The notes: generated by a model from the sequence alone, not told the origin. Shown: positions 1-64,000, counted from the stretch's first letter. The stretch is 64,000 nucleotides of DNA from Gloeomargaritales cyanobacterium VI4D9 (GCA_927797885.1 OV696605.1:2889157-2953156); one strand, 5' to 3'. A program made the numbers and translations.

Positions 1-215
1 GCCAGCGTCACCCCGCTCAAATTGGCTCCCCTGAAATCCGTGCCCGTGAGGATTGCCTTCGCAAACGTTTGCCCCGATAAATTCGCTCCTTGCAGTTGAC
101 AGTTGCTACACCGGCTGGTGGTTTGCAGTTTTTGTAAATCTTTTGTATGGCTACAACCTATCACAAGCAGGGCGAAGCCTAACATGATTAACCCAACATC
201 CCGACGCAGACGCAT
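1..215 (-). CDS. Pentapeptide-repeat lipoprotein, C-terminus beyond window
   Basis: The reverse strand from 215 reads through to the window edge, giving the first 71 residues. A hydrophobic signal segment ends in a lipobox (LLVIGC), so the protein is probably lipid-anchored. It is followed by CSNCQLQGANLSGQTF and GTDFRGANLSGVTL, the A(D/N)LXX pattern of pentapeptide repeats, which fold as a right-handed quadrilateral beta-helix. The ATG at 213-215 begins MRLRRDVGLI; an in-frame ATG 30 bases further in (185) is an alternative start. The family has many roles and nothing here shows a specific one. Confidence 0.75.
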   Translation of the reverse strand, partial: MRLRRDVGLIMLGFALLVIGCSHTKDLQKLQTTSRCSNCQLQGANLSGQTFAKAILTGTDFRGANLSGVTL

Positions 216-309
216 ACATCCACCGATGACGTTATCAACAACCTGAACTATTGGCATGGGAACGATGAATTGATGGTGAAACTCACCTCTATCCCATGTA
301 CCCAGGGGG

Positions 310-1266
310 TCAGACCCGCCCCAACGCTAATCCTACCACCAACATCCCCAGGACAAAAAAAGGCTGAGCGCTCGCCTGGTATTTCACATCATTCGCCAGG
401 GGGTCGCGCAAAAAATACATATCTTGAAATGTGATTTGGGGAATCACCAACAGCAATAAAATGGTGGCATAAAGTTGTTGACCAATGGTGATCAAATAAA
501 CCGCCACCCCGATTTGGAATAAATCAATCATGCCCGCACTAATCCAAGCCGCCCTTTGCACCCCAAATTGCACCGGTAGGGAGGCCAAACCCAACTCCCG
601 ATCCCCTTCAATACTCTTAAAATCATTCACCACCGCAATCCCCAGCCCCGCCAAACTATAAAACAAAGTCAGAATCACAATGGTTGGATTCAAGGTACCA
701 AACAGGGCATGACCCGCACACCAGGGTAGGGCAATATAACTCGCCCCCAAAGCGTAATTTCCCAGCCAGCCATTTTGTTTCAATTTCAACGGGGGAGCCG
801 AATAAATAAACGCCAAAAATGTACCAATAACCGCAATGGTGGTAATCACCGGCCAGGACTGCCCCGACCAAATATCTAAAAATAAAGCCAACCCCAGACC
901 CGCCAGCAACAACAACCAAATTTGGGCGATCACTTGCCCCAGGGGAATCGCTCCAGAGGGAATCGGTCGGTAGGGTTCATTGATGGCATCAATTTCCCGG
1001 TCATAAAAATCATTCAAGGTCTGGGTATAACCGGTCATCAACGGCCCCGACAGCAACATACAGGTCAAGACTTTCAAAATATCTTCCCACCGCCATTGAA
1101 ATCCCCCGGAGGACGCACTGCCACACAAAACCCCCCAAATCAGGGGAATCCAGGTAATGGGTTTCATCAATTGCAACCGCAGGCGCCACTTAGGCAGGTT
1201 TTGCACCTGCGCTCCCTTCATCCCCAGCATTTGCCGCACCTGGGCTTGGCTTTCTGCTTCACTCAT
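310..1266 (-). CDS. chlG: Chlorophyll synthase ChlG
   Basis: This is the UbiA-family membrane prenyltransferase that attaches geranylgeranyl or phytyl diphosphate to chlorophyllide a, the last step of chlorophyll a synthesis, in the thylakoid or plasma membrane. The first Asp-rich motif NDFYDREID is at about residues 85-93, followed by the ChlG-type stretch AINEPYRPIPSGAI. The second Asp-rich motif, NDFKSIEGDRELG, is at about 214-226. Several hydrophobic helices lie between and around them. The 318-residue length is normal for ChlG. It is transcribed alone toward the lipoprotein gene. Confidence 0.96.
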   Translation of the reverse strand: MSEAESQAQVRQMLGMKGAQVQNLPKWRLRLQLMKPITWIPLIWGVLCGSASSGGFQWRWEDILKVLTCMLLSGPLMTGYTQTLNDFYDREIDAINEPYRPIPSGAIPLGQVIAQIWLLLLAGLGLALFLDIWSGQSWPVITTIAVIGTFLAFIYSAPPLKLKQNGWLGNYALGASYIALPWCAGHALFGTLNPTIVILTLFYSLAGLGIAVVNDFKSIEGDRELGLASLPVQFGVQRAAWISAGMIDLFQIGVAVYLITIGQQLYATILLLLVIPQITFQDMYFLRDPLANDVKYQASAQPFFVLGMLVVGLALGRV

Positions 1267-1431
1267 GGCCGAGTTGAGGTAGGATAACCCATCAATTATA
1301 GGACACTTTTATCGAATGTCCTGAATATCCTAGGGAATCGCTGAAGGACACTGGTACGGCTTGGTACTCTGGCAATCTCAAATTACGTGCAAGACAACCA
1401 AAGGGCTAAAAACTCTGAAAAAATGCTTCCA

Positions 1432-1650
1432 GTGATAATAAAAATTCCACTTAATTAACCAACAAAAATTCTCCAGAATCAAGGACGGGGACAACACCTC
1501 GGCATCCCCGATTCTAAAGGCACTTCTAAAAATAAGTCGCAGGGGCGTAGCCCCCGTCTGTGGTTCTCAATAATATTGGCATTCCAGCGAGATAACCTTT
1601 TGGTAATACAAATAAATAGAGGTGCCCTAAAGTTAGTTAGGATTGCTATC
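1432..1650. repeat. Degenerate MITE-1 upstream of Uma2 copy 1, interrupted
   Basis: An AT-rich stretch ends in TAGTTAGGATTGCTATC, a decayed form of the MITE-1 terminus (GGATTGCTATAG), and contains the MITE-1-like core around TTCTCCAGAATCAAGGACGG. The same sequence lies upstream of the second Uma2 copy (2621-2738). Here it is split by a 109-bp element at 1519-1627. The rest of the interval 1267-1431 holds no recognisable feature. Confidence 0.6.
1519..1627. mobile_element. 109-bp miniature element with IS5-type ends (family 5)
   Basis: The ends are GGCACTTCT and AGAGGTGCCC, with a GC-rich hairpin core (GGGGCGTAGCCCCC). It is flanked by the 4-bp duplication TAAA (1515-1518 and 1628-1631). The equivalent site before the second Uma2 copy lacks the element and reads through as GATTCTAAAGTTAG, which proves an insertion. 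A second copy of the same length lies at 54362-54470 in the opposite orientation. Confidence 0.85.
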
Positions 1651-1687
1651 ATGAACCGATGAAGGTAACCCTCGTGGGAGTTCAGCC

Positions 1688-2431
1688 ATGACGATTGCAA
1701 CGGCTCACCCCAACCTCACCCTCCCCGACCACACGCAGTTACCGGAGAGCGATGGCACCTTTGTGAAAAATTTTCAGGAACACCCCCAGAGTCTGTTGCT
1801 GACAGATTCCATTTATCCGGTTTTGGACAGGTTGCACCCGGATGGACAGTATGCCATTGGGCAAGATTGCGGCATCTATTGGCGGCTGGTAGAACCGCCG
1901 GAGCGGGGCGCAGAAGCCCCAGACTGGTTTTATGTCCCCCATGTGCCCCCTCTGTTGGACGGCAAGCGGCGGCGTTCCTATGTGCTGTGGCAGGAAGTGG
2001 TTGCCCCCTTGATTGTGATGGAATTTGTGTCTGGGGATGGCACGGCGGAACGGGATACAGCCCCGCCTTGGGAGCGGGAAAACGGTAAACCGGGTAAATT
2101 TTGGGTGTATGAGCAGGCGATTCGGGTGCCGTTTTATGCCATTTATGAAGTGGACAAAGCCTCGGTTGAGGTATATGAATTGCTGGGGAATCGCTACCAG
2201 CGGTGTGAGCCGAACCAGCGGGGGCATGTTCCGATTGAGCCGTTGGGGGTGGAGCTAGGGATTTGGCAGGGCACCTATTTGCATCAGGCATTGCCCTGGT
2301 TACGGTGGTGGGATCAGGACGGGAATTTATTGCTCACTGGGGACGAGCGGGCAGAACAAGAAAAACAACGGGCAGAACGTTTGGCGGCGAAGCTGAGAGA
2401 CCTGGGGGTTAACCCCGATGAGTATCTGTGA
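1688..2431 (+). CDS. Uma2 family protein (PD-(D/E)XK fold), tandem copy 1
   Basis: This is a Uma2 (DUF820) protein of 247 residues. The family has a PD-(D/E)XK nuclease-type fold, is greatly expanded in cyanobacteria and has no settled function. The expected acidic positions are visible in APDWFYVPHVPP and LIVMEFVSGD, followed by the YEQAIRVPFYAIYEVD strand-helix region. The C-terminus is a charged coiled coil with one AEQEKQR heptad, ending in AERLAAKLRDLGVNPDEY, the usual tail in cyanobacterial Uma2 proteins. The ATG at 1688 follows GGGAG at a normal distance. It is nearly identical to the gene at 2776, which carries three heptads in the same place. Confidence 0.88.
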   Translation: MTIATAHPNLTLPDHTQLPESDGTFVKNFQEHPQSLLLTDSIYPVLDRLHPDGQYAIGQDCGIYWRLVEPPERGAEAPDWFYVPHVPPLLDGKRRRSYVLWQEVVAPLIVMEFVSGDGTAERDTAPPWERENGKPGKFWVYEQAIRVPFYAIYEVDKASVEVYELLGNRYQRCEPNQRGHVPIEPLGVELGIWQGTYLHQALPWLRWWDQDGNLLLTGDERAEQEKQRAERLAAKLRDLGVNPDEYL

Positions 2432-2449
2432 CGCACCCCTAAATTGTTG

Positions 2450-2570
2450 CTATAGCAATCCTACTTGATTTACAAGCAAAAGTTTTCCAGAACCATACAC
2501 CGCAGGTGCTTCTTTTACGGGAGCGATGCCCCTGCGACCCCTGTTCCATTCTCATTTAGGATTGCTATAG
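2450..2570 (-). mobile_element. MITE-1 copy (TAGCAATCC family)
   Basis: About 121 bp with terminal repeats CTATAGCAATCCTA and TAGGATTGCTATAG. The internal GC-rich hairpin has the form GGGGC-loop-GCCCC. It sits just behind Uma2 copy 1. The sequence before it (ACGCACCCCTAAATTGTTG) is identical to that before the copy at 3580, but the interior lies in the opposite orientation. Confidence 0.85.
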
Positions 2571-2620
2571 GAACTTGAATTAAGGATAACAATTGGGGAG
2601 GCGTACCCCCCATAACTAGA

Positions 2621-2738
2621 GCAGTCCCACTTGGTTAACGTTAACTGGTGTGCCGGAAGCATATAAAAATTCTCCAGAACCAAGGACGGGGACAACACCT
2701 CAGCATCTCCGATTCTAAAGTTAGTTAGGATTGCTATC
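2621..2738. repeat. Degenerate MITE-1 upstream of Uma2 copy 2
   Basis: It begins AGCAGTCCCACTTGGTTAA and ends TAGTTAGGATTGCTATC, with the MITE-1 core in between. It is the uninterrupted counterpart of 1432-1650 and shows that the Uma2 duplication includes the upstream repeat. Confidence 0.65.
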
Positions 2739-2775
2739 ATGAACCGATGAAGGTAACCCTCGTGGGAGTTCAGCC

Positions 2776-3561
2776 ATGACGATTGCAACGGCTCACCCCA
2801 ACCTCACCCTCCCCGACCACACGCAGTTACCGGAGAGCGATGGCACCTTTGTGAAAAATTTTCAGGAACACCCCCAGAGTCTGTTGCTGACAGATTCCAT
2901 TTATCCGGTTTTGGACAGGTTGCACCCGGATGGACAGTATGCCATTGGGCAAGATTGCGGCATCTATTGGCGGCTGGTAGAACCGCCGGAGCGGGGCGCA
3001 GAAGCCCCAGACTGGTTTTATGTCCCCCATGTGCCCCCTCTGTTGGACGGCAAGCGGCGGCGTTCCTATGTGCTGTGGCAGGAAGTGGTTGCCCCCTTGA
3101 TTGTGATGGAATTTGTGTCTGGGGATGGCACGGCGGAACGGGATACAGCCCCGCCTTGGGAGCGGGAAAACGGTAAACCGGGTAAATTTTGGGTGTATGA
3201 GCAGGCGATTCGGGTGCCGTTTTACGCCATTTACGAAGTGGACAAAGCCTCGGTTGAGGTATATGAATTGCTGGGGAATCGCTACCAGCGGTGTGAGCCG
3301 AACCAGCGGGGGCATGTTCCGATTGAGCCGTTGGGGGTGGAGCTAGGGATTTGGCAGGGCACCTATTTGCATCAGGCATTGCCCTGGTTACGGTGGTGGG
3401 ATCAGGACGGGAATTTATTGCTCACTGGGGACGAACGGGCAGAACAGGAAAAACAACGAGCAGAACAGGAAAAACAGCGGGCAGAACAAGAAAAGCAGCG
3501 GGCAGAACGTTTGGCGGCGAAGCTGAGAGACCTGGGGGTTGACCCGGATGAGTACTCGTGA
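2776..3561 (+). CDS. Uma2 family protein, tandem copy 2
   Basis: This 261-residue Uma2 protein is almost base-for-base identical to the gene at 1688 until its 3' end. There the AEQEKQR heptad occurs three times in a row instead of once before AERLAAKLRDLGVDPDEY. That is a 42-bp expansion within a coiled coil, as expected of replication slippage. The upstream region including the ribosome site is shared, so both copies may be expressed. Function is unknown, as for the family. Confidence 0.88.
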   Translation: MTIATAHPNLTLPDHTQLPESDGTFVKNFQEHPQSLLLTDSIYPVLDRLHPDGQYAIGQDCGIYWRLVEPPERGAEAPDWFYVPHVPPLLDGKRRRSYVLWQEVVAPLIVMEFVSGDGTAERDTAPPWERENGKPGKFWVYEQAIRVPFYAIYEVDKASVEVYELLGNRYQRCEPNQRGHVPIEPLGVELGIWQGTYLHQALPWLRWWDQDGNLLLTGDERAEQEKQRAEQEKQRAEQEKQRAERLAAKLRDLGVDPDEYS

Positions 3562-3579
3562 CGCACCCCTAAATTGTTG

Positions 3580-3682
3580 CTATAGCAATCCTAAATGAGA
3601 ATAGAACAGGGGTCGCAGGGGCACCGCCCCCGTCCTTGGTTCTGGGAAATTTTTGTTGGTTAATCAAATAGGATTGCTATAG
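3580..3682 (+). mobile_element. MITE-1 copy (short form)
   Basis: About 103 bp with CTATAGCAATCCTAAATGAG at the left and AAATAGGATTGCTATAG at the right. It follows Uma2 copy 2 at the same site as 2450 follows copy 1. On its right it abuts a truncated IS630 transposase. Confidence 0.85.
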
Positions 3683-3854
3683 TTGTAATTTGCAAGTATT
3701 GATTGCCTGGTTAACAGAGATGTTGTTGCCAACAATTGGAGCAGGGAAGAAAATTGTTTTAGATAATGCAAGTTTTCATCGTTGCAAATCGTTAGGAAGG
3801 TTGTGGAAGCCGCTGGGTGCGAATTGATATATCTACCGAAATACTCTCCCGATT

Positions 3855-3992
3855 TACAGTCTTTTCAGTGGTTATGGGATATAATTAAATTCCACTTTCT
3901 GTAAGCCAATCATCTTGATAGCCTGTGTAGCGGAGCTATGCCTTTGGAATAATGGACACTTTTTGTATCCTTTAATTGACAAATAGACTGTA
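3855..3992. mobile_element. MITE-4 (IS630-type ends), first insertion in the IS630 remnant
   Basis: The element runs from CAGTCTTTTCAGTGG to AATAGACTG and is flanked by TA on both sides, the TA duplication typical of IS630/Tc1 elements. It splits the SPDL-NPIEH region of the host transposase. Its ends resemble those of the IS630 element at 54540-55564. Confidence 0.88.
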
Positions 3993-4096
3993 AATCCGAT
4001 TGAGCATCAATGGCATAGAATCAAGCAAAGAGTTAGAAAAACCATGACATCTACGACCCAAAATCTTCATGATCTTATAGATTCAGTCATCTGCTT

Positions 4097-4213
4097 TACA
4101 GTCTTTTGAGTGGTTATGGGATACAATTGAACCCCACTTGCTGTAGGTCAATCATGCTAAGCCTTTAGGATAATCGAGGCTTTTTGTATCCTTTAATTGA
4201 TAAATAGACTGTA
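4097..4213. mobile_element. MITE-4, second insertion in the IS630 remnant
   Basis: It is bounded by TA and runs from CAGTCTTTTGAGTGG to AATAGACTG. Removal joins the codons for VIC and FICQPLPA of the host transposase in frame. Confidence 0.88.
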
Positions 4214-4283
4214 TATGCCAACCTTTGCCTGCCTAGCTATATCGGAAACAAGTTGGGATAACCGACCAAGGAGTTAGATTTAT

Positions 4284-5519
4284 GGGCACCTCTATTTATT
4301 CAAAATATGAGAACGAAACACAAAAACAGCATAGCATTGCTCAGTACTTTTTTGTACTAAGATGACTGGGTTTTATAGATTGGTGTAGATATGACTGAAA
4401 AGAGACTTAGTATGGGGTCAAAACTCATAGATTATCAGCCGCCGCTCCCAAAACGCATAACGGCGGAAATTATAAGCGAGATTTTTCAACCCAATTGCCG
4501 CTTCTACTCTGGTTTTACCAATCAGACGCATGAACTTACCCCCAAGACACATTACCCACTGACCAAATACGTGTTCCACCTTGGCTCTCACTTGAGATTT
4601 GATGCGATTCCGTTCCTTTTGCTCGGCGGTTAGGGGCTGATTTCGGTAGCCTTTTTCATGGATTTGACTGGTAAATCCAATCCTGGCTAACGCCCATTCT
4701 AAATCCGTGCTGTGATAAGCACTATCTCCCCAGATTTCCGACCCATCAATATCCACAAGTTGACTGAATACTTGGGAGTCATGCACGGAGGCATCCGTGA
4801 CCACATAATGACGCACAAAACCATATTTTACATCCACGCTGATATGATTTTTATAGCCAAAATAGCTGATACCCTTTTTCTTTACCCAACGGGCATCTCT
4901 ATCCTTTTGCCGCAAAACATGGAGTTTTTCCTCCCATTGTTTAGGAATGTTCCCTTCCTTCACTTCTTGATTTTCTTGCCGAGTATTCCGTTGAACTGGC
5001 ACGGGAATGAGAGTGGCATCCACAATCTGACCAACTTCGACAATATATCCTTTTTCTCTCAGGTAATTATCAAAGTGAGCAAATACTTCTTTGACTAGAT
5101 CGTGCTTGGCGAGATTATCCCGAAATAACCAGATAGTTTTGGCATCAGGGATAGCGTCTTCGATACCCAATCCTAGGAATTCCATGAACGAGATACGGTC
5201 ATTCACTTAAAACTCGAGTTCATCAGCACTGATGGCATACATTTGTTGCAGAATCAACAATTTAAACATCACAATGACGTCAGTGGGTTTACGACCTGCA
5301 TTGCTCTTTCGTTCCTTGTCATATATCGTTTCTAATATTGGGCGGAAATCTTCCCAGTTAATATTTTCATTGAGCCACTTCAGCATGGGCTTTTTTTGAT
5401 TGAGTTTTTCCCGCCGCTCTTGCTCATCCCAAAATCCTTTTTGACCCATTTTTTCTCTCCACGTCATTAATACTAATTATCTCACAAATCCCTCCCAAAA
5501 TCAATTAATAGAGGTGCCC
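4284..5519 (-). mobile_element. IS5-family insertion sequence, full length
   Basis: 1236 bp with inverted ends GGGCACCTCTATTTATT and (right end, reversed) GGGCACCTCTATTAATT. It is flanked by the 4-bp duplication TTAT (4280-4283 and 5520-5523). It carries one transposase gene on the reverse strand. Its ends are shared with the MITE-2 and family-5 miniature elements elsewhere in the window, so it is a plausible source of transposase for them. Confidence 0.92.
4418..5467 (-). pseudogene. IS5-family DDE transposase with one nonsense codon
   Basis: The reading frame is continuous from the ATG at 5467 to 4418 except for a TAA at 5207-5209. That codon lies in ISADELEF-stop-VNDRISF, where the family normally has Gln, so a single CAA to TAA change explains it. 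The DDE residues lie in VDATLIPVP, GDSAYHS and RAKVEHVFG. Apart from the stop it would be a normal protein of about 348 residues. It may be inactive, or rescued by readthrough or by another copy. Confidence 0.88.
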
Positions 5520-5848
5520 TTATATTACTCAAAAACCGAGAGGACTTAACCCCAACAGAATCAGATAAATTGGCGGAAATACTGATGCGTTAAAGCGTTT
5601 AAGTATGGCTTATCAATTGAAAGAAGATTTTCGGAGTATTGATGAATCAAGCACGACGGTTACAGAGGGCAAAGAAAGATTTGAAAAATGGCTGACAAAA
5701 GCCCAATTTGTTTACGGGCAAATCCTTCAGACAATCCGTACTCATCTCCCCGAAATCTGTAATTATTTTATCGGTAGAACGACAAGTGGTGTGATGGAAG
5801 GAATTAACAACCGCATTAAATTAATAAAGAGGCAAGCTTATGGCTTTT

Positions 5849-5971
5849 GGCTCTCCTGGATTTGTGGTTCTAATTGTATAGAACGATACGCTTTTTTTCT
5901 CGCTAGGGGGGCTGAAACCCTTGTCAGGCTTAAGCATAAACTCTGCTTATCACCAAATACTCAGGAGAACC
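5849..5971. mobile_element. MITE-3 (ISL3-type ends), in the ISL3 transposase
   Basis: 123 bp from GGCTCTCCTGGATTTG to ACTCAGGAGAACC, flanked by the 8-bp duplication TGGCTTTT (5841-5848 and 5972-5979). The end sequence matches the right end of the surrounding ISL3 (AAATCCAGGAGAGCC), so an ISL3-derived miniature element has inserted into an ISL3 copy. A relative is at 12982-13091. Confidence 0.9.
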
Positions 5972-6147
5972 TGGCTTTTTAAGTTTTGACAACTTCCGGG
6001 CGAGAACTTTAGCCGCATTCTCTGATTAGAAAAATTATCACCCTAAATCCAGGAGAGCCAGCGTGATTTAGATTACCGGGGATTTAGGGGGGATGTATCC
6101 AAGTACAAACCCCAGGCGATTACACCAACAGTTACACCAAGGCATTA

Positions 6148-6289
6148 CTATAGCAATCCTAAATGAGAACGGAACAGGGGTTGCAGGGGCACCGCCCCCG
6201 CCAAAGAAGCACCTGCGGTGTATGGTTCTGGAAAATTCTTGTATGCCTACGGCACGCAAGCTCATGTAAATCAAGTAGGATTGCGATAG
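6148..6289 (+). mobile_element. MITE-1 copy
   Basis: About 142 bp from CTATAGCAATCCTAAATGAG to AGTAGGATTGCGATAG (one mismatch in the right end). The interior carries the GGGGCACCGCCCC hairpin and the segment with TATGCCTACGGCACGCAAGC. The flanks, 6060-6147 and 6290-6531, hold no gene I recognise. Confidence 0.85.
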
Positions 6290-6587
6290 TGGGCTATTTA
6301 GATGTGTGAAACAACCTAACGCTCTGACAGTCCTTGTTACCCTTTTGTAAGCATTACAAAGATGCCATTACCTCATTAGGCTAGATGCGTATTTTGGTGC
6401 AAACCCTCAAAATCTTAGGATCAACACTTCTGGTTTCATGGTCAACAAATGTTTATCTGAGCGGCGGGCGTTCACGATTCCCCAGAAATCACCTCAGCTC
6501 AAAAGTGATTAAAATTGAGAGTGCGGTTTCCGGTAGTGCTATCTTTGTAATGGCTATCATGGGAATCAAGAGAGATTGGAGGAAGCC

Positions 6588-7388
6588 ATGAACTCAATTA
6601 CTTGTCGTTACTGCCAGTCGAAAAATGTGATTGGGCATATTCACAATGGCAAAAAACGATATATGTGTCATGATTGTCATCGGCAATTTACTCCATCTGC
6701 CCAGAAGAAGTATATTTCTAAGGAGCAGAGGGAGATGGTTGACAAAATGTTGTTAGAACGAATTTCAATTGCGGCAATATCCCGGGTCACAGGTATTTCA
6801 AAATCCTGGTTGTATAGATATATAAAACATGTGGTGGCGTACACAGCAGAAAGTCTAGATGTTGAACCTAATAAAGATGGAGAGCTAGAGCTGGAATGCG
6901 ATGAGGTGTGGTCGTTTGTGGGTTCCAAGCAGAATCCCCAATGGCTATGGTTGGCTCTGGAAAAAACGACGCGTCTTATCGTTGTGGCTTGTATAGGAGA
7001 TAGGAGCATTGAGACAGCTAAAAAACTGTGGCGACGGCTACCTAGAGTTTGGCGTAACCAGGCTAAGTTTTACACAGACTTTTGGCAAGCCTATTGGGAG
7101 GTGATTCCTCTAAAACAACACGAAAGAGTTTCCAAAGGTAGTGGGAAAACTTCTTATATTGAGCGGTTTAACAATACCTTGAGGCAACGAATTGGGCGCC
7201 TTGCCCGGAAAACTTTATCGTTTTCCAAAAACTTAGAAAATCACATTGGTATCATCTTTAATTTCATCCATCACTATAGGGAACCTCTATTTATTGATTT
7301 TTGTACTTACGTGACAGGCTCGGAAGCCCCATTCTTTCGTCGGCAATTATCAATAACGCAGGGGTCATTCTCGATAGCCGTGAATTAA
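6588..7388 (+). CDS. IS1-family transposase with a replaced C-terminus
   Basis: The ATG at 6588 follows GGAGGAAG. The N-terminal InsA-like part has a four-cysteine zinc finger (CRYCQ, then MCHDCHRQF) and a helix-turn-helix; the InsB-like catalytic part has DDE residues in ECDEVWSFVG, YTDFWQAY and ERFNNTLRQRIGRL. The natural end is lost: MITE-2 enters at the HHY codons, so the last ~37 residues (from REPLFIDF) are encoded by the miniature element. Without it the frame reads NFIHHYNEALLG and stops. Whether the altered enzyme works cannot be told. Confidence 0.88.
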   Translation: MNSITCRYCQSKNVIGHIHNGKKRYMCHDCHRQFTPSAQKKYISKEQREMVDKMLLERISIAAISRVTGISKSWLYRYIKHVVAYTAESLDVEPNKDGELELECDEVWSFVGSKQNPQWLWLALEKTTRLIVVACIGDRSIETAKKLWRRLPRVWRNQAKFYTDFWQAYWEVIPLKQHERVSKGSGKTSYIERFNNTLRQRIGRLARKTLSFSKNLENHIGIIFNFIHHYREPLFIDFCTYVTGSEAPFFRRQLSITQGSFSIAVN

Positions 7389-7399
7389 TGGAGGTGCCC
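7279..7399. mobile_element. MITE-2 (IS5-type ends) inside the IS1 transposase
   Basis: 121 bp from GGGAACCTCTATTTATT to AATTAATGGAGGTGCCC, flanked by the 4-bp duplication TATA (7275-7278 and 7400-7403). The termini match the IS5 at 4284. The same interior occurs at 27079 and 32117. Confidence 0.92.
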
Positions 7400-7448
7400 T
7401 ATAATGAAGCATTACTTGGATAGCACTACCCGGTTTCCCAAGGACACC

Positions 7449-7718
7449 ATGAAATCTGTTGTTTTACCAGCTCCGATTCACTACGAACTCCTCATGCAAC
7501 TGCTGGAACGGCATACCCAAAGTGCCCTTGACCAGCACCCCAGCCAACGCCAACAACTGCAAGACCTGCTCGCCACCCTCCGTAAAGCCACCCTGCAACA
7601 GGAATACCTAGAAGCCGAATGCCGCCGTGCCGGTCTGAACATCGAATACCGTTGGTCAATCCACCACAGCGAATCCCCAACCCTCGATGCCCCAAATGGT
7701 AAACGGGATTCCCGTTAA
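7449..7718 (+). CDS. Small conserved cyanobacterial protein, probably DUF5340
   Basis: This 89-residue protein begins MKSVVLPAPIHYELLMQLLE and is rich in Gln and Glu helices. It resembles DUF5340, a short cyanobacterial family of unknown function; I am only moderately sure of the family name. The ATG at 7449 is preferred; an upstream in-frame ATG at 7404 lies inside the IS1 right end and is an artefact of the insertion. IS1 landed about 18 bp ahead of the start and probably separated the gene from its promoter. The stop overlaps the Pho box of the next operon. Confidence 0.6.
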   Translation: MKSVVLPAPIHYELLMQLLERHTQSALDQHPSQRQQLQDLLATLRKATLQQEYLEAECRRAGLNIEYRWSIHHSESPTLDAPNGKRDSR

Positions 7719-7741
7719 GATACGGTTAAGAATGGATTAAA
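7712..7741 (-). promoter_or_regulatory. Pho box upstream of pstS (three 8-bp repeats, 11-bp period)
   Basis: On the reverse strand three repeats, TTTAATCC, CTTAACCG and CTTAACGG, are spaced by 3 bp. They fit the cyanobacterial SphR/PhoB box (PyTTAAPyPy-T/A, 3-bp spacers) well in spacing and core. A possible promoter follows, with TTGACA at 7766-7771 and a weak AACAAT at 7788-7793. I infer induction of pstSCA by phosphate limitation. Confidence 0.75.
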
Positions 7742-7857
7742 AATCCACAAGATAGGCATTTTCCCTTGACAAGGCACATTTTTTTGGAACAATGGAGGGG
7801 GGATAAACGCCCGATGATGTGTTGTTGCTCCTAGAAAGTTAGGGGAGGATTAAACTC

Positions 7858-8871
7858 ATGCGTACCACGACAAAATTTTTTGCCCTTGCCGCCACGGTCG
7901 CCGTGACTGCTGGTTTGGCGGGTGCCGGTCAGGTGATTGCCCAAGGTCGCCCGGTGGTGAAAGTGGATGGCTCTAGTACCGTGTTCCCGATCACGGAAGC
8001 GATGGCGGAAGAATTTCAAAAGACCAAGAAAGGCCAAGTGCAGGTGACGGTGGGGGTATCCGGTACCGGCGGTGGTTTCAAGAAATTCTGCAACGGGGAA
8101 ACGGACATTTCCAATGCGTCTCGTCCTATCCTCAAGAGGGAAATGGAAACCTGCCGGGGCAAAAATATTTCCTATATCGAATTGCCGGTAGCATTTGATG
8201 CGTTAACCGTGGTGATCAACCCCCGGAACGATTGGGTTAAACAGATGACTGTGGCTGAATTGAAGACTATGTGGGAACCGGCGGCACAGGGGAAAATTAG
8301 AACTTGGAATCAGGTAAATCCTGCCTGGCCGAATCGTCCTCTAAAGTTGTTTGGGGCGGGTACGGATTCCGGGACATTTGATTATTTCACTGAGGCAGTT
8401 GTGGGTAAAGCCAAGTCCAGTCGGGGGGATTTTACCGCCAGTGAAGATGACAACGTGCTGGTGCAAGGGGTCTCCACCGACCAAAATGCCCTAGGGTTCT
8501 TTGGGTTTGCCTACTACGAAGAAAACAAAAAGCGTTTGAAGGCAGTTCCCATCGTTAACAACCAGGGTAGAGCCGTGTTGCCCTCCCGGAAATCCGTGGA
8601 AGATGGTTCTTACAACCCGTTAGCTCGACCCATCTTCATCTATGTGAACTCCGAATCCCTGCGGCGGCCAGAAGTACGGGAATTTGTGGAATTTTACCAG
8701 CGTCAAGCGAGTAAATTGGTACCGCCTACGGGTTATATTCCCTTGCCTAGTCGTGCCTATGCGGCCAACCTGGACTCTATTCGTCGTGGCAAAACCGGGA
8801 CGGTGTTCGGTGGGGAAAACAAAGTGGGTCTGACCATTGACGAATTGATGAAGTTGGAGCGGATCAACTAG
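7858..8871 (+). CDS. pstS: Phosphate ABC transporter substrate-binding protein PstS/SphX
   Basis: This periplasmic phosphate-binding protein of the high-affinity Pst transporter has 337 residues. It has a Sec signal peptide ending near AQG with no lipobox Cys, so it is probably soluble in the periplasm. The phosphate-binding loops are visible as [26 protein letters not shown] and [19 protein letters not shown] lies ahead of the ATG. It is first in the pstS-pstC-pstA unit behind a Pho box. SphX and PstS cannot be separated with certainty from sequence. Confidence 0.93.
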
Positions 8872-8881
8872 GGTTATGATG

Positions 8882-8908
8882 TGGGGGGAGGGGTTTACTT
8901 TCCCCCCA
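8882..8908 (+). terminator. Hairpin between pstS and pstC (attenuator or processing site)
   Basis: A perfect TGGGGGGA/TCCCCCCA stem with a 10-11 base loop is followed by ATTTTG. The T run is short, so it may terminate only part of the transcripts or protect the pstS 3' end. That would give more binding protein than permease, as is common in ABC operons. Confidence 0.6.
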
Positions 8909-8939
8909 ATTTTGTACTTATTTGAGGAGTTTGCCACCC

Positions 8940-9893
8940 ATGACAGTCAGTGCCGATCCGAACTTTGCCGCTTATGAAGCCCAGCGATTTCGCAGTAAGT
9001 GGGTGGAGCGGATTATGCGCACCTTGACCGGGGCGTTCGCTTATTTCTCCATCATTGTGACTGTAGGCATCACCCTGATTTTGATCTACGAAAGTTTTGC
9101 CTTTTTCAATGCGCTTGCTAGGGAGGGAGTATCCTGGACGCAACTGTTCACAGAAACGGAGTGGACACCTTTATTTGCCCCTCCTAAATTTGGGGTGATT
9201 GTGATCATCACGGGCACATTGATGACCACAGTGATTGCGATGATTGTGGCCTTGCCCATTGGGTTAATGAGTGCCATTTTCCTGAGTGAGTATGCCCCGC
9301 CTAAGTTGCGTGCCGTCCTGAAGCCAATTTTGGAAATTCTGGCGGGTGTGCCAACGGTAGTGTACGGCTTTTTTGCCCTTTTGGTGATTACACCGATTTT
9401 GCAACGGATTATTCCAGGGGGGGATTCGGTGATTGCCGGTCTGAATGCCTTGAGTGCCGGTTTTGTGATGGGGATCATGATTATTCCCCTGGTGGCTTCC
9501 CTGAGTGAAGATGCCATTTATGCGGTGCCGAATTTATTGCGGGAGGGTTCCTACGCCGTGGGGGCAACGAAGTTTGAAACGACGGTGAGTGTGGTGATCC
9601 CTTCGGCACTTTCCGGGATTGTCTCGGCGTTTATTTTGGCGGTGTCCCGGGGGGTGGGGGAAACGATGATTGTGTCTTTGGCGGCGGGGCAAAGTCCGAT
9701 TTTGAATTTCAATCCTCTGGATTCGGTGATGACGATTACTGCGTTTATCGTGCAGGTGAGTTTGGGGGATACACCGACGGATTCTTTGGCCTTCTATACG
9801 ATTTTCTTCGCTGGGTTTGTCCTGTTTTTAATGACTTTGATTTTGAATATTTTGGCGGACTGGTTTGTGCGCCGCTATCGGTTGATGTATTAA
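8940..9893 (+). CDS. pstC: Phosphate ABC transporter permease PstC
   Basis: This is one of the two membrane subunits of the Pst transporter, 317 residues with about six hydrophobic helices. The ABC-permease EAA loop reads [13 protein letters not shown] at about residues 205-217. The ATG at 8940 has GAGGAG 10 bases ahead and is preferred over the in-frame TTG at 8922. The pstA start lies 13 bases after the stop. Confidence 0.93.
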
Positions 9894-9906
9894 AGGTGGA
9901 GGGTCT

Positions 9907-10887
9907 ATGACGGTTGACATTTCTCCGACTGAGATTAATTTCCGTTCTGATTATGACCGGCGTAAACTGGCCACCAATATTTTTATGGGCGTGGCGTTTT
10001 TTGCTACCATCTTTGGTCTGTTTTTCCTGAGTTTACTGCTGTACGATGTGTTGAAACAGGGTTTACCCTATTTTAATTGGCGGTTTGTGACCACATTCCC
10101 CTCTCGTAATCCTGCCGATGCGGGGATTCTGTCGGCGTTGGTGGGTTCGATTTGGCTGATGTTTTTGATCCCCTTTTTCGCTTTTCCCTTGGGGATTGGG
10201 GCGGCGATTTATATGGAAGAGTATGCGGATCGGGATTTTTGGGTAAACCGGGCTTTAGAAATCAATATCTCCAACTTGGCTGGGGTGCCCTCGATTATTT
10301 ATGGGTTGTTGGGGTTAGAGCTGTATGTGCGGATTTTGGAGCCTTTGACCAAGGGACGCACCTTGCTGGCGGGGGCATTGACCCTATCCACCCTGGTGTT
10401 GCCGGTGGTGATTATTTCTACCCGGGAGGCAATCCGGGCGGTGCCGCGGGAGATTCGGGAGGCGGCCTATGCGGTGGGCTGTACGAAGTGGCAAGCGATC
10501 TGGTATCACGTTTTGCCGATGGCGTTTGCGGGGATTTTGACGGGGACGATTTTGGCTTTGTCCCGGGCGATTGGGGAGACGGCACCCTTGATTACCCTGG
10601 GGGCGTTGACGTTTATTGCCTTTTTACCCCCTTGGCCGGTGACGACGGCGGTGAATGAGGAAGGGGTGGTGATTGTGGAGAAGGTGTCGGCGGGTCTTGG
10701 GTCTCTGATTCAAGCCTTACAGACTCCGTTCACGGCTCTACCCATTCAGATTTTTAACTGGGCGAGTCGTCCGCAGGCAGAATTTCACGCCGTATCGGCA
10801 GCCGGAATTATTGTGTTGTTGTTGCTGTTGGTGGCCATGAACTCCGTCGCCATCTCGCTCCGGGCGCGGTTCCAGCAACGGAAGTAG
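9907..10887 (+). CDS. pstA: Phosphate ABC transporter permease PstA
   Basis: This is the second Pst membrane subunit, 326 residues with six or so hydrophobic helices. The EAA loop [14 protein letters not shown] is at about 188-201, followed by the conserved [21 protein letters not shown] ribosome site lies just ahead of the ATG. The expected next gene, the ATPase pstB, does not follow; the next gene is a flotillin-like protein, so pstB must be elsewhere. Confidence 0.94.
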
Positions 10888-11047
10888 TTTGAGTGAAATT
10901 CTAGCCTGGTGATTGGTACTGGGGAAAATGCCTATATTCCATTGGGATAACTAACCATCACATGGCACCGTTTTGCCATTGCCAACGTCCACAAAAGGCA
11001 ATGTACCAACGGCGGCATGGTACCCTGGAAATCAGCAAGAGGGGGAA

Positions 11048-12451
11048 ATGGTCATGGCTCGTATTCCTTGGCTACTTGGCTTAAATACCTTGGGTTTGGT
11101 ACTCGCCCTGCCGGTGTTGGCGCAAACGGCGGGTGGGGGTGGCGGGGGATTGAGTCTGGTGGGGGTACTGACCCTGGCTTTTTTCACCCTGTTCATTCTG
11201 GTGATGGTGCTGGTGGTTCTGAGCCAGATTATTTATATTTGCAATCCCAATGAAATCTTGATTTTTTCCGGGCGGGAACATCGGTTGAAGAGCGGTCAAA
11301 AAGTTGGGTACCGGGTGGTATTTGGGGGAGCTTCGATTCGGATTCCCATTATTGAAAGTGTGGATCGGATGGATTTGACCACGATGCCGGTACAAGTGGA
11401 GGTCAAAAATGCTTATTCGGCGGGGGGAATTCCTCTACAAATTCAAGCGATTGCCAATATCAAAGTTTCTAGTGCTCCAGCGGTGGTGGGCAATGCGATT
11501 GAACGATTTTTAGGTCGCAAGCGGGAGGAAATTATCCGGGTTGCCAAGGAGACCTTAGAGGGGAATTTACGGGGGGTGGTGGCAACCCTAACCCCAGAGC
11601 AGGTGAATGAGGATCGCCTGCAATTTGCCGACCGCATTTCCCAATATGTAGAACGGGATTTATCTAAGTTGGGTTTGCAATTGGACACCCTGAAAATCCA
11701 GAGTGTTTCCGATGAAGTGGATTATCTCAATTCCATTGGACGGCGACAAATTGCCAACATGATTCGGGATGCCAAAATTGCCGAATCCAATGCGGAACGG
11801 GAAGCGGAATCTGCCGCCGCGGAGAGCCGTCGTGCCGCCGAAGTCGCCCAAAAGGAAGCGCAAGCCGCCATTCAACAGAAACAAAATGAACTCCGCAAGT
11901 TGCAAGCCGAACTAGAATTGCAGGCACGCTCTGAGGAGGAACGCACGGAAGCGGTTGCCCAGGAAACCCGAGCCAAGGCGGAACAGGAACTGCAAACGGT
12001 ACGGGCGGAATTGGAACGGTTGCGTTTGGAAGCGGATGTGGTACTCCCGGCGCAAGCCCAACGGCAGGCACAGGAATTGTTAGCCCGGGCGGAGGCGGCT
12101 CCCCTGGCGGCTAATGCCACCGCCACCGCCACTGTAACCGATATGCTCAATGACCTGTGGCAAACCTATGGTCAGGATGCCAGTGCCATTTTATTGATCC
12201 AACAACTGGAGATGCTGTTGGCTACGGCGGCGCAAGTGCCCCAAAAGCTGAATCTCGGTCAGATCAATGTGATTGACAATGGGGATGGTCGGGCATTGTC
12301 AACCCTGATGCGGGCGTATCCCGAGATGATCCAGCAGTTCCTCAACCAGGCGGATCAGGTTTTGGGATTGAATTTAGCGGGCGCCCTACACACCCCCGGA
12401 GCGAGCCAACCCCAGAGCCACCACCAAGAGCAAACAGCCCACGAAGGTTAA
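11048..12451 (+). CDS. Flotillin-like SPFH/band-7 membrane protein
   Basis: This 467-residue protein has an N-terminal hydrophobic segment, a Gly-rich spacer and a second long hydrophobic helix (FFTLFILVMVLVVLSQIIYI). The SPFH domain follows (from ICNPNEILIFSG, through IPLQIQAIANIKV to LDTLKIQSVSDEVDYL). Next comes a long Ala/Glu/Gln-rich coiled coil (about 265-375) and a C-terminal flotillin-type tail. Flotillins organise membrane microdomains and oligomerise through the coiled coil. GAGGGGGAA lies ahead of the ATG at 11048; an in-frame ATG at 10973 lacks a good ribosome site. The 3' end overlaps the convergent J-domain gene by 66 bases. Confidence 0.88.
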   Translation: MVMARIPWLLGLNTLGLVLALPVLAQTAGGGGGGLSLVGVLTLAFFTLFILVMVLVVLSQIIYICNPNEILIFSGREHRLKSGQKVGYRVVFGGASIRIPIIESVDRMDLTTMPVQVEVKNAYSAGGIPLQIQAIANIKVSSAPAVVGNAIERFLGRKREEIIRVAKETLEGNLRGVVATLTPEQVNEDRLQFADRISQYVERDLSKLGLQLDTLKIQSVSDEVDYLNSIGRRQIANMIRDAKIAESNAEREAESAAAESRRAAEVAQKEAQAAIQQKQNELRKLQAELELQARSEEERTEAVAQETRAKAEQELQTVRAELERLRLEADVVLPAQAQRQAQELLARAEAAPLAANATATATVTDMLNDLWQTYGQDASAILLIQQLEMLLATAAQVPQKLNLGQINVIDNGDGRALSTLMRAYPEMIQQFLNQADQVLGLNLAGALHTPGASQPQSHHQEQTAHEG

Positions 12452-12796
12452 TCCCAACAAAAACAGGGCGAACAATTCCCCCGCCGAAAGGGGGCGATCC
12501 GTTGGGTCAAGATAGGCCGAATACATCTGCTGAATTTGTTGCAAGGTCGGTGCTGGGGGCAGGGTGCTTTGCCACAATTGCTGGTCATAATCCGCCCGTT
12601 GTTGGGGGGAAATCAAGACCGTGTAGGCTGTATTGATCTGGTGGAATTTTTCCTGGGCAACCGCTATCGGCAGGGTGGTGGTATCCGGGTGATAACGTTT
12701 GCTCAATTCCCGATAGGCACGGCGAATCGTCTCCCCACTGGCAAAACGGGATACCCCCAGAATTTCGTAGTAGTTTGGCTTCGAGATACCGACCAT
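12386..12796 (-). CDS. J-domain protein with C-terminal membrane helix
   Basis: This 136-residue protein has a J domain at residues 8-70 (YYEILGVSRFASGETIRRAY, then KRYHPDTT), with the HPD tripeptide that stimulates Hsp70 ATPase. A single hydrophobic helix (LFALFLLGLTFVGCLLLVVAL) is near the C-terminus, so it likely recruits DnaK to a membrane. It has no zinc finger or C-terminal substrate domain, so it is a type III (DnaJ-like) protein. Its 3' end overlaps the flotillin gene tail to tail. Confidence 0.9.
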   Translation of the reverse strand: MVGISKPNYYEILGVSRFASGETIRRAYRELSKRYHPDTTTLPIAVAQEKFHQINTAYTVLISPQQRADYDQQLWQSTLPPAPTLQQIQQMYSAYLDPTDRPLSAGELFALFLLGLTFVGCLLLVVALGLARSGGV

Positions 12797-13161
12797 CCCT
12801 ATTCCCCAGCATCACCAGGTCACATTTACTAATGTATTGTATTTAATCTATTGCTATGGCTATGGCAATCCCAGACCCCATTGTGTCAAGAACAAGGTGA
12901 CGAGAACCAAGTACGAGGTGGTGGCCTGTGACCCTGGACTTTTTTATAAATACATCATAAAGTGTGAAATTTTGAGAACTTGGCTCGCCTGGATTTGCGG
13001 TTAAGATTGTATAGCGAGATACGCTTTTTCAGCCGAAACCCTTGTCAGGTTTAGTATAAGCTCTGCTTATCCTTAAATACTCAGGAGAGCCTAGGCTCTT
13101 CACGCACGGATTCAGCAACGCCGTAAAATTTAACTCACTTGGTCAGGCAAAACCATTCCCA
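12797..13161. other. Intergenic region with an ISL3-type MITE remnant
   Basis: A MITE-3 relative lies at 12982-13091 (GGCTCGCCTGGATTTG to AATACTCAGGAGAGCC). Next to it (13101-13122) is CACGCACGGATTCAGCAACG, a fragment related to the ends of the 112-bp element at 21935. Around 12853 GCTATGGCAATCCCAG may be a decayed MITE-1 end. I see no gene. Confidence 0.6.
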
Positions 13162-15255
13162 TTACTTGGCGATCTGCCAGAGTTTGATTGTATTATCCCG
13201 GCTACCACTGGCCAGCCACCGCTGGTCTGGACTAAACGCCAGGGACGTAATCCCTTTTTCATGCCCCGCCAAGGTCATCAGCAACCCATAGGACTGCCCA
13301 TTCCACACCCGGATACTCCCTTCCCAACCGCCGGTCACCAGGTAACGCCCATTGGGGCTGTAGGCCACCGCCCGCACCCCTTCCTTGTGCCCCGTGAGGG
13401 TGGTAATCGGGTCGCCATTGTGGAGGTACCACAGATGGGCAGCGGTATCTTCACTGCCAGCCACAATCACCCGCCCGTCGGGACTGACCACCACCACATT
13501 AAACCCACTGCCGCTGAAACTAGAGGGGCCAAGGATATTCCGCAGGGGGTCGCCCCCATCCGTCAGCCACACCTTGACCGAATTGTCCCAACTGCCCGTG
13601 ACCAACAACCGCCCATCCGGGGTAAAGGTGACGGAACGCACATGGCTGGCATGACCCGTGAGGGTGGTCAACAACACGCCGTTGTCCACCTGCCAAAGTT
13701 TAATCGTCTTGTCCTCGCTCGCACTCGCCAGCACTAATCCATCGGGACGCATCGCCAGGGAGTCAATAGTGCCCCCGTGTTTGTTAAATAAATTGCCCAG
13801 GGTACGGATGGGTTTGTCGCCTGGGAGTTGCCAGAGTTTAATCACCCGCTCTTCCCCCGCCGCCGCCAACAACCGCCCATCGGGACTGAGTGCCAAAGCG
13901 TGTAATCCCGCCGGATTGTTGCTCCCCCAACTCAACTGGCGGGGATAACTCAGGGAACTTAGCCCCCAACACAGCACCAGACCGTCCCGACCACAGCTAA
14001 ATAGATAACGGCTATCGGGACTGAAACCCAAGGCCTTGACCCAATTGCTATGACCAGCCAACGTATGAACGCAAGGCCAAGTTGGATCAACCTGCACCGT
14101 CGTCGTCTGGGGGGGTGGGGTGCGGGTACCAATGCGAGAAGACGGGGTTTGGGACAAACGACCCGTATCGGGATTGAGCCGACTGGCAGGACGACTGACC
14201 CCGGTGGGGGGATTGGTGCCGCCCGCTGTACGCACGGGTGTGACCGGAGGATTCGTGCCACCAGTGCCCAAGCCCCCAAGGCGCCCCAGCCCCGGCAGAG
14301 GATTCAAGGGATTGCTCAACCCTGCCCCCGGTACCCCCAAACGCCCCAAGGTACTCACCGAACGGGTGGGTTGCTCCAGGGCTTGGAATGCCTCCAAGGC
14401 TACCGCCGCCGAAGCAAATCGTTGCCCCGGTAAGCGTTGTAGTAATTTATCCAAAAACTGCATCAACCCTTCGCTCAGGGGTTGTTTGACCGCTTGCCGC
14501 CAGAGCCAAACATTTTCCCGAATGTTAAATAATTTACTGGGGGAAATACCCGTCAGGAGATAAATGCAGGTGGCTCCCAAACTATATAAATCGCTGGCAA
14601 ACACCGCCTTGCCCATCATCTGTTCCGGGGCGGCAAACCCACTGCTCCCAATCGCCGTACCCGTTTTGAATAAACCCGATTCCCGCACAAATTTCACCGC
14701 CCCAAAGTCCACCAGAAATAGCTTTTGGTCGGATTTTTGGCGAATGATATTTTTCGGCTTCACGTCCCGGTGGATGACATTTTGCTGGTGAATATAGTCC
14801 AGCACCGGGAGTAAATCAGCCAGTAATTGCCGGATTTTGATTTCATCAAAGGTGCCCTTCCGTAGCAGTTCATCTGCCAAATCTTGACCATCAATAAATT
14901 TCTGCACCAGATAGGACTTGCCATCCAAGATGAAATAGGCTAGTAAATCGGGAATTTGCGGATGGTTGCCCAGCCGTTCCAGTTGCACCGCCTCCTGTTC
15001 AAACAGGGTCATGGCTTTTTGCATCGCCTCCGGGGATTGGATCACCTGGGGCTGAAAAAGTTTGATCACACAGGGGGGACGGGAGGGAATGCTTTCATCC
15101 ACCGCCTGAAAGGTGCGTCCAAAATTCCCCTGCCCAATGGGTTTCACCGCCCGATAACGCCCTTTGAGCACCAAGGGACTGCCACATGCACGACAGGAGT
15201 TTTCCGTAGCCGCATTTTCGGGGGCGGGACAGTCGGGGTTGAGACAGTAGCTCAT
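13162..15255 (-). CDS. Serine/threonine protein kinase with WD40 repeats
   Basis: This 697-residue protein starts MSYCLNPDCP. Its parts in order are a four-Cys zinc-ribbon-like start (CLNPDCP, SCRACG), a Hanks-type kinase domain (glycine loop GQGNFGRTF, lysine in VIKLF, catalytic HRDVKPKNI, DFGAVK, activation segment ending AAPEQM), a Pro/Thr-rich linker of about 80 residues, and seven or so WD40 repeats to the end (for example LASASEDKTIKLWQ, LASGSRDNTIKLWQ). All main kinase residues are present, so it should be active. The WD40 propeller probably selects partners. Longer in-frame starts (ATG at 15336) lack support. It is a single gene. Confidence 0.93.
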   Translation of the reverse strand: MSYCLNPDCPAPENAATENSCRACGSPLVLKGRYRAVKPIGQGNFGRTFQAVDESIPSRPPCVIKLFQPQVIQSPEAMQKAMTLFEQEAVQLERLGNHPQIPDLLAYFILDGKSYLVQKFIDGQDLADELLRKGTFDEIKIRQLLADLLPVLDYIHQQNVIHRDVKPKNIIRQKSDQKLFLVDFGAVKFVRESGLFKTGTAIGSSGFAAPEQMMGKAVFASDLYSLGATCIYLLTGISPSKLFNIRENVWLWRQAVKQPLSEGLMQFLDKLLQRLPGQRFASAAVALEAFQALEQPTRSVSTLGRLGVPGAGLSNPLNPLPGLGRLGGLGTGGTNPPVTPVRTAGGTNPPTGVSRPASRLNPDTGRLSQTPSSRIGTRTPPPQTTTVQVDPTWPCVHTLAGHSNWVKALGFSPDSRYLFSCGRDGLVLCWGLSSLSYPRQLSWGSNNPAGLHALALSPDGRLLAAAGEERVIKLWQLPGDKPIRTLGNLFNKHGGTIDSLAMRPDGLVLASASEDKTIKLWQVDNGVLLTTLTGHASHVRSVTFTPDGRLLVTGSWDNSVKVWLTDGGDPLRNILGPSSFSGSGFNVVVVSPDGRVIVAGSEDTAAHLWYLHNGDPITTLTGHKEGVRAVAYSPNGRYLVTGGWEGSIRVWNGQSYGLLMTLAGHEKGITSLAFSPDQRWLASGSRDNTIKLWQIAK

Positions 15256-15427
15256 GGGGTTATGTGCAGTGGTGCGCCCGGTCACTCTTATCATACCCCC
15301 TTTTTTCTGGTGTGCCAGATCACTGATTGCCCCCACTAGCTACTGAGTAGGCATTTCCCAGATTTTTCTTCCCTCTTGTGGGTGGCTGTGGCATCATGGG
15401 GAGTAGCCGTTACTGGGGATTGGGGTT

Positions 15428-15790
15428 GTGTTTGAACTGCAAGGTTATGACTATTTGCTGGTGTTTTTGTTGGTGTGTAGCGTGGTGCCGATTGCCGCTT
15501 TGAGCCTGTCTGGTCTGCTCCGCCCCAAGGGAACCGGGCCGGAACGCCGTACCAGCTATGAATCGGGGATGGAACCCCAAGGGGAAGCCTGGGTACAGTT
15601 CAACATCCGTTACTATATGTTCGCCCTGGTATTTGTGGTGTTTGATGTGGAAACGGTGTTTCTCTATCCCTGGGCGGTGGCATTTCACCAGTTGGGACTG
15701 CTGGCGTTTGTGGAAGCCTTAATTTTTATTGCTATCCTGGTAATTGCCCTGGTCTATGCGTGGCGCAAAGGAGCTTTGGAATGGTCATGA
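15428..15790 (+). CDS. ndhC: NAD(P)H-quinone oxidoreductase subunit 3, NdhC
   Basis: This small membrane subunit (120 residues, three helices) of NDH-1 forms part of the hinge near the quinone site. [14 protein letters not shown] and [13 protein letters not shown] are conserved in the subunit 3 family. The start is GTG. Its last bases overlap the start of ndhK, the standard cyanobacterial ndhC-ndhK-ndhJ order. Confidence 0.96.
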
Positions 15791-16497
15791 CTCCCACCTT
15801 TGGCGAAGCCAAAATTTTGAATCCAATTGATCGTCCCCAGGTAACCCAAGACCTGGCGAATAATGTGATTTTGACGACTTTGAATGACCTGTACGATTGG
15901 GCGCGGTTGTCCAGTCTGTGGCCCCTGCTGTACGGGACGAGTTGCTGTTTTATCGAATTTGCGGCACTGATTGGCTCCCGGTTTGATTTTGACCGGTTTG
16001 GTCTGATCCCCCGCTCTAGCCCCCGGCAGGCGGATTTGATTATCACGGCGGGGACGGTGACGATGAAGATGGCGCCCGCATTGGTGCGGTTGTATGAACA
16101 AATGCCTGACCCCAAGTATGTGATTGCCATGGGTGCCTGTACGATCACCGGCGGGATGTTCAGCACGGACTCCTACACGGTGGTGCGGGGGGTGGATAAA
16201 ATCATTCCGGTGGATGTGTATCTGCCCGGGTGTCCCCCCAAACCGGAGGCAATTATTGATGCCATTATCAAACTGCGGAAAAAAATTGCCCAGGAGGATG
16301 CCCGGGAGCGCAGTCTTTATGAGCAAACCCACCGCTATTTCACGGTGAAGCATGAGTTGAAGGTGGTGCCGCCGATTTTGACCGGGGAATACCTGCAAAG
16401 CCCGACCCGGCAGGCTCCGCCCCCAGAATTGGCGCAGGCGATGGGGGTTCCTGTTGGTGCTCTGGCTCCCCAAGCGGAGGAGGTGGCAGGTGGCTGA
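15781..16497 (+). CDS. ndhK: NAD(P)H-quinone oxidoreductase subunit K, NdhK
   Basis: This peripheral-arm subunit carries the N2-type [4Fe-4S] cluster that reduces plastoquinone. Ligands are in [18 protein letters not shown] and [10 protein letters not shown]. The ATG at 15781 follows AAAGGAG and overlaps the ndhC stop; an ATG at 15787 is also possible. The product is about 238 residues. The C-terminal tail ([10 protein letters not shown] and on) is the usual cyanobacterial extension. Confidence 0.97.
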
Positions 16498-17002
16498 AAC
16501 GACCGGTCAGGAGTTAGCCGCGGTTGAGGTTGGCTCGGTTTCCCAGTGGTTGACCAGTCAGGGGTTTGAGCATCGCTTTCTGGGGCGGGATCACCAGGGG
16601 GTGGAAATCCTCCAGGTGGATCGGGAGGTGCTTTTACCGATTGCGACGGCTTTGTACGGCTATGGGTTTAATTACCTGCGCTGTCAAGGGGGCTACGATG
16701 TTGGGCCGGGGCAGGAGTTGGTGAGTTTTTATTACCTGGTCAAGCTGGCGGACAATGCGGATCGCCCGGAGGAGGTATGTGTCAAGGTATTTTTGCCCCG
16801 TCACGACCCGAAGGTGCCCTCCGTGTACTGGATTTGGCGCACGGCGGACTGGCAGGAGCGGGAAACCTACGATTTTTACGGCATTGAATACGTGGGGCAT
16901 CCCCATCTGAAGCGGATTCTTCTGCCGGAGGACTGGGTGGGCTGGCCGATGCGGAAAGATTACGTCACCCCGGACTTTTACGAATTGCAGGATGCCTATT
17001 GA
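16490..17002 (+). CDS. ndhJ: NAD(P)H-quinone oxidoreductase subunit J, NdhJ
   Basis: This is the 30-kDa-type peripheral subunit of NDH-1. Conserved motifs are [29 protein letters not shown] and [18 protein letters not shown] place the start at the GTG at 16490 because GGAGGAGG lies ahead and it overlaps the ndhK stop; the longer TTG start at 16454 would add residues that look unlike NdhJ. The product is 170 residues. Confidence 0.96.
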
Positions 17003-17109
17003 ATTTCCCGGTCTGCTCCCCAACGTGTGACCGTTGGGTGTGCCAAAGTTACGTTTTGGTTGCGGTGAGTGGGTTGTGATTCCGGCGGTCATGCCCTGAC
17101 CGGGAAAAT

Positions 17110-17760
17110 GTGATTGAGGGTTCTGCGCCGGTCATGCTCTCCTTGGTTGAGGTCACCTATCATCCGCCCGCCGCTCCCCGCCCGATTTTGCATCAGGTTA
17201 GTTTTACGGTGCCCCCCCAATCCTTGACCTTGATCGTCGGGGTGAGTGGGGCGGGCAAAACTACCCTATTGGAATTAATCGCCGGACTAGCCACCCCCAC
17301 GCAGGGGCAGATTCTCTGGCAGGAACAGGCATTACAGGCGACGGATTTGCAGGAATTGGCGGGGCTGGTGTTTCAATTCCCCGAGCGGCATTTTTGCGGT
17401 CTGACCCTCTTGGAGGAATTGCGGCTTGGGCATCCCGAACTCACCCTGGAGCAGGTACAGCAGGTCTTAAATACGGTGCATTTGGGCGAGGTACCCCTGC
17501 ATCAGCCCCCCCATCACCTGAGCGGCGGGCAACAACGGCGGTTGGCTCTGGCGGTGCAATTGATTCGGCAACCTTATTTATTATTGCTCGATGAACCGTT
17601 GGCGGGGTTGGACTGGTCCATGCGTCAGCAGGTCATGCAACTGTTGCAAGAATTAAAAAATACTTGGTCTCTACTGGTGGTCAGCCACGACACCCGGGAA
17701 TTGAGTGGGATGGCGGATCAGGTGTGGCGTTTGGAGGAGGGCAAATTGAATAAACTATAG
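17110..17760 (+). CDS. ABC transporter ATP-binding protein, CbiO/ECF-like
   Basis: This single-domain ATPase of 216 residues has Walker A GVSGAGKTT, Q-loop LVFQFPERHF, signature LSGGQQRR, Walker B LLLLDEP and the H-loop SHDT. The FQFPE.. Q-loop and small size resemble ATPases of energy-coupling-factor transporters. No permease lies next to it, so the substrate is unknown. The GTG start at 17110 is given; the ATG at 17134 is an alternative. The last codon and the stop are supplied by the MITE-1 inserted at 17755. Confidence 0.85.
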   Translation: MIEGSAPVMLSLVEVTYHPPAAPRPILHQVSFTVPPQSLTLIVGVSGAGKTTLLELIAGLATPTQGQILWQEQALQATDLQELAGLVFQFPERHFCGLTLLEELRLGHPELTLEQVQQVLNTVHLGEVPLHQPPHHLSGGQQRRLALAVQLIRQPYLLLLDEPLAGLDWSMRQQVMQLLQELKNTWSLLVVSHDTRELSGMADQVWRLEEGKLNKL

Positions 17761-17878
17761 CAATCTTAAATGAAAATGGAATAGGGGTCGCAGGGGCACC
17801 GCCCCCGCATTTGGTTCTAAAAAATTTTTGTATGCCTACGGCACGCAAGCTAATGCTAATCAAATAGGATTGCTATAG
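17755..17878 (+). mobile_element. MITE-1 copy forming the 3' end of the ABC ATPase gene
   Basis: 124 bp with ends CTATAGCAATC and GGATTGCTATAG. The TAG inside the left terminal repeat (17758-17760) ends the upstream reading frame. Confidence 0.88.
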
Positions 17879-17897
17879 GACTTTAATAATAAACAAT

Positions 17898-18013
17898 TAC
17901 AGTCTATTTGTCAATTAAAGGATACAAAAAGCCTCGATCATCCTAAAGGCTTACCAAGATTGACCTATGGTAAGTGGGGTTCAACTGTATCCCATAACCC
18001 CTCAAAAGACTGC
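17898..18013. mobile_element. MITE-4 copy
   Basis: It starts TACAGTCTATTTGTCAATTA, contains AAGGATACAAAAAGCCTCG, and ends CTCAAAAGACTGCA. The terminal TA on the right has decayed to CA. Confidence 0.8.
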
Positions 18014-18030
18014 ACTTGGATAGCACTACC
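18014..18030. repeat. Solo IS1-type end
   Basis: ACTTGGATAGCACTACC is identical over 17 bases to the right end of the IS1 element at 6532-7430, but no IS1 sequence is attached. Confidence 0.45.
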
Positions 18031-18150
18031 ATTGATTTGACCCCTTGCCGCTGAGGGTGTAGGTGCCCGCTAGGGTGACCATCCGGTTTCCCCACCCCGC
18101 AAAAGCTAAAAAATTTATTAAGATTAGTAAAGTCATGGATTTCCACCCCG

Positions 18151-19236
18151 ATGTTGGGCAAGTTTCAGCGGGAGATTGCTACGGGCAAGGTCAAAATCCG
18201 GTGGCGGTGGGTGGCTCTGGGGGTGGTTGCCCCCGGATTGTTGCTGGTGGCGGTACGGTTGGGGTTGAATCGTTGGGCGCAGTCTCAGTCTCCGGCACCG
18301 GCTCCCCCCGTTACTAAAGCACCAACCATGATTGCCGCCCTGGGTCGGATTCAGCCGGAGGGAGAAATCATTACCTTGTCTGCACCCAGTTCGATTGAGG
18401 GGGCACGGGTGGCGGAGCTTTTGGTCAAGGAAGGGGATCGGGTACAACCAGGGCAGGTGTTGGCAACCCTCGACACTACCCGCAAACGCCAGGTGGAGGT
18501 GCAGTTAGCCAAAGATGCGGTGGCGATTGCCCAAGCCCAGTTGAAGCAGGTGTTGGCGGGGGCGAAAGCGGGGGACATTCAGGCGCAACAAGCGCAGGTG
18601 AACCGTTTGCAGGCGGAATTACGGATTGCCCAGACGGATTTACAGCGCAACCAACAGCTTTATCAGGAGGGAGCCATTTCCGCATCGGCTTTGGATAATT
18701 TTCGTTTGCGGGTGGACACGGTGCGCCAGCAGTTGCAGGAAGCCCAGGCGAATCTCCGCAGTGTCCGGGAGGTGCGGGCGGTGGATGTGAATCTGGCACG
18801 GGCGCAGGTAGCTCAGGCGCAAAATCGGTTGGCACTGGCGCAGGTGGAACTGGATTTGAGTTTGATCAAGGCACCGGTGGCGGGGCGGGTGTTAAAAATC
18901 CACGCACGGCTGGGAGAAACCGTCGGCAATGAGGGGATTTTAGACCTGGGGCGCACGGAGCGGATGTTTGTGGTGGCGGAAGTGTACGAGACGGACATTC
19001 TCAGGGTGCAGGCGGGGCAACGGGCGGTGATCACGGGCATGGCGCTACCGGCACCCTTGCGGGGAACCGTGACCCAGGTGGGCTGGCGGGTGGCGAAAAA
19101 GGATGTCCTGAACACGGACCCGGTGGCGGATGTGGATGCCCGGGTGGTGGAGGTGAAAATTGCCCTGGATGGGGCGGACTCGGCGCAGGTGCAACGGCTG
19201 ACCAATATGGTTGTCAACGTGCAAATTCAGCGGTAG
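18151..19236 (+). CDS. devB: DevB-type membrane fusion protein of an ABC exporter
   Basis: This 361-residue periplasmic adaptor (HlyD/DevB family) has a cytoplasmic start, one membrane helix (WVALGVVAPGLLLVAVRLGL) and a biotinyl-lipoyl-like half (GRIQPEGEIITLSAPSS, VKEGDRVQPGQVLATLD). A long Gln/Ala-rich hairpin coiled coil (about 115-225) and a beta-barrel part follow. In heterocyst formers DevBCA with TolC exports glycolipids; in unicellular cyanobacteria related pumps have other roles. devC starts 2 bases after the stop, so they are coupled. Confidence 0.9.
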   Translation: MLGKFQREIATGKVKIRWRWVALGVVAPGLLLVAVRLGLNRWAQSQSPAPAPPVTKAPTMIAALGRIQPEGEIITLSAPSSIEGARVAELLVKEGDRVQPGQVLATLDTTRKRQVEVQLAKDAVAIAQAQLKQVLAGAKAGDIQAQQAQVNRLQAELRIAQTDLQRNQQLYQEGAISASALDNFRLRVDTVRQQLQEAQANLRSVREVRAVDVNLARAQVAQAQNRLALAQVELDLSLIKAPVAGRVLKIHARLGETVGNEGILDLGRTERMFVVAEVYETDILRVQAGQRAVITGMALPAPLRGTVTQVGWRVAKKDVLNTDPVADVDARVVEVKIALDGADSAQVQRLTNMVVNVQIQR

Positions 19237-19238
19237 CG

Positions 19239-20477
19239 ATGGGTATTCCTCTGGCGTGGTTACAGCTATCCCGGGAGCGGATGCGTCTGTTGGTCGCCTT
19301 GGCGGGGATTACCTTTGCCGATGTGTTGATGTTTGTGCAGTTGGGGTTTCGGGATGCCCTGTTTGAAGCCGCCGTTTTAGTCCATCGCAAATTGCGGGCG
19401 GATTTGGTGCTGATCAACCCCCAATCCCAGGCGTTTTTTGCCATGCAACGGTTTCCCCGCCGCCGGTTGTACCAGGCATTGAGTTTACCAGAAGTGGCGA
19501 GTGTTGCCCCCTTGTATGTGGACTTAATGCCCTGGAAAAGCCCGGTGTGTCCCCCCACGCCTACGGCTACCAGTTGTACCCGTTCGATTTTGGTGATGGG
19601 GTTTGACCCGGCGGTTTCGGTGTTGGATTTCCCGGAAGTCGAGGCTAATTTGGGGCAAATACGGCAGGCGGATGTGGTGTTGTTTGACCGGATTTCGAGG
19701 GAGGAATTTGGCACGGAATTTATCCTACGGGAATTTGCCAACGGCAGACCGGTACAAACAGAGGTGAATAAACGCCAGGTGACGGTGGGGGGCTTATTTG
19801 AGTTGGGGGCATCCTTTTCCGCCGATGGGAATGTGATCACCAGTGATTTGAATTTTTTACGGATGTTTCCGGGACGGCAAGCCTCGCAAATTGATGTGGG
19901 ATTAATTACCTTGCAACCGGGGGCGGATGTGGAGCAGGTGCGGGCGAAATTGCGGCAATTACTCAACACAGAACTGAAAATTCCCGGTCAATTTCTCTGC
20001 CAAGGGGCGACGGGGGCTTCCGAATTTGCCAACGATGTGTGCATCCTCACCCACGATGAATTTGTGGAATTGGAACGGCATTACTGGGCGACGGGCACCG
20101 CCATCGGGTTTATTTTTGGTCTGGGAACCGTGATGGGATTTGTGGTGGGAATTGTGGTGGTCTATCAGATTCTCTACACGGACGTATCGGATCACCTAGC
20201 GGAGTACGCCACCCTCAAGGCGATGGGTTACACAGATGGATATTTGTTAACAGTGGTGTTTCAGGAGGCGATGATTTTGGCGGTGTTGGGCTTTATCCCC
20301 GGCTTTTTGGTCTCTCATGGGTTGTATGCCCTCACCCAGGCGGCGACCCGTTTGCCGATTAGCATGACCCTAGGGCGAGCCACGACCGTGTTTACCATGA
20401 CGGTGGTGATGTGTTTTGTGGCGGGGGCAGTATCGGTGCGGCGATTGCGGGCGGCAGACCCGGCGGATATTTTTTAA
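19239..20477 (+). CDS. devC: DevC-type ABC exporter permease
   Basis: This 412-residue MacB/FtsX-like permease has an N-terminal helix (LLVALAGITFADVLMFVQLGF), a large periplasmic domain and three C-terminal helices (AIGFIFGLGTVMGFVVGIVVV, LTVVFQEAMILAVLGFIPGF, TVFTMTVVMCFVAGAV). These, with YTDVSDHLAEYATLKAMGY, are typical of DevC. The partner ATPase devA, normally next, is missing; the 3' side is filled by nested miniature elements. Confidence 0.92.
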   Translation: MGIPLAWLQLSRERMRLLVALAGITFADVLMFVQLGFRDALFEAAVLVHRKLRADLVLINPQSQAFFAMQRFPRRRLYQALSLPEVASVAPLYVDLMPWKSPVCPPTPTATSCTRSILVMGFDPAVSVLDFPEVEANLGQIRQADVVLFDRISREEFGTEFILREFANGRPVQTEVNKRQVTVGGLFELGASFSADGNVITSDLNFLRMFPGRQASQIDVGLITLQPGADVEQVRAKLRQLLNTELKIPGQFLCQGATGASEFANDVCILTHDEFVELERHYWATGTAIGFIFGLGTVMGFVVGIVVVYQILYTDVSDHLAEYATLKAMGYTDGYLLTVVFQEAMILAVLGFIPGFLVSHGLYALTQAATRLPISMTLGRATTVFTMTVVMCFVAGAVSVRRLRAADPADIF

Positions 20478-20512
20478 CCCTTAACAATAGACATCTCCGA
20501 GAACAATCGCTT

Positions 20513-20774
20513 TACAGTCTATAGCAATCCTACTTGATTGGCATTAGCTTGCGTGCCGTAGGCATACAAAAATTTTCCAGAACCATACAGGTGCTTCTTT
20601 GACGGGGGCGGTGCCCCTGCGACCCCTGTTCCATTCTCATTTAGGATTGCTATATTGATCAATTAATTGATCAGTTAAAGGATACAAAAAGCCTCGATTA
20701 TCCTAGAGGCTTACCATGATTGACCTACGGCAAGTGGGGTTCAACTGTATCCCATAGCCACTCAAAAGACTGTA
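20513..20774. mobile_element. MITE-4 interrupted by MITE-1
   Basis: The outer element has CAGTCTATT-type and AAAAGACTG ends flanked by TA. The MITE-1 at 20519-20654 lies between CAGTC and TTGATCAATT. Removing it with one TA restores a normal MITE-4 left end. Confidence 0.85.
20519..20654 (-). mobile_element. MITE-1 copy nested in MITE-4
   Basis: Terminal repeats TAGCAATCCTA and TAGGATTGCTA are flanked by TA on both sides, which gives the family a TA target duplication. Confidence 0.85.
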
Positions 20775-20841
20775 ACCCCCGCATTATTAATAATTGCCAA
20801 GGAAAGGATAGGGCTTCCAGGCCTGCTATGTAAGTACAAAA
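20775..20841. repeat. MITE-2 remnant
   Basis: The interior of MITE-2 can be recognised (GCATTATTAATAATTGCCAA, then GGGCTTCCAGGCC and GTAAGTACAAAAA), but both ends are missing. Confidence 0.65.
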
Positions 20842-20880
20842 ATAGACTGTATATTAAAAATGTTGGGTTTGGGTTCCCCC

Positions 20881-21555
20881 ATGCAATTTCCCGATGTGGG
20901 TCGGCTCTGGCAAACCGTGACCTATTTCGAGGCGTTGCCGGTGGTCGCCTGTATCCAACGCACCTTTGGCCTCAACCCACCCCCTGCCACCGTGTTGCCC
21001 CAAGGGGAACTGATCATGGATTTAACCCAGCCCGCCCCGGTTGCCCTCTGGGGTGCCCTGGATGACGTGGTGATGGGGGGCATGAGCCGCAGTAATTTGG
21101 TGCCTGACCCGGCGGGTGCCCGGTTTGAGGGGATAGTGACGACTGAAAACAACGGCGGGTTTGCTTCCATTCGTACCCGGAACCTGGAACCCCCTTTGAA
21201 TTTGGCGGATGCCACTGGTCTAGCCTTGCGGGTGCGGGGGGATGGTAAACGGTACAAACTTTTGCTCAGAGACAGTTCCAGTTGGGACACCTTGGCCTAC
21301 GGTGCCCAATTTGACACCCAACCTGCCACCTGGATCACCGTAAAAATTCCTTTTGCCGACTTAGTGCCCGTCTTTCGTGCCAAAACCGTTCCCAACGCCC
21401 CGCCGCTCAATTTACGCCAGGTGGTCTCCCTGCAAATCATGCTGAGTAAGTTTGCCTATAACGGACAACGCAACCCTACCTTTCAATCGGGGGACTTTCG
21501 GTTACAAATTTCTACCATCAGTACCTATCGGGAAGACCCATCCCCGACACTTTAG
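20881..21555 (+). CDS. CIA30-family protein
   Basis: About 224 residues from the ATG at 20881 (an in-frame ATG at 20860 would add seven). WGALDDVVMGGMSRS, ENNGGFASIRTR, LALRVRGDGKRYKLLLRD and PFADLVPVFRAK are hallmarks of the CIA30 domain, a beta-sandwich related to galactose-binding folds and named for a mitochondrial complex I assembly factor. Its substrate in cyanobacteria is not established. An assembly role for NDH-1 or another photosynthetic complex is possible but inferred only from the family name. It is a single gene directly behind repeat debris. Confidence 0.85.
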   Translation: MQFPDVGRLWQTVTYFEALPVVACIQRTFGLNPPPATVLPQGELIMDLTQPAPVALWGALDDVVMGGMSRSNLVPDPAGARFEGIVTTENNGGFASIRTRNLEPPLNLADATGLALRVRGDGKRYKLLLRDSSSWDTLAYGAQFDTQPATWITVKIPFADLVPVFRAKTVPNAPPLNLRQVVSLQIMLSKFAYNGQRNPTFQSGDFRLQISTISTYREDPSPTL

Positions 21556-21934
21556 GAGTTATTAGGCAAGCAAACACTTTTTTCAGGTACCCTAATCCCT
21601 TTATCCCCTTCTAGCAAACGGGTTTTGCGTCAAGGCGTTATCATGGCTCAAATTTGCTCAACCAGACAAGGAACTCCAGTAAATTCCCTCAACCCAGTAG
21701 ATGCTCCAACTCCTCCAGGGAAGAAACGTCAATGATAGCTTCCGCAATTTCCCCTAGTTGCTCTAGGGACAGTTGTGCCAGTTTGGTGCTGATGCTGTCT
21801 GGCACCCTGCCGAACTTGCGAGTGAGTAACCGTTGGCGTATCGCTCGTTTACCCCTCTGTTCTCCCTCTTGCCTGGCTTCTTGATACACCCTTGTCTGCC
21901 GTAAATCTCCCAAGGTAAGCATCCGCTCTATCTC

Positions 21935-22046
21935 GGCGTTGCTGAATCTGTGTATGATTCCTGAAAATCTTAGTTCGGAAAAGCCCATGGACATAAGAGG
22001 TTTCGGTTGCCCGCGAGGTGAATTTCATCCCATTAATCAGCAATGC
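21935..22046. mobile_element. 112-bp miniature element with GGCGTTGCTGAATC ends (family 6)
   Basis: The ends are GGCGTTGCTGAATC and (reversed) GGCATTGCTGATTA, flanked by the imperfect 8-bp duplication TCTATCTC/TCTATTTC. Removal joins SREEIE to RMLTLGDLRQ in frame. End fragments of the same family occur near 13101 and 35091. Confidence 0.75.
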
Positions 22047-22208
22047 CTCTATTTCCTCCCGGCTCAAGGTCTTCAATTTGTAAATCAGAAGCGTCTCCAC
22101 AAATTCTATATAGCTAAACACGCAAAGGTTGACATAGATATGGGTCGCAGGACGTAACCAAGCACTGGTTCTCCAGGATTTTTGAGGCGACAACCTAACC
22201 GTACTTAG

Positions 22209-22333
22209 CTATAGCAATCCTACTTGATTTACATCAGCTTGCGTGCCGTAGGCATACAAGAATTTTCCAGAACCAAGGACGGGGGCGGTGCCCCTGTGAC
22301 CCCCTGTTCCATTCTCATTTAGGATTGCTATAG
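22209..22333 (-). mobile_element. MITE-1 copy in the Rpn pseudogene
   Basis: 125 bp with CTATAGCAATCCTA and TAGGATTGCTATAG ends. It lies at the deletion joint where the central part of the Rpn gene is lost. Confidence 0.85.
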
Positions 22334-22448
22334 TTTTATCATCGGCTTGCGGCAGAAATACCCCATCCAAGCGAAAGGCTTTTTCCTTCACTTCTACAGA
22401 GGTAAATTGATAGCTGGCGATGCTGGCAAGGTCTTCCCCCAATAGCTC

Positions 22449-22471
22449 CAATGGCTAACGCCACGCTCTGC
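22449..22471 (-). repeat. 23-bp dispersed repeat inserted in the Rpn gene
   Basis: The core GCGTGGCGTTAGCC lies between the codons for LLI and ELLGEDL. Deleting 23 bases restores TLLIELLGEDL. A closely related 22-mer interrupts the IS630 transposase at 54682. Confidence 0.8.
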
Positions 22472-22605
22472 TATCAGTAGGGTGGGAAAGGTCTGGAACA
22501 GTTGATAGAAAATCGTGTCAGTACGCAATCGGTTTATCAGTTCCTTACTCTATATTAACTGCTTCTAGGATAGCTGAATATTCTAACTATTCTCATAAGG
22601 TGATT

Positions 22606-23067
22606 TTAAATGCCATTGAATTGAAAGGCCACTAAATCCCGCTCCACGCATTTTAGGAACGCATCTGCATCAGTGGCTAGGTCAAACTCTTTTGGGAAAT
22701 TTACATGGGGATAGCTAGTTTGGACTTGAGAAAGTGCAAATTGATAGGATTCTAGCAGAACTTCGATTAGGTAGCCTTTGAGACTCGGGGATTGTTTAAG
22801 CAATATCTTAAGCTGGTATAATTGTTCTCTAATGGTTAGTTCCCAACCCCGAAAATCATATTGACTATCCACATACTTACGCTTGAGCAGGTGTTCGATT
22901 AATACTCCCAAACGACTCTGGAGTTCTCGCCGATTCCTGTTTGCCAAAGTTGCAATTTCCTCAATTAAATTTCCAATATCAAGACCCTCAAAATCTCGTT
23001 CCTTTAACTTGGTAAGGGTTTCTTCACACCAGAGATTGAAATCAGTTTCATAGAGGGAAATAGTCAT
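22606..23067 (-). CDS. DUF29-family protein
   Basis: This 153-residue protein begins MTISLYETDFNLWCEETLTKL and contains LIEEIATLANRNRRELQSRL and KRKYVDSQYDFRGWELTI, the conserved features of DUF29. The family is all helical, common in cyanobacteria and of unknown function. It stands next to the Rpn pseudogene on the same strand. The stretch 23068-23678 after it holds only repeats and the pilin promoter region. Confidence 0.88.
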   Translation of the reverse strand: MTISLYETDFNLWCEETLTKLKERDFEGLDIGNLIEEIATLANRNRRELQSRLGVLIEHLLKRKYVDSQYDFRGWELTIREQLYQLKILLKQSPSLKGYLIEVLLESYQFALSQVQTSYPHVNFPKEFDLATDADAFLKCVERDLVAFQFNGI

Positions 23068-23230
23068 AAACTAAGCTCCTAGACATATTTCTAGCTTGCT
23101 TCAACTGTATCAAAATTTTACCAAAACAAATGGGATTTTGCTAACCTTTAGTCAAAGGTTCATCTACCTAGCGGAGGGATGCCTTACCCGCCTGATAAAC
23201 CGCCGCAAATCTAACGAACGGGTTGGCACA

Positions 23231-23373
23231 CAGACTGTTCACCAATTAAAGGATACAGAAAACCGGTTTCGAAGGCTTAACCTCAATGAAGGTAGAGCAG
23301 GCGGGTTTACAACGGTATTCGGTAGCCCCTTAATAGGCTGTGCTTGTATCCTATTTTGAATTAAAGCCTGTAA
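23231..23373. repeat. Degenerate MITE-4-like repeats
   Basis: CAGACTG, CAATTAAAGGATAC and TAATAGGCTGT motifs of the MITE-4/IS630 ends occur here with another half copy (TTGTATCC to AAGCCTGTA) behind. They are too decayed to set exact ends. Confidence 0.5.
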
Positions 23374-23384
23374 GCTTAGATAAA

Positions 23385-23487
23385 TTATAGCAATCTTGTT
23401 TGATTGACAAACAGAAATTTCCTAGAACCAAAGACGGGGGCGGTGCCCCTGCGACCCCTATTCCATTCCCATTTAAGATTGCTGTAG
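23385..23487 (-). mobile_element. MITE-1 copy (short form)
   Basis: About 103 bp from TTATAGCAATCTTG to TAAGATTGCTGTAG with the GGGGGCGGTGCCCC hairpin inside. Both ends carry mutations. Confidence 0.78.
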
Positions 23488-23678
23488 TAGATGGCTACAG
23501 GGTGCAGTTCCATGTGGGTTTTTCTCTACTTAGCGTTTTGGGAAAGGGTTTGGGAGTGAGGGCACCACCGATAAGAAAAAACAATCAATCCCCCTGATCG
23601 ATCCGCTGAATGCCCTGGGTAACTTAGCGATGGGGTAAATGAACCCCAATACATCAATTATCTCTTAGGAGTACATCC

Positions 23679-24239
23679 ATGGCCGCTAACTTGAAGGTAA
23701 AACTGCTCCAGCACTTGGCGAAGAAGAATGCTAACGAAGGTTTCACCCTGGTGGAACTGCTGGTGGTGGTCGTGATCATCGGTATCCTGGCCGCGATTGC
23801 CCTGCCCTCCTTCCTGGCTCAAACCGCCAAGGCGAAACAGTCCGAAGCCCGCACCTACCTGGGTTCCTGGGCGAAAGCGCAAAAAGCCTTCCGTACCGAA
23901 AACGCCCAATTTGCTGACGATTGGACGACCCTGTCCCTGGGCTTGGGTACGGACACCCGGAACTACACCTACAGCGTTGCTGGCGGTGGTGCTGGTGTCA
24001 CTGAGGCTAGCGGATTTGGTACCAGTAAAGCCGCTGACCTGAAAAGTTATTCCGCAGCGGTGATTGTCCTGACCAAGCAAATTAATACCGGCACGGGTAC
24101 GGAAGTTGCTGTGGATATGCCCGATGGTCTCTGCGAAGCCAAATTGCCCGGTGCGGCGAAAATCGCTGCTCCTACGATTGACCCCAAGACCGCTGAAGCG
24201 GACTGCGCTCCCAACATCAACTTCCGGACTGGTAAATAG
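23679..24239 (+). CDS. pilA: Type IV pilin-like protein (PilA)
   Basis: This 186-residue prepilin has a class III signal: after 20 residues of basic leader comes EG|FTLVELLVVVVIIGILAAIALPSFL, with cleavage after Gly and Glu5 in place. The body carries AKQSEARTYLGSWAKAQKAF and two C-terminal Cys (LCEAKLPG and EADCAPN) for the D-region disulfide. Type IV pili drive motility and DNA uptake. TTAGGAG precedes the ATG and a strong terminator follows, so it is transcribed alone, as major pilins often are. Minor pilin status cannot be excluded. Confidence 0.92.
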   Translation: MAANLKVKLLQHLAKKNANEGFTLVELLVVVVIIGILAAIALPSFLAQTAKAKQSEARTYLGSWAKAQKAFRTENAQFADDWTTLSLGLGTDTRNYTYSVAGGGAGVTEASGFGTSKAADLKSYSAAVIVLTKQINTGTGTEVAVDMPDGLCEAKLPGAAKIAAPTIDPKTAEADCAPNINFRTGK

Positions 24240-24275
24240 TTCTGATTCTGCACTTTTTCTAGCATAGGTCTGTGG

Positions 24276-24303
24276 GGGCGGTCACGTGACTGCCCTTTTT
24301 TTT
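24276..24303 (+). terminator. Rho-independent terminator of pilA
   Basis: A GGGCGGTCAC/GTGACTGCCC stem (one G-T pair) is followed by eight T. Confidence 0.9.
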
Positions 24304-24325
24304 GTGGTGATTTTTGTGATTACTT

Positions 24326-25138
24326 TTAAGGGATTTGTTGGGGGTCTATGCCCTGATTGCGGAGGTAGGCCGCTAACCGTTCCGCCCGTTGCCGTTCTAG
24401 GAGTAATTCTTGCTCTTTTTGTTCTAATTGTTGATAAGTTTGTTCTAGCAGTTGTTCTTTTTGGATTAACTCCTGTTGAGTTTGTTCTAGCACTTGTTCT
24501 TTTTGGATTAACTCTTGTTGAGTCTGTTCTAGCACTTGTTCTTTTTGGATTAACTCTTGTTGAGTCTGTTCTAATTCCTGTGCCAATTCTACTGTGGTTT
24601 TGAACTGCTCGCCATTGGGATAATACACCAACAATTCATGGGGATTTAATTCAAATCGGATGCCTAACCGGGGACTCACCCACCCATTGACTTCCTCAAT
24701 CACCCTTAACCGATTCCCCGCCCTTTGGTAGCCATTCAATTCATTTAATTGTGGGTCATAAATATAGTATTCTTCCACCCCATACTGCTCATAAAATTCC
24801 AATTTCTTCGCCATCTCTGCCAACCGATTTCCCGGTGACAGTATCTCCAATACGACTTGGGGTGCAATGCCATTTTCTTCCCATTGCCGATAGGAACCCC
24901 GCTCCCCTTTGGGACGATTAAAGACCACCATCACATCCGGGGCAACCCGTATCTCTGGATGCCCTTCCACCGGATACCACAGCAAATCGCCCCCCACAAA
25001 TACGTCCGCATTATCCCGAAATAGACATTCCAAATTCTCTTTGAATAGGACAATCCAGCGAAATTGCAGGGTATTATCCGCCATTGGTTGACCATCACTA
25101 TCGGGATAAATGAGCTTGCGACTTGGAGTTAATGTCAT
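24326..25138 (-). CDS. Uma2 array gene 1 (last in the operon)
   Basis: 270 residues. The Uma2 fold region carries the acidic and lysine positions in RVAPDVMVVFNRP, VVLEILSPGNR and KKLEFYEQYGVEEYYIYDP. The tail holds three EQTQQELIQKEQVL-type repeats, a fourth variant, and ends AERLAAYLRNQGIDPQQIP. Unlike every other member it does not end in Gly-Gly, which fits its place as the last gene with no ribosome site to encode. I use the ATG at 25138 because GGAGG lies 8 bases ahead; an ATG at 25159 would be out of reach of it. Confidence 0.88.
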   Translation of the reverse strand: MTLTPSRKLIYPDSDGQPMADNTLQFRWIVLFKENLECLFRDNADVFVGGDLLWYPVEGHPEIRVAPDVMVVFNRPKGERGSYRQWEENGIAPQVVLEILSPGNRLAEMAKKLEFYEQYGVEEYYIYDPQLNELNGYQRAGNRLRVIEEVNGWVSPRLGIRFELNPHELLVYYPNGEQFKTTVELAQELEQTQQELIQKEQVLEQTQQELIQKEQVLEQTQQELIQKEQLLEQTYQQLEQKEQELLLERQRAERLAAYLRNQGIDPQQIP

Positions 25139-25142
25139 CGCC

Positions 25143-25979
25143 CTAACCTCCAATTTCATCAGGATTGATGCCTTGACTGCGTAAATACGCCGCTAACCGT
25201 TCCGCCCTCTGCCGTTCTTGTTCCGCTCGCTCCATTTCTTGGTTCGCCCGTTGCCGTTCTTGATTTAATTGTTCCTGAGTCTGTTCTAGCACTTGTTCTT
25301 TTTGGATTAACTCTTGCTGAGTTTGTTCTAGCACTTGTTCTTTTTGGATTAACTCCTGTTGAGTCTGTTCTAGCACTTGTTCTTTTTGGATTAACTCTTG
25401 CTGAGTTTGTTCTAATTCTTGCGCCAATTCTACTGTGGTTTTGAACTGCTCGCCATTGGGATAATACACCAACAATTCATCGGGATTTAATTCAAACCGG
25501 ATGCCTAACCGGGGACTCACCCACCCATTGATTTCCTCAATCACCCTTAACCGATTCCCCGCTCTTTGGTAGCCATTCAATTCATTTAATTGTGGGTCAT
25601 AAATATAGTATTCTTCCACCCCATACTGCTCGTAAAATTCCAATTTCTTTGCCATCTCTGCCAACCGATTTCCCGGTGACAGTATCTCCAATACGACTTG
25701 GGGTGCAATGCCATTTTCTTCCCATTGCCGATAGGAACCCCGCTCCCCTTTAGGACGGTTAAAGACCACCATCACATCCGGGGCAACCCGTATCTCTGGA
25801 TGCCCTTCCACCGGATACCACAGCAAATCGCCCCCCACAAATACGTCCGCATTATCCCGAAATAGACATTCCAAATTCTCTTTGAATAGGACAATCCAGC
25901 GAAATTGCAGGGTATTATCCGCCATTGGTTGACCATCACTATCGGGATAAATGAGCTTGCGACTTGGAGTTAATGTCAT
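25143..25979 (-). CDS. Uma2 array gene 2
   Basis: 278 residues, starting MTLTPSRKLIYPDSDGQPM. The body is almost identical to gene 1. The tail holds three 14-residue repeats, then EQTQEQLNQERQRANQEMER and the shared end RSQGINPDEIGG. The final Gly-Gly codons (GGAGGT) form the ribosome site of gene 1, 4 bases separate the stop and next ATG, so translation is likely coupled. Confidence 0.88.
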   Translation of the reverse strand: MTLTPSRKLIYPDSDGQPMADNTLQFRWIVLFKENLECLFRDNADVFVGGDLLWYPVEGHPEIRVAPDVMVVFNRPKGERGSYRQWEENGIAPQVVLEILSPGNRLAEMAKKLEFYEQYGVEEYYIYDPQLNELNGYQRAGNRLRVIEEINGWVSPRLGIRFELNPDELLVYYPNGEQFKTTVELAQELEQTQQELIQKEQVLEQTQQELIQKEQVLEQTQQELIQKEQVLEQTQEQLNQERQRANQEMERAEQERQRAERLAAYLRSQGINPDEIGG

Positions 25980-25984
25980 CACCC

Positions 25985-26737
25985 TCATCCTCCAATTTCA
26001 TCAGGATTGACGCCTTGACTGCGTAAATACGCCGCTAACCGTTCCGCCCGTTGCCGTTCTTGTTCCGCTCGCTCCATTTCTTGGTTCGCCCGTCGCCGTT
26101 CTTGATTTAATTGTTCCTGAGTCTGTTCTAGCACTTGTTCTTTTTGGATTAACTCTTGCTGAGTTTGTTCTAATTCTTGCGCCAATTCTACTGTGGTTTT
26201 GAACTGCTTGCCATTGGGATAATACACCAACAATTCATCGGGATTTAATTCAAACCGGATGCCTAACCGGGGACTCACCCACCCATTGATTTCCTCAATC
26301 ACCCTTAACCGATTCCCCACTCGTTGGTAGCCATTCAATTCATTTAATTGTGGGTCATAAATATAGTATTCTTCCACCCCATACTGCTCATAAAATTCCA
26401 ATTTCTTCGCCATCTCTGCCAACCGATTTCCCGGTGACAGTATCTCCAATACGACTTGGGGTGCAATGCCATTTTCTTCCCATTGCTGATAGGAACCCCG
26501 CTCCCCTTTAGGACGATTAAAGACTACCATCGCATCCGGGGCAACCCGTATCTCTGGATGCCCTTCCACCGGATACCACAGCAAATCTCCCCCTACAAAT
26601 ACGTCCGCATTATCCCGAAATAGACATTCCAAATTCTCTTTGAATAGGACAATCCAGCGAAATTGCAGGGTATTATCCGCCATTGGTTGACCATCACTAT
26701 CGGGATAAATGAGCTTGCGACTTGGGGTGAATGTCAT
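25985..26737 (-). CDS. Uma2 array gene 3
   Basis: 250 residues, beginning MTFTPSRK. The body has small changes (RVAPDAMVVF, GSYQQW). The tail has one 14-residue repeat followed by EQTQEQLNQERRRANQ and ends INPDEIGG-like (GVNPDEIGG). A 5-base gap to gene 2; GGAGGA over its last codons serves the next start. Confidence 0.88.
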   Translation of the reverse strand: MTFTPSRKLIYPDSDGQPMADNTLQFRWIVLFKENLECLFRDNADVFVGGDLLWYPVEGHPEIRVAPDAMVVFNRPKGERGSYQQWEENGIAPQVVLEILSPGNRLAEMAKKLEFYEQYGVEEYYIYDPQLNELNGYQRVGNRLRVIEEINGWVSPRLGIRFELNPDELLVYYPNGKQFKTTVELAQELEQTQQELIQKEQVLEQTQEQLNQERRRANQEMERAEQERQRAERLAAYLRSQGVNPDEIGG

Positions 26738-26741
26738 CGCC

Positions 26742-27598
26742 CTAACCTCCAATTTCATCAGGATTGATGCCTTGATTGCGTAAATACGCCGCTAACCGTT
26801 CCGCCCTCTGCCGTTCTAGGAGTAATTCCTGCTCTTTTTGTTCTAATTGTTGATAAGTTTGTTCTAGCACTTGTTCTTTTTGGATTAACTCCTGTTGAGT
26901 CTGTTCTAATTCCTGTGCCAATTCTACTGTGGTTTTGAACTGCTCGCCATTGGGATAATACACCAACAATTCATCGGGATTTAATTCAAATCGGATGCCT
27001 AACCGGGGACTCACCCACCCATTGATTTCCTCAATCACCCTTAACCGATTCCCCGCTCTTTGGTAGCCATTCAATTCAGGGCACCTCTATTAATTCATGG
27101 CTATTGAGAATGACCCCTGCATTATTGATAATTGCCAACGAGAGAATGGGGCTTCCAGACTCTCTGTGTCAGTACAAAAAACAATAAATAGAGGTTCCCT
27201 TCATTTAATTGTGGGTCATAAATATAGTATTCTTCCACCCCATACTGCTCGTAAAATTCCAATTTCTTTGCCATTTCTGATAACCGATTTCCCGGTGATA
27301 ATATCTCAAACACCACTTGTGGAGCAATGCCATTTTCTTCCCATTTCCGATAGGAACCCCGCTCCCCTTTGGAACGATTAAAGACTACCATCACATCCGG
27401 GGCAACCCGTATCTCTGGATGTCCTTCCACCGGATACCACAGCAAATCGCCCCCTACAAATACGTCTGAATTATCCCGAAATAGACATTCCAAATTCTCT
27501 TTGAATAGGACAATCCAGCGAAATTGCAGGGTATTATCCGCCATTGGTTGACCATCACTATCGGGATAAATGAGCTTGCGACTTGGGGTGAATGTCAT
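26742..27598 (-). pseudogene. Uma2 array gene 4, split by a MITE-2
   Basis: The gene is whole except for a 121-bp miniature element with its 4-bp duplication at 27079-27203. Removing it restores a 243-residue protein equal in length to gene 5, with IYDPQLNELNGYQRAGNR at the joint. As it stands translation ends inside the element after about 158 residues (ending QRVWKPHSLVGNYQ), past the catalytic strands but before the coiled coil. An internal restart at the ATG near 27074 could give the tail alone. Confidence 0.9.
27079..27199. mobile_element. MITE-2 in Uma2 array gene 4
   Basis: 121 bp from GGGCACCTCTATTAATT to AATAAATAGAGGTTCCC, flanked by TTCA (27075-27078 and 27200-27203). The empty site is present in all neighbouring paralogues. 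Confidence 0.95.
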
Positions 27599-27602
27599 CG
27601 CC

Positions 27603-28334
27603 CTAACCTCCAATTTCATCAGGATTGATGCCTTGACTGCGTAAATACGCCGCTAACCGTTCCGCCCGTTGCCGTTCTAGGAGTAATTCCTGCTCTTTTT
27701 GTTCTAATTGTTGATAAGTTTGTTCTAGCACTTGTTCTTTTTGGATTAACTCTTGTTGAGTCTGTTCTAATTCCTGTGCCAATTCTACTGTGGTTTTGAA
27801 CTGCTCGCCATTGGGATAATACACCAGCAATTCATCGGGATTTAATTCAAATCGGATGCCTAACCGGGGACTCACCCACCCATTCATTTCCTCAATCACC
27901 CTTAAGCGATTCCCCGCTCTTTGGTAGCCATTCAATTCATTTAATTGTGGGTCATAGATGTAGTATTCTTCCACCCCATACTGCTCGTAAAATTCCAATT
28001 TCTTTGCCATTTCTGATAACCGATTTCCCGGTGACAGTATCTCCAATACGACTTGGGGTGCAATGCCATTTTCTTCCCATTGCCGATAGGAACCCCGCTC
28101 CCCTTTGGGACGGTTAAAGACTACCATCACATCCGGGGCAACCCGTATCTCTGGATGCCCTTCCACCGGATACCACAGCAAATCGCCCCCCACAAATACG
28201 TCCGCATTATCCCGAAATAGACATTCCAAATTCTCTTTGAATAGGACAATCCAGCGAAATTGCAGGGTATTATCCGCCATTGGTTGACCATCACTATCGG
28301 GATAAATGAGCTTGCGACTTGGAGTTAATGTCAT
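27603..28334 (-). CDS. Uma2 array gene 5
   Basis: 243 residues. One EQTQQELIQKEQVL repeat and EQTYQQLEQKEQELLLERQR make up the coiled coil, ending GINPDEIGG. It starts MTLTPSRK; the gap to gene 4 is 4 bases and GGAGG in its last codons serves gene 4. Confidence 0.88.
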   Translation of the reverse strand: MTLTPSRKLIYPDSDGQPMADNTLQFRWIVLFKENLECLFRDNADVFVGGDLLWYPVEGHPEIRVAPDVMVVFNRPKGERGSYRQWEENGIAPQVVLEILSPGNRLSEMAKKLEFYEQYGVEEYYIYDPQLNELNGYQRAGNRLRVIEEMNGWVSPRLGIRFELNPDELLVYYPNGEQFKTTVELAQELEQTQQELIQKEQVLEQTYQQLEQKEQELLLERQRAERLAAYLRSQGINPDEIGG

Positions 28335-28339
28335 CACCC

Positions 28340-29008
28340 TCATCCTCCAATTTCATCAGGATTGATGCCTTGACTGCGTAAATACGCCGCTAACCGTTCC
28401 GCCCGTCGCCGTTCTAGGAGTAATTCCTGCTGGGTCTGTTCTAATTCTTGCGCCAATTCTACTGTGGTTTTGAACTGCTTGCCATTGGGATAATACACCA
28501 ACAATTCATCGGGATTTAATTCAAACCGGATGCCTAACCGGGGACTCACCCACCCATTGATTTCCTCAATCACCCTCAACCGATTCCCTGCTCTTTGGTA
28601 GCCATTCAATTCATTTAATTGTGGGTCGTAGATGTAGTATTCTTCCACCCCATACTGCTCGTAAAATTCCAATTTCTTTGCCATCTCTGCCAACCGATTT
28701 CCCGGTGACAGTATCTCCAATACGACTTGTGGAGCAATGCCATTTTCTTCCCATTGCCGATAGGAACCCCGCTCCCCTTTGGGACGATTAAAGACTACCA
28801 TCACATCCGGGGCAACCCGTATCTCTGGATGTCCTTCCACCGGATACCACAGCAAATCTCCCCCTACAAATACGTCGGAATTATCCCGAAATAGACATTC
28901 CAAATTCTCTTTGAATAGGACAATCCAGCGAAATTGCAGGGTATTATCCGCCATTGGTTGACCATCACTATCGGGATAAATGAGCTTGCGACTTGGAGTT
29001 AATGTCAT
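28340..29008 (-). CDS. Uma2 array gene 6
   Basis: 222 residues, a short member: the coiled coil is reduced to QELEQTQQELLLERRRAERL with no complete 14-residue repeat. Catalytic-region motifs are as in the others, with the NSDVF variant in place of NADVF. Ends GINPDEIGG over the ribosome site of gene 5. Confidence 0.87.
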   Translation of the reverse strand: MTLTPSRKLIYPDSDGQPMADNTLQFRWIVLFKENLECLFRDNSDVFVGGDLLWYPVEGHPEIRVAPDVMVVFNRPKGERGSYRQWEENGIAPQVVLEILSPGNRLAEMAKKLEFYEQYGVEEYYIYDPQLNELNGYQRAGNRLRVIEEINGWVSPRLGIRFELNPDELLVYYPNGKQFKTTVELAQELEQTQQELLLERRRAERLAAYLRSQGINPDEIGG

Positions 29009-29012
29009 CGCC

Positions 29013-29807
29013 CTAACCTCCAATTTCATCAGGATTGATGCCTTGACTGCGTAAATACGCCGCTAACCGTTCCGCCCTCTGCCGTTCTTGTTCCGCTCGC
29101 TCCATTTCTTGGTTCGCCCGTTGCTGTTCTTGATTTAATTGTTCCTGAGTCTGTTCTAGCACTTGTTCTTTTTGGATTAACTCTTGTTGAGTCTGTTCTA
29201 ATACTTGTTCTTTTTGGATTAACTCCTGTTGAGTCTGTTCTAATTCCTGTGCCAATTCTACTGTGGTTTTGAACTGCTCACCATTGGGATAATACACCAA
29301 CAATTCATCGGGATTTAATTCAAACCGGATGCCTAACCGGGGACTCACCCACCCATTGATTTCCTCAATCACCCTCAACCGATTCCCTACTCTTTGGTAG
29401 CCATTCAATTCATTTAATTGTGGGTCGTAGATGTAGTATTCTTCCACCCCATACTGCTCGTAAAATTCCAATTTCTTTGCCATCTCTGCCAACCGATTTC
29501 CCGGTGATAATATCTCAAACACCACTTGTGGAGCAATGCCATTTTCTTCCCATTGCCGATAGGAACCCCGCTCCCCTTTGGGACGATTAAAGACTACCAT
29601 CACATCCGGGGCAACCCGTATCTCTGGATGTCCTTCCACCGGATACCACAGCAAATCTCCCCCTACAAATACGTCGGAATTATCCCGAAATAGACATTCC
29701 AAATTCTCTTTGAATAGGACAATCCAGCGAAATTGCAGGGTATTATCCGCCATTGGTTGACCATCACTATCGGGATAAATGAGCTTGCGACTTGGGGTGA
29801 ATGTCAT
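29013..29807 (-). CDS. Uma2 array gene 7
   Basis: 264 residues with two 14-residue repeats, then EQTQEQLNQEQQRANQEMER. It carries the VVFEILSPGNR and NSDVF variants. Starts MTFTPSRK, ends GINPDEIGG. Confidence 0.87.
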   Translation of the reverse strand: MTFTPSRKLIYPDSDGQPMADNTLQFRWIVLFKENLECLFRDNSDVFVGGDLLWYPVEGHPEIRVAPDVMVVFNRPKGERGSYRQWEENGIAPQVVFEILSPGNRLAEMAKKLEFYEQYGVEEYYIYDPQLNELNGYQRVGNRLRVIEEINGWVSPRLGIRFELNPDELLVYYPNGEQFKTTVELAQELEQTQQELIQKEQVLEQTQQELIQKEQVLEQTQEQLNQEQQRANQEMERAEQERQRAERLAAYLRSQGINPDEIGG

Positions 29808-29811
29808 CGCC

Positions 29812-30585
29812 CTAACCTCCAATTTCATCAGGATTGACGCCTTGACTGCGTAAATACGCCGCTAACCGTTCCGCCCTCTGCCGTTCTTGTTCCGCTCGCT
29901 CCATTTCTTGGTTCGCCCGTTGCCGTTCTAGGAGTAATTCCTGCTCTTTTTGTTCTAATTGTTGATGCGTTTGTTCTAACATCTGCTCTTTTTGGATTAA
30001 CTCCTGTTGAGTTTGTTCTAATTCCTGTGCCAATTCTACTGTGGTTTTGAACTGCTCGCCATTGGGATAATACACCAGCAATTCATCGGGATTTAATTCA
30101 AACCGGATGCCTAACCGGGGACTCACCCACCCATTCATTTCCTCAATCACCCTTAACCGATTCCCCGCTCTTTGGTAGCCATTCAATTCATTTAATTGTG
30201 GGTCATAGATGTAATATTCCTCCACCCCATACTGCTCGTAAAATTCCAATTTCTTTGCCATCTCTGCCAACCGATTTCCCGGTGACAGTATCTCCAATAC
30301 GACTTGGGGTGCAATGCCATTTTCTTCCCATTGCCGATAGGAACCCCGCTCCCCTTTGGGACGATTAAAGACTACCATCACATCCGGGGCAACCCGTATC
30401 TCTGGATGCCCTTCCACCGGATACCACAGCAAATCGCCCCCTACAAATACGTCGGCATTATCCCGAAATAGGCATTCCAAATTCTCTTTGAATAGGACAA
30501 TCCAGCGAAATTGCAGGGTATTATCCGCCATTGGTTGACCATCACTATCGGGATAAATGAGCTTGCGACTTGGGGTGAATGTCAT
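29812..30585 (-). CDS. Uma2 array gene 8
   Basis: 257 residues. The tail has one repeat in the form EQTQQELIQKEQML, then EQTHQQLEQKEQELLLERQR and the QEMERAEQERQR block. The HQQ and QML variants are shared only with gene 10, at DNA level too. Ends GVNPDEIGG. Confidence 0.87.
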   Translation of the reverse strand: MTFTPSRKLIYPDSDGQPMADNTLQFRWIVLFKENLECLFRDNADVFVGGDLLWYPVEGHPEIRVAPDVMVVFNRPKGERGSYRQWEENGIAPQVVLEILSPGNRLAEMAKKLEFYEQYGVEEYYIYDPQLNELNGYQRAGNRLRVIEEMNGWVSPRLGIRFELNPDELLVYYPNGEQFKTTVELAQELEQTQQELIQKEQMLEQTHQQLEQKEQELLLERQRANQEMERAEQERQRAERLAAYLRSQGVNPDEIGG

Positions 30586-30589
30586 CGCC

Positions 30590-31237
30590 CTAACCTCCAA
30601 TTTCATCAGGATTGACGCCTTGACTGCGTAAATACGCCGCTAACCGTTCCGCCCTCTGCCGTTCTCGTTCCAATTCTTGTGCCAATTCTACTGTGGTTTT
30701 GAACTGCTCGCCATTGGGATAATACACCAACAATTCATCAGGATTTAATTCAAACCGGATGCCTAACCGGGGACTCACCCACCCATTGACTTCCTCAATC
30801 ACCCTTAACCGATTCCCCGCTCTTTGGTAGCCATTCAATTCATTTAATTGTGGGTCGTAGATGTAGTATTCTTCCACCCCATACTGCTCATAAAATTCCA
30901 ATTTCTTCGCCATCTCTGCCAACCGATTTCCCGGTGATAATATCTCAAACACCACTTGTGGAGCAATGCCATTTTCTTCCCATTGCCGATAGGAACCCCG
31001 CTCCCCTTTGGGACGGTTAAAGACTACCATCACATCCGGGGCAACCCGTATCTCTGGATGCCCTTCCACCGGATACCACAGCAAATCGCCCCCCACAAAT
31101 ACGTCCGCATTATCCCGAAATAGACATTCCAAATTCTCTTTGAATAGGACAATCCAGCGAAATTGCAGGGTATTATCCGCCATTGGTTGACCATCACTAT
31201 CGGGATAAATGAGCTTGCGACTTGGAGTTAATGTCAT
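30590..31237 (-). CDS. Uma2 array gene 9
   Basis: 215 residues, the shortest intact copy: the coiled coil is only AQELERERQRAERLAAYL. The body has the VVFEILSPGNR variant with NADVF. Ends GVNPDEIGG over the ribosome site of gene 8. Confidence 0.87.
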   Translation of the reverse strand: MTLTPSRKLIYPDSDGQPMADNTLQFRWIVLFKENLECLFRDNADVFVGGDLLWYPVEGHPEIRVAPDVMVVFNRPKGERGSYRQWEENGIAPQVVFEILSPGNRLAEMAKKLEFYEQYGVEEYYIYDPQLNELNGYQRAGNRLRVIEEVNGWVSPRLGIRFELNPDELLVYYPNGEQFKTTVELAQELERERQRAERLAAYLRSQGVNPDEIGG

Positions 31238-31242
31238 CACCC

Positions 31243-31995
31243 TCATCCTCCAATTTCATCAGGATTGACGCCTTGACTGCGTAAATACGCCGCTAACCGT
31301 TCCGCCCGTTGCCGTTCTCGTTCCGCTCGCTCCATTTCTTGGTTCGCCCGTCGCCGTTCTAGGAGTAATTCCTGCTCTTTTTGTTCTAATTGTTGATGCG
31401 TTTGTTCTAACATCTGCTCTTTTTGGATTAACTCCTGTGCCAATTCATCAGGGGTGAGTAACTTTTCCCGATTATCCAAGCGGTACAAATCCAAACGCCC
31501 CATACCCGGCTCCAACCGCAAACCCAATACCTCACTCACCGTATCTCTAATAGAACGATATACCCCACTCTCATCTAAGTAATAACCCCGCAATTGCCCC
31601 TCAATCCATTCCCCTAGCGGGTCAAATAACCAATACTCCCTGACCCCAATTTGTTCATACAACCCTTTTTTAAATCCCCAATCCATCTCCCTTGTCCCTT
31701 CGGAGGTGACTTCAATAATAATCCCCGGCGCTTGACCCTCTTCCCACAATTTATAACTGCGGCGCATCCCCGGCTCAATCCCAAAGACCACCATTACATC
31801 TGGTGCAACTCTTGCCCTGGGATTCCCCTCAATGTAATAGAAAAACTGGTCAGCAAACACCACCGCCCGTTCTCCCAAATACCGGCTCAGCATACTTAAT
31901 AAACTTAAGATTACCCACACATGGGTCTGGGTCTCGGCCAAGGGTTCCCCATCGCTATCGGGATAAATTACGGCTCGTGCTTCAGCTGTGGTCAT
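31243..31995 (-). CDS. Uma2 array gene 10 (first gene, divergent body, shared tail)
   Basis: 250 residues. The body (MTTAEARAVIYPDSDGEPLA, RVAPDVMVVFGIEPGMR, GIIIEVTSEGTREMDWGFK, YEQIGVREYWLFDP) is only distantly related to the other nine, but the tail from AQELIQKEQML to GVNPDEIGG is the array tail, nearly identical in DNA to gene 8. This is therefore a chimera. It is probably the first translated gene; the start lies 31 bases after the stop of the remnant upstream. Confidence 0.87.
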   Translation of the reverse strand: MTTAEARAVIYPDSDGEPLAETQTHVWVILSLLSMLSRYLGERAVVFADQFFYYIEGNPRARVAPDVMVVFGIEPGMRRSYKLWEEGQAPGIIIEVTSEGTREMDWGFKKGLYEQIGVREYWLFDPLGEWIEGQLRGYYLDESGVYRSIRDTVSEVLGLRLEPGMGRLDLYRLDNREKLLTPDELAQELIQKEQMLEQTHQQLEQKEQELLLERRRANQEMERAERERQRAERLAAYLRSQGVNPDEIGG

Positions 31996-32026
31996 CGGCG
32001 TTTTGTCAACTTTTATCCTAATATAA

Positions 32027-32116
32027 TCAATCGGTTAGCCCCTCCGGGTTGATACCCTGACTGCGTAAATGAGCCGCTAGCCGTTCTACTGAGTCTGTTC
32101 TAAGAGGCTGTTTAAA
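32027..32116 (-). pseudogene. Uma2 array remnant (C-terminal end of an eleventh gene)
   Basis: The reverse strand reads SVERLAAHLRSQGINPEGLTD before a stop at 32027, which is the C-terminal tail of a Uma2 protein. The rest is missing and MITE-2 (32117-32238) borders it. Confidence 0.75.
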
Positions 32117-32238
32117 GGGCACATCTATTAATTCATGACTATTGGGAATAACTCCTACGTTATTGATAATTGCCAACGAGAGAATCGGGCTTCCAAGCCT
32201 GCCGTGTAAGTACAAAAATCAATAACTAGAGGTGCCCA
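32117..32238. mobile_element. MITE-2 copy at the border of the Uma2 array
   Basis: GGGCACATCTATTAATTC to CTAGAGGTGCCC with the common interior. No matching target duplication is seen, so the flanks were rearranged after insertion. Confidence 0.85.
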
Positions 32239-32249
32239 GTAGAGACCTC

Positions 32250-32336
32250 TCTATTACTTATTAATCCGTCCCGCTTCCAAAGTTGGTTCGCCAAGTGTTG
32301 CTACTGTACCCCTTAATTACTTAATAGGCTGTAACT
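32250..32336 (+). pseudogene. IS630 transposase 3' end remnant
   Basis: The forward strand reads LINPSRFQSWFAKCCYCTP and a stop, then TAATTACTTAATAGGCTGTA. This matches the end of the IS630 transposase at 55.5 kb (NWFTKCCYCTP) with a variant terminal repeat. Confidence 0.75.
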
Positions 32337-32343
32337 CCACCAA

Positions 32344-32445
32344 TATAGCAATCCTACTCGATCGACGAACAGAAATTCCGTAGAACCATGCACAGGGGCG
32401 GTGTCCCCGCAACCCCTATTTCATTCCCGTTTGGGATTGCTATAG
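32344..32445 (-). mobile_element. MITE-1 copy (short form)
   Basis: TATAGCAATCCTACTCGATC to TTGGGATTGCTATAG, 102 bp, with the GGGGCGGTGTCCCC core. Confidence 0.82.
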
Positions 32446-32465
32446 AAAAGCAACCACGAAAGAAC

Positions 32466-33998
32466 TTAAGGTCGGCGCCAGTGTCGCCCCAAATCCGTCA
32501 GCATTTGTTCCGCCTCCAAGGGGCCCCAAGTCCCCGCCTCATACTGGGGAATGGTGCGGCCATCCGGGGGAGCGTCCCAGATATTCAACGCTGGGGTAAT
32601 CACCCGCCAGGCTTCCTCCACCTCATCCGCCCGGGTGAACAGGGTTTGGTCACCGAGTAAACAATCCAACAACAACCGCTCGTAGGCTTCCGAACTGGCC
32701 ATCCCAAAGGTTTTACCGTACTGAAAATCCATATCCACCGAGCGTGCCCGTAAATCCGGCCCTGGCATCTTCGCCTCAAACCGCAGGGAAATCCCCTCAT
32801 CCGGCTGAATCCGCAGGGTGAGCACATTGGGGTTCGCCTGTTGCGCCACGGAAGGAAAAATACTCAAGGGCGGCTCCCGAAACTGGATGGCAATTTCCGT
32901 CACTTTTTTGGGCATCCGTTTGCCGGTACGCAGGAAAAAGGGCACCCCCTGCCAGCGCCAGTTGTCCACCTGCAGGTGCATCGCCACATAGGTCGGGGTC
33001 ACGGACTGGGGATTCACCTTGGGTTCCTGGAGATAGCCCACCACCGGTTTGCCCCGCATCCACCCCGCACTGTACTGCGCCCGGACGGCGGCTTTAGACA
33101 GATTGAACCCTTGATAAGCCAAGCGGGTCGCCTGGAGAACCTTCACCTTTTCGTTGCGAATGCTATCGGCAGTCAGGGAACTGGGGGGTTCCATCGTAGT
33201 CAAGCATAACAATTGCATCACATGATTTTGCACCATATCCCGCAGGGCACCGGCACTTTCGTAATAGCCCGCCCGGTCTTCTAAGCCCACGGTTTCGGCT
33301 ACGGTAATCTGCACATGATCCACAAATTGCCGGTTCCACAGGGGTTCAAAAATAGCATTGGCAAAGCGGAAAACCAACAGATTTTGTACCGTTTCCTTGC
33401 CCAGGTAATGGTCAATCCGATAGACCTGTTCCTCGCGACAGACCTCCCGTACCACCCGGTTGAGTACCTGCGCCGTTGCCAGGGTGCGGCCAAAGGGTTT
33501 TTCGATCACCAGCCGTTGTTTGCGGGGGTTTTGCAACAGACCTGCCTGCCCCAACTGGCGGATCGCCTCCGGGAAAAAATTGGGGGACACGGCTAAATAG
33601 TAGGCTTGATTGCCACGGGTGGGGCGTTGGGTTTCTAATTCCTGGATCAACTGCGCCAATGCCTGGTAGCTGGCGGGATTGTCCATGTCCCCAGCGTGGT
33701 AGAACAAGCCCTGGGCAAACTCTTCCCAGAGGGCAGGGGTGTCAATGCCGCCCCCGAATTGCTCCACCCCCTCCCGCATCTGTTCCCGGAAGTAATCATG
33801 GCTCCAGGGGCGACGGGCAAACCCGATGATGGTAGTTTCTGGGGCTAAACGTCGCTGCAAGCGTAGTTTGTACAATGCGGGTACCAATTTCCGTTGGGTC
33901 AGGTCCCCGGATGCCCCAAAAATGACAATGGTAAAGGGTTCCGGTAGGCGTTCCTGCTGTAGCCCGACCCGCAGTGGATTTTCCCGTAAAGAAACCAT
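32466..33998 (-). CDS. zwf: Glucose-6-phosphate 1-dehydrogenase Zwf
   Basis: This 510-residue enzyme oxidises glucose 6-phosphate with NADP+, the entry to the oxidative pentose phosphate pathway that supplies NADPH in the dark. The Rossmann motif [16 protein letters not shown] is at about residues 29-44. The active site [13 protein letters not shown] is intact (His and Lys present). Many cyanobacteria have opcA behind zwf; here it does not follow, the downstream side being repeats. Confidence 0.97.
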
Positions 33999-34137
33999 AA
34001 ATTAACCCCTATGTCCTGGCATTAGCCTAAACCAGGCAGAGACACTGGCGGCGAGATTACAGAAAATCTCAAGGTGCGGTTGGGTATGCCACAATGGGCG
34101 GTGTGGGTGCGTCTTGGGGTTCCTTTGACCCGCTACT

Positions 34138-34914
34138 ATGTTCCAGAAAGGTTTTTTACCCCCATGCCTCCGCAGCCGGTTGACGGCTCCCCTCCTGTGG
34201 TGCTTCCTGGCTTCCGGGTTAGCCCATACGGGTTTGTGGTATTGGATGCGGTCGTTTGACCCCCTGCCGGAACCCCCAGTGCCGTTGCCCGCCCCGATTG
34301 AGGTGAGTTTTGTAGAATCTACGCCTGCCGCCCCGATTCGTCCCACCCCACCCTTGGGTAACCCCTTGCCTCCCCCGCCCCCGGTGGGGAATGTGCCGCC
34401 AGTTGCCAACTTGCCGCCTGTGCCGCCACCGCCGGATTTTGCTAAGCTGGTTCCCACCAAGCCGACCCCCCGACCGCAACCCCGCACGGAGGCGACCCCT
34501 ACCCCGCTCCCCCTGCCGCCGCCGGTGGATACGCCCACCCTCCCCCAGGAAGCCTTTGACCCCGCCAACACCAGCACTGCGGATGGTTTGGGCAATCTCA
34601 GCCGTTGGATTGCCAGCCTGCAACCGGACTTGACCCGTTCTCCCAAAGTACTGCGACTGACCAGCAATCTACCGCCCCGGGGCTGTCCTTGGGCGAAAGC
34701 TGGACCAGCGGTATTTGGGGTGGTGGTCAATCCCCAGGGGCAAATCGAGGGCACCCCGGAACTGCTCCGTTCGGCGGGCTATGCCACCCTTAACAAACAG
34801 GCTCGCCAGATGGTGGTGGCTCATTCCTTTGGGGAACAGGCCGCTGAAACAGTCCAGGCGGTGATGGTCGAAGTCGCATGGGAGAATGGGTGCCTTCAAG
34901 AGCCTGGCGGTTAG
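34138..34914 (+). CDS. TonB-like protein
   Basis: 258 residues. A short basic start and one membrane helix (APLLWCFLASGLAHTGLWYW) are followed by a long Pro-rich stretch (about 40-145, with PPLGNPLPPPPPVGN) that could span the periplasm. The C-terminal domain (VFGVVVNPQGQIEGTPELLRSAGYATLNKQA) matches TonB C-terminal folds. It may energise outer-membrane receptors; no exbBD or receptor lies nearby, so the partner is unknown. Confidence 0.8.
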   Translation: MFQKGFLPPCLRSRLTAPLLWCFLASGLAHTGLWYWMRSFDPLPEPPVPLPAPIEVSFVESTPAAPIRPTPPLGNPLPPPPPVGNVPPVANLPPVPPPPDFAKLVPTKPTPRPQPRTEATPTPLPLPPPVDTPTLPQEAFDPANTSTADGLGNLSRWIASLQPDLTRSPKVLRLTSNLPPRGCPWAKAGPAVFGVVVNPQGQIEGTPELLRSAGYATLNKQARQMVVAHSFGEQAAETVQAVMVEVAWENGCLQEPGG

Positions 34915-34960
34915 GGGTTGCGCAGAAAAGTCAAGCCAATTGATAATTGAATAGGATTGT

Positions 34961-35079
34961 TACAGCCTATTAAGGGATTACGGGATACGGTTGTAAACCC
35001 GCTTGCCCTAATTGGCTCTTTGAAGTCAGACCTTGAAAACCCGATATTTTTGTATCCTTTAATTTGTGGATAGGCTGTA
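34961..35079. mobile_element. MITE-4 variant with CAGCCTATT ends
   Basis: TACAGCCTATTAAGGGATTA to GTGGATAGGCTGTA, flanked by TA. It keeps GGGATACGG and TTTTTGTATCCTTTAATT of MITE-4. Behind it, at 35091-35111, AATCATACACAGATTCAGCA is a fragment of the family-6 end. Confidence 0.8.
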
Positions 35080-35122
35080 AGAGTTTCCGTAATCATACAC
35101 AGATTCAGCAAGGTCTAAATTT

Positions 35123-35755
35123 TTAGGAGCGAGGGCGTACCAAATAACCGCATTGGTGTTCCCCATCCACAATCCAATGGGTGCGCTCGACGGTACAATC
35201 CGGCAGGGCAGTGGCAAAAAGTTCTAGCTCGTGGTCACATACCCCGGGAAAGGTCTCGGCAACGGCGGCAATGGCACAGGTATGCTCTGTAACTACAAAC
35301 CCCTTGGGCGTGACCTGGGACTCTGCCATATACCCCTCGGAACGGCGCAACTGCACCAACCGTTCGATTCGGCTGGCTAAATCCCCCTGCCCCAGAGCTT
35401 CCCGGTAAGCCATCGCTTTCGATTGCCATTGGTGCGCCAAAATTTTCCCCAACTGCTCCCGCCCCAGGGTTTGATGCAAGGTTGCCAACAAATCCACCGC
35501 AAACTCCCCATAGCGATTGGGAAACTGCGCCCGTCCCTGGCGACTGAGGGTGTACCGGTGTTGGGGTCGTCCCATGCTTCCCCCCTGCGCCACGTGCTGA
35601 ATCAAACCTTCCTGCTCCAAATCCTTCAAATGCCTGCGAATCGCCTGGGGCGTGACCTGCAAAACATCCGCTAATTCCTGAGCCGTGGCTTGCCCCCGCC
35701 GCAACAATTGCAGTAAAATGTCACCTTTAGTGGATGCTTGCTCAATCCGAACCAC
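35123..35755 (-). CDS. sufR: Transcriptional repressor SufR
   Basis: This 210-residue DeoR-type winged-helix repressor of Fe-S cluster assembly genes has its helix-turn-helix at about 21-45 (TAQELADVLQVTPQAIRRHL). Four C-terminal Cys in CAIAAV, FPGVCDHE, LPDCTVE and HQCGYLV can bind a 4Fe-4S cluster; holo-SufR represses. It is divergent from sufB as in other cyanobacteria, so the shared region carries its operator. Confidence 0.95.
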   Translation of the reverse strand: MVRIEQASTKGDILLQLLRRGQATAQELADVLQVTPQAIRRHLKDLEQEGLIQHVAQGGSMGRPQHRYTLSRQGRAQFPNRYGEFAVDLLATLHQTLGREQLGKILAHQWQSKAMAYREALGQGDLASRIERLVQLRRSEGYMAESQVTPKGFVVTEHTCAIAAVAETFPGVCDHELELFATALPDCTVERTHWIVDGEHQCGYLVRPRS

Positions 35756-35858
35756 AGAACCACCCCCGGTTGAGGTATAAAACGGGGAAACTAATTTTAT
35801 TCTAAAGCAACTTTGACAAGGCGCAAGTTGTAAAACTATCCTATAATCAGAACTAAAG

Positions 35859-35872
35859 CAACACCAACGTTG
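35859..35872. promoter_or_regulatory. SufR operator (CAAC-N6-GTTG)
   Basis: CAACACCAACGTTG in the sufR-sufB intergenic region is an exact CAAC-N6-GTTG inverted repeat, the SufR site described in Synechocystis. It lies 11 bases downstream of a TATAAT (35842-35847), where bound repressor would block sufB transcription. Confidence 0.72.
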
Positions 35873-35898
35873 CGAAACTCCTGAGTTGAAGAGAGCTT

Positions 35899-37359
35899 AT
35901 GGTATCTACGCCCCTACCGACCAAGGAATCCGCCCTGGATCAACTGGTCAGCCGCCCTTACCCGTATGGTTTTGTGACCCCCATCGAAGCGGATGTGATT
36001 CCCCGGGGGCTGAATGAGGATGTGATCCGGTTGATTTCCGCCAAAAAACGGGAGCCGGAGTTTATGCTGGAGTTTCGCCTGCGTGCCTATCGCCATTGGT
36101 TGACGATGCCGGTACCGACGTGGGCACAGGTGCATTACCCACCCATTGACTACCAAAATATCATTTATTATTCGGCTCCCAAACCGAAGAAAAAGCTGGC
36201 AAGTTTGGATGAGGTTGACCCGGAATTATTGGAAACTTTTGAAAAGTTGGGCATTCCTTTGACGGAGCAAAAACGCCTGAGCAATGTGGCGGTGGATGCC
36301 ATCTTTGACAGCGTTTCTGTGGCAACCACTTTTAAGAAAGATTTAGCCAAATATGGGGTGATTTTTTGCTCCATGTCGGAAGCCCTGCAAGAACACCCGG
36401 AACTGGTGAAAAAATACCTAGGTTCAGTAGTTCCAATTGGGGATAATTACTATGCGGCATTGAACTCTGCCGTATTTAGTGATGGGTCGTTTGTGTATAT
36501 TCCGCCAGGGGTGCGCTGTCCCTTGGAATTATCCACCTATTTTCGGATTAATAATGGGGAATCGGGGCAGTTTGAACGCACCCTGATTGTGGCGGATCGG
36601 GACAGTTATGTGAGCTATTTGGAAGGCTGTACTGCTCCCATGTACGACACCAATCAACTGCACGCCGCCGTGGTGGAATTGGTGGCTTTAGATAATGCGG
36701 AAATTAAATACTCCACGGTGCAAAATTGGTACGCTGGAGATAAGGACGGCAAGGGTGGCATTTACAATTTTGTCACCAAGCGAGGGTTGTGCCAGGGTCA
36801 TCATTCCAAAATTTCTTGGACACAGGTGGAAACCGGTTCAGCGATTACTTGGAAATATCCGAGTTGTGTGCTGGCGGGGGATCATTCCATCGGGGAATTT
36901 TACTCTGTGGCTTTGACCAACTATTACCAACAGGCGGATACGGGGAGCAAGATGGTGCACGTGGGTCGGCATACCCGCTCCCGGATTGTTTCCAAGGGGA
37001 TTTCGGCGGGGCATTCGCAGAATACCTACCGGGGGTTGGTGCGGGTGAACCCCAAGGCGCAGGATGCCCGTAATTACACCCAATGCGATTCCCTGCTGAT
37101 TGGTCACCATTCCCAAGTCAATACGGTGCCGGTGATTCAGGTGCAAAATCCCACCGCCCGGGTGGAGCATGAAGCTTCAACGTCCAAAATTGGGGAAGAG
37201 CAATTGTTCTACTGCCAACAACGGGGTTTGGGCATGGAAGAGGCGGTGGCGATGATGATCAGCGGCTTTTGTCGGGATGTGTTTAACCAACTGCCGATGG
37301 AATTTGCGGTGGAAGCGGATCGTTTGCTGAGCCTCAAACTCGAAGGCACAGTGGGGTAA
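35899..37359 (+). CDS. sufB: Fe-S cluster assembly protein SufB
   Basis: 486 residues, the scaffold subunit of SufBCD on which Fe-S clusters form. Conserved blocks include [41 protein letters not shown] and [20 protein letters not shown]; the cluster-region Cys and Glu are present. GAGAG precedes the ATG. sufC, sufD and sufS, which normally follow, are absent: recG converges 60 bases behind. Confidence 0.97.
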
Positions 37360-37419
37360 TCGGTTGCTTGATTGCCCTGCGTTCAATTTAGCTGGAATAT
37401 AGCTGAATTTAGCTTAAGG

Positions 37420-39813
37420 TTAACTCAGCACGACCCGCCCGGTGAGTCGTTCCAGCCGTTGGTGTAATTCCCGTTGTAATTGCGGGTAATTGCTTAAATC
37501 GGGGTTCTTTCCCATTAACTGTTCGGCGGCGTGGCGAGCGGTTTCTAAAATGTCTTGGTCTTCGATTAAACTGGCTAAAGCTAGGTCAGGTAATCCCGCT
37601 TGGCGAGTGCCTAAAATTTCGCCGGGTCCCCGCAAACGTAAATCCATTTCGGCGATGAAAAAACCGTCCTGGGATTGGGTTAAAACATTCAATCGTTGTT
37701 GGGTATCTTCCCCTTTCCCCTGGGTGACCAATAGACAGTAAGATTGATGAGAACCCCGCCCCACCCGTCCCCGCAGTTGATGGAGTTGGGCGAGACCAAA
37801 CCGCTCCGCATTTTCGATCAACATCACCGTCGCATTGGGGACATCCACCCCCACTTCCACTACGGTTGTGGAGACTAAAATTTGGGTTTCCCCATCCCGA
37901 AATGACCTGAGCGCCGCATCTTTTTCTGCCGCAGATTGTCGCCCGTGTAGGAGTCCCAACCGACAGCCTTTGAAGGTCATTTCTTGGAGTTTTTGATATT
38001 CCGCAATAGCGGCTTTGGCTTCTAATTTTTCCGACTCTTCAATCAGGGGCAAAATAATATAGGCTTGTCGTCCTTGCACAATTTCTCGACGGATTAAATC
38101 GTAGGCAAAATGCCTTTGACTGGCGGGAATCACGGTGGTTTGAATGGCTTGTCGCCCTGGGGGGAGTTCATCAATTTGACTGACATCTAAATCCCCATGA
38201 ATGGTTAACGCTAGGGTGCGGGGAATGGGGGTCGCCGTCATGGTTAAAACGTGGGGTTCCATGCCCTTTTGCTGTAAAAGAGAACGCTGATTCACCCCGA
38301 AACGGTGCTGTTCATCAATGACGACCAAACCCAAACGATGGAAATTCACATCCTCTTGAATCAAGGCATGGGTACCGATGACCAAAGGCACTTCACCGGT
38401 GGATAATTGGGCTAAAATTTGCCGCCGTTGGCTGGCTTTCGTTGCACCCGTGAGCAATTCCACTGGAATATGTAAGGGCGTGAGCCAGTGAAGCAATTTT
38501 TGATAATGTTGCTCAGCCAGGACTTCCGTCGGAGCCATCAACGCCGCCTGGTAACCCGCTTCAATCGCCGCCAACATCGCCATTACCGCCACCACGGTTT
38601 TGCCCGAACCCACATCCCCCTGTACCAACCGTTGCATGGGTTGGGGCTGTTGCAAATCATGCAGAATTTCCTGCACCACCCGCTCCTGGGCACCCGTGAG
38701 TTGAAAGGGCAGTTGCGCCCGAAATTGTTGGAGTAATTTGCCCTCGGCGCACACCACCGGACTGGCATGACGGCGATTTTGGTACCGACGTTGCAAAAAA
38801 CTTAATTGGAGATAAAACAATTCATCAAACACCAAACGGGTGCGGGCACGTTTTAATTCCTCACTATATTGGGGGGCGTGAATCCCCCGATAGGCAGTTC
38901 CCAAATCCACGAGATGGTGTTGTTTTTTTAAGGATTCCGGTAAGGGGTCAGTCCAGGATTTCACCAGCGGCAAAACCCCATGAATCGCTTGCCGTACCCA
39001 ACTGGCTTTCAGGTCACTTTTGAGGGCATAAACCGGGATAATTTTTCCCCCGGATTCCGATTCTTCATCAATGATTTGAATGGATGGCTCGGTTAACGTT
39101 TTACTAAATTTAGTTTCTTTTACCAGCCCGGAGATTGCCACTAAAGCCCCGGTTGGATAATTTTTTCTTTGTTGTTCTTGCCAGGCTTTATTCGCATAGC
39201 GTTTGCCCATGTAGTAACGATTAATTTTCATCCGTCCAGAGCGGTCAGCGACCCACCATTCGGCAATGGTTAACTGGGGATTTTTGGGGCTGGTAAAACA
39301 GCGAAAACTGCGGATGGTGGCTATCACCGTCACCGTACTACCGGGTTGCAAATCTTTGATTAATAACCGCTGGGAATAATCCACATAACTGCGGGGGTAG
39401 TAGCGCAACACATCCCCCAGGGTATTTAAGCCCAACTGGTACAAAACTTTTTTTTGCTGGGGTTTGAGAATTGCCAATTCCCGAATGGGGGTCGCTTCCG
39501 TAGGGGGGGGCGGCGGGGTTTCCTGCACCCGGGGGGACGGGGTTCCGGGAGGGCGCACCTGGGGGACAAGGGCGGCAATCCGTTGCACCAGGGCTTCCCG
39601 TTGGTCATGGGTCAACTGGGGGTAGTGGCGCAATTCCGCCAAGAGTACCTGCCACTGGTTGATCGCTGGCTTGGGCAACCAATCCAGAGCCACCAAGCTC
39701 ATCTGCTCCAGGAGAAATTCATAAAAAAAGCAATGCTGACCCTGTAGGTTGGGATAACCCTCATCCCGCTCCCACGCCAACGCCTTGCCGACCCGTACTG
39801 CATCCCATGTCAT
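37420..39813 (-). CDS. recG: ATP-dependent DNA helicase RecG
   Basis: 797 residues. RecG reverses stalled forks and branch-migrates Holliday junctions. After a cyanobacterial N-terminal extension of about 125 residues come the wedge/OB domain, Walker A (GDVGSGKTVVA), DEQH box (VVIDEQHRFGV), the TATPIPRT motif III and helicase motifs V-VI (VGVDVPNATVM, QLRGRVGRG). All motifs are intact. It is divergent from yidC. Confidence 0.96.
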   Translation of the reverse strand: MTWDAVRVGKALAWERDEGYPNLQGQHCFFYEFLLEQMSLVALDWLPKPAINQWQVLLAELRHYPQLTHDQREALVQRIAALVPQVRPPGTPSPRVQETPPPPPTEATPIRELAILKPQQKKVLYQLGLNTLGDVLRYYPRSYVDYSQRLLIKDLQPGSTVTVIATIRSFRCFTSPKNPQLTIAEWWVADRSGRMKINRYYMGKRYANKAWQEQQRKNYPTGALVAISGLVKETKFSKTLTEPSIQIIDEESESGGKIIPVYALKSDLKASWVRQAIHGVLPLVKSWTDPLPESLKKQHHLVDLGTAYRGIHAPQYSEELKRARTRLVFDELFYLQLSFLQRRYQNRRHASPVVCAEGKLLQQFRAQLPFQLTGAQERVVQEILHDLQQPQPMQRLVQGDVGSGKTVVAVMAMLAAIEAGYQAALMAPTEVLAEQHYQKLLHWLTPLHIPVELLTGATKASQRRQILAQLSTGEVPLVIGTHALIQEDVNFHRLGLVVIDEQHRFGVNQRSLLQQKGMEPHVLTMTATPIPRTLALTIHGDLDVSQIDELPPGRQAIQTTVIPASQRHFAYDLIRREIVQGRQAYIILPLIEESEKLEAKAAIAEYQKLQEMTFKGCRLGLLHGRQSAAEKDAALRSFRDGETQILVSTTVVEVGVDVPNATVMLIENAERFGLAQLHQLRGRVGRGSHQSYCLLVTQGKGEDTQQRLNVLTQSQDGFFIAEMDLRLRGPGEILGTRQAGLPDLALASLIEDQDILETARHAAEQLMGKNPDLSNYPQLQRELHQRLERLTGRVVLS

Positions 39814-39884
39814 AGTTCCAGTTTAGCCACCAAAGGCGGGCAACACAGGCTAATATCAGAAGGAAGCCATTGGGACGTTGACGT

Positions 39885-41027
39885 ATGGACTTGTTCGGCA
39901 CGAACTTTCTTTCTAATAATCTGATGCTCCCCATCCTGGATTTTTTCTACGGGGTGGTACCGAGCTACGGGCTGGCGATTGTTGCCCTCACCCTGGTCGT
40001 GCGGGCGGCTTTGGCTCCCGTCAGTGCCGGACAAATTCGCAATATGCGCCAAATGAAGGTCGCTCAACCAGTGATGCAAAAACGGGTCAAAGAAATTCAG
40101 GAACGCTACAAAAATGACCCGGCAAAACAACAGGAAGAAATGGCAAAAGTCTATCAGGAATTTGGGAATCCCCTCGCCGGTTGTTTACCATTAATTTTGC
40201 AATTACCCATCCTGTTTGCCCTATTTGCCACCCTGCGGGGTTCACCATTTGCGGACGTTTCTTACCCAGTGGAATTGGAAATTGTGCCTCGGGATCAGGT
40301 GGTGCAATCCCAACCGATTAACGCCCAAACCCACAATATCTATGTGCAACCGGGTCTGCATTATGCCATTGGTGCGGTGAGTACGGCGGGGAATAAATTG
40401 CATGAGGGGGATGAAACGCTATTAGATTTTCGCACCCCAGATGGACGCAGTTTAGGGAGCATTTTACAAGAGGTAAATAATCCCAATGTCACGCCCCATT
40501 GGACGGTGAAAAGTGGGGCAGAATTGGTGGAATTAACTACAGAAAATGGGGAAACTAAGCTCAAAGCCCTGCATACTGGTAAGGTGTCGCTCACGGGAGT
40601 GGTACCGGGTTTAGCCGCCAATGAAGGGTTTTTATTCATCTCTGCCCTGGGGCGGGTAGGAGCGATGGACAGCAACGGCATGATCCATTGGGATACGGTG
40701 ATTTTGGTGTTGATTTTCGCCGCCAGTACCTACGCCAGCCAAATGATTACCAACCAGGGGGATACGGTTAAAAATCCCCAGCAGGATCAGGTGAATAAAT
40801 CGTTACCGTTAATTTTCGCCGTCATGTTCCTGTTTTTCCCCTTGCCCGCCGGGGTGTTGATGTACATGGTGATTGCCAACGTATTTCAAACGGTGCAAAC
40901 CTTCATCCTCTCTCGGGAACCCCTACCCGAAAATCTACAAAAGATTCTGGATGCTCAGCAAAAAACGGTGACGACCCAGGCGGAAACCCTGCCGTTTGAA
41001 CGCAATCGCCCTAAGAAGAAAGCCTAA
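39885..41027 (+). CDS. yidC: Membrane protein insertase YidC/Oxa1
   Basis: 380 residues. This inserts membrane proteins, including thylakoid and photosystem subunits. The first helix follows FGTNFLSNNLMLPILDFFYG; the conserved Arg of the hydrophilic groove is in VVRAALAPVSAGQIRNM. The insert of about 110 residues between helices 2 and 3 (about 125-255) is typical of cyanobacterial YidC. Its 3' end overlaps the glycosyltransferase gene tail to tail by 17 bases. Confidence 0.94.
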   Translation: MDLFGTNFLSNNLMLPILDFFYGVVPSYGLAIVALTLVVRAALAPVSAGQIRNMRQMKVAQPVMQKRVKEIQERYKNDPAKQQEEMAKVYQEFGNPLAGCLPLILQLPILFALFATLRGSPFADVSYPVELEIVPRDQVVQSQPINAQTHNIYVQPGLHYAIGAVSTAGNKLHEGDETLLDFRTPDGRSLGSILQEVNNPNVTPHWTVKSGAELVELTTENGETKLKALHTGKVSLTGVVPGLAANEGFLFISALGRVGAMDSNGMIHWDTVILVLIFAASTYASQMITNQGDTVKNPQQDQVNKSLPLIFAVMFLFFPLPAGVLMYMVIANVFQTVQTFILSREPLPENLQKILDAQQKTVTTQAETLPFERNRPKKKA

Positions 41028-42255
41028 CCCGATGCTTTTCCATAAGGGACTGATACAGTTCTAAATGCTGTTGCACCACGACGGGGAGGCTGAAGCACCG
41101 CTCTACCTTGTGACGGGCATGGTGTCCCAGTTCTGCACCCTGGCGCAACACCCACCCAATCCCTGCCGCCAAATCCTGTGGGTCAAAGGCTTGGGCAAGA
41201 TACCCACTCACCTGATGATCCACAATGTCCTGCACCCCTGTCCCGGCAAAAGCCACCACCGGCGTACCACAAGCCATTGCCTCACTCGCCACCTGTCCAA
41301 AGGCTTCCTGACGGGAGGGTACAACCATGACATCGGCGCAACTGTAGGCTAATGCCAACGCCACATCATCGGTGAGGGAACCCAGGCAGTGTACGGGTAA
41401 TTCCGCCAATCCGGGGGCTTGCTCTTGACCAAAAATTACCCAGAGAATCTCATTTTTATCATCCTGATCCTGCAATATCTGGGCGGTTTTGCAGAGCAAA
41501 TCCCAACCCTTATGCGGTTCTTTGAGAAAACTCACCCCGCCCGCCAAAACAATTTTTTTCTCCGGTGGTAATTGCCAAATTTGCCGAGCGATTGGCTTAG
41601 GAATGATTCGGTAACGGTGGGTATCCAATCCATTGGGGATAATTTTAATATCACAATGCCCTAATAGAGGACTACGTTTAACTTGATTTGCCAACCAAGT
41701 ACTCGGAGTAATAATTGTGGGGTGAAAATTACGCCACGCTCTTTGTTTACGTTGCCAAACCTGGCGGGACAAGTCATTTTTTTGTGAACTATATAATTGA
41801 GGACAACAGCCGCATTGGGTCATAAATAAATCACAACCTTGGGTATAGTGACAGCCGCCAGTAATTGCCCACATATCTTGTAATGTCCAGGCGACTGGTT
41901 TCGCAGTGAGTTTGGGCAATGCTTCCAGGATTAAAAGCCGAGTGATCCAATGAATGTGTAAAATATCAAACTGGAAATTTTTGATTTTTGCTGGAACGAA
42001 ATTGGGCACCCAATGGGCAGAAAATGCCCGCTCTCGTTGGGGATAAGCATTTAACGACCATTGATCGGCGATGGCTCGCACGCGTCTCACCAGCCGGGGT
42101 TCCTGATAGATATGAATCGTGGGGTCTTGGCTCTTCTTTTGTAAGACTAATTGTTGGGAATTAACCCCAGATTTGAGTAACCCTTGGTGTAAGCGGTAAC
42201 TCGCCCGTGCCGCCCCCCCAACCGTGTCATAGGTATTCAAGTGGAGAATATTCAT
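41011..42255 (-). CDS. Glycosyltransferase family 4 (GT-B)
   Basis: 414 residues. N-terminal MNILHLNTYDTVGGAARASYRLHQGL is the acceptor-domain start typical of GT4. The donor-site region reads CADVMVVPSRQEAFGQVASEAMACGTPVVAF with the E-x7-E motif. Nucleotide sugar and acceptor unknown; exopolysaccharide or glycolipid synthesis is the usual role. It is 26 bases ahead of the divinyl reductase stop on the same strand. Confidence 0.88.
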   Translation of the reverse strand: MNILHLNTYDTVGGAARASYRLHQGLLKSGVNSQQLVLQKKSQDPTIHIYQEPRLVRRVRAIADQWSLNAYPQRERAFSAHWVPNFVPAKIKNFQFDILHIHWITRLLILEALPKLTAKPVAWTLQDMWAITGGCHYTQGCDLFMTQCGCCPQLYSSQKNDLSRQVWQRKQRAWRNFHPTIITPSTWLANQVKRSPLLGHCDIKIIPNGLDTHRYRIIPKPIARQIWQLPPEKKIVLAGGVSFLKEPHKGWDLLCKTAQILQDQDDKNEILWVIFGQEQAPGLAELPVHCLGSLTDDVALALAYSCADVMVVPSRQEAFGQVASEAMACGTPVVAFAGTGVQDIVDHQVSGYLAQAFDPQDLAAGIGWVLRQGAELGHHARHKVERCFSLPVVVQQHLELYQSLMEKHRVRLSS

Positions 42256-42281
42256 ATCAATTGTTAGAAATTTTGGTTTTT

Positions 42282-43469
42282 TTAATCCTTGGGCAAATGA
42301 TATTGGCTGACAATTTTTTTAGCAAATTCCGGGACATGACTGGCTAATTTTTGGGGATAATTCCGCCGGACATAGAGATAATTGCGTGTGAAATGGGAAT
42401 CAATGGAAAAACGGGCATATTCTAACCCTTTGGGACCCAATTTTTCAATCACCACCCCCATCAAACGAGCCGCCCACATCGGTAACGTTACCCCTCCGTC
42501 ATAGGCAGGAATGCTTTGCTGAACCGCCTGATGCCGTTGCCCTTGACTCATCACCGGTTGGATTTCTAATTCATCCCGAACTAAATCCAGCATCGCCTGT
42601 CCCCGTTCATTGCGTACCACCAACCATTGCCAACCCAAAGGCGCACCCATATAGCCAACCACTAAATCCGCCAACCCATTCACATAATCAAAACAACTCA
42701 AACAAGACGGAGCAAAAATATCTTTTAATTCCCGGGTATTTAACCCAAAAAATGGCACTTTTTCGATGGAACTATCCTCGTGTTTAAAATGCACTTGATA
42801 ATCCTGCATAAATTCATAGTGAACCACCGTTTCAGGTGAACGACTCGTGGTTTCCAAAAACTTTTGTAATCCGGCACGGGGCACATTATCCACACAGGGC
42901 GTACCCAAAACATAGAGTTTTTCTAAACCCAAATGTTTTTCCACCGCCCGCAGGGCTTGAATTTGACATCCTACCCCAATGACCAATAATCGCCGCATTC
43001 CAGACCGTTCAATTTCATCTAGGAGATTCAAATTGGGAGACAACGTGGGTTTATTCACCCGGGCGGCGAATACTTCTGCTGGCGTGCGGGCTAATACCGG
43101 TTGCGGTTGCCAACGATCAGACGGGGAATTTTGCACACAAACGACCCCTTCCACCCACCCAGCCTTAAGCATTTGCGTGGCAATTGTCGTAACAATACCT
43201 GTCCATTGGGCACCCGGAATAGGTTGTTTTTTACGGGCAACCACCATTTTTTGATGCACCCCAAAATAACATTCATCTTCTTGGGCAATATCCCTTTTTC
43301 GCCCATGAGTTTGCGTTTCGAGGGTATTAAATTGTTGATGCAAAAAAGCACAGGCGGATTTGACGTAGTGAATATAGGAAGTGTCGCATAATCCACACTC
43401 ACTGCACAGGGCTTTAGCCGGTTTCGGGCTGGTCGGCTTTAGGGGACGGGCTTTATGATGAGCCGCCAT
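42282..43469 (-). CDS. bciB: Divinyl (proto)chlorophyllide 8-vinyl reductase, BciB/Slr1923 type
   Basis: 395 residues of the F420-hydrogenase beta-subunit (FrhB/HCAR) family, using ferredoxin electrons, FAD and 4Fe-4S clusters. The N-terminal Cys cluster CSECGLCDTSYIHYVKSAC and later CLSCFDYVN are cluster ligands. VIGVGCQIQALRAVEKHLG and YVLGTPCVDN are family motifs. It is close to Slr1923, which reduces the 8-vinyl group in chlorophyll synthesis; 7-hydroxymethyl-chlorophyll reductase is a related alternative, less likely here. It feeds the same pathway as chlG. Confidence 0.9.
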   Translation of the reverse strand: MAAHHKARPLKPTSPKPAKALCSECGLCDTSYIHYVKSACAFLHQQFNTLETQTHGRKRDIAQEDECYFGVHQKMVVARKKQPIPGAQWTGIVTTIATQMLKAGWVEGVVCVQNSPSDRWQPQPVLARTPAEVFAARVNKPTLSPNLNLLDEIERSGMRRLLVIGVGCQIQALRAVEKHLGLEKLYVLGTPCVDNVPRAGLQKFLETTSRSPETVVHYEFMQDYQVHFKHEDSSIEKVPFFGLNTRELKDIFAPSCLSCFDYVNGLADLVVGYMGAPLGWQWLVVRNERGQAMLDLVRDELEIQPVMSQGQRHQAVQQSIPAYDGGVTLPMWAARLMGVVIEKLGPKGLEYARFSIDSHFTRNYLYVRRNYPQKLASHVPEFAKKIVSQYHLPKD

Positions 43470-43647
43470 AGACTCTCAATGGAACCACCTCCTATACTGT
43501 AACGGTAAAACGCCCCCGATGCCAGCAACTTCAACGGGAATTTGGCTGTGATATACTTAGTCATACGCTCGGATACTAAACTTGTAAATCTTTGATATGC
43601 GCTGACCTCACATAACATCAACTTCATCATTATTGAGGTTCCAGCCC

Positions 43648-44415
43648 ATGAAATACACCCATCTACTATTAGCTTTAGGCATCGGCATGATTCCCCATTT
43701 GCTCAAACCGGATGTAACGTGGGCGGGGGGATTTACGCAACCTGAAGGTGCCGCTTTTGTGAGTACCACTTTTCGGACTTTGGAAAGTCGTACTTTTGAA
43801 AAATTAGAAGTAGAAGCCTATGCGGAATATGGCTTAAAAGATAATCTCACGCTCATTTTCAAAGTGCCGTACCAATGGATTAGCGACGACCAATTTAATC
43901 CTAAACGCACCAACAGTGGTTTTTTTGATGGTGAAATTGGCATTCGTTGGCGATTTACCCAAGACCCTCTGTTAGCGGCATCTTTGCAAGTGACACCCAT
44001 TATTCCTTTGGGGTATGACCCGAATGCCCCTCTGCCCCTGTCCCGAGGTGGTGTTGGTTTGGATATTCGGGTACCGGTGAGTCGCTCTTTCCCGGTAGGC
44101 AATCGGTGGGGATATTGGACGGTCGAAGTGGGTTATCGCCCTTATTTTAGTAACCGTTCTGATGAATTTCGCACCTTTGCAGAAGTGGCAATTCCGGTTA
44201 CCGACCGGCTCGATGTGGCGGCGCAAATTGATAGCATCATCGGCACCCAAGACCCAGAAGCAAATTTTACCAAAGTGGTGGGTCAATTTCGCATCAAAGC
44301 AACGGATTTAGTTCGAGTCGTACCAGGAGCCTATAAACAAATTGATGGACCAGGTTATGGCTTTGAATTGGGTTTGTGGTTTACGTTTGGCGGTGCGGTA
44401 GCGACAGGAAAATAA
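43648..44415 (+). CDS. Secreted beta-barrel-like protein, unknown function
   Basis: 255 residues from the ATG at 43648 (GAGG 10 bases ahead; an in-frame TTG at 43633 is weaker). A signal peptide (LLLALGIGMIPHLLKPDVTWAGG) is followed by alternating hydrophobic/polar stretches (VEAYAEYGLKDNLTLIFKVP, GEIGIRWRFTQDPLLAASLQ) and an aromatic end, FELGLWFTFGG. It resembles outer-membrane barrels of the phenol-degradation MetA-like transporter group, but I do not know the substrate. Its stop overlaps the start of the next gene (TAATG). Confidence 0.7.
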   Translation: MKYTHLLLALGIGMIPHLLKPDVTWAGGFTQPEGAAFVSTTFRTLESRTFEKLEVEAYAEYGLKDNLTLIFKVPYQWISDDQFNPKRTNSGFFDGEIGIRWRFTQDPLLAASLQVTPIIPLGYDPNAPLPLSRGGVGLDIRVPVSRSFPVGNRWGYWTVEVGYRPYFSNRSDEFRTFAEVAIPVTDRLDVAAQIDSIIGTQDPEANFTKVVGQFRIKATDLVRVVPGAYKQIDGPGYGFELGLWFTFGGAVATGK

Positions 44416-45758
44416 TGGGTATTCCGATTTCACGAAGGGCTTTATTATCAGGGGTAATTTCCCTATCTGTAACGGCAAAATTATCCCCCAAAATGCTGGC
44501 ACAATTTCCACGATTGCATGGAATTAACGCCTATTACCTGCTGGTAGAAAGCTATCGCAAGGTACAACAGCAACCACAACGCCCTGTTCAAGATGTGGTT
44601 AGGGACTATTTAGCCCAGGATTTACAGTTGCCCGAATTACGCCGTCGTAGTCAGATCAATGCCATCCGTTTTTGGGCATTTAATGACTATCCCGTGTCGG
44701 CTCCTGGCGTACCAGAGGGAAGTTTTGATGCGGCTCTTTGGTCAGCGCCGAACCAGGTCGTTCAGCCTGTTTTGAATATCCTAAACATCCTGGTTGAGCA
44801 GTTAAGCGAACTGGATTTTTACTTAATTCCTACCCTGGGAAATTATTGGCTATCCTATGGGGGCATTTTGCGCTATTTAGAGTGGGTCAAAGCCATACCA
44901 GCAGGCACTTGGTTAAATGCTTTTATGACCCTCCAAGACCAGGATAAATATCTAAAATATGGGGCAAATTTCTATTTGAATCCCCAGGTTGAGCAGTTGT
45001 TCCAAAATCATACCAGACAAGTTCTCAATGTGTTAAATAAATATCCTAAAGTTATCGCAATTGATATTCTCAATGAACCGAGGGGCAAGGGTGTTTATGC
45101 CCAGGAAAATCGTCCCGTAAAACCCAATGTACCGATGCAAAAAGTTGTGGCAGATTGGCTAGACCGTCAAGGGGGATTTATCCGCAAAACTATGAGCAAT
45201 TCGGTTCATATTACCTCTGGGGAAGAAGGCTGGCTTGCCCAACCCCCTAAATTGGCTTTAACCTACTTAAAATCCGAGCCACAAACCCACGAGGGAATTG
45301 ATTTAGCTGTCAATATGACCCGTCCAAATTTAACGATGGGAACCATTCATATGTACACCCATCCCGCCGCTGAATTGCAAAAGACCAGCCTAGCGGGTTT
45401 ACCGTTTACTGACCGGAGGGGGTGGGATTACCTCCTGCGTTCCGACCAGCCAGGGAGTTGGCAAAATTATCAAAAATTAGGGGATGAATGGTTGCGTTCC
45501 CGGGCGTTGGCGATGGGCAATAAACCTTGGTATTTAGGGGAATTGGGTTGGTGCCGACCCCGCAGTGATCAGGATAAACGTCCCTTATCCAATCGTGAAT
45601 TGCAGGATGACCGGATCACTCTATATCGCCACTGGACAAATTTAGCCTTCTCTTTGGGTGCAAAAGGGGTATTTTTGTGGTTATTAGATGGACTACAACA
45701 TCAGGATGAATTTTATGGCATGACCCGGGAGCAAATTCAACAGATATTTCCCGCTTAA
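44415..45758 (+). CDS. GH5-like glycoside hydrolase, secreted
   Basis: 447 residues. MGIPISRRALLSG resembles a twin-arginine or Sec signal. The rest has the (beta/alpha)8 glycosidase layout: INAIRFWAFNDYP, IAIDILNEPRG (acid/base Glu in NEP) and KPWYLGELGW (probable nucleophile Glu). This fits GH5 (cellulase/mannanase) enzymes, possibly acting on the cell's own polysaccharide. It shares TAATG with the barrel protein gene, so they are made together and may act at the cell surface. Confidence 0.8.
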   Translation: MGIPISRRALLSGVISLSVTAKLSPKMLAQFPRLHGINAYYLLVESYRKVQQQPQRPVQDVVRDYLAQDLQLPELRRRSQINAIRFWAFNDYPVSAPGVPEGSFDAALWSAPNQVVQPVLNILNILVEQLSELDFYLIPTLGNYWLSYGGILRYLEWVKAIPAGTWLNAFMTLQDQDKYLKYGANFYLNPQVEQLFQNHTRQVLNVLNKYPKVIAIDILNEPRGKGVYAQENRPVKPNVPMQKVVADWLDRQGGFIRKTMSNSVHITSGEEGWLAQPPKLALTYLKSEPQTHEGIDLAVNMTRPNLTMGTIHMYTHPAAELQKTSLAGLPFTDRRGWDYLLRSDQPGSWQNYQKLGDEWLRSRALAMGNKPWYLGELGWCRPRSDQDKRPLSNRELQDDRITLYRHWTNLAFSLGAKGVFLWLLDGLQHQDEFYGMTREQIQQIFPA

Positions 45759-45918
45759 AATGTGACCGAGAATCCTGCTATCCTAATTTTAATTGATAGT
45801 TTTTTATTAACAGTTTTTTTCCGGGACATCAGCCCTAAATTTAGTTTTGTAACTGCCCCAGGTAGCTAAGTCATGAAATCATCACGCTAAAATAGATGAA
45901 GAAACTTTAAGAAGTCTC

Positions 45919-46350
45919 ATGGCACCAGCATCCAGTTGGAAAATCAAGTTGCTTTACGATGGGGATTGCCCCCTGTGTCTGCGGGAAGTGGATTTTTTGC
46001 GTCGCCGGGATGGGGGACGGGGGTTGATTGCGTTTGTGGATATTGCCGCCCCGGACTACGATGGGACAGCCAACGCCGGGATTGACTTTGTGACAGCCAT
46101 GCGGGAAATTCATGCCATTACCGCCGACGGGCAGATAATCCGGGGGGTCGAGGTGTTTCGGCAAATTTATGCACTGCTGGGGTTGGGATGGGTGTATCGC
46201 TGGACACGTCTGCCGGGCATCAATCGGTTGGCAAATTGGCTGTACGGGCTGTGGGCAGAGCGACGGTTGGCATTGACGGGCAGACCAGATATACTTACAT
46301 TAGCGGCACAACGCTGTACTAATGGTCGCTGTAAACGTTCTGCGATTTGA
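45919..46350 (+). CDS. DCC-family thiol-disulfide oxidoreductase-like protein (DUF393)
   Basis: 143 residues. LLYDGDCPLCLREVDFL has the DGDCPLC (DxxCxxC) motif of the family, at about 12-18. GVEVFRQIYALLGLGW is the second conserved block. Thioredoxin-like redox activity is predicted but the partner is unknown. It is a single gene; TAAAAT at 45889-45894 may be its -10 box. Confidence 0.9.
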   Translation: MAPASSWKIKLLYDGDCPLCLREVDFLRRRDGGRGLIAFVDIAAPDYDGTANAGIDFVTAMREIHAITADGQIIRGVEVFRQIYALLGLGWVYRWTRLPGINRLANWLYGLWAERRLALTGRPDILTLAAQRCTNGRCKRSAI

Positions 46351-46429
46351 AGGTTCCAATAGTAATTGATAACGTGGTGAACTCTGGAGTGATTAGAGAA
46401 AAATACTATCCCTTTCGGATCAATCAACC

Positions 46430-46549
46430 GATGAGAGTGCCCACTAAGTTGCCGACAATTGCCAACAAAGTCACAAGATTTATAACTGAGCCAAGTTATT
46501 GGATTCGTTATGTCAGTACAAAAACTAGTGAGTAAGTAGAGGCACCCTG
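46430..46549. repeat. Degenerate MITE-2-like repeat
   Basis: GACAATTGCCAACAAAG and GTCAGTACAAAAACTAGTG, then AGTAGAGGCACCC, match the interior and the right end of MITE-2 imperfectly. The rest of the gap 46351-46552 holds nothing recognisable. Confidence 0.55.
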
Positions 46550-46552
46550 TGT

Positions 46553-46996
46553 TTATTGCCTCTGCCATTGATCACCAGCTAAGGTAAACCTCTGGTCATA
46601 AACTTCATCATCCCTCGATGAAACCTGCCTGATGATTACAAAGTTGTCTTTAATCGTCCATTTTTCATCCCATCTATTATCTTTGTCAAGGTCAATCTTA
46701 AGACGATTCCAACGATTAAATCCTTGATCCCGATAGAGATTAACCTTATAGGTACGACCTGGTAATGCATCTTTAACCTTATCCCTGTCGGCCTTGCGCC
46801 TACGGATTAAATCCAAAACTTCCCTATCAACTGTTCGGAGATTACTGCTATCAGCATAGGCGGGAGAATTGAAACTAAAAATATGGGATTGGTTACTTTC
46901 ATAACATAAAACAATTAAGCCAGTCATAGAAAATACAGTAAAACTCCCAATAATACCTACAACACCGTTAACAATCCTTGCTCTAGTTCGTTCCAT
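46553..46996 (-). CDS. Small membrane-anchored protein with a calcium-loop-like motif (last gene of the six-gene operon)
   Basis: 147 residues. One N-terminal membrane helix (VVGIIGSFTVFSMTGLIVLC) should leave about 105 residues outside the cytoplasm. That part is basic and acidic in turn and contains IDLDKDNRWDEKWTI, which has the DxDxD-x3-D spacing of an EF-hand or dockerin-type loop, but Trp stands where the last ligand Glu would be. I do not recognise the family. It follows the radical SAM gene by 3 bases and could be the substrate or target of the operon. Confidence 0.75.
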   Translation of the reverse strand: MERTRARIVNGVVGIIGSFTVFSMTGLIVLCYESNQSHIFSFNSPAYADSSNLRTVDREVLDLIRRRKADRDKVKDALPGRTYKVNLYRDQGFNRWNRLKIDLDKDNRWDEKWTIKDNFVIIRQVSSRDDEVYDQRFTLAGDQWQRQ

Positions 46997-46999
46997 GAC

Positions 47000-47860
47000 C
47001 TACTCCTTGACAAACATCATCCTACGTTCAATCGGAACAGTACAGTTGCAATAATTATACAAACAAGGGCGAGGCGTGTCAAATAATTGTAAAGAGCCTT
47101 TAAGAATGTTGCCTAAATACTCTTTTCGGTAGCGTCTCGCAGGGTAACACCGCCAGGCATCACCCCGATCATCTAGGGTAAAATACCTGCTACCAGCCCA
47201 ACATAATCTTCCCTTAAAATTAAATGCTATTTCCTGTAATTGATTATGACCGCCCAATCGTTTCAATAATAATTCTTCCTCAGGGGAATATTTGATTACT
47301 TCACGATCCTGCTTTTCTGGTTGAATCTTAAAAGTAATTTTATGTGACATAAACCAGTTATGCAGAGATACTAAATGAGGCAAGTTATCTCTAGTAGCGA
47401 CACAGGTTACATTGACACTAGAACGGATTGGAATATGAGACTGTAACCAATTAATTTTATTGGTAAACTCCAGTAGGGCTAATTCAGTATTAACATACTC
47501 CCTATGCAAACTAATGGAAAACACCTTGAGATGATCACCAGTAGCTTCTAAAAAACTGCTCAGCCTAGAAATATTGGCAGAAAAGTTAGAAACAATACTT
47601 ACATAGTGCCCTAAACTAACAATTCCCGCTACCAACTCATCTAATTTTGGATGAAGGAATGGTTCTCCCCCGGATAACTTGATCTCCCATATACCTGGTA
47701 ATTGAGCAAAAGCCCTTAAGAAAGCCTCTATTTCTCCCCCCCGTCTCGTTCGATCTTTCAGATGACGTTGTGTACAGTAGGAACAACGATAGTTACACGC
47801 TGTGTTGATATTCCAGGTAATTACCCCTCCTAAAGGCTCAGTAAAATCCTTACTGTTCAT
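47000..47860 (-). CDS. Radical SAM protein with C-terminal Cys cluster, paralogue A
   Basis: 286 residues. CNYRCSYC at about 22-29 binds the SAM 4Fe-4S cluster; IKLSGGEPFLHP is the GGEP SAM-binding motif. The C-terminal region (LCWAGSRYFTLDD, WRCYPARRY, CLYNYCNCTVP) has the Cys of a SPASM-like auxiliary cluster domain. Such enzymes modify peptides or other large substrates. Its nearest relative is the next upstream gene (47857), with which it shares the whole layout. Start and stop overlap in ATGA. Confidence 0.88.
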   Translation of the reverse strand: MNSKDFTEPLGGVITWNINTACNYRCSYCTQRHLKDRTRRGGEIEAFLRAFAQLPGIWEIKLSGGEPFLHPKLDELVAGIVSLGHYVSIVSNFSANISRLSSFLEATGDHLKVFSISLHREYVNTELALLEFTNKINWLQSHIPIRSSVNVTCVATRDNLPHLVSLHNWFMSHKITFKIQPEKQDREVIKYSPEEELLLKRLGGHNQLQEIAFNFKGRLCWAGSRYFTLDDRGDAWRCYPARRYRKEYLGNILKGSLQLFDTPRPCLYNYCNCTVPIERRMMFVKE

Positions 47861-48693
47861 AATTCAATCATCCCTCGATTAGCAGGTACAGTGCAAGGAC
47901 AAATGGTATAGGGACAGGGTCTGGAGTGATTCCACAATTTGACATCTCCTTGGAAAACATTACCCAAATAACCTTCCTTATAACGCTTAGCAGTGCGACA
48001 AGACCAAGCATTACCAAACTGATCTAGAATAAAATAATCAACACCTGCCCAACATGGGTAGCCATAGTAACTAGGGGATAGATTTGCCTGTTTAGAATTT
48101 GGTTTATCGCCAATTAGCAGTGGCAAAATCTCTCGGTCGGATTCGCTATAATTAAATTTTCCTGTTTTAGTTTTTAACCACTGAGGGAAATAAGTAAAAC
48201 CTTCCGACTCAACTTCATGTTTTACTTCTAATAATTCTGTCAAAGTTGTGGGCACCAATACACTATTGACTACAATCGTTACTTCCTGGGGTAATAAGGA
48301 ACGGAGGTATTTTAGTTTAGTTAGAAAAGATTTGAGGTCAACAAATTCACGGTGTAAACTAGTGGAAATGATATTAACTTTGTGTCCTATTAGTTTGCAA
48401 AATTCTGATAAAGTATAACGAGAAGCAGATAAATTAGTCAGTATAGAAACACGATGATTTAGCTGAGCAAGACCAGGTATAATTTGATTCATAAAACCGG
48501 GAAAAGCAAACGGTTCTCCCCCAGACATTTTAATTTCCCATTCCCCCTCTAATTGACTAAAGAATTCTAAAAATTTGTCTATTTCTTCAGATGTAGGATA
48601 ACCCTGACGATATTTAGGGGATTGAATGCAATAAGAACAATTGTAATTGCATATTCCATTGGTTTGCCACTCGATGGTGCGCTGACGTTTCAT
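47857..48693 (-). CDS. Radical SAM protein with C-terminal Cys cluster, paralogue B
   Basis: 278 residues from the ATG at 48693, which overlaps the previous stop in ATGA and follows GGAGG; an upstream in-frame ATG at 48759 is less likely. CNYNCSYC, EIKMSGGEPFAFP and the C-terminal YPCWAGVDYFILDQ, WSCRTAKRY and CPYTICPCTVP parallel paralogue A closely. The pair may form a heterodimer or act one after the other on one substrate. Confidence 0.88.
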   Translation of the reverse strand: MKRQRTIEWQTNGICNYNCSYCIQSPKYRQGYPTSEEIDKFLEFFSQLEGEWEIKMSGGEPFAFPGFMNQIIPGLAQLNHRVSILTNLSASRYTLSEFCKLIGHKVNIISTSLHREFVDLKSFLTKLKYLRSLLPQEVTIVVNSVLVPTTLTELLEVKHEVESEGFTYFPQWLKTKTGKFNYSESDREILPLLIGDKPNSKQANLSPSYYGYPCWAGVDYFILDQFGNAWSCRTAKRYKEGYLGNVFQGDVKLWNHSRPCPYTICPCTVPANRGMIEL

Positions 48694-49724
48694 ACTGACT
48701 CTGCCTCCACCCGTTGTTTCCATTTGAAATTCTGATTTAGTTTGCCACATTGATAACAACTATTAAAATAGTTCCCCGACCTTAGTCGTTCTCTCAATTC
48801 TTGCCACTTTTTACCATACCAATGTTGAGAGAATGGAGCCTCTGTCAGAGAACCTACCACAACTTCTTTTGAACAGCAATATAAAATCGTTCCATCTACT
48901 GTGATACGACTATAAACCCAACCCATATAACAACCAATTGATTCAATAGGGGCAGTTGCCAGAGACCCAATGGCAACCTGCTGTTCAAATACATCCAAAT
49001 TTGTTTTTACTTCTAATTTTTTAGCCATATTTTTAGCAAGAGGAATTAATAGGGCAAATAATTCTTCTCTTTGCTCGTTGCTGATCGTCCAAATCTCAGT
49101 TCCTTCTCCTAAACTAGCGAGCTTAAAGGTAATTTGGGACGCTTGATAGTTGTGGGCAAATTTGACCATTTCAACTAACTCTTGATAATTCTCATTAATG
49201 ATTACCTGGACTTGCTTGAATCGCTTTCCTGCTGATGCAAATTCTCCCAAAATTTCGCACAATCGTTCAAAATCCTTGGGTGTTAAGTTGGGATGAAATG
49301 CCGTGTAAGATTTGGGAGTAACACCATTTACTGAAATCAATAACATATCTACATCAGATGCTAGAACACGTCCTGGATCACACTTTAAGCCATTCGTCAA
49401 AACCGTGGTGTGCCAACCGTACTCCTTACATTGAGCAATCATTTGGTAAATATAAGGATTGAGAAACGGCTCTCCCATTCCTGATAAAATTACAGCTTTT
49501 ACAGAGTTCATCCTCGCTATATCCTGCGTGAGAGCATCAAACATTTCCCAAGACATTTGTTGCTTTTTCCAGCCCTGAGAACGGGGTGTTTTTAGTGAAG
49601 GTGAGTGATCCCAACAAGTGACACAGTTCGTATTACAGGCATTGGTAATATCAATATGCACTGTTTGTGGACCAGTGTAAACATTCCCACTTTTCATACC
49701 CAAAATATAAAGATGATCTTTCAT
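48690..49724 (-). CDS. Radical SAM/SPASM-type protein
   Basis: 344 residues. CNTNCVTC near residue 30 binds the SAM cluster; ILSGMGEPFLNP is a variant of the GGEP motif. The C-terminal half has IGCYMGWVYSRITVDG, YCCSKEVVVG and NSCYQCGKLNQNF, a SPASM-like set. It differs from paralogues A and B. It overlaps the glycosyltransferase gene by ATGA. Confidence 0.88.
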   Translation of the reverse strand: MKDHLYILGMKSGNVYTGPQTVHIDITNACNTNCVTCWDHSPSLKTPRSQGWKKQQMSWEMFDALTQDIARMNSVKAVILSGMGEPFLNPYIYQMIAQCKEYGWHTTVLTNGLKCDPGRVLASDVDMLLISVNGVTPKSYTAFHPNLTPKDFERLCEILGEFASAGKRFKQVQVIINENYQELVEMVKFAHNYQASQITFKLASLGEGTEIWTISNEQREELFALLIPLAKNMAKKLEVKTNLDVFEQQVAIGSLATAPIESIGCYMGWVYSRITVDGTILYCCSKEVVVGSLTEAPFSQHWYGKKWQELRERLRSGNYFNSCYQCGKLNQNFKWKQRVEAESV

Positions 49725-51313
49725 GCAGTTTTAATCTCCTTTATACTTAGTTGCAGTGACATTGATAAATTGGCATCAGTTTGATTCCAGTAACGATGGA
49801 ATACACTCAAGCCTCGCCATAGACTCTCATGTTTATCTAAAAGAGTTTCTAAAAATTGGCTTACAGATGTGACGAAAGTCCTATCAATTGAGAGTGGCAA
49901 AAGTCTTAAAAAAGATCGCACGCCGTTATCATCGTTAAAAGATAATAATAGAGGTAGCCATTCTCTAAAAGCTTCGCATACAATCTGATAGTCATGTGCT
50001 TCTAGTTTCCATCGTTTTGACCATAACAGCCACCAGTCCCACCCTGTGTTTATCTGTCCTTGAGGCATACGTTCTATAAGTTTGTAAAATACTGTTGCTT
50101 TCATTTCACTGTCTTCTAGCATTGATAGTCCTTGATGAACAAGTTCCCAGTCCAATCCTGTTTTCTCTACTGCTTGGCAGAAATCAATGGTCAATAATTC
50201 ATCAACTTCTTCTAAAAATAGTTTGGGGGCGAGCAAATGCGTAACTATTTTGGCAGTATCTTTAGCATAGTTTCTAGGTACAAAATTTTTAGCCCTTTGA
50301 GAAAGTTCTTCTCTTTTTTGATCATCTTTCATCTGTAAGACTAAATCATCAATATCGTCCAGAGCTAATGCGGCACCTACCCTCACGGCAGTATCAAGGC
50401 GTTTTTGTTGGTCATCTGCTGTCTTAGATTGGCTGTAGAAAGCGGTAGGGACTCCGACGTGAAGAAGCTCATAATAACTGTTAAAGCCAGCGGCAGAAAT
50501 TGCCCAGTCTATTCCAGGGAATAAATTAACTGCTAAGGGATCATTTAACCAGGTAATGTTTCCTCCTCTGATAGGCGTACCACGGTATAAAATTCCTGCA
50601 CCAATCACTAGATGTAAATGCTGATAATTCTCTAGTTGCTTGGCGAGACGATTTAACAGATACTCAGCTTGGGAATCTCCTCCGCCGCCCGCACTTAGCC
50701 ATACGGCTTGTTTCCCCTCGGGTATGCCTAAAATCTTCCGGGCTTCACTTCGTAATAGTAACTCTTCTCTTTCTCTGAGAAAGATAGGACCAACGATATC
50801 GAGTCTGTCTTTTATCTCATCAGTAAATTCTACAGGGGGTAATTCAGATTCTTTGGGTATAATGATCCGATTGTAATAGGGCAAAAAATTATATATCTCT
50901 GCTTCTTCGGCAAATTCCGGCTTTACAGACCGGAGAATAAGTACTTTTTTCGCAACACTATCAAGAATTTGATATAGCTCTCCAAAGGTGCCACAGGGAA
51001 AGGTGTCAACAATCAGAAGATCAGGATTGATTAAACCAATTGAGTGCCATATCCACTGCCTAGCGAGACGCAAATAATCTTCTTTCACAAGTTTACCTAG
51101 CTGTGCTACAGTCTTACTCGGTATCTTAAAAGTAGCAATCCCCTCCTGAGTAGCCAGTTGAATTCCTTCAGAAGATGTGAGTAAGTAGATTTGTGGTTTT
51201 ATGCCCAACAAATACAGGTATCTTTTTAGCCAGCGTAAAATACTACAAAGACGAGTAAGATGTCCTAGTCCAGACCCATTAACTCCATAAGCAACTATTT
51301 TACAGGTATTCAT
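49721..51313 (-). CDS. GT-B glycosyltransferase with a helical C-terminal extension
   Basis: 530 residues. The N-terminal GVNGSGLGHLTRLCSILRWL matches the GHxxR nucleotide-sugar transferase loop seen in MurG-like/COG4671 proteins. The donor half shows WLSAGGGGDSQAEYLLNRLA and AISAAGFNSYYELLHVGVPTAF. About 150 residues after the GT-B core (from FLEEVDELLTID) are helical with no known domain. Donor and acceptor are unknown. Its ATG overlaps the stop of the coiled-coil gene by one base (TGATG). Confidence 0.82.
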   Translation of the reverse strand: MNTCKIVAYGVNGSGLGHLTRLCSILRWLKRYLYLLGIKPQIYLLTSSEGIQLATQEGIATFKIPSKTVAQLGKLVKEDYLRLARQWIWHSIGLINPDLLIVDTFPCGTFGELYQILDSVAKKVLILRSVKPEFAEEAEIYNFLPYYNRIIIPKESELPPVEFTDEIKDRLDIVGPIFLREREELLLRSEARKILGIPEGKQAVWLSAGGGGDSQAEYLLNRLAKQLENYQHLHLVIGAGILYRGTPIRGGNITWLNDPLAVNLFPGIDWAISAAGFNSYYELLHVGVPTAFYSQSKTADDQQKRLDTAVRVGAALALDDIDDLVLQMKDDQKREELSQRAKNFVPRNYAKDTAKIVTHLLAPKLFLEEVDELLTIDFCQAVEKTGLDWELVHQGLSMLEDSEMKATVFYKLIERMPQGQINTGWDWWLLWSKRWKLEAHDYQIVCEAFREWLPLLLSFNDDNGVRSFLRLLPLSIDRTFVTSVSQFLETLLDKHESLWRGLSVFHRYWNQTDANLSMSLQLSIKEIKTA

Positions 51314-52785
51314 CAGGAAATATCTCCTTCATAGATAGAACGTGAAGATTCTCTGCGTCTTATGATGCGCCTTGAGCGTCGCCTAGAACGTCGTCTAGGA
51401 ATACCATCAGTAATGGTACGTTCCTGAAAGAATTCTGGATCGGAGGTGTAATCATCAGGGATTCCACTTTCCTCAAAGGATTCTAAATCAGAGATGTCAT
51501 CTAAATCTAAATTAGGATCATCATGAGTCATAACTGTCCACCAAGGAACATTTTGATTGTAGTCATAGAGTTCATAGTCTCTGAAATTCACAATTGATTC
51601 TCTAGCTTGTGTGTAGCGCATGGAATTTTCCCTAATCCTCTGGGCAGGATTTTTTATCCACATATTTGCATCACTCGCAGGGATGTTCACATCCTGATTT
51701 TTTGTGCGAGAGTATTTGGTAATTTTTTTGCGTAATTTCTGTAATTTTGTTTCTAATTGAGAGATGCGGGGTTGGAATCCTTTTTGTGCTATTTCATCCA
51801 TATATTCTGCTTTTTTCTCTACTCCATGCAGACACTTAATCATATTGGAAATTTCTGGTTCTGCCTGCGCACGTCTGCATAATTCACTGCGGTCAATATA
51901 CTGTAGATGATCTTTCAATGCCTGACGACAGCGATGCAGATAAACTTCTTCTAAAGTATTGAGTTCTCTAATTACTCTCTCTCTTTGCCTGACATTATCT
52001 TCAATGGCTCGTATTTGCGTTTTAATTGGTTCAGCAACACTATTCATTTCATCTAAACGACTGCGCAAACTAGAATACTGATTTGCTACATCCATAAAGG
52101 ATTTTTGGTTAAACTTCCTGGCCGTCAAAATTGCCCAAAACCAATGTTGGTAATAGGTTATATTCCACCATTGCCCAGCGTAAGTATACCTACTCGTGCC
52201 ATAATTAGAACGATGGAGGGTCATAAAACGTTGGTCAGTCTCGTAGAGGTTAACTGCCCTTTGCAATGGAGAAATAATTTTGTTATGTTCTGCAAGTTGT
52301 GATTTTAATTGTCCACCTGGCTCTACTTCCCTGCGTCTTTGGTATAACTCACTATTCTCAAGCATTTGCAGTTCGTATTCTAAATTTCTTCTCGTTTGCT
52401 CCAAACTAGCGATGGGATTTTCAAAATCAAATCTACTGTAGCCTGTCAGCGGATTTATTCTGGCAATTACGTCTGGGTCGAGAGATGGCAGATACGAATT
52501 AACTAAGTTAGAAAGTGTTAGTTGAATGTCACTATTTAATTTTCTTTTTGTCTCTATGGTTGCATTATATTCTCGTTTTAGGGAATTTAATAGTTCGGCT
52601 ATTTCTGTTTCTACACTACGGGCTCTCCTGACAAACTCTGACCCTCTGACGTATCTACTAGAAAAGAAACCATTACCCCGATTAGTGCCTTCCAAATTCC
52701 TGCGGTCATCTCTAGCAGAAGAGCGTAAATATTCAACGAAAATACCTATTACAGCAATTAATAAAAAAATAATAATAAATCCCAT
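51313..52785 (-). CDS. Membrane-anchored coiled-coil protein with an Arg-rich tail (first gene of the six-gene operon)
   Basis: 490 residues, no family recognised. One N-terminal helix (FIIIFLLIAVIGIFVEYL) anchors it. The body is mainly coiled coil (about 50-150, 225-360), around a Trp-rich block (YAGQWWNITYYQHWFWAIL at about 200). Then come an acidic stretch (DDPNLDLDDISDLESFEE) and a very basic tail (IPRRRSRRRSRRIIRRRESS). Opposite charges at one end suggest autoinhibition or binding of a polyanion, which is inference. It is probably the scaffold of the operon. Confidence 0.78.
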   Translation of the reverse strand: MGFIIIFLLIAVIGIFVEYLRSSARDDRRNLEGTNRGNGFFSSRYVRGSEFVRRARSVETEIAELLNSLKREYNATIETKRKLNSDIQLTLSNLVNSYLPSLDPDVIARINPLTGYSRFDFENPIASLEQTRRNLEYELQMLENSELYQRRREVEPGGQLKSQLAEHNKIISPLQRAVNLYETDQRFMTLHRSNYGTSRYTYAGQWWNITYYQHWFWAILTARKFNQKSFMDVANQYSSLRSRLDEMNSVAEPIKTQIRAIEDNVRQRERVIRELNTLEEVYLHRCRQALKDHLQYIDRSELCRRAQAEPEISNMIKCLHGVEKKAEYMDEIAQKGFQPRISQLETKLQKLRKKITKYSRTKNQDVNIPASDANMWIKNPAQRIRENSMRYTQARESIVNFRDYELYDYNQNVPWWTVMTHDDPNLDLDDISDLESFEESGIPDDYTSDPEFFQERTITDGIPRRRSRRRSRRIIRRRESSRSIYEGDIS

Positions 52786-52927
52786 GACAGTTATCCTACC
52801 AATTTTTGGTATATTTCATAACTTTATAAGTATGATAGGCTTAAGACCTATAGTAATGTAATTTTTTTTACTTTCATTTTAGATTTAGTGTTTACATTAA
52901 CATATCCATAATCTTTAGAGAGTGTAA

Positions 52928-53049
52928 CATAGCAATCCTAAATGAGAATGGAATAGAGGTCGTAGGGGCACCGACCCTGTACTTGGTTCTGGGGAGTTTC
53001 TGTATGCCTACGGCACGCAAGCTAACGTTAATCAAATAGAGTTGCTATG
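52928..53049 (+). mobile_element. MITE-1 copy between divergent genes
   Basis: CATAGCAATCCTAAATGAGA to AATAGAGTTGCTATG. It lies in the shared upstream region of the six-gene operon and the NDH-2 gene. Further right, 53085-53136 holds short GC-rich GCTACGCC/GTGGCGAAGC segments like those of the 22-23 bp repeat. Confidence 0.8.
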
Positions 53050-53142
53050 GTACTGCCTATTTTCCCTTAACCACCCCTGGCTGGGGAGCCGCTACGCCCT
53101 GGGGAAGCAAATGTTAGCATAGCCCTAGTTGTGGCGAAGCGC

Positions 53143-54342
53143 ATGACCAACAGCCGGATCATAATTGTGGGTGGTGGTTTTGGGGGACTTTATACCGCCC
53201 TGAACCTCTGCCAGTTTCCCTGGACGGATGCCACCCGCCCGGAAATTGTCTTGATTAATGATGAACGGCATTTTCTGTTCTCACCCCTGCTGTACGAATT
53301 GATTACCGGGGAGATGCAAAGTTGGGAAATTGCGCCCCCCTACGAGGAGTTGCTCGCCGATACCCCGGTGCGGTTTCAGCAGGCGCAGGTGCGGTGGGTG
53401 AATTTAGCCCAGCGGTCGGTGGAGATGGGGGGCGAGTCCCTGACGGGGGATTACCTGGTGTTGGCGGTGGGCGGGGAAACCCAAAGACCCCCCATTCCGG
53501 GCTTGCCGGAGTATGCCTATGAATTTCGTACCTTGGCGGATGCGGAGCGGCTGAGGGAACGGTTGCGTGTCCTTTTGACTGGCACTGGCGTGGTGCGGGT
53601 GGCGATTGTGGGTGCGGGACCCAGTGGCATTGAGTTAGCCTGCAAGTTGGCGGATCAGTTGGGCAACCGGGGGCGGGTGCGTTTGGTGGACCGGGGGTCA
53701 GAAATTCTCAAAACCTTTTCCCCCTTCGCTCGGGAAACTGCCCAAACTGCCCTGGAACGGCGGGGGGTCTGGTTGAACCTGATGACGACCGTGACGGAAA
53801 TGACTGCCAATAGCATTACCTTGAATTACAAAGACCAATTGGACATCCTGCCGGTGGACTTGGTAATCTGGACGGCGGGCACCCGCACCCCCGCTTGGAT
53901 TCAGAATTTACCCGCCCAGCATGACGACCAGGGACGATTGGTGGTACGCCCGACTTTACAATTGGTTGACTCTCCCCAGGTGCTGGCTTTGGGGGACGTG
54001 GCGGCCTGTGTGGATGAACAGGGGCAGGCGATTCCCCGGACGGCGCAGGCGGCGTTTCAACAGGCGGACTATGCGGCCTGGAACCTCTGGGCCTTGACCA
54101 CCGGGCGACCCCTCCTGCCGTTTAAGTATTTCCATCTGGGGGAGATGCTCACCCTGGGCACGGAAGATGCGGCGCTGTCCGGGTTGGGAATGCAGTTGCA
54201 AGGCCCTTTGGCCTATGTGGCACGGCGGTTGGTGTACCTATGGCGACTGCCCACGCTCAAGCACCGCCTGCAGGTGGGCTGGCATTGGATGATGACCCCC
54301 TGGTTGGATTGGCTGACCAGCGTGACCACCAATCCTCGTTAA
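53143..54342 (+). CDS. Type II NAD(P)H dehydrogenase (NdbB-like)
   Basis: 399 residues. Single-subunit flavoprotein that oxidises NAD(P)H and reduces a quinone. FAD motif IIVGGGFGGLYTAL at the N-terminus, NAD motif VAIVGAGPSGIELACKLAD at about 150, and VLALGDVAAC for the second FAD contact. The C-terminal amphipathic region (LVYLWRLPTLKHRLQVGWHW) is the membrane-binding part. In Synechocystis NdbB reduces demethylphylloquinone; this one could have that role. The start is ATG 53143; the GTG at 53131 is in a repeat. Confidence 0.9.
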   Translation: MTNSRIIIVGGGFGGLYTALNLCQFPWTDATRPEIVLINDERHFLFSPLLYELITGEMQSWEIAPPYEELLADTPVRFQQAQVRWVNLAQRSVEMGGESLTGDYLVLAVGGETQRPPIPGLPEYAYEFRTLADAERLRERLRVLLTGTGVVRVAIVGAGPSGIELACKLADQLGNRGRVRLVDRGSEILKTFSPFARETAQTALERRGVWLNLMTTVTEMTANSITLNYKDQLDILPVDLVIWTAGTRTPAWIQNLPAQHDDQGRLVVRPTLQLVDSPQVLALGDVAACVDEQGQAIPRTAQAAFQQADYAAWNLWALTTGRPLLPFKYFHLGEMLTLGTEDAALSGLGMQLQGPLAYVARRLVYLWRLPTLKHRLQVGWHWMMTPWLDWLTSVTTNPR

Positions 54343-54361
54343 TTACAAATTAATTACACAA

Positions 54362-54470
54362 GGGCATCTCTATTGATTTGCATTACCAGCAGATTATCGC
54401 CCTGGAATACCCATACTATCGAGAACCAAAAACGGGGGCTACGCCCCTGCGACCTATTTTAGAAGTGCCC
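54362..54470. mobile_element. 109-bp miniature element (family 5), second copy
   Basis: GGGCATCTCTATTGATTTGC to ATTTTAGAAGTGCCC, flanked by the 4-bp duplication ACAA on both sides. Same element as 1519-1627, reversed. Confidence 0.88.
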
Positions 54471-54501
54471 ACAAGTTTGCGACATTCGCCTTTACCTGCA
54501 A
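54471..54501 (+). repeat. 31-bp direct repeat, left of IS630
   Basis: ACAAGTTTGCGACATTCGCC and 11 further bases are repeated exactly at 55579-55609, one on each side of the IS630. Confidence 0.8.
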
Positions 54502-54592
54502 CCCCTTTCCTATAAAGACACAGAGAGATTACAAATATACAGTCTTTTATGCTATTATGGGATACAAACCATAGAAATGAGAGGACAAAGAG

Positions 54593-55549
54593 ATGCCTAC
54601 ACATTCCTTAGATTTACGGCAAAGAATTGTAGCTGCATACCAAGCGGGAGAACAATCCGGGAAGTAGCTAAGCGGTTTATAGCAAAGCGTGGCGAAGCCA
54701 TTGGTAACTAAAAGGACAGTACATCGCCCGGTACAACAGTATAAACAGACTCAAGACTTAACACCTAAAAAAGTAGGGACAAAACGAGTTGGAATTTTAG
54801 AACAAAATCAAGTTGAGATTTTAGCCATTGTTGAAGAGTATCCAGATAAGTGTTTGTGGCAATATGTTGAGATAATCGGAGAAAGGCTAGGAAGTGAGTA
54901 TTAGCACATTGTATTCTTTCTTGAAAAAGCATAAAATCACTCTAAAAAAAAAGACATTCCGCAGTGAAAAAGCCAAGAGTGAAGTTGTGCAGAACGCTTA
55001 GGATACTGGCATAAGATTGGAAGCGTTCCAGCCGAAGATATAGTTGCCGTAGATGAAACAGCAACCTGGGAGGGCATGGAGAGGAAAGTTGCATGGAGTT
55101 TACAAGGGAAAAAAGTTTATAGTTATCGCCAGAAAAACAAGGGTCAGAAATACACGTTAATCGGTGCTATATCTGTGGAGGGCGTTGTTTGTCATAAAAT
55201 CATCAAAGGCTCCATGAAGAAACAGGATTTTTTAGAATTTGTGAAAACAGAATTATGCCCAAAATTAAATGAGAAGAAGGTGGTAATTATGGACAACTTG
55301 AATAGTCATAAAGCCATAGAAGTACAACAGATGATTAGCCAGACCGGTGCTCGTCTATTGTATCTCCCTGTGTATTCACCAGAATTTAATCCAATGGAAA
55401 TGATGTGGTCAGTTCTAAAGAATTTTATTCGACAGTTTCATGATTCACCAGTAAAGGATATACAGTCAATTATCCAAGCATCTTTGTTATTGATTAATCC
55501 TTCTTCTTTTGCAAATTGGTTTACCAAATGTTGCTACTGTACCCCATAA
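54593..55549 (+). pseudogene. IS630-family transposase, frameshifted
   Basis: The frame starts MPTHSLDLRQRIVAAYQAGE, is broken near TIREVAKRFI, again by a 22-bp repeat at 54682, near 54895 (LGSEY then STLYSFLKKHK), and near 55000, and ends in an intact catalytic part: AVDETATWE (first Asp), KVVIMDNLNSH (second) and YSPEFNPMEMMW (Glu). It is not functional as it stands. Confidence 0.9.
54682..54703 (+). repeat. 22-bp dispersed repeat inserted in the IS630 transposase
   Basis: The core GCGTGGCGAAGCC lies between codons for KRFI and VTKRTV. Deleting exactly 22 bases restores the frame. Sibling at 22449-22471. Confidence 0.8.
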
Positions 55550-55578
55550 TAAAGGAAAAGACTGTATAGTAATTTCAA

Positions 55579-55609
55579 ACAAGTTTGCGACATTCGCCTT
55601 TACCTGCAA
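55579..55609 (+). repeat. 31-bp direct repeat, right of IS630
   Basis: Identical to 54471-54501. The stretch 55610-55690 after it holds no gene. Confidence 0.8.
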
Positions 55610-55691
55610 ACCCTGTCCTAGAAGGGGATACAGTGATTACCAGTGCCTCAAAGTGTTGCATTTTCTTGTGAAACGATTATAAAATAAAAAA

Positions 55692-55720
55692 ATACAAAAA
55701 AACCCTGGGATTCCCAGGGT
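55692..55720 (-). terminator. Rho-independent terminator of the rubrerythrin gene
   Basis: On the reverse strand an ACCCTGGGA/TCCCAGGGT stem is followed by a T run. Confidence 0.85.
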
Positions 55721-55782
55721 CAGGTCATGCAATCAGACGTAAATACCTAAAATTTTCAGGTAACTTTTAGGCACCCAGAACC

Positions 55783-56325
55783 CTAAACATGGGCAGGCAG
55801 GGATTCCAATGCCCGCCGCACCCAAGTCGCATGGCGAGTTTCAGAGCGGACAATCTCCTCAAACACCCGGGCGACCTCTTCCTTGCCCTGTTTGCGCGCC
55901 AATTCCACAAACGCCGGATAGGTCTTTTCGCTCTCGATGCTTTCCACTTCCAGAGCGGTTTCCAGCGCCCGCCGCAGACCCCGGGGGTCATTCGCCACCA
56001 CTTCCATCTGGGCATGAATTTCCGCCACCAGCCGCTTGGCTTCCAGGGTTTGGGGGGTATCGGTCACCTCCAAATCCTGGTACAACTGCCGCACCAATTC
56101 GGCGTGTTCCCCTTCCTCCCGGGCAATCGCATCAAACATGGCACCAATTTCGGGATAGCCGGACTGACGGGCAATTTCCGCAAACGTGGGGTACATACAT
56201 TCGTGTTCGTACAGTTCCACTTCGATAGTGGAAGCCGCATTCAAATCCGTTTCATCGTGGTACACCGCTTCCTGGAAAAACCGGTCAATTCCCAGAAAGT
56301 CCTCTTGATAATGATTCAGACTCAT
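55783..56325 (-). CDS. Rubrerythrin-family diiron protein
   Basis: 180 residues from ATG 56325 (MSLNHYQ; ATG 56331 is an alternative). Four-helix bundle with two E-x2-H type motifs: EVELYEHECMYP and REEGEHAELV in the first half, EVESIESEKTYP and VRSETRHATWV in the second. Rubrerythrins reduce peroxide. No C-terminal rubredoxin domain is present, so an outside electron donor is needed. A good terminator follows, so it is transcribed alone. Confidence 0.9.
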   Translation of the reverse strand: MSLNHYQEDFLGIDRFFQEAVYHDETDLNAASTIEVELYEHECMYPTFAEIARQSGYPEIGAMFDAIAREEGEHAELVRQLYQDLEVTDTPQTLEAKRLVAEIHAQMEVVANDPRGLRRALETALEVESIESEKTYPAFVELARKQGKEEVARVFEEIVRSETRHATWVRRALESLPAHV

Positions 56326-56659
56326 GCCCAACTCCTAAAACATTGTGATGGACTACAGGTTGCGACTAGCATTATTACCCACTCTGGGGGCAAAAAAGTT
56401 TTCATTTTATTGCGCTCAATGGTGCATTTTTTTACAAAACCCTTGACATTAGGGGCACCTCTGTTTATACGCACGACCAGAACGTTCCCTCGCTGGCATC
56501 CTGATTGCAAGGGTAATGTAGGGATTGTTACAGAACACCAAATCTGTGGGCGGTGCCCTGAGAACCCCATGTTCTCAATTGATGAATCGCATCGCTCAAA
56601 GTTACTCAAGGTTCTGCTTCACCCGCCGAGATTGGTTTGAATGTTCAATAGACAATCTC
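56326..56659. other. Intergenic stretch with a possible decayed miniature element
   Basis: GGGCACCTCTGTTTATACG at 56453 and GGGCGGTGCCC near 56549-56559 resemble the IS5-type ends, but no target duplication is seen. I find no gene here. Confidence 0.4.
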
Positions 56660-56929
56660 TTAACGGTCGAGTATAACCGGATTGTTATGCGGCAGAGTGG
56701 TTACCAAGCTATCAACATCTAACTGCTCACAATCCTGCTCGATGGCTTCACGCATCAACTGAAGGTCATCAGCGGGAATGGAGCCAGCAAACTGCAACAA
56801 TTTTTGCCCTGGTGTACCTCGCACTTCCGTTTTTGCCAATGCCCGAACAAATTCAAGTACCTGCCATTGTAAATGCTGTGGCATCACTTTCAACTGTTCA
56901 ACAACTTCATCAATAATATGAGTGTCCAT
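56660..56929 (-). CDS. Antitoxin-like protein (DUF2281-like), orphan
   Basis: 89 residues. HLQWQVLEFVRALAKTEVRG and FAGSIPADDLQLMREAIEQDCEQLD match the helix and C-terminal binding segment of small cyanobacterial antitoxins that pair with PIN-domain toxins. After DCEQLD the usual short end is replaced by about 20 residues (ending NNPVILDR) that look unlike the family. No toxin gene follows; repeats are at the 3' side. Confidence 0.65.
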   Translation of the reverse strand: MDTHIIDEVVEQLKVMPQHLQWQVLEFVRALAKTEVRGTPGQKLLQFAGSIPADDLQLMREAIEQDCEQLDVDSLVTTLPHNNPVILDR

Positions 56930-57092
56930 ATCACCCTTTTTCTAGTATCATACATCACTAATCTATTAACTTGAAATACAGGCAAGGCATTGTCAACGAT
57001 CCCTTCACCAGAGACTTCAACTGCATAACAGCAATTTTGCCATTTTAACTCACCTTTAGAAGTATTTAGAAGTATTTTTTCCGTAGCACAAA

Positions 57093-58073
57093 TTACCCAC
57101 CCCGAGCCGCCAAATCCGCATCCTGCAAGGTTCGTCCCGTCGCCGCTAGATAGACATCGTCCAGACTTGGTTGGGACTGCATTACACTAAATACGGGTAG
57201 ATTGAGGCTCGTTACCTTTTCTTGAATCATTGCCAAGCCGTTGGGGGTCGGTGCAATCACCAGATTCAAGGAATTACCCTGGGTGGTATTGATAATCACA
57301 TTCTGGACAAAGTGCAGTTCTTGTAAAACTTTTTGTACCCGTTCCGCCTCATCTCTTGGCGTGAATTCCCGCACCTTCAGGGTCACCCGTTCCCCACCCA
57401 AGGCGGCTTTCAAGGCACTGGGAGTATCGCTGGCAATCAGTTTCCCCTGGTCTAAAATTGCCACCCGGTCGGCGAGGGCATCAATTTCTTCTAGGTAATG
57501 GCTGGTGAGAAACACCGTTGTCCCCTGGGCACGAATCCGGCGGAGAAATTCCCAGACCACCGTGCGGCTTTCAATATCCAACCCCACCGTCGGCTCATCC
57601 AAAACCAACACCTGGGGCTGATGCAACAATCCCATCGCCAAATCCAAGCGTTTTTTCATCCCGCCGGAATAGCCCCCCGTGCGGCGATCCACCCAATCTT
57701 CTAGGTTGAGCAGGCTCACCATTTCCGCAATTCTTTGTTGGGCAAAATCCCGCGGTAGATGATAAATGTCCGCATGAAGTTGCAAAAGTTCTCGCCCGGT
57801 TAAGACCTTATCTAAAGCCAATTCCTGTGCCACATACCCCAACTTTTGGCGCACCCGCCGGGGCTGTTCCAAAACAGAAATCCCTGTGACAAAAATATCC
57901 CCCGTATCGGGTCGGGTCAGGGTACACAAACACCGGATTAATGTGGTTTTACCCGCCCCATTCGGACCTAATAAACCAAAGATTTCCCCCGCCGGAACGG
58001 TTAAGGAAATGCCCTTGAGGGCGGTAATTTTGCCATAGGTTTTATGGAGGTTAATAATTTCAATCAGGGTCAT
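57093..58073 (-). CDS. ABC transporter ATP-binding protein, DrrA type
   Basis: 326 residues from ATG 58073; the longer start at 58097 lacks a ribosome site. Walker A LLGPNGAGKTTLIR, signature YSGGMKKRLDLAMG, Walker B VLVLDEPTVGLD, H-loop LTSHYLEE. The C-terminal domain (VTLKVREFTPRDEAERVQK) and DVYLAATGR end are typical of the daunorubicin-resistance DrrA family. The permease partner (DrrB-like) is not in the window, so the substrate is unknown. Confidence 0.9.
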   Translation of the reverse strand: MTLIEIINLHKTYGKITALKGISLTVPAGEIFGLLGPNGAGKTTLIRCLCTLTRPDTGDIFVTGISVLEQPRRVRQKLGYVAQELALDKVLTGRELLQLHADIYHLPRDFAQQRIAEMVSLLNLEDWVDRRTGGYSGGMKKRLDLAMGLLHQPQVLVLDEPTVGLDIESRTVVWEFLRRIRAQGTTVFLTSHYLEEIDALADRVAILDQGKLIASDTPSALKAALGGERVTLKVREFTPRDEAERVQKVLQELHFVQNVIINTTQGNSLNLVIAPTPNGLAMIQEKVTSLNLPVFSVMQSQPSLDDVYLAATGRTLQDADLAARGG

Positions 58074-58366
58074 TGGGTAAATGCTAGGTAATCCCACCTG
58101 CTCTAGTATAGAATAATTGTATTCGAGTTGTGAACTGCTGTTTAGGGAAACCCAAGGGCGGCGGTTGCCCTGCCTACCATTGATTGTTGTACGACTGATT
58201 TTTCGGGTAATGGATTGCCACCTTCGGGTTTATCGCCAGCCAGATGTTATACAATAAAATGTGCTTAGTAATTTTACGGGATATTGCCCTGCGTCCCTCA
58301 TGTCGTCACCGATTGGTTGATGGATGATGGAGGTGACACTGCTCTACTCTCACTTGCAAACAAATC

Positions 58367-58750
58367 ATGGATATTTTGACCATTCTGCGGGAAGATTACG
58401 CCCGTTTTCCTGATAATCAAACCTACAGTATTTATGCGGAAGATATAACCTTTGCTGACCCGATGCTGCGGGTGCAGGGGCGCAAGAAATATGAGGATAT
58501 GATCCATTTTCTGGCGACCTGGTTTCAGAATATCCGCCTGGAATTGCATGGGATGGAACAGCAGGGGCAGGTGATTCACACCCGTTGGACGATGAGTTGG
58601 ACCGCCCCGTTACCCTGGCGACCCCGGGTGGTGGTGACCGGGCGCAGTGAACTGACGATGAACGACCAGGGGCAAATCAAGCAACAGATAGACTACTGGG
58701 ATTGCTCCCGCTGGGATTTGCTCCGCCAGCATTTACCATGGGCGGCTTAG
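58367..58750 (+). CDS. DUF2358-family protein
   Basis: 127 residues. MDILTILREDYARFP, IYAEDITFADPM and the second half with WTMSWTAPLPWRPRVVVTG are typical of DUF2358, a SnoaL/NTF2-like cone fold found in cyanobacteria and plastids, with no known function. The end overlaps the next gene by 13 bases. Confidence 0.85.
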   Translation: MDILTILREDYARFPDNQTYSIYAEDITFADPMLRVQGRKKYEDMIHFLATWFQNIRLELHGMEQQGQVIHTRWTMSWTAPLPWRPRVVVTGRSELTMNDQGQIKQQIDYWDCSRWDLLRQHLPWAA

Positions 58751-59118
58751 TCGCTGAACCGGAGTCCTTGGCGTATCGGCGGGGGCGTTTGGCTCTGCGG
58801 TGTTTGCCCTTTACCGTGAGGTTTCTGAGCTTGATGTTGGAGCGCAGTGTGGCGGTGGGGGAATTGGTGGGGGCAAAGGCGGTGGCGATGGGTTATACCC
58901 GGCGGGCGTTGTCCCCGGTAGAGGCGGAACGGGATACGGACTGGTTGTTGCGCTTGGGGGTACTGCGCCGGGAGGTGGATGGGCAGGGGTTGACGGATCG
59001 GTTTCGGCTTACGCCCTTGGGACGGCAATTGCTGGCGGAATGGCAAACCACACCTTGGTCGCCGCCGACTTGGGGGGAACGGTTGCGGCATTGGGGCTGG
59101 CGGTGGCTGAAACGATAG
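58738..59118 (+). CDS. Npun_F0494-like winged-helix-type protein
   Basis: 126 residues from ATG 58738, which overlaps the DUF2358 gene. ALRCLPFTVRFLSLML, TDWLLRLGVLRREVDGQGLTDRFRLTPLGRQLL resembles the Npun_F0494 family of cyanobacteria; the second half has the look of a winged-helix DNA-binding fold. I am moderately sure of the family and do not know the function. Confidence 0.68.
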   Translation: MGGLVAEPESLAYRRGRLALRCLPFTVRFLSLMLERSVAVGELVGAKAVAMGYTRRALSPVEAERDTDWLLRLGVLRREVDGQGLTDRFRLTPLGRQLLAEWQTTPWSPPTWGERLRHWGWRWLKR

Positions 59119-59182
59119 GATTTGCACCTGGGGCACAAAATCAAGGACAATAGATAAGCAATGATTTTCTGACTTGCGGAGA

Positions 59183-59512
59183 ATGATGGCTCCTCTGCCC
59201 ATTCGGGATGAAGCGTTTACCACGGAAGTGCTGGAAGCCCCGGAACCGGTGCTGGTGTATGTGTGGGCAGACTGGTGTGGTCCCTGTCGGTTGATGACCC
59301 AGATTTTGACCCAGATGGCAGACCAGTGGCAGGGTCGGCTGAAGATGGTGAAAATGCACGCCGATGAAAATCCCCTGACGGTCAAGCAGTACCGGGTGGA
59401 AGGGATTCCGGCCCTCCTGCTGTTTCGGGATGGGCAATTGCTCTGGAACCATGAGGGGGTGCTGAATCAGGCGAAACTCCAGCACGCCTTGACGCAACAT
59501 TTGGCGGGGTAG
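59183..59512 (+). CDS. Thioredoxin-like protein
   Basis: 109 residues. Active site WADWCGPCRL and cis-Pro loop VEGIPALLLFRDG are intact. GCGGAGA precedes the ATG. The downstream aminotransferase starts 5 bases after its stop, so the two are co-transcribed. The unusual N-terminus (PLPIRDEAFTTEVLEAPEP) is that of a specialised thioredoxin, not of TrxA. Confidence 0.93.
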   Translation: MMAPLPIRDEAFTTEVLEAPEPVLVYVWADWCGPCRLMTQILTQMADQWQGRLKMVKMHADENPLTVKQYRVEGIPALLLFRDGQLLWNHEGVLNQAKLQHALTQHLAG

Positions 59513-59517
59513 GGATC

Positions 59518-60696
59518 ATGGTACGGTTGGCGCAACGGTTGGCTCCCCTGGCGCAGAATGTGTTTGCGGATATGGATCAGGCGAAGGCGCAGGTGGTGGC
59601 GCAGGGCATGGATGTGATTGACCTGTCCCTGGGGTCTTCCGATTTGCCCACCCGCCCGGAGATTTTGGCGGTGATTGCGGAATCCTTGCAGGATCAGCGC
59701 ACCCACGGGTATCTGCTGTTTCACGGCACTCAGGAGTTTCGGCGGGCGGCGGCGACCTGGTATGAACGGCGTTATGGGGTGGCGGTGGACCCGGAAACGG
59801 AGGTACTGCCGTTGATTGGTTCCCAGGAGGGGACGGCGCATTTGCCCCTAGCGGTGTTGAATCCAGGGGATTACGCCATTTTGCTGGACCCGGGGTATCC
59901 TTCCCATGCGGGGGGGGTGGCGTTGGCGGGGGGGCAGATGTATCCCCTGCGTTTGCGGGCGGAGCAGGGGTTTTTGCCGGATTTTGGAGCCATTCCTGAC
60001 CCAGTGCTAGAGCGTGCCCGGTTGCTGGTGCTGTCCTATCCCCACAACCCGACGGCGGCGGTGGCGGATGTGGAGGTGATGCGGGCGGCGGTGGATTTTT
60101 GTCGCCGGTATGATTTGGTGCTGTGCCATGATTTCCCCTATGCGGATTTGGTGTTTGGGGAGACGTTGCCCCCCTCCGTACTGCAAGCAGACCGGGATAA
60201 GCGGCTCAGTATCGAGTTTTTTAGTATGTCCAAGTCCTACAACATGGGGGGCTTTCGGTTGGGTTATGCCATTGGTAACCGGGAGTTAATTTTGGCATTG
60301 CGGCGGGTGAAGGCGGCGGTGGATTTTAACCAGTACGGGGGAATTTTGCGGGCGGGTGCCCAGGCGCTGTTGGGGGATCAAACCGGGGTGCGGGAGATGG
60401 TGGCAACCTTCCGGGAACGGCGGGATGGGTTTGTGAGGGCGTTGCACCGGATTGGCTGGTCCGTGCCCCTACCCCCGGCGACCATGTATGTTTGGGCACC
60501 CCTTCCCCCGGCTTGGGCGAGCAATTCCCTGGACTTTTGTCAGCATTTGGTACAGAAAACCGGGGTGGCGGCTTGTCCGGGGGTGGGCTTTGGGGCGGGG
60601 GGGGAAGGGTATGTGCGGTTTGCCCTGGTGCATCCCCCGGCTCGTTTGCAGTTGGCGGTTGACCGCATGGCAACCTGGTTAGGTCTGATCGTGTAG
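59518..60696 (+). CDS. PLP-dependent aminotransferase, LL-DAP/aspartate type
   Basis: 392 residues, fold type I. The PLP lysine is in FFSMSKSYNMGGFRLGY; SYPHNPTAAVADVEVM and DFPYADLVF bind PLP. It is close to LL-diaminopimelate/aspartate aminotransferases (DapC/AspC-like), perhaps of the lysine and peptidoglycan pathway, but substrate cannot be settled from sequence. It is coupled to the thioredoxin gene. Confidence 0.88.
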   Translation: MVRLAQRLAPLAQNVFADMDQAKAQVVAQGMDVIDLSLGSSDLPTRPEILAVIAESLQDQRTHGYLLFHGTQEFRRAAATWYERRYGVAVDPETEVLPLIGSQEGTAHLPLAVLNPGDYAILLDPGYPSHAGGVALAGGQMYPLRLRAEQGFLPDFGAIPDPVLERARLLVLSYPHNPTAAVADVEVMRAAVDFCRRYDLVLCHDFPYADLVFGETLPPSVLQADRDKRLSIEFFSMSKSYNMGGFRLGYAIGNRELILALRRVKAAVDFNQYGGILRAGAQALLGDQTGVREMVATFRERRDGFVRALHRIGWSVPLPPATMYVWAPLPPAWASNSLDFCQHLVQKTGVAACPGVGFGAGGEGYVRFALVHPPARLQLAVDRMATWLGLIV

Positions 60697-60849
60697 CCGT
60701 AAGCTCTATTCCTTCCCTGGCAATTGTCAATAATCCGGGAACTGAATAGGAACTGTTAGCAGGTGATCAGGGCTTTGGTCTCGGTGGCAACGGTATTAGC
60801 TTTTGAGGATGGGGCGATAAGCTAGAACTACTGGGTTCTGGTGGCGGCG

Positions 60850-62340
60850 ATGGGTTTGGCGACGGCGGTGGAAGAATTACGCACCCTGATTCTGTCGTTT
60901 CACCCCATCATCGTGATTGAAACGGTGGAGGAGGAGCGGGTACAACAGGTATTACAAACCCTTGCCCCGACGATTCCTTTGCCCCTGTTTGAATGGTCGG
61001 TGACCCGGGGGTTGGTGCGCCTGCCCTGTGCGGTGGGACGCGCTTTACATGGAACAACAGACCCCCTGCTTGCCCTGGGCAATATGGCGGAATACACGGT
61101 GGAGGCGATTTTTTGTTTGCAGGATTTTGCCCCCCATCTGAGCGAGCCGCCGGTTGCCCGGAAAATGCGGGAATTGGCACGGCAATTTAGCCAGACCCGC
61201 TCCACCATGATCCTCACCGGGGCGACCATCACCCTGCCTGCGGAATTACACGATTACGCTGTGCGCTACACCCTGCCGCTGGCGGATACCCAGGAATTGC
61301 GCCAGATGGTCAAGTCGGTCTTGACCTCCCTTAAGGACAAACAGCCGGTTAAAATTGACCTCCAACCCTGGCAAATGGATGAACTCCTGCGGGCATTGCA
61401 GGGGATGACCCTCAACCAAGCCCGGCAAGCGGTTGCCCATGCGATTTTGGTGGATGGTGCCCTGAGTGCCGCCGATATTCCCCGGATTTTGGCGCGCAAA
61501 GCCCAGGCGATTCAGGCGGAGGGATTGCTGGAGTATTACCCGGTGACTGAACCCCGCATTGAGTTGGGGGGCTTTCAGCGGTTGAAACAGTGGATACAGC
61601 GGGCGCAGATGGGCTTTACCCCCCAGGCGCAGGCGTTGAATCTCCCGGCACCCAAGGGAATTTTGCTGGTGGGGGTGCAGGGCTGTGGCAAGTCCCTGGC
61701 GGCGAAGGTGATCGCCCAGGAATGGGGGATGCCCCTGGTGAAATTGGATGTGGGGCGACTGTACGACAAATACGTGGGGGAGTCGGAGAAAAACCTGCGC
61801 CGTGCCCTGCTGTTAACCGCTTCCCTAGCGCCGGTGGTGTTGTGGGTGGATGAATTGGAAAAAGCCGTCGGCGGTGGTCATGATGGGGATACGGGGGTGA
61901 GCCAGCGGTTTTTGGGCACCCTACTGACCTGGATGCAGGAAAAAACCCAGCCGGTGTTTATCGTCGCCACGGCAAATGACCTCAGCCCCTTGCCCCCGGA
62001 ACTCCTGCGGAAGGGACGCTTTGATGAAATTTTCTTTGTGGATTTACCCGACGAGGTGGAACGGGAGCGCATCTGGCAGATTCATCTCCGCTATCGCAAG
62101 CAAGACCCGGCGCAATTCGATTTACCCAGCTTGGTCAAGGCAAGTGAGGGCTTCAGTGGGGCGGAAATCGAACAGGTGGTGGTGGCGGGATTGTACCGCG
62201 CCTTGTATATCCAAAAACCCCTGGATACGGCTCTGCTGTTGGCGGAACTGGAACAGACCATTCCCCTATCCGTCAGCCGCCGGGAGGAAATTAGCCACCT
62301 GCGCCAATTCGCCCGGGGACGCTTTACCCCGGTACATTGA
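60850..62340 (+). CDS. ycf46: AAA ATPase of the Ycf46 type
   Basis: 496 residues from ATG 60850 (GTG 60841 is an alternative). N-terminal domain of about 220 residues, then AAA core with Walker [16 protein letters not shown], Walker [13 protein letters not shown], sensor [13 protein letters not shown] and arginine finger [14 protein letters not shown]. The family is encoded in red-algal plastids (ycf46); the Synechocystis homologue (slr0374) is linked to CO2 uptake and photosynthesis. Its stop overlaps the dxs gene tail to tail by 17 bases. Confidence 0.9.
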
Positions 62341-64000
62341 CCGCCAGCCCCAGCCCCAAAAATTCCTGAATCCGCGCGCTCATCTGGGGTGGGGTCAGCC
62401 CCAAATCCGCCTTGGATTCCTCCGGTTTGGCGTGATCCACCAACACATCCGGCACCCCCAGGCGCAGGAGCGAGACGGTCAACCCCGCATCCAACAAGGC
62501 TTCCGCCACCGCACTGCCAAAGCCCCCCGGCAAGCACCCCTCCTCCAAAGTCACCACCCGCCCAATTTCCTGAGCCAGCGGCAGAATCAACTCCGTATCC
62601 AAGGGCTTGGCAAACCGGGCATTGATCACGGCGGCATCCACCCCGTGTTCCCCAAGCAGTTCCGCCGTCTGTAAGGCAGGCACCACCATGGAACCGTAGG
62701 CGACCAGCAGGACATCCCGCCCGTGCCGCAGGAGTTCCCCTTTGCCGATGGGAAGCGGTTCCCAACCCTCCTCCATTAACGGCACCCCATAGCCATTCCC
62801 CCGGGGGTAGCGCAAGGCAATTGGTCCCGCCGTGTACTGAATGCCCGTGACGATCATCCGCTGCAATTCCGCCTCATCCTTGGGCGCCATCAGCACCATG
62901 TGGGGCAGGCACCGCAGATAGGCAATGTCATACATCCCCTGGTGGGTCGGCCCATCCGCCCCCACAATCCCCGCCCGGTCCATGCAGAAAAACACCGGCA
63001 ATTTCTGAATACACACGTCATGCACAATCTGGTCAAACGCCCGTTGCAAAAACGTGGAATAAATCGCCGCCACCGGCCGCATCCCCTCACAGGCTAACCC
63101 CGCCGCCAACGTCACCGCGTGCTGTTCCGCAATCCCCACATCAATATACTGGTTGGGGCAATGTTTTTGGAGAATATCCAAGCCCGTCCCCGTCCCCATC
63201 GCCGCCGTAATCGCCACAATCTTCGGGTTATCCTGCGCCAAACGGGTGAGGGTCTGCCCAAACACCTTGGAGTAACTGGGGGGCTTGGGTTTACTCGCCG
63301 GTTTGGGTTTGCCTGTTGCCAAATCAAAGGCATTTTGGGCGTGATACCCCACCTGGTCCTGCTCCGCCACCTCGTAGCCCTTGCCCTTCGTGGTCGCCAC
63401 GTGTACCAGCACCGGTCCACAGATTTGGTGCGCCCGCTGAAACGTATCAATTAATTCCGCAATGTTATGCCCATCCACCGGCCCGAAATAGGTAAACCCC
63501 AACTCCTCAAACACCGCCCCCACCTTCGGCACCGTCAGGCGTTTCATCCCCTCCTTCATGTTGTGCGCCAGGGCTTCATCCACAAAGGGCAAATGCTTAA
63601 ATTGCTCCTCCAGATTTTCCGTCAAAAACTGCATCGGCGGACTCAGGCGCAGTTTATTCAAATAGCGGGGAATCGCCCCCACATTCGGAGAAATGGACAT
63701 TTCATTGTCATTCAACACCACCAGTAACCGGGTTTTGGGTAAATGCCCCGCATGGTTGATCGCCTCCAACGCCATCCCACCGGTGAGCGCCCCATCCCCA
63801 ATGATCGCCACCACCTTAAAATCCTCCCCCCGCATATCCCGGGCAATCGCCATCCCCAGCGCCGCCGAAATACTGGTCGAAGCATGACCCGCCCCAAAAT
63901 GGTCAAACCGACTTTCCGAGCGTTTCAGATAACCGGCAATACCATTTTTTTGGCGCAGGGTATGGAACTGGTGATACCGCCCGGTAATGATTTTGTGCGG
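62324..64000 (-). CDS. dxs: 1-deoxy-D-xylulose-5-phosphate synthase Dxs, N-terminus beyond window
   Basis: The frame runs unbroken to the window edge, giving the last 558 residues (first visible [20 protein letters not shown]). TPP binding [46 protein letters not shown] and [10 protein letters not shown] are intact. Dxs joins pyruvate and glyceraldehyde 3-phosphate, the first step of the MEP pathway that feeds the phytyl chain of chlorophyll and carotenoids. Confidence 0.96.

Follow-up and report, generated by a model that had tools for sequence, protein, structure and literature searches.

Ten consecutive Uma2 genes lie on the minus strand between positions 24326 and 31995 of the window, the 64,000-nucleotide stretch of the Gloeomargaritales cyanobacterium VI4D9 genome analysed here, and are transcribed from 31995 towards 24326 (Table 1). 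All ten match PF05685 (58-67 bits, against a curated cut-off of 27, with 59-67 bits in a scan of five of the proteins) and, counting from the inner ATG, are separated by gaps of 4 bases (TAG-GGCG-ATG) or 5 bases (TGA-GGGTG-ATG); if the outer ATG were used, neighbouring reading frames would overlap by 17 or 4. The ORFs, the profile matches and the inner starts bear out the first-pass annotation, which had described ten consecutive same-strand Uma2 genes with gaps of 4-5 bases, and its two further observations hold as well: one gene is broken by a MITE (gene 7, by a 121-bp element with a TTCA duplication), and a truncated eleventh gene stands at the 5' border, as a tail-only remnant ending at a MITE.

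Table 1. Features of the Uma2 array and its borders; k is the number of heptads added to the shortest tail.
Feature	Position	Strand	Description	Tail	Remarks
Gene 1	31243-31995	-	Uma2, other head subfamily, 250 aa	31243-31446	PF05685, 64 bits
Gene 2	30590-31246	-	Uma2, 218 aa, shortest tail, k=0	30590-30688	
Gene 3	29812-30606	-	Uma2, 264 aa, k=6	29812-30036	AlphaFold2 model
Gene 4	29013-29828	-	Uma2, 271 aa, k=7	29013-29258	
Gene 5	28340-29029	-	Uma2, 229 aa, k=1	28340-28459	
Gene 6	27603-28343	-	Uma2, 246 aa, k=4	27603-27785	
Gene 7	26742-27619	-	Uma2, split by a MITE		Head ORF 27122-27619; tail-bearing ORF 26742-27074 (k=4)
MITE in gene 7	27079-27199		121 bp, terminal inverted repeats		TSD TTCA (27075-27078 / 27200-27203)
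Gene 8	25985-26758	-	Uma2, 257 aa, k=5	25985-26188	
Gene 9	25143-25988	-	Uma2, 281 aa, longest tail, k=9	25143-25430	
Gene 10	24326-25159	-	Uma2, 277 aa, k=8, final gene	24326-24589	Ends GIDPQQIP, without the Gly-Gly that encodes the SD
Eleventh Uma2 remnant	32027-32116	-	Tail only (...VERLAAHLRSQGINPEGLTD)		Broken off exactly at the second MITE
Second MITE copy	32117-32237				At the 5' border of the array
Type IV pilin-like gene (Pilin_GH)	23679-24239	+	Convergent with the array		Pfam; synteny with G004 and G001

Near-identity is limited to genes 2-10, whose 558-bp heads are 95.0-98.4% identical, whereas gene 1 shares with gene 3 only 52% DNA identity in the head but 96.6% over 204 bp in the tail. 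Frameshifts and stops are absent from nine of the ten copies. The array is carried by a single-contig genome (3.16 Mb), and its nine like copies are nine distinct haplotypes, seven with private head variants and the other two with unique tail lengths; since a sister species also has its own six-gene version, an assembly artefact is unlikely. Identical copies may have collapsed in assembly.

Matches to the 121-bp MITE family number 42 in the present genome and 12 in species G003 of the genus, and a further copy in the window lies at 7279-7399. An IS5-type element at 4284-5519 (DDE_Tnp_1 plus DUF772, apparent TSD TTAT) has terminal repeats in common with the family and is likely its transposase source. 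Two other features of the window were noted: a DUF29 gene close to the array (22606-23067), and a cluster at 46553-52785 in which Pfam confirms at least one radical SAM protein (47857-48759), beside neighbours with radical-SAM-like N-termini and two large proteins (49721-51313 and 51313-52785) without a Pfam match.

The junctions between the genes have a feature in common. The GGAGG that would serve each next gene is formed by the Gly-Gly codons that end the previous one, with the inner ATG 8 bases after it, and it is absent at the end of gene 10 and of gene 1 in G004, where a 42-base gap follows. An unrelated array, in G028, has the same device in different codons, with AGGAGATAGCTAATG at its junctions. 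Since each unit ends in its own ribosome-binding site, any tandem duplicate would be translatable, and the arrangement suggests that the genes of the array are translationally coupled.

The cassette in the genus and exchange between its copies

The cassette was searched for in six other species of the genus (this genome being G000) and comprises six genes in G003, three in G004, two in both G001 and G005, and at least one in G006, while no close match to it was found in G002. Copy number at the locus thus varies from 0 to 10, and with intact arrays of six, three and two genes in the genus, decay of the array in all relatives, which the first-pass annotation had named as telling against its reading, is not what is seen. 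In G004 and G001, the cassette lies between a thiO-like oxidase gene, with dnaN beyond it, and the same pilin as here; the thiO and dnaN neighbours are also present in G005 and G006. G000 retains the pilin side and has zwf (glucose-6-phosphate dehydrogenase-like) on the other, and in G003 the array is at another location; the names thiO, dnaN and zwf are readings of the translations. In all, three species of the genus have the Pilin_GH type IV pilin beside the cassette, and the GIDPQQIP ending is common to the last gene here and the last gene in G004, beside the same pilin, so that this end of the operon is probably ancestral. The best explanation is that a small cassette already in the genus, made of a gene-1 type and a gene-2 type, was enlarged into the array in this lineage.

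By profile searches, there are 48 Uma2 copies in this genome and 55 and 63 in sister species, with a range of 5-63 across the genus. The family has been described as expanded and erratically distributed in cyanobacteria by Feder and Bujnicki, who counted tandem duplications and called them rare (PMC551604), and as consisting mostly of cassettes of paralogous genes by Makarova et al., who predicted a solo toxin (PMC2701414). The earlier statement that Uma2 genes are usually scattered therefore agrees with the first of these accounts but not with the second, and the present locus is a tandem Uma2 cassette of a kind already reported (PMC2701414, PMC551604). More distant arrays have five genes (G028) or three or more (G015 and G055). 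In a Hormoscilla MAG (L097:7065-18016), at least 11 Uma2 heads are set apart by regular 150-bp spacers, and in several copies the frame shifts at an identical codon, after 101 aa, owing either to a read error at that site or to a frame that can switch.

The nine like heads have a mean dN of 0.0105 and dS of 0.132 (ratio 0.08), and the ratio is 0.044 in the G003 array and 0.058 between species. Positive diversifying selection on the heads is rejected on these values (0.04-0.08), and the array copies are kept working by purifying selection. Recombination was detected in the heads (PHI p=0.0002, minimum of 11 events), and the similarity between copies has no relation to their distance apart in the array, as expected from exchange across the array. 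Head identity is 96.6% within G000 and 96.7% within G003 but 90.4% between the two, compared with 94% in an 8.6-kb collinear block, and the heads cluster in two species-wise groups (support 100/98). The 18 fixed differences and six shared polymorphisms between species fit concerted evolution, to which independent amplification may contribute. In summary, the array copies are homogenised by gene conversion, and the suggestion of a diversifying set is not borne out for the heads, given purifying selection and a homogenising exchange within the array.

The tails have behaved differently. The shortest tail is second in both the G000 and G003 arrays, and G000 gene 6 and G003 gene 4 both carry the TYQQ tail, at 96.2% DNA identity; as some tail types are common to both species, the heads were homogenised while the tail types persisted. 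Tails are also exchanged between unlike heads. In 21 pairs of unlike heads from the same cassette, not all of them independent because several share an array, mean tail identity is 73.8% over 26 residues, against 48.4% in random unlike-head pairs. The clearest cases outside this array are locus L030 of Dolichospermum, where the heads are 34% identical and the tails 100% in amino acids and 94% in DNA, and the G055 and G033 cassettes. Hence, as read from these sequences, tails gain and lose whole heptads and pass between unlike heads of one cassette. The tail was not found as a module on other proteins, since in this genome and the fetched loci only Uma2 ORFs or fragments carry it.

Heptad register and predicted structure of the tail

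When measured from ELAQEL to the stop codon, with differing last residues allowed for, 19 tails from three species are 33+7k residues long. The register was followed in a wider sample of relatives, which were collected by head similarity to one query, are relatives of one head subfamily, and come from cyanobacteria and from MAGs labelled Chloroflexaceae, Isosphaeraceae, Kapaibacterium, Contendobacter and Competibacteraceae. The distance from the SPRLG anchor to the cap has a single phase modulo 7 in 151 of 176 proteins, the remainder being for the most part either members of other head subfamilies, each with its own constant offset, or proteins with a one-residue loop insertion in the head. 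When the distance is instead taken between the last head strand and the C-terminal cap, one phase is found in 151 of the 152 relatives that have both anchors (the 24 proteins without the second anchor being left out) and in 129 of 130 outside the genus, the sole exception being a rearranged protein. These phase-locked tails span 17 to 136 residues, in 15 length classes. Other indels do occur in the heads, whose length is off the mode in 19 of 138. The variable tails remarked on at first pass are supported, with length changes in whole heptads only. The same step is seen in a recent duplicate pair of another Uma2 subfamily in the window (1688-2431 and 2776-3561), where the heads are identical at 657 of 660 bases and the tails differ by exactly 42 nt, that is two heptads.

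Heptad steps could be partly mutational, through 21-bp slippage, and not selected. Taken to its end, this would make the array the product of tandem duplication and slippage, multiplicity without function, by a neutral or mildly favoured spread of a mobile solo family, which we regard as possible but doubtful. The expansion and erratic distribution of Uma2 in cyanobacteria (PMC551604) and the wide ranges of copy number within the genus, for whole genomes and for this locus alike, are what it would predict. However, dN/dS is low in all comparisons of intact copies, nine of the ten copies have stayed open, and the phase persists where the DNA repeat can no longer be recognised: in 40 of 129 tails, no two neighbouring 21-bp units reach 75% identity, and still these tails keep phase, some of them with a 14-residue unit. 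Recent slippage alone can therefore not explain the lock, although selection and slippage bias are only partly separable here.

The AlphaFold2 monomer model of gene 3 has one helix of 66 residues (189-254, pLDDT mostly 93-98), followed by a turn and a short helix. The tails are least polar at phases 0 and 3, which matches positions a and d of a coiled coil. Glu is nevertheless common at d, so that the helix may pair only weakly or stand alone. The register lock and the predicted helix together make a parallel coiled coil, which would pair two nuclease heads, the most likely form of the tail. The earlier idea that the subunits assemble by coiled coils has thus gained support, from the single long predicted helix and from the length changes by whole heptads.

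If the tails do pair, their length might choose the partner. In Rpn proteins, an oligomerisation helix of 4-residue repeats sets the partners, and pairing takes place only at equal repeat number (PMC10327210). By analogy, the number of heptads would decide pairing here, and the array would be a set of insulated, mutually non-pairing nucleases. The eight intact gene-2-type copies do have eight lengths (k=0, 1, 4, 5, 6, 7, 8 and 9), the only gene-2-type copy of equal length to another in the array is the dead gene 7, and the five gene-2-type copies of G003 (k=0-4) are all different. Across 17 arrays, however, 8 of 105 pairs are of equal length, and equal-length members are found in the two-gene cassettes L022 and L153. 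Avoidance of equal lengths, striking here and in keeping with G003, is not significant as a general rule (p=0.48 by shuffling, 0.12 against all tails), and we consider such a length code unlikely.

Predicted nuclease head and relation to known families

The predicted head structure has the PD-(D/E)XK fold, and the best Foldseek matches of the AlphaFold2 model are the solved Uma2/DUF820 structures 9y1l, 6okh, 3ot2 and 1wdj (E 3e-7 to 5e-5). As all these chains are of 190 residues or fewer, they offer no solved counterpart to the tail. The PD-EXX-K residues of gene 3 are D75, E105 and K119; they are present in all gene-2-type copies, and among 63 relatives D75 and K119 are invariant and E105 is kept in at least 90%. 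The spacing of 14 from E to K is the same as that inferred for Tt1808 from R118 and K130 (PMC551604). The array thus shares with the Uma2/DUF820/COG4636 family (PF05685) its profile, its fold, its PD-EXX-K residues, and the reported expansion and tandem cassettes. It differs from the known members in being a ten-gene operon with one dominant head, a heptad-locked tail, the SD in the last codons, and tail exchange. The literature on PDC-S03 and on Uma2 with coiled coil or heptad yielded nothing on the tail, and a description of the heptad lock, of the SD in the last codons, or of tail exchange between unlike heads was not found there.

Gene 3 (E 5e-14) and gene 1 (E 3e-15) match the PADLOC profile PDC-S03, a label for phage defence candidates, yet there is no defence neighbourhood, the flanks of the array being free of defence genes, methyltransferase and antitoxin. 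The locus does not have the make-up of a type II toxin-antitoxin system, its neighbours being the pilin and the glucose-6-phosphate dehydrogenase-like gene and its operon all Uma2, or of a restriction-modification system, there being no methyltransferase next to the array.

We therefore lean, at somewhat better than even confidence, towards nuclease-like subunits that are paired by an in-register coiled coil and have been amplified as a unit that also encodes the ribosome-binding site of the next gene. The multiplying unit would be the head, the helical tail and the terminal Gly-Gly codons (GGAGG) that serve the following gene. The coiled-coil tail would keep a constant helical phase between the head and the C-terminal cap (LAAxLRxxGIxPD), and the array members would provide alternative dimers of a dosage-amplified nuclease, all of them in register. 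A DNA-acting solo effector in defence or stress would be the likeliest role, and is also the least certain step; choice of partner by length and a function in defence are conjectural.

Rpn proteins resemble the array in their PD-(D/E)XK head, C-terminal helix of variable repeat number and tandem arrays, one of which has 11 genes in Thermosynechococcus TA-1 (PMC9403480). They differ in their 4-residue repeats and internally translated RpnS, whereas the array has 7-residue steps and lacks signs of an internal start; the Rpn (COG5464) profile is not matched, and Pfam finds only Uma2. The shared design, and the free tail ORFs in gene 7 and the remnant, would suit a toxin with an intragenic antitoxin, in which a separately made tail restrains the full-length nuclease. 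An internal Met is, however, present in only 32 of 176 tails, and SD-plus-start sites in the tails are fewer in frame (15) than in the +1 frame (72). The sequences give no support to an Rpn-type internal start, and we hold this arrangement to be very improbable.

To return to subunits paired by a coiled coil, a broader extension would make Uma2 a large class of solo PD-EXX-K effectors, in which heptad-locked coiled-coil tails serve as an adjustable ruler or a pairing code and arrays generate in-register variants, a heptad counterpart of Rpn; we offer this as a speculation with little likelihood of holding in full. Uma2 is among the most expanded unexplained gene families of cyanobacteria, and a near-universal rule for its measured tails, across several phyla, gives this vague family a concrete structural hypothesis. 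A spacer of variable repeat number is also found in HsdS of EcoR124I/II, where, in the account cited in PMC10327210, the number of TAEL repeats alters specificity; HsdS is a type I specificity subunit, whereas the array stands without restriction-modification partners.
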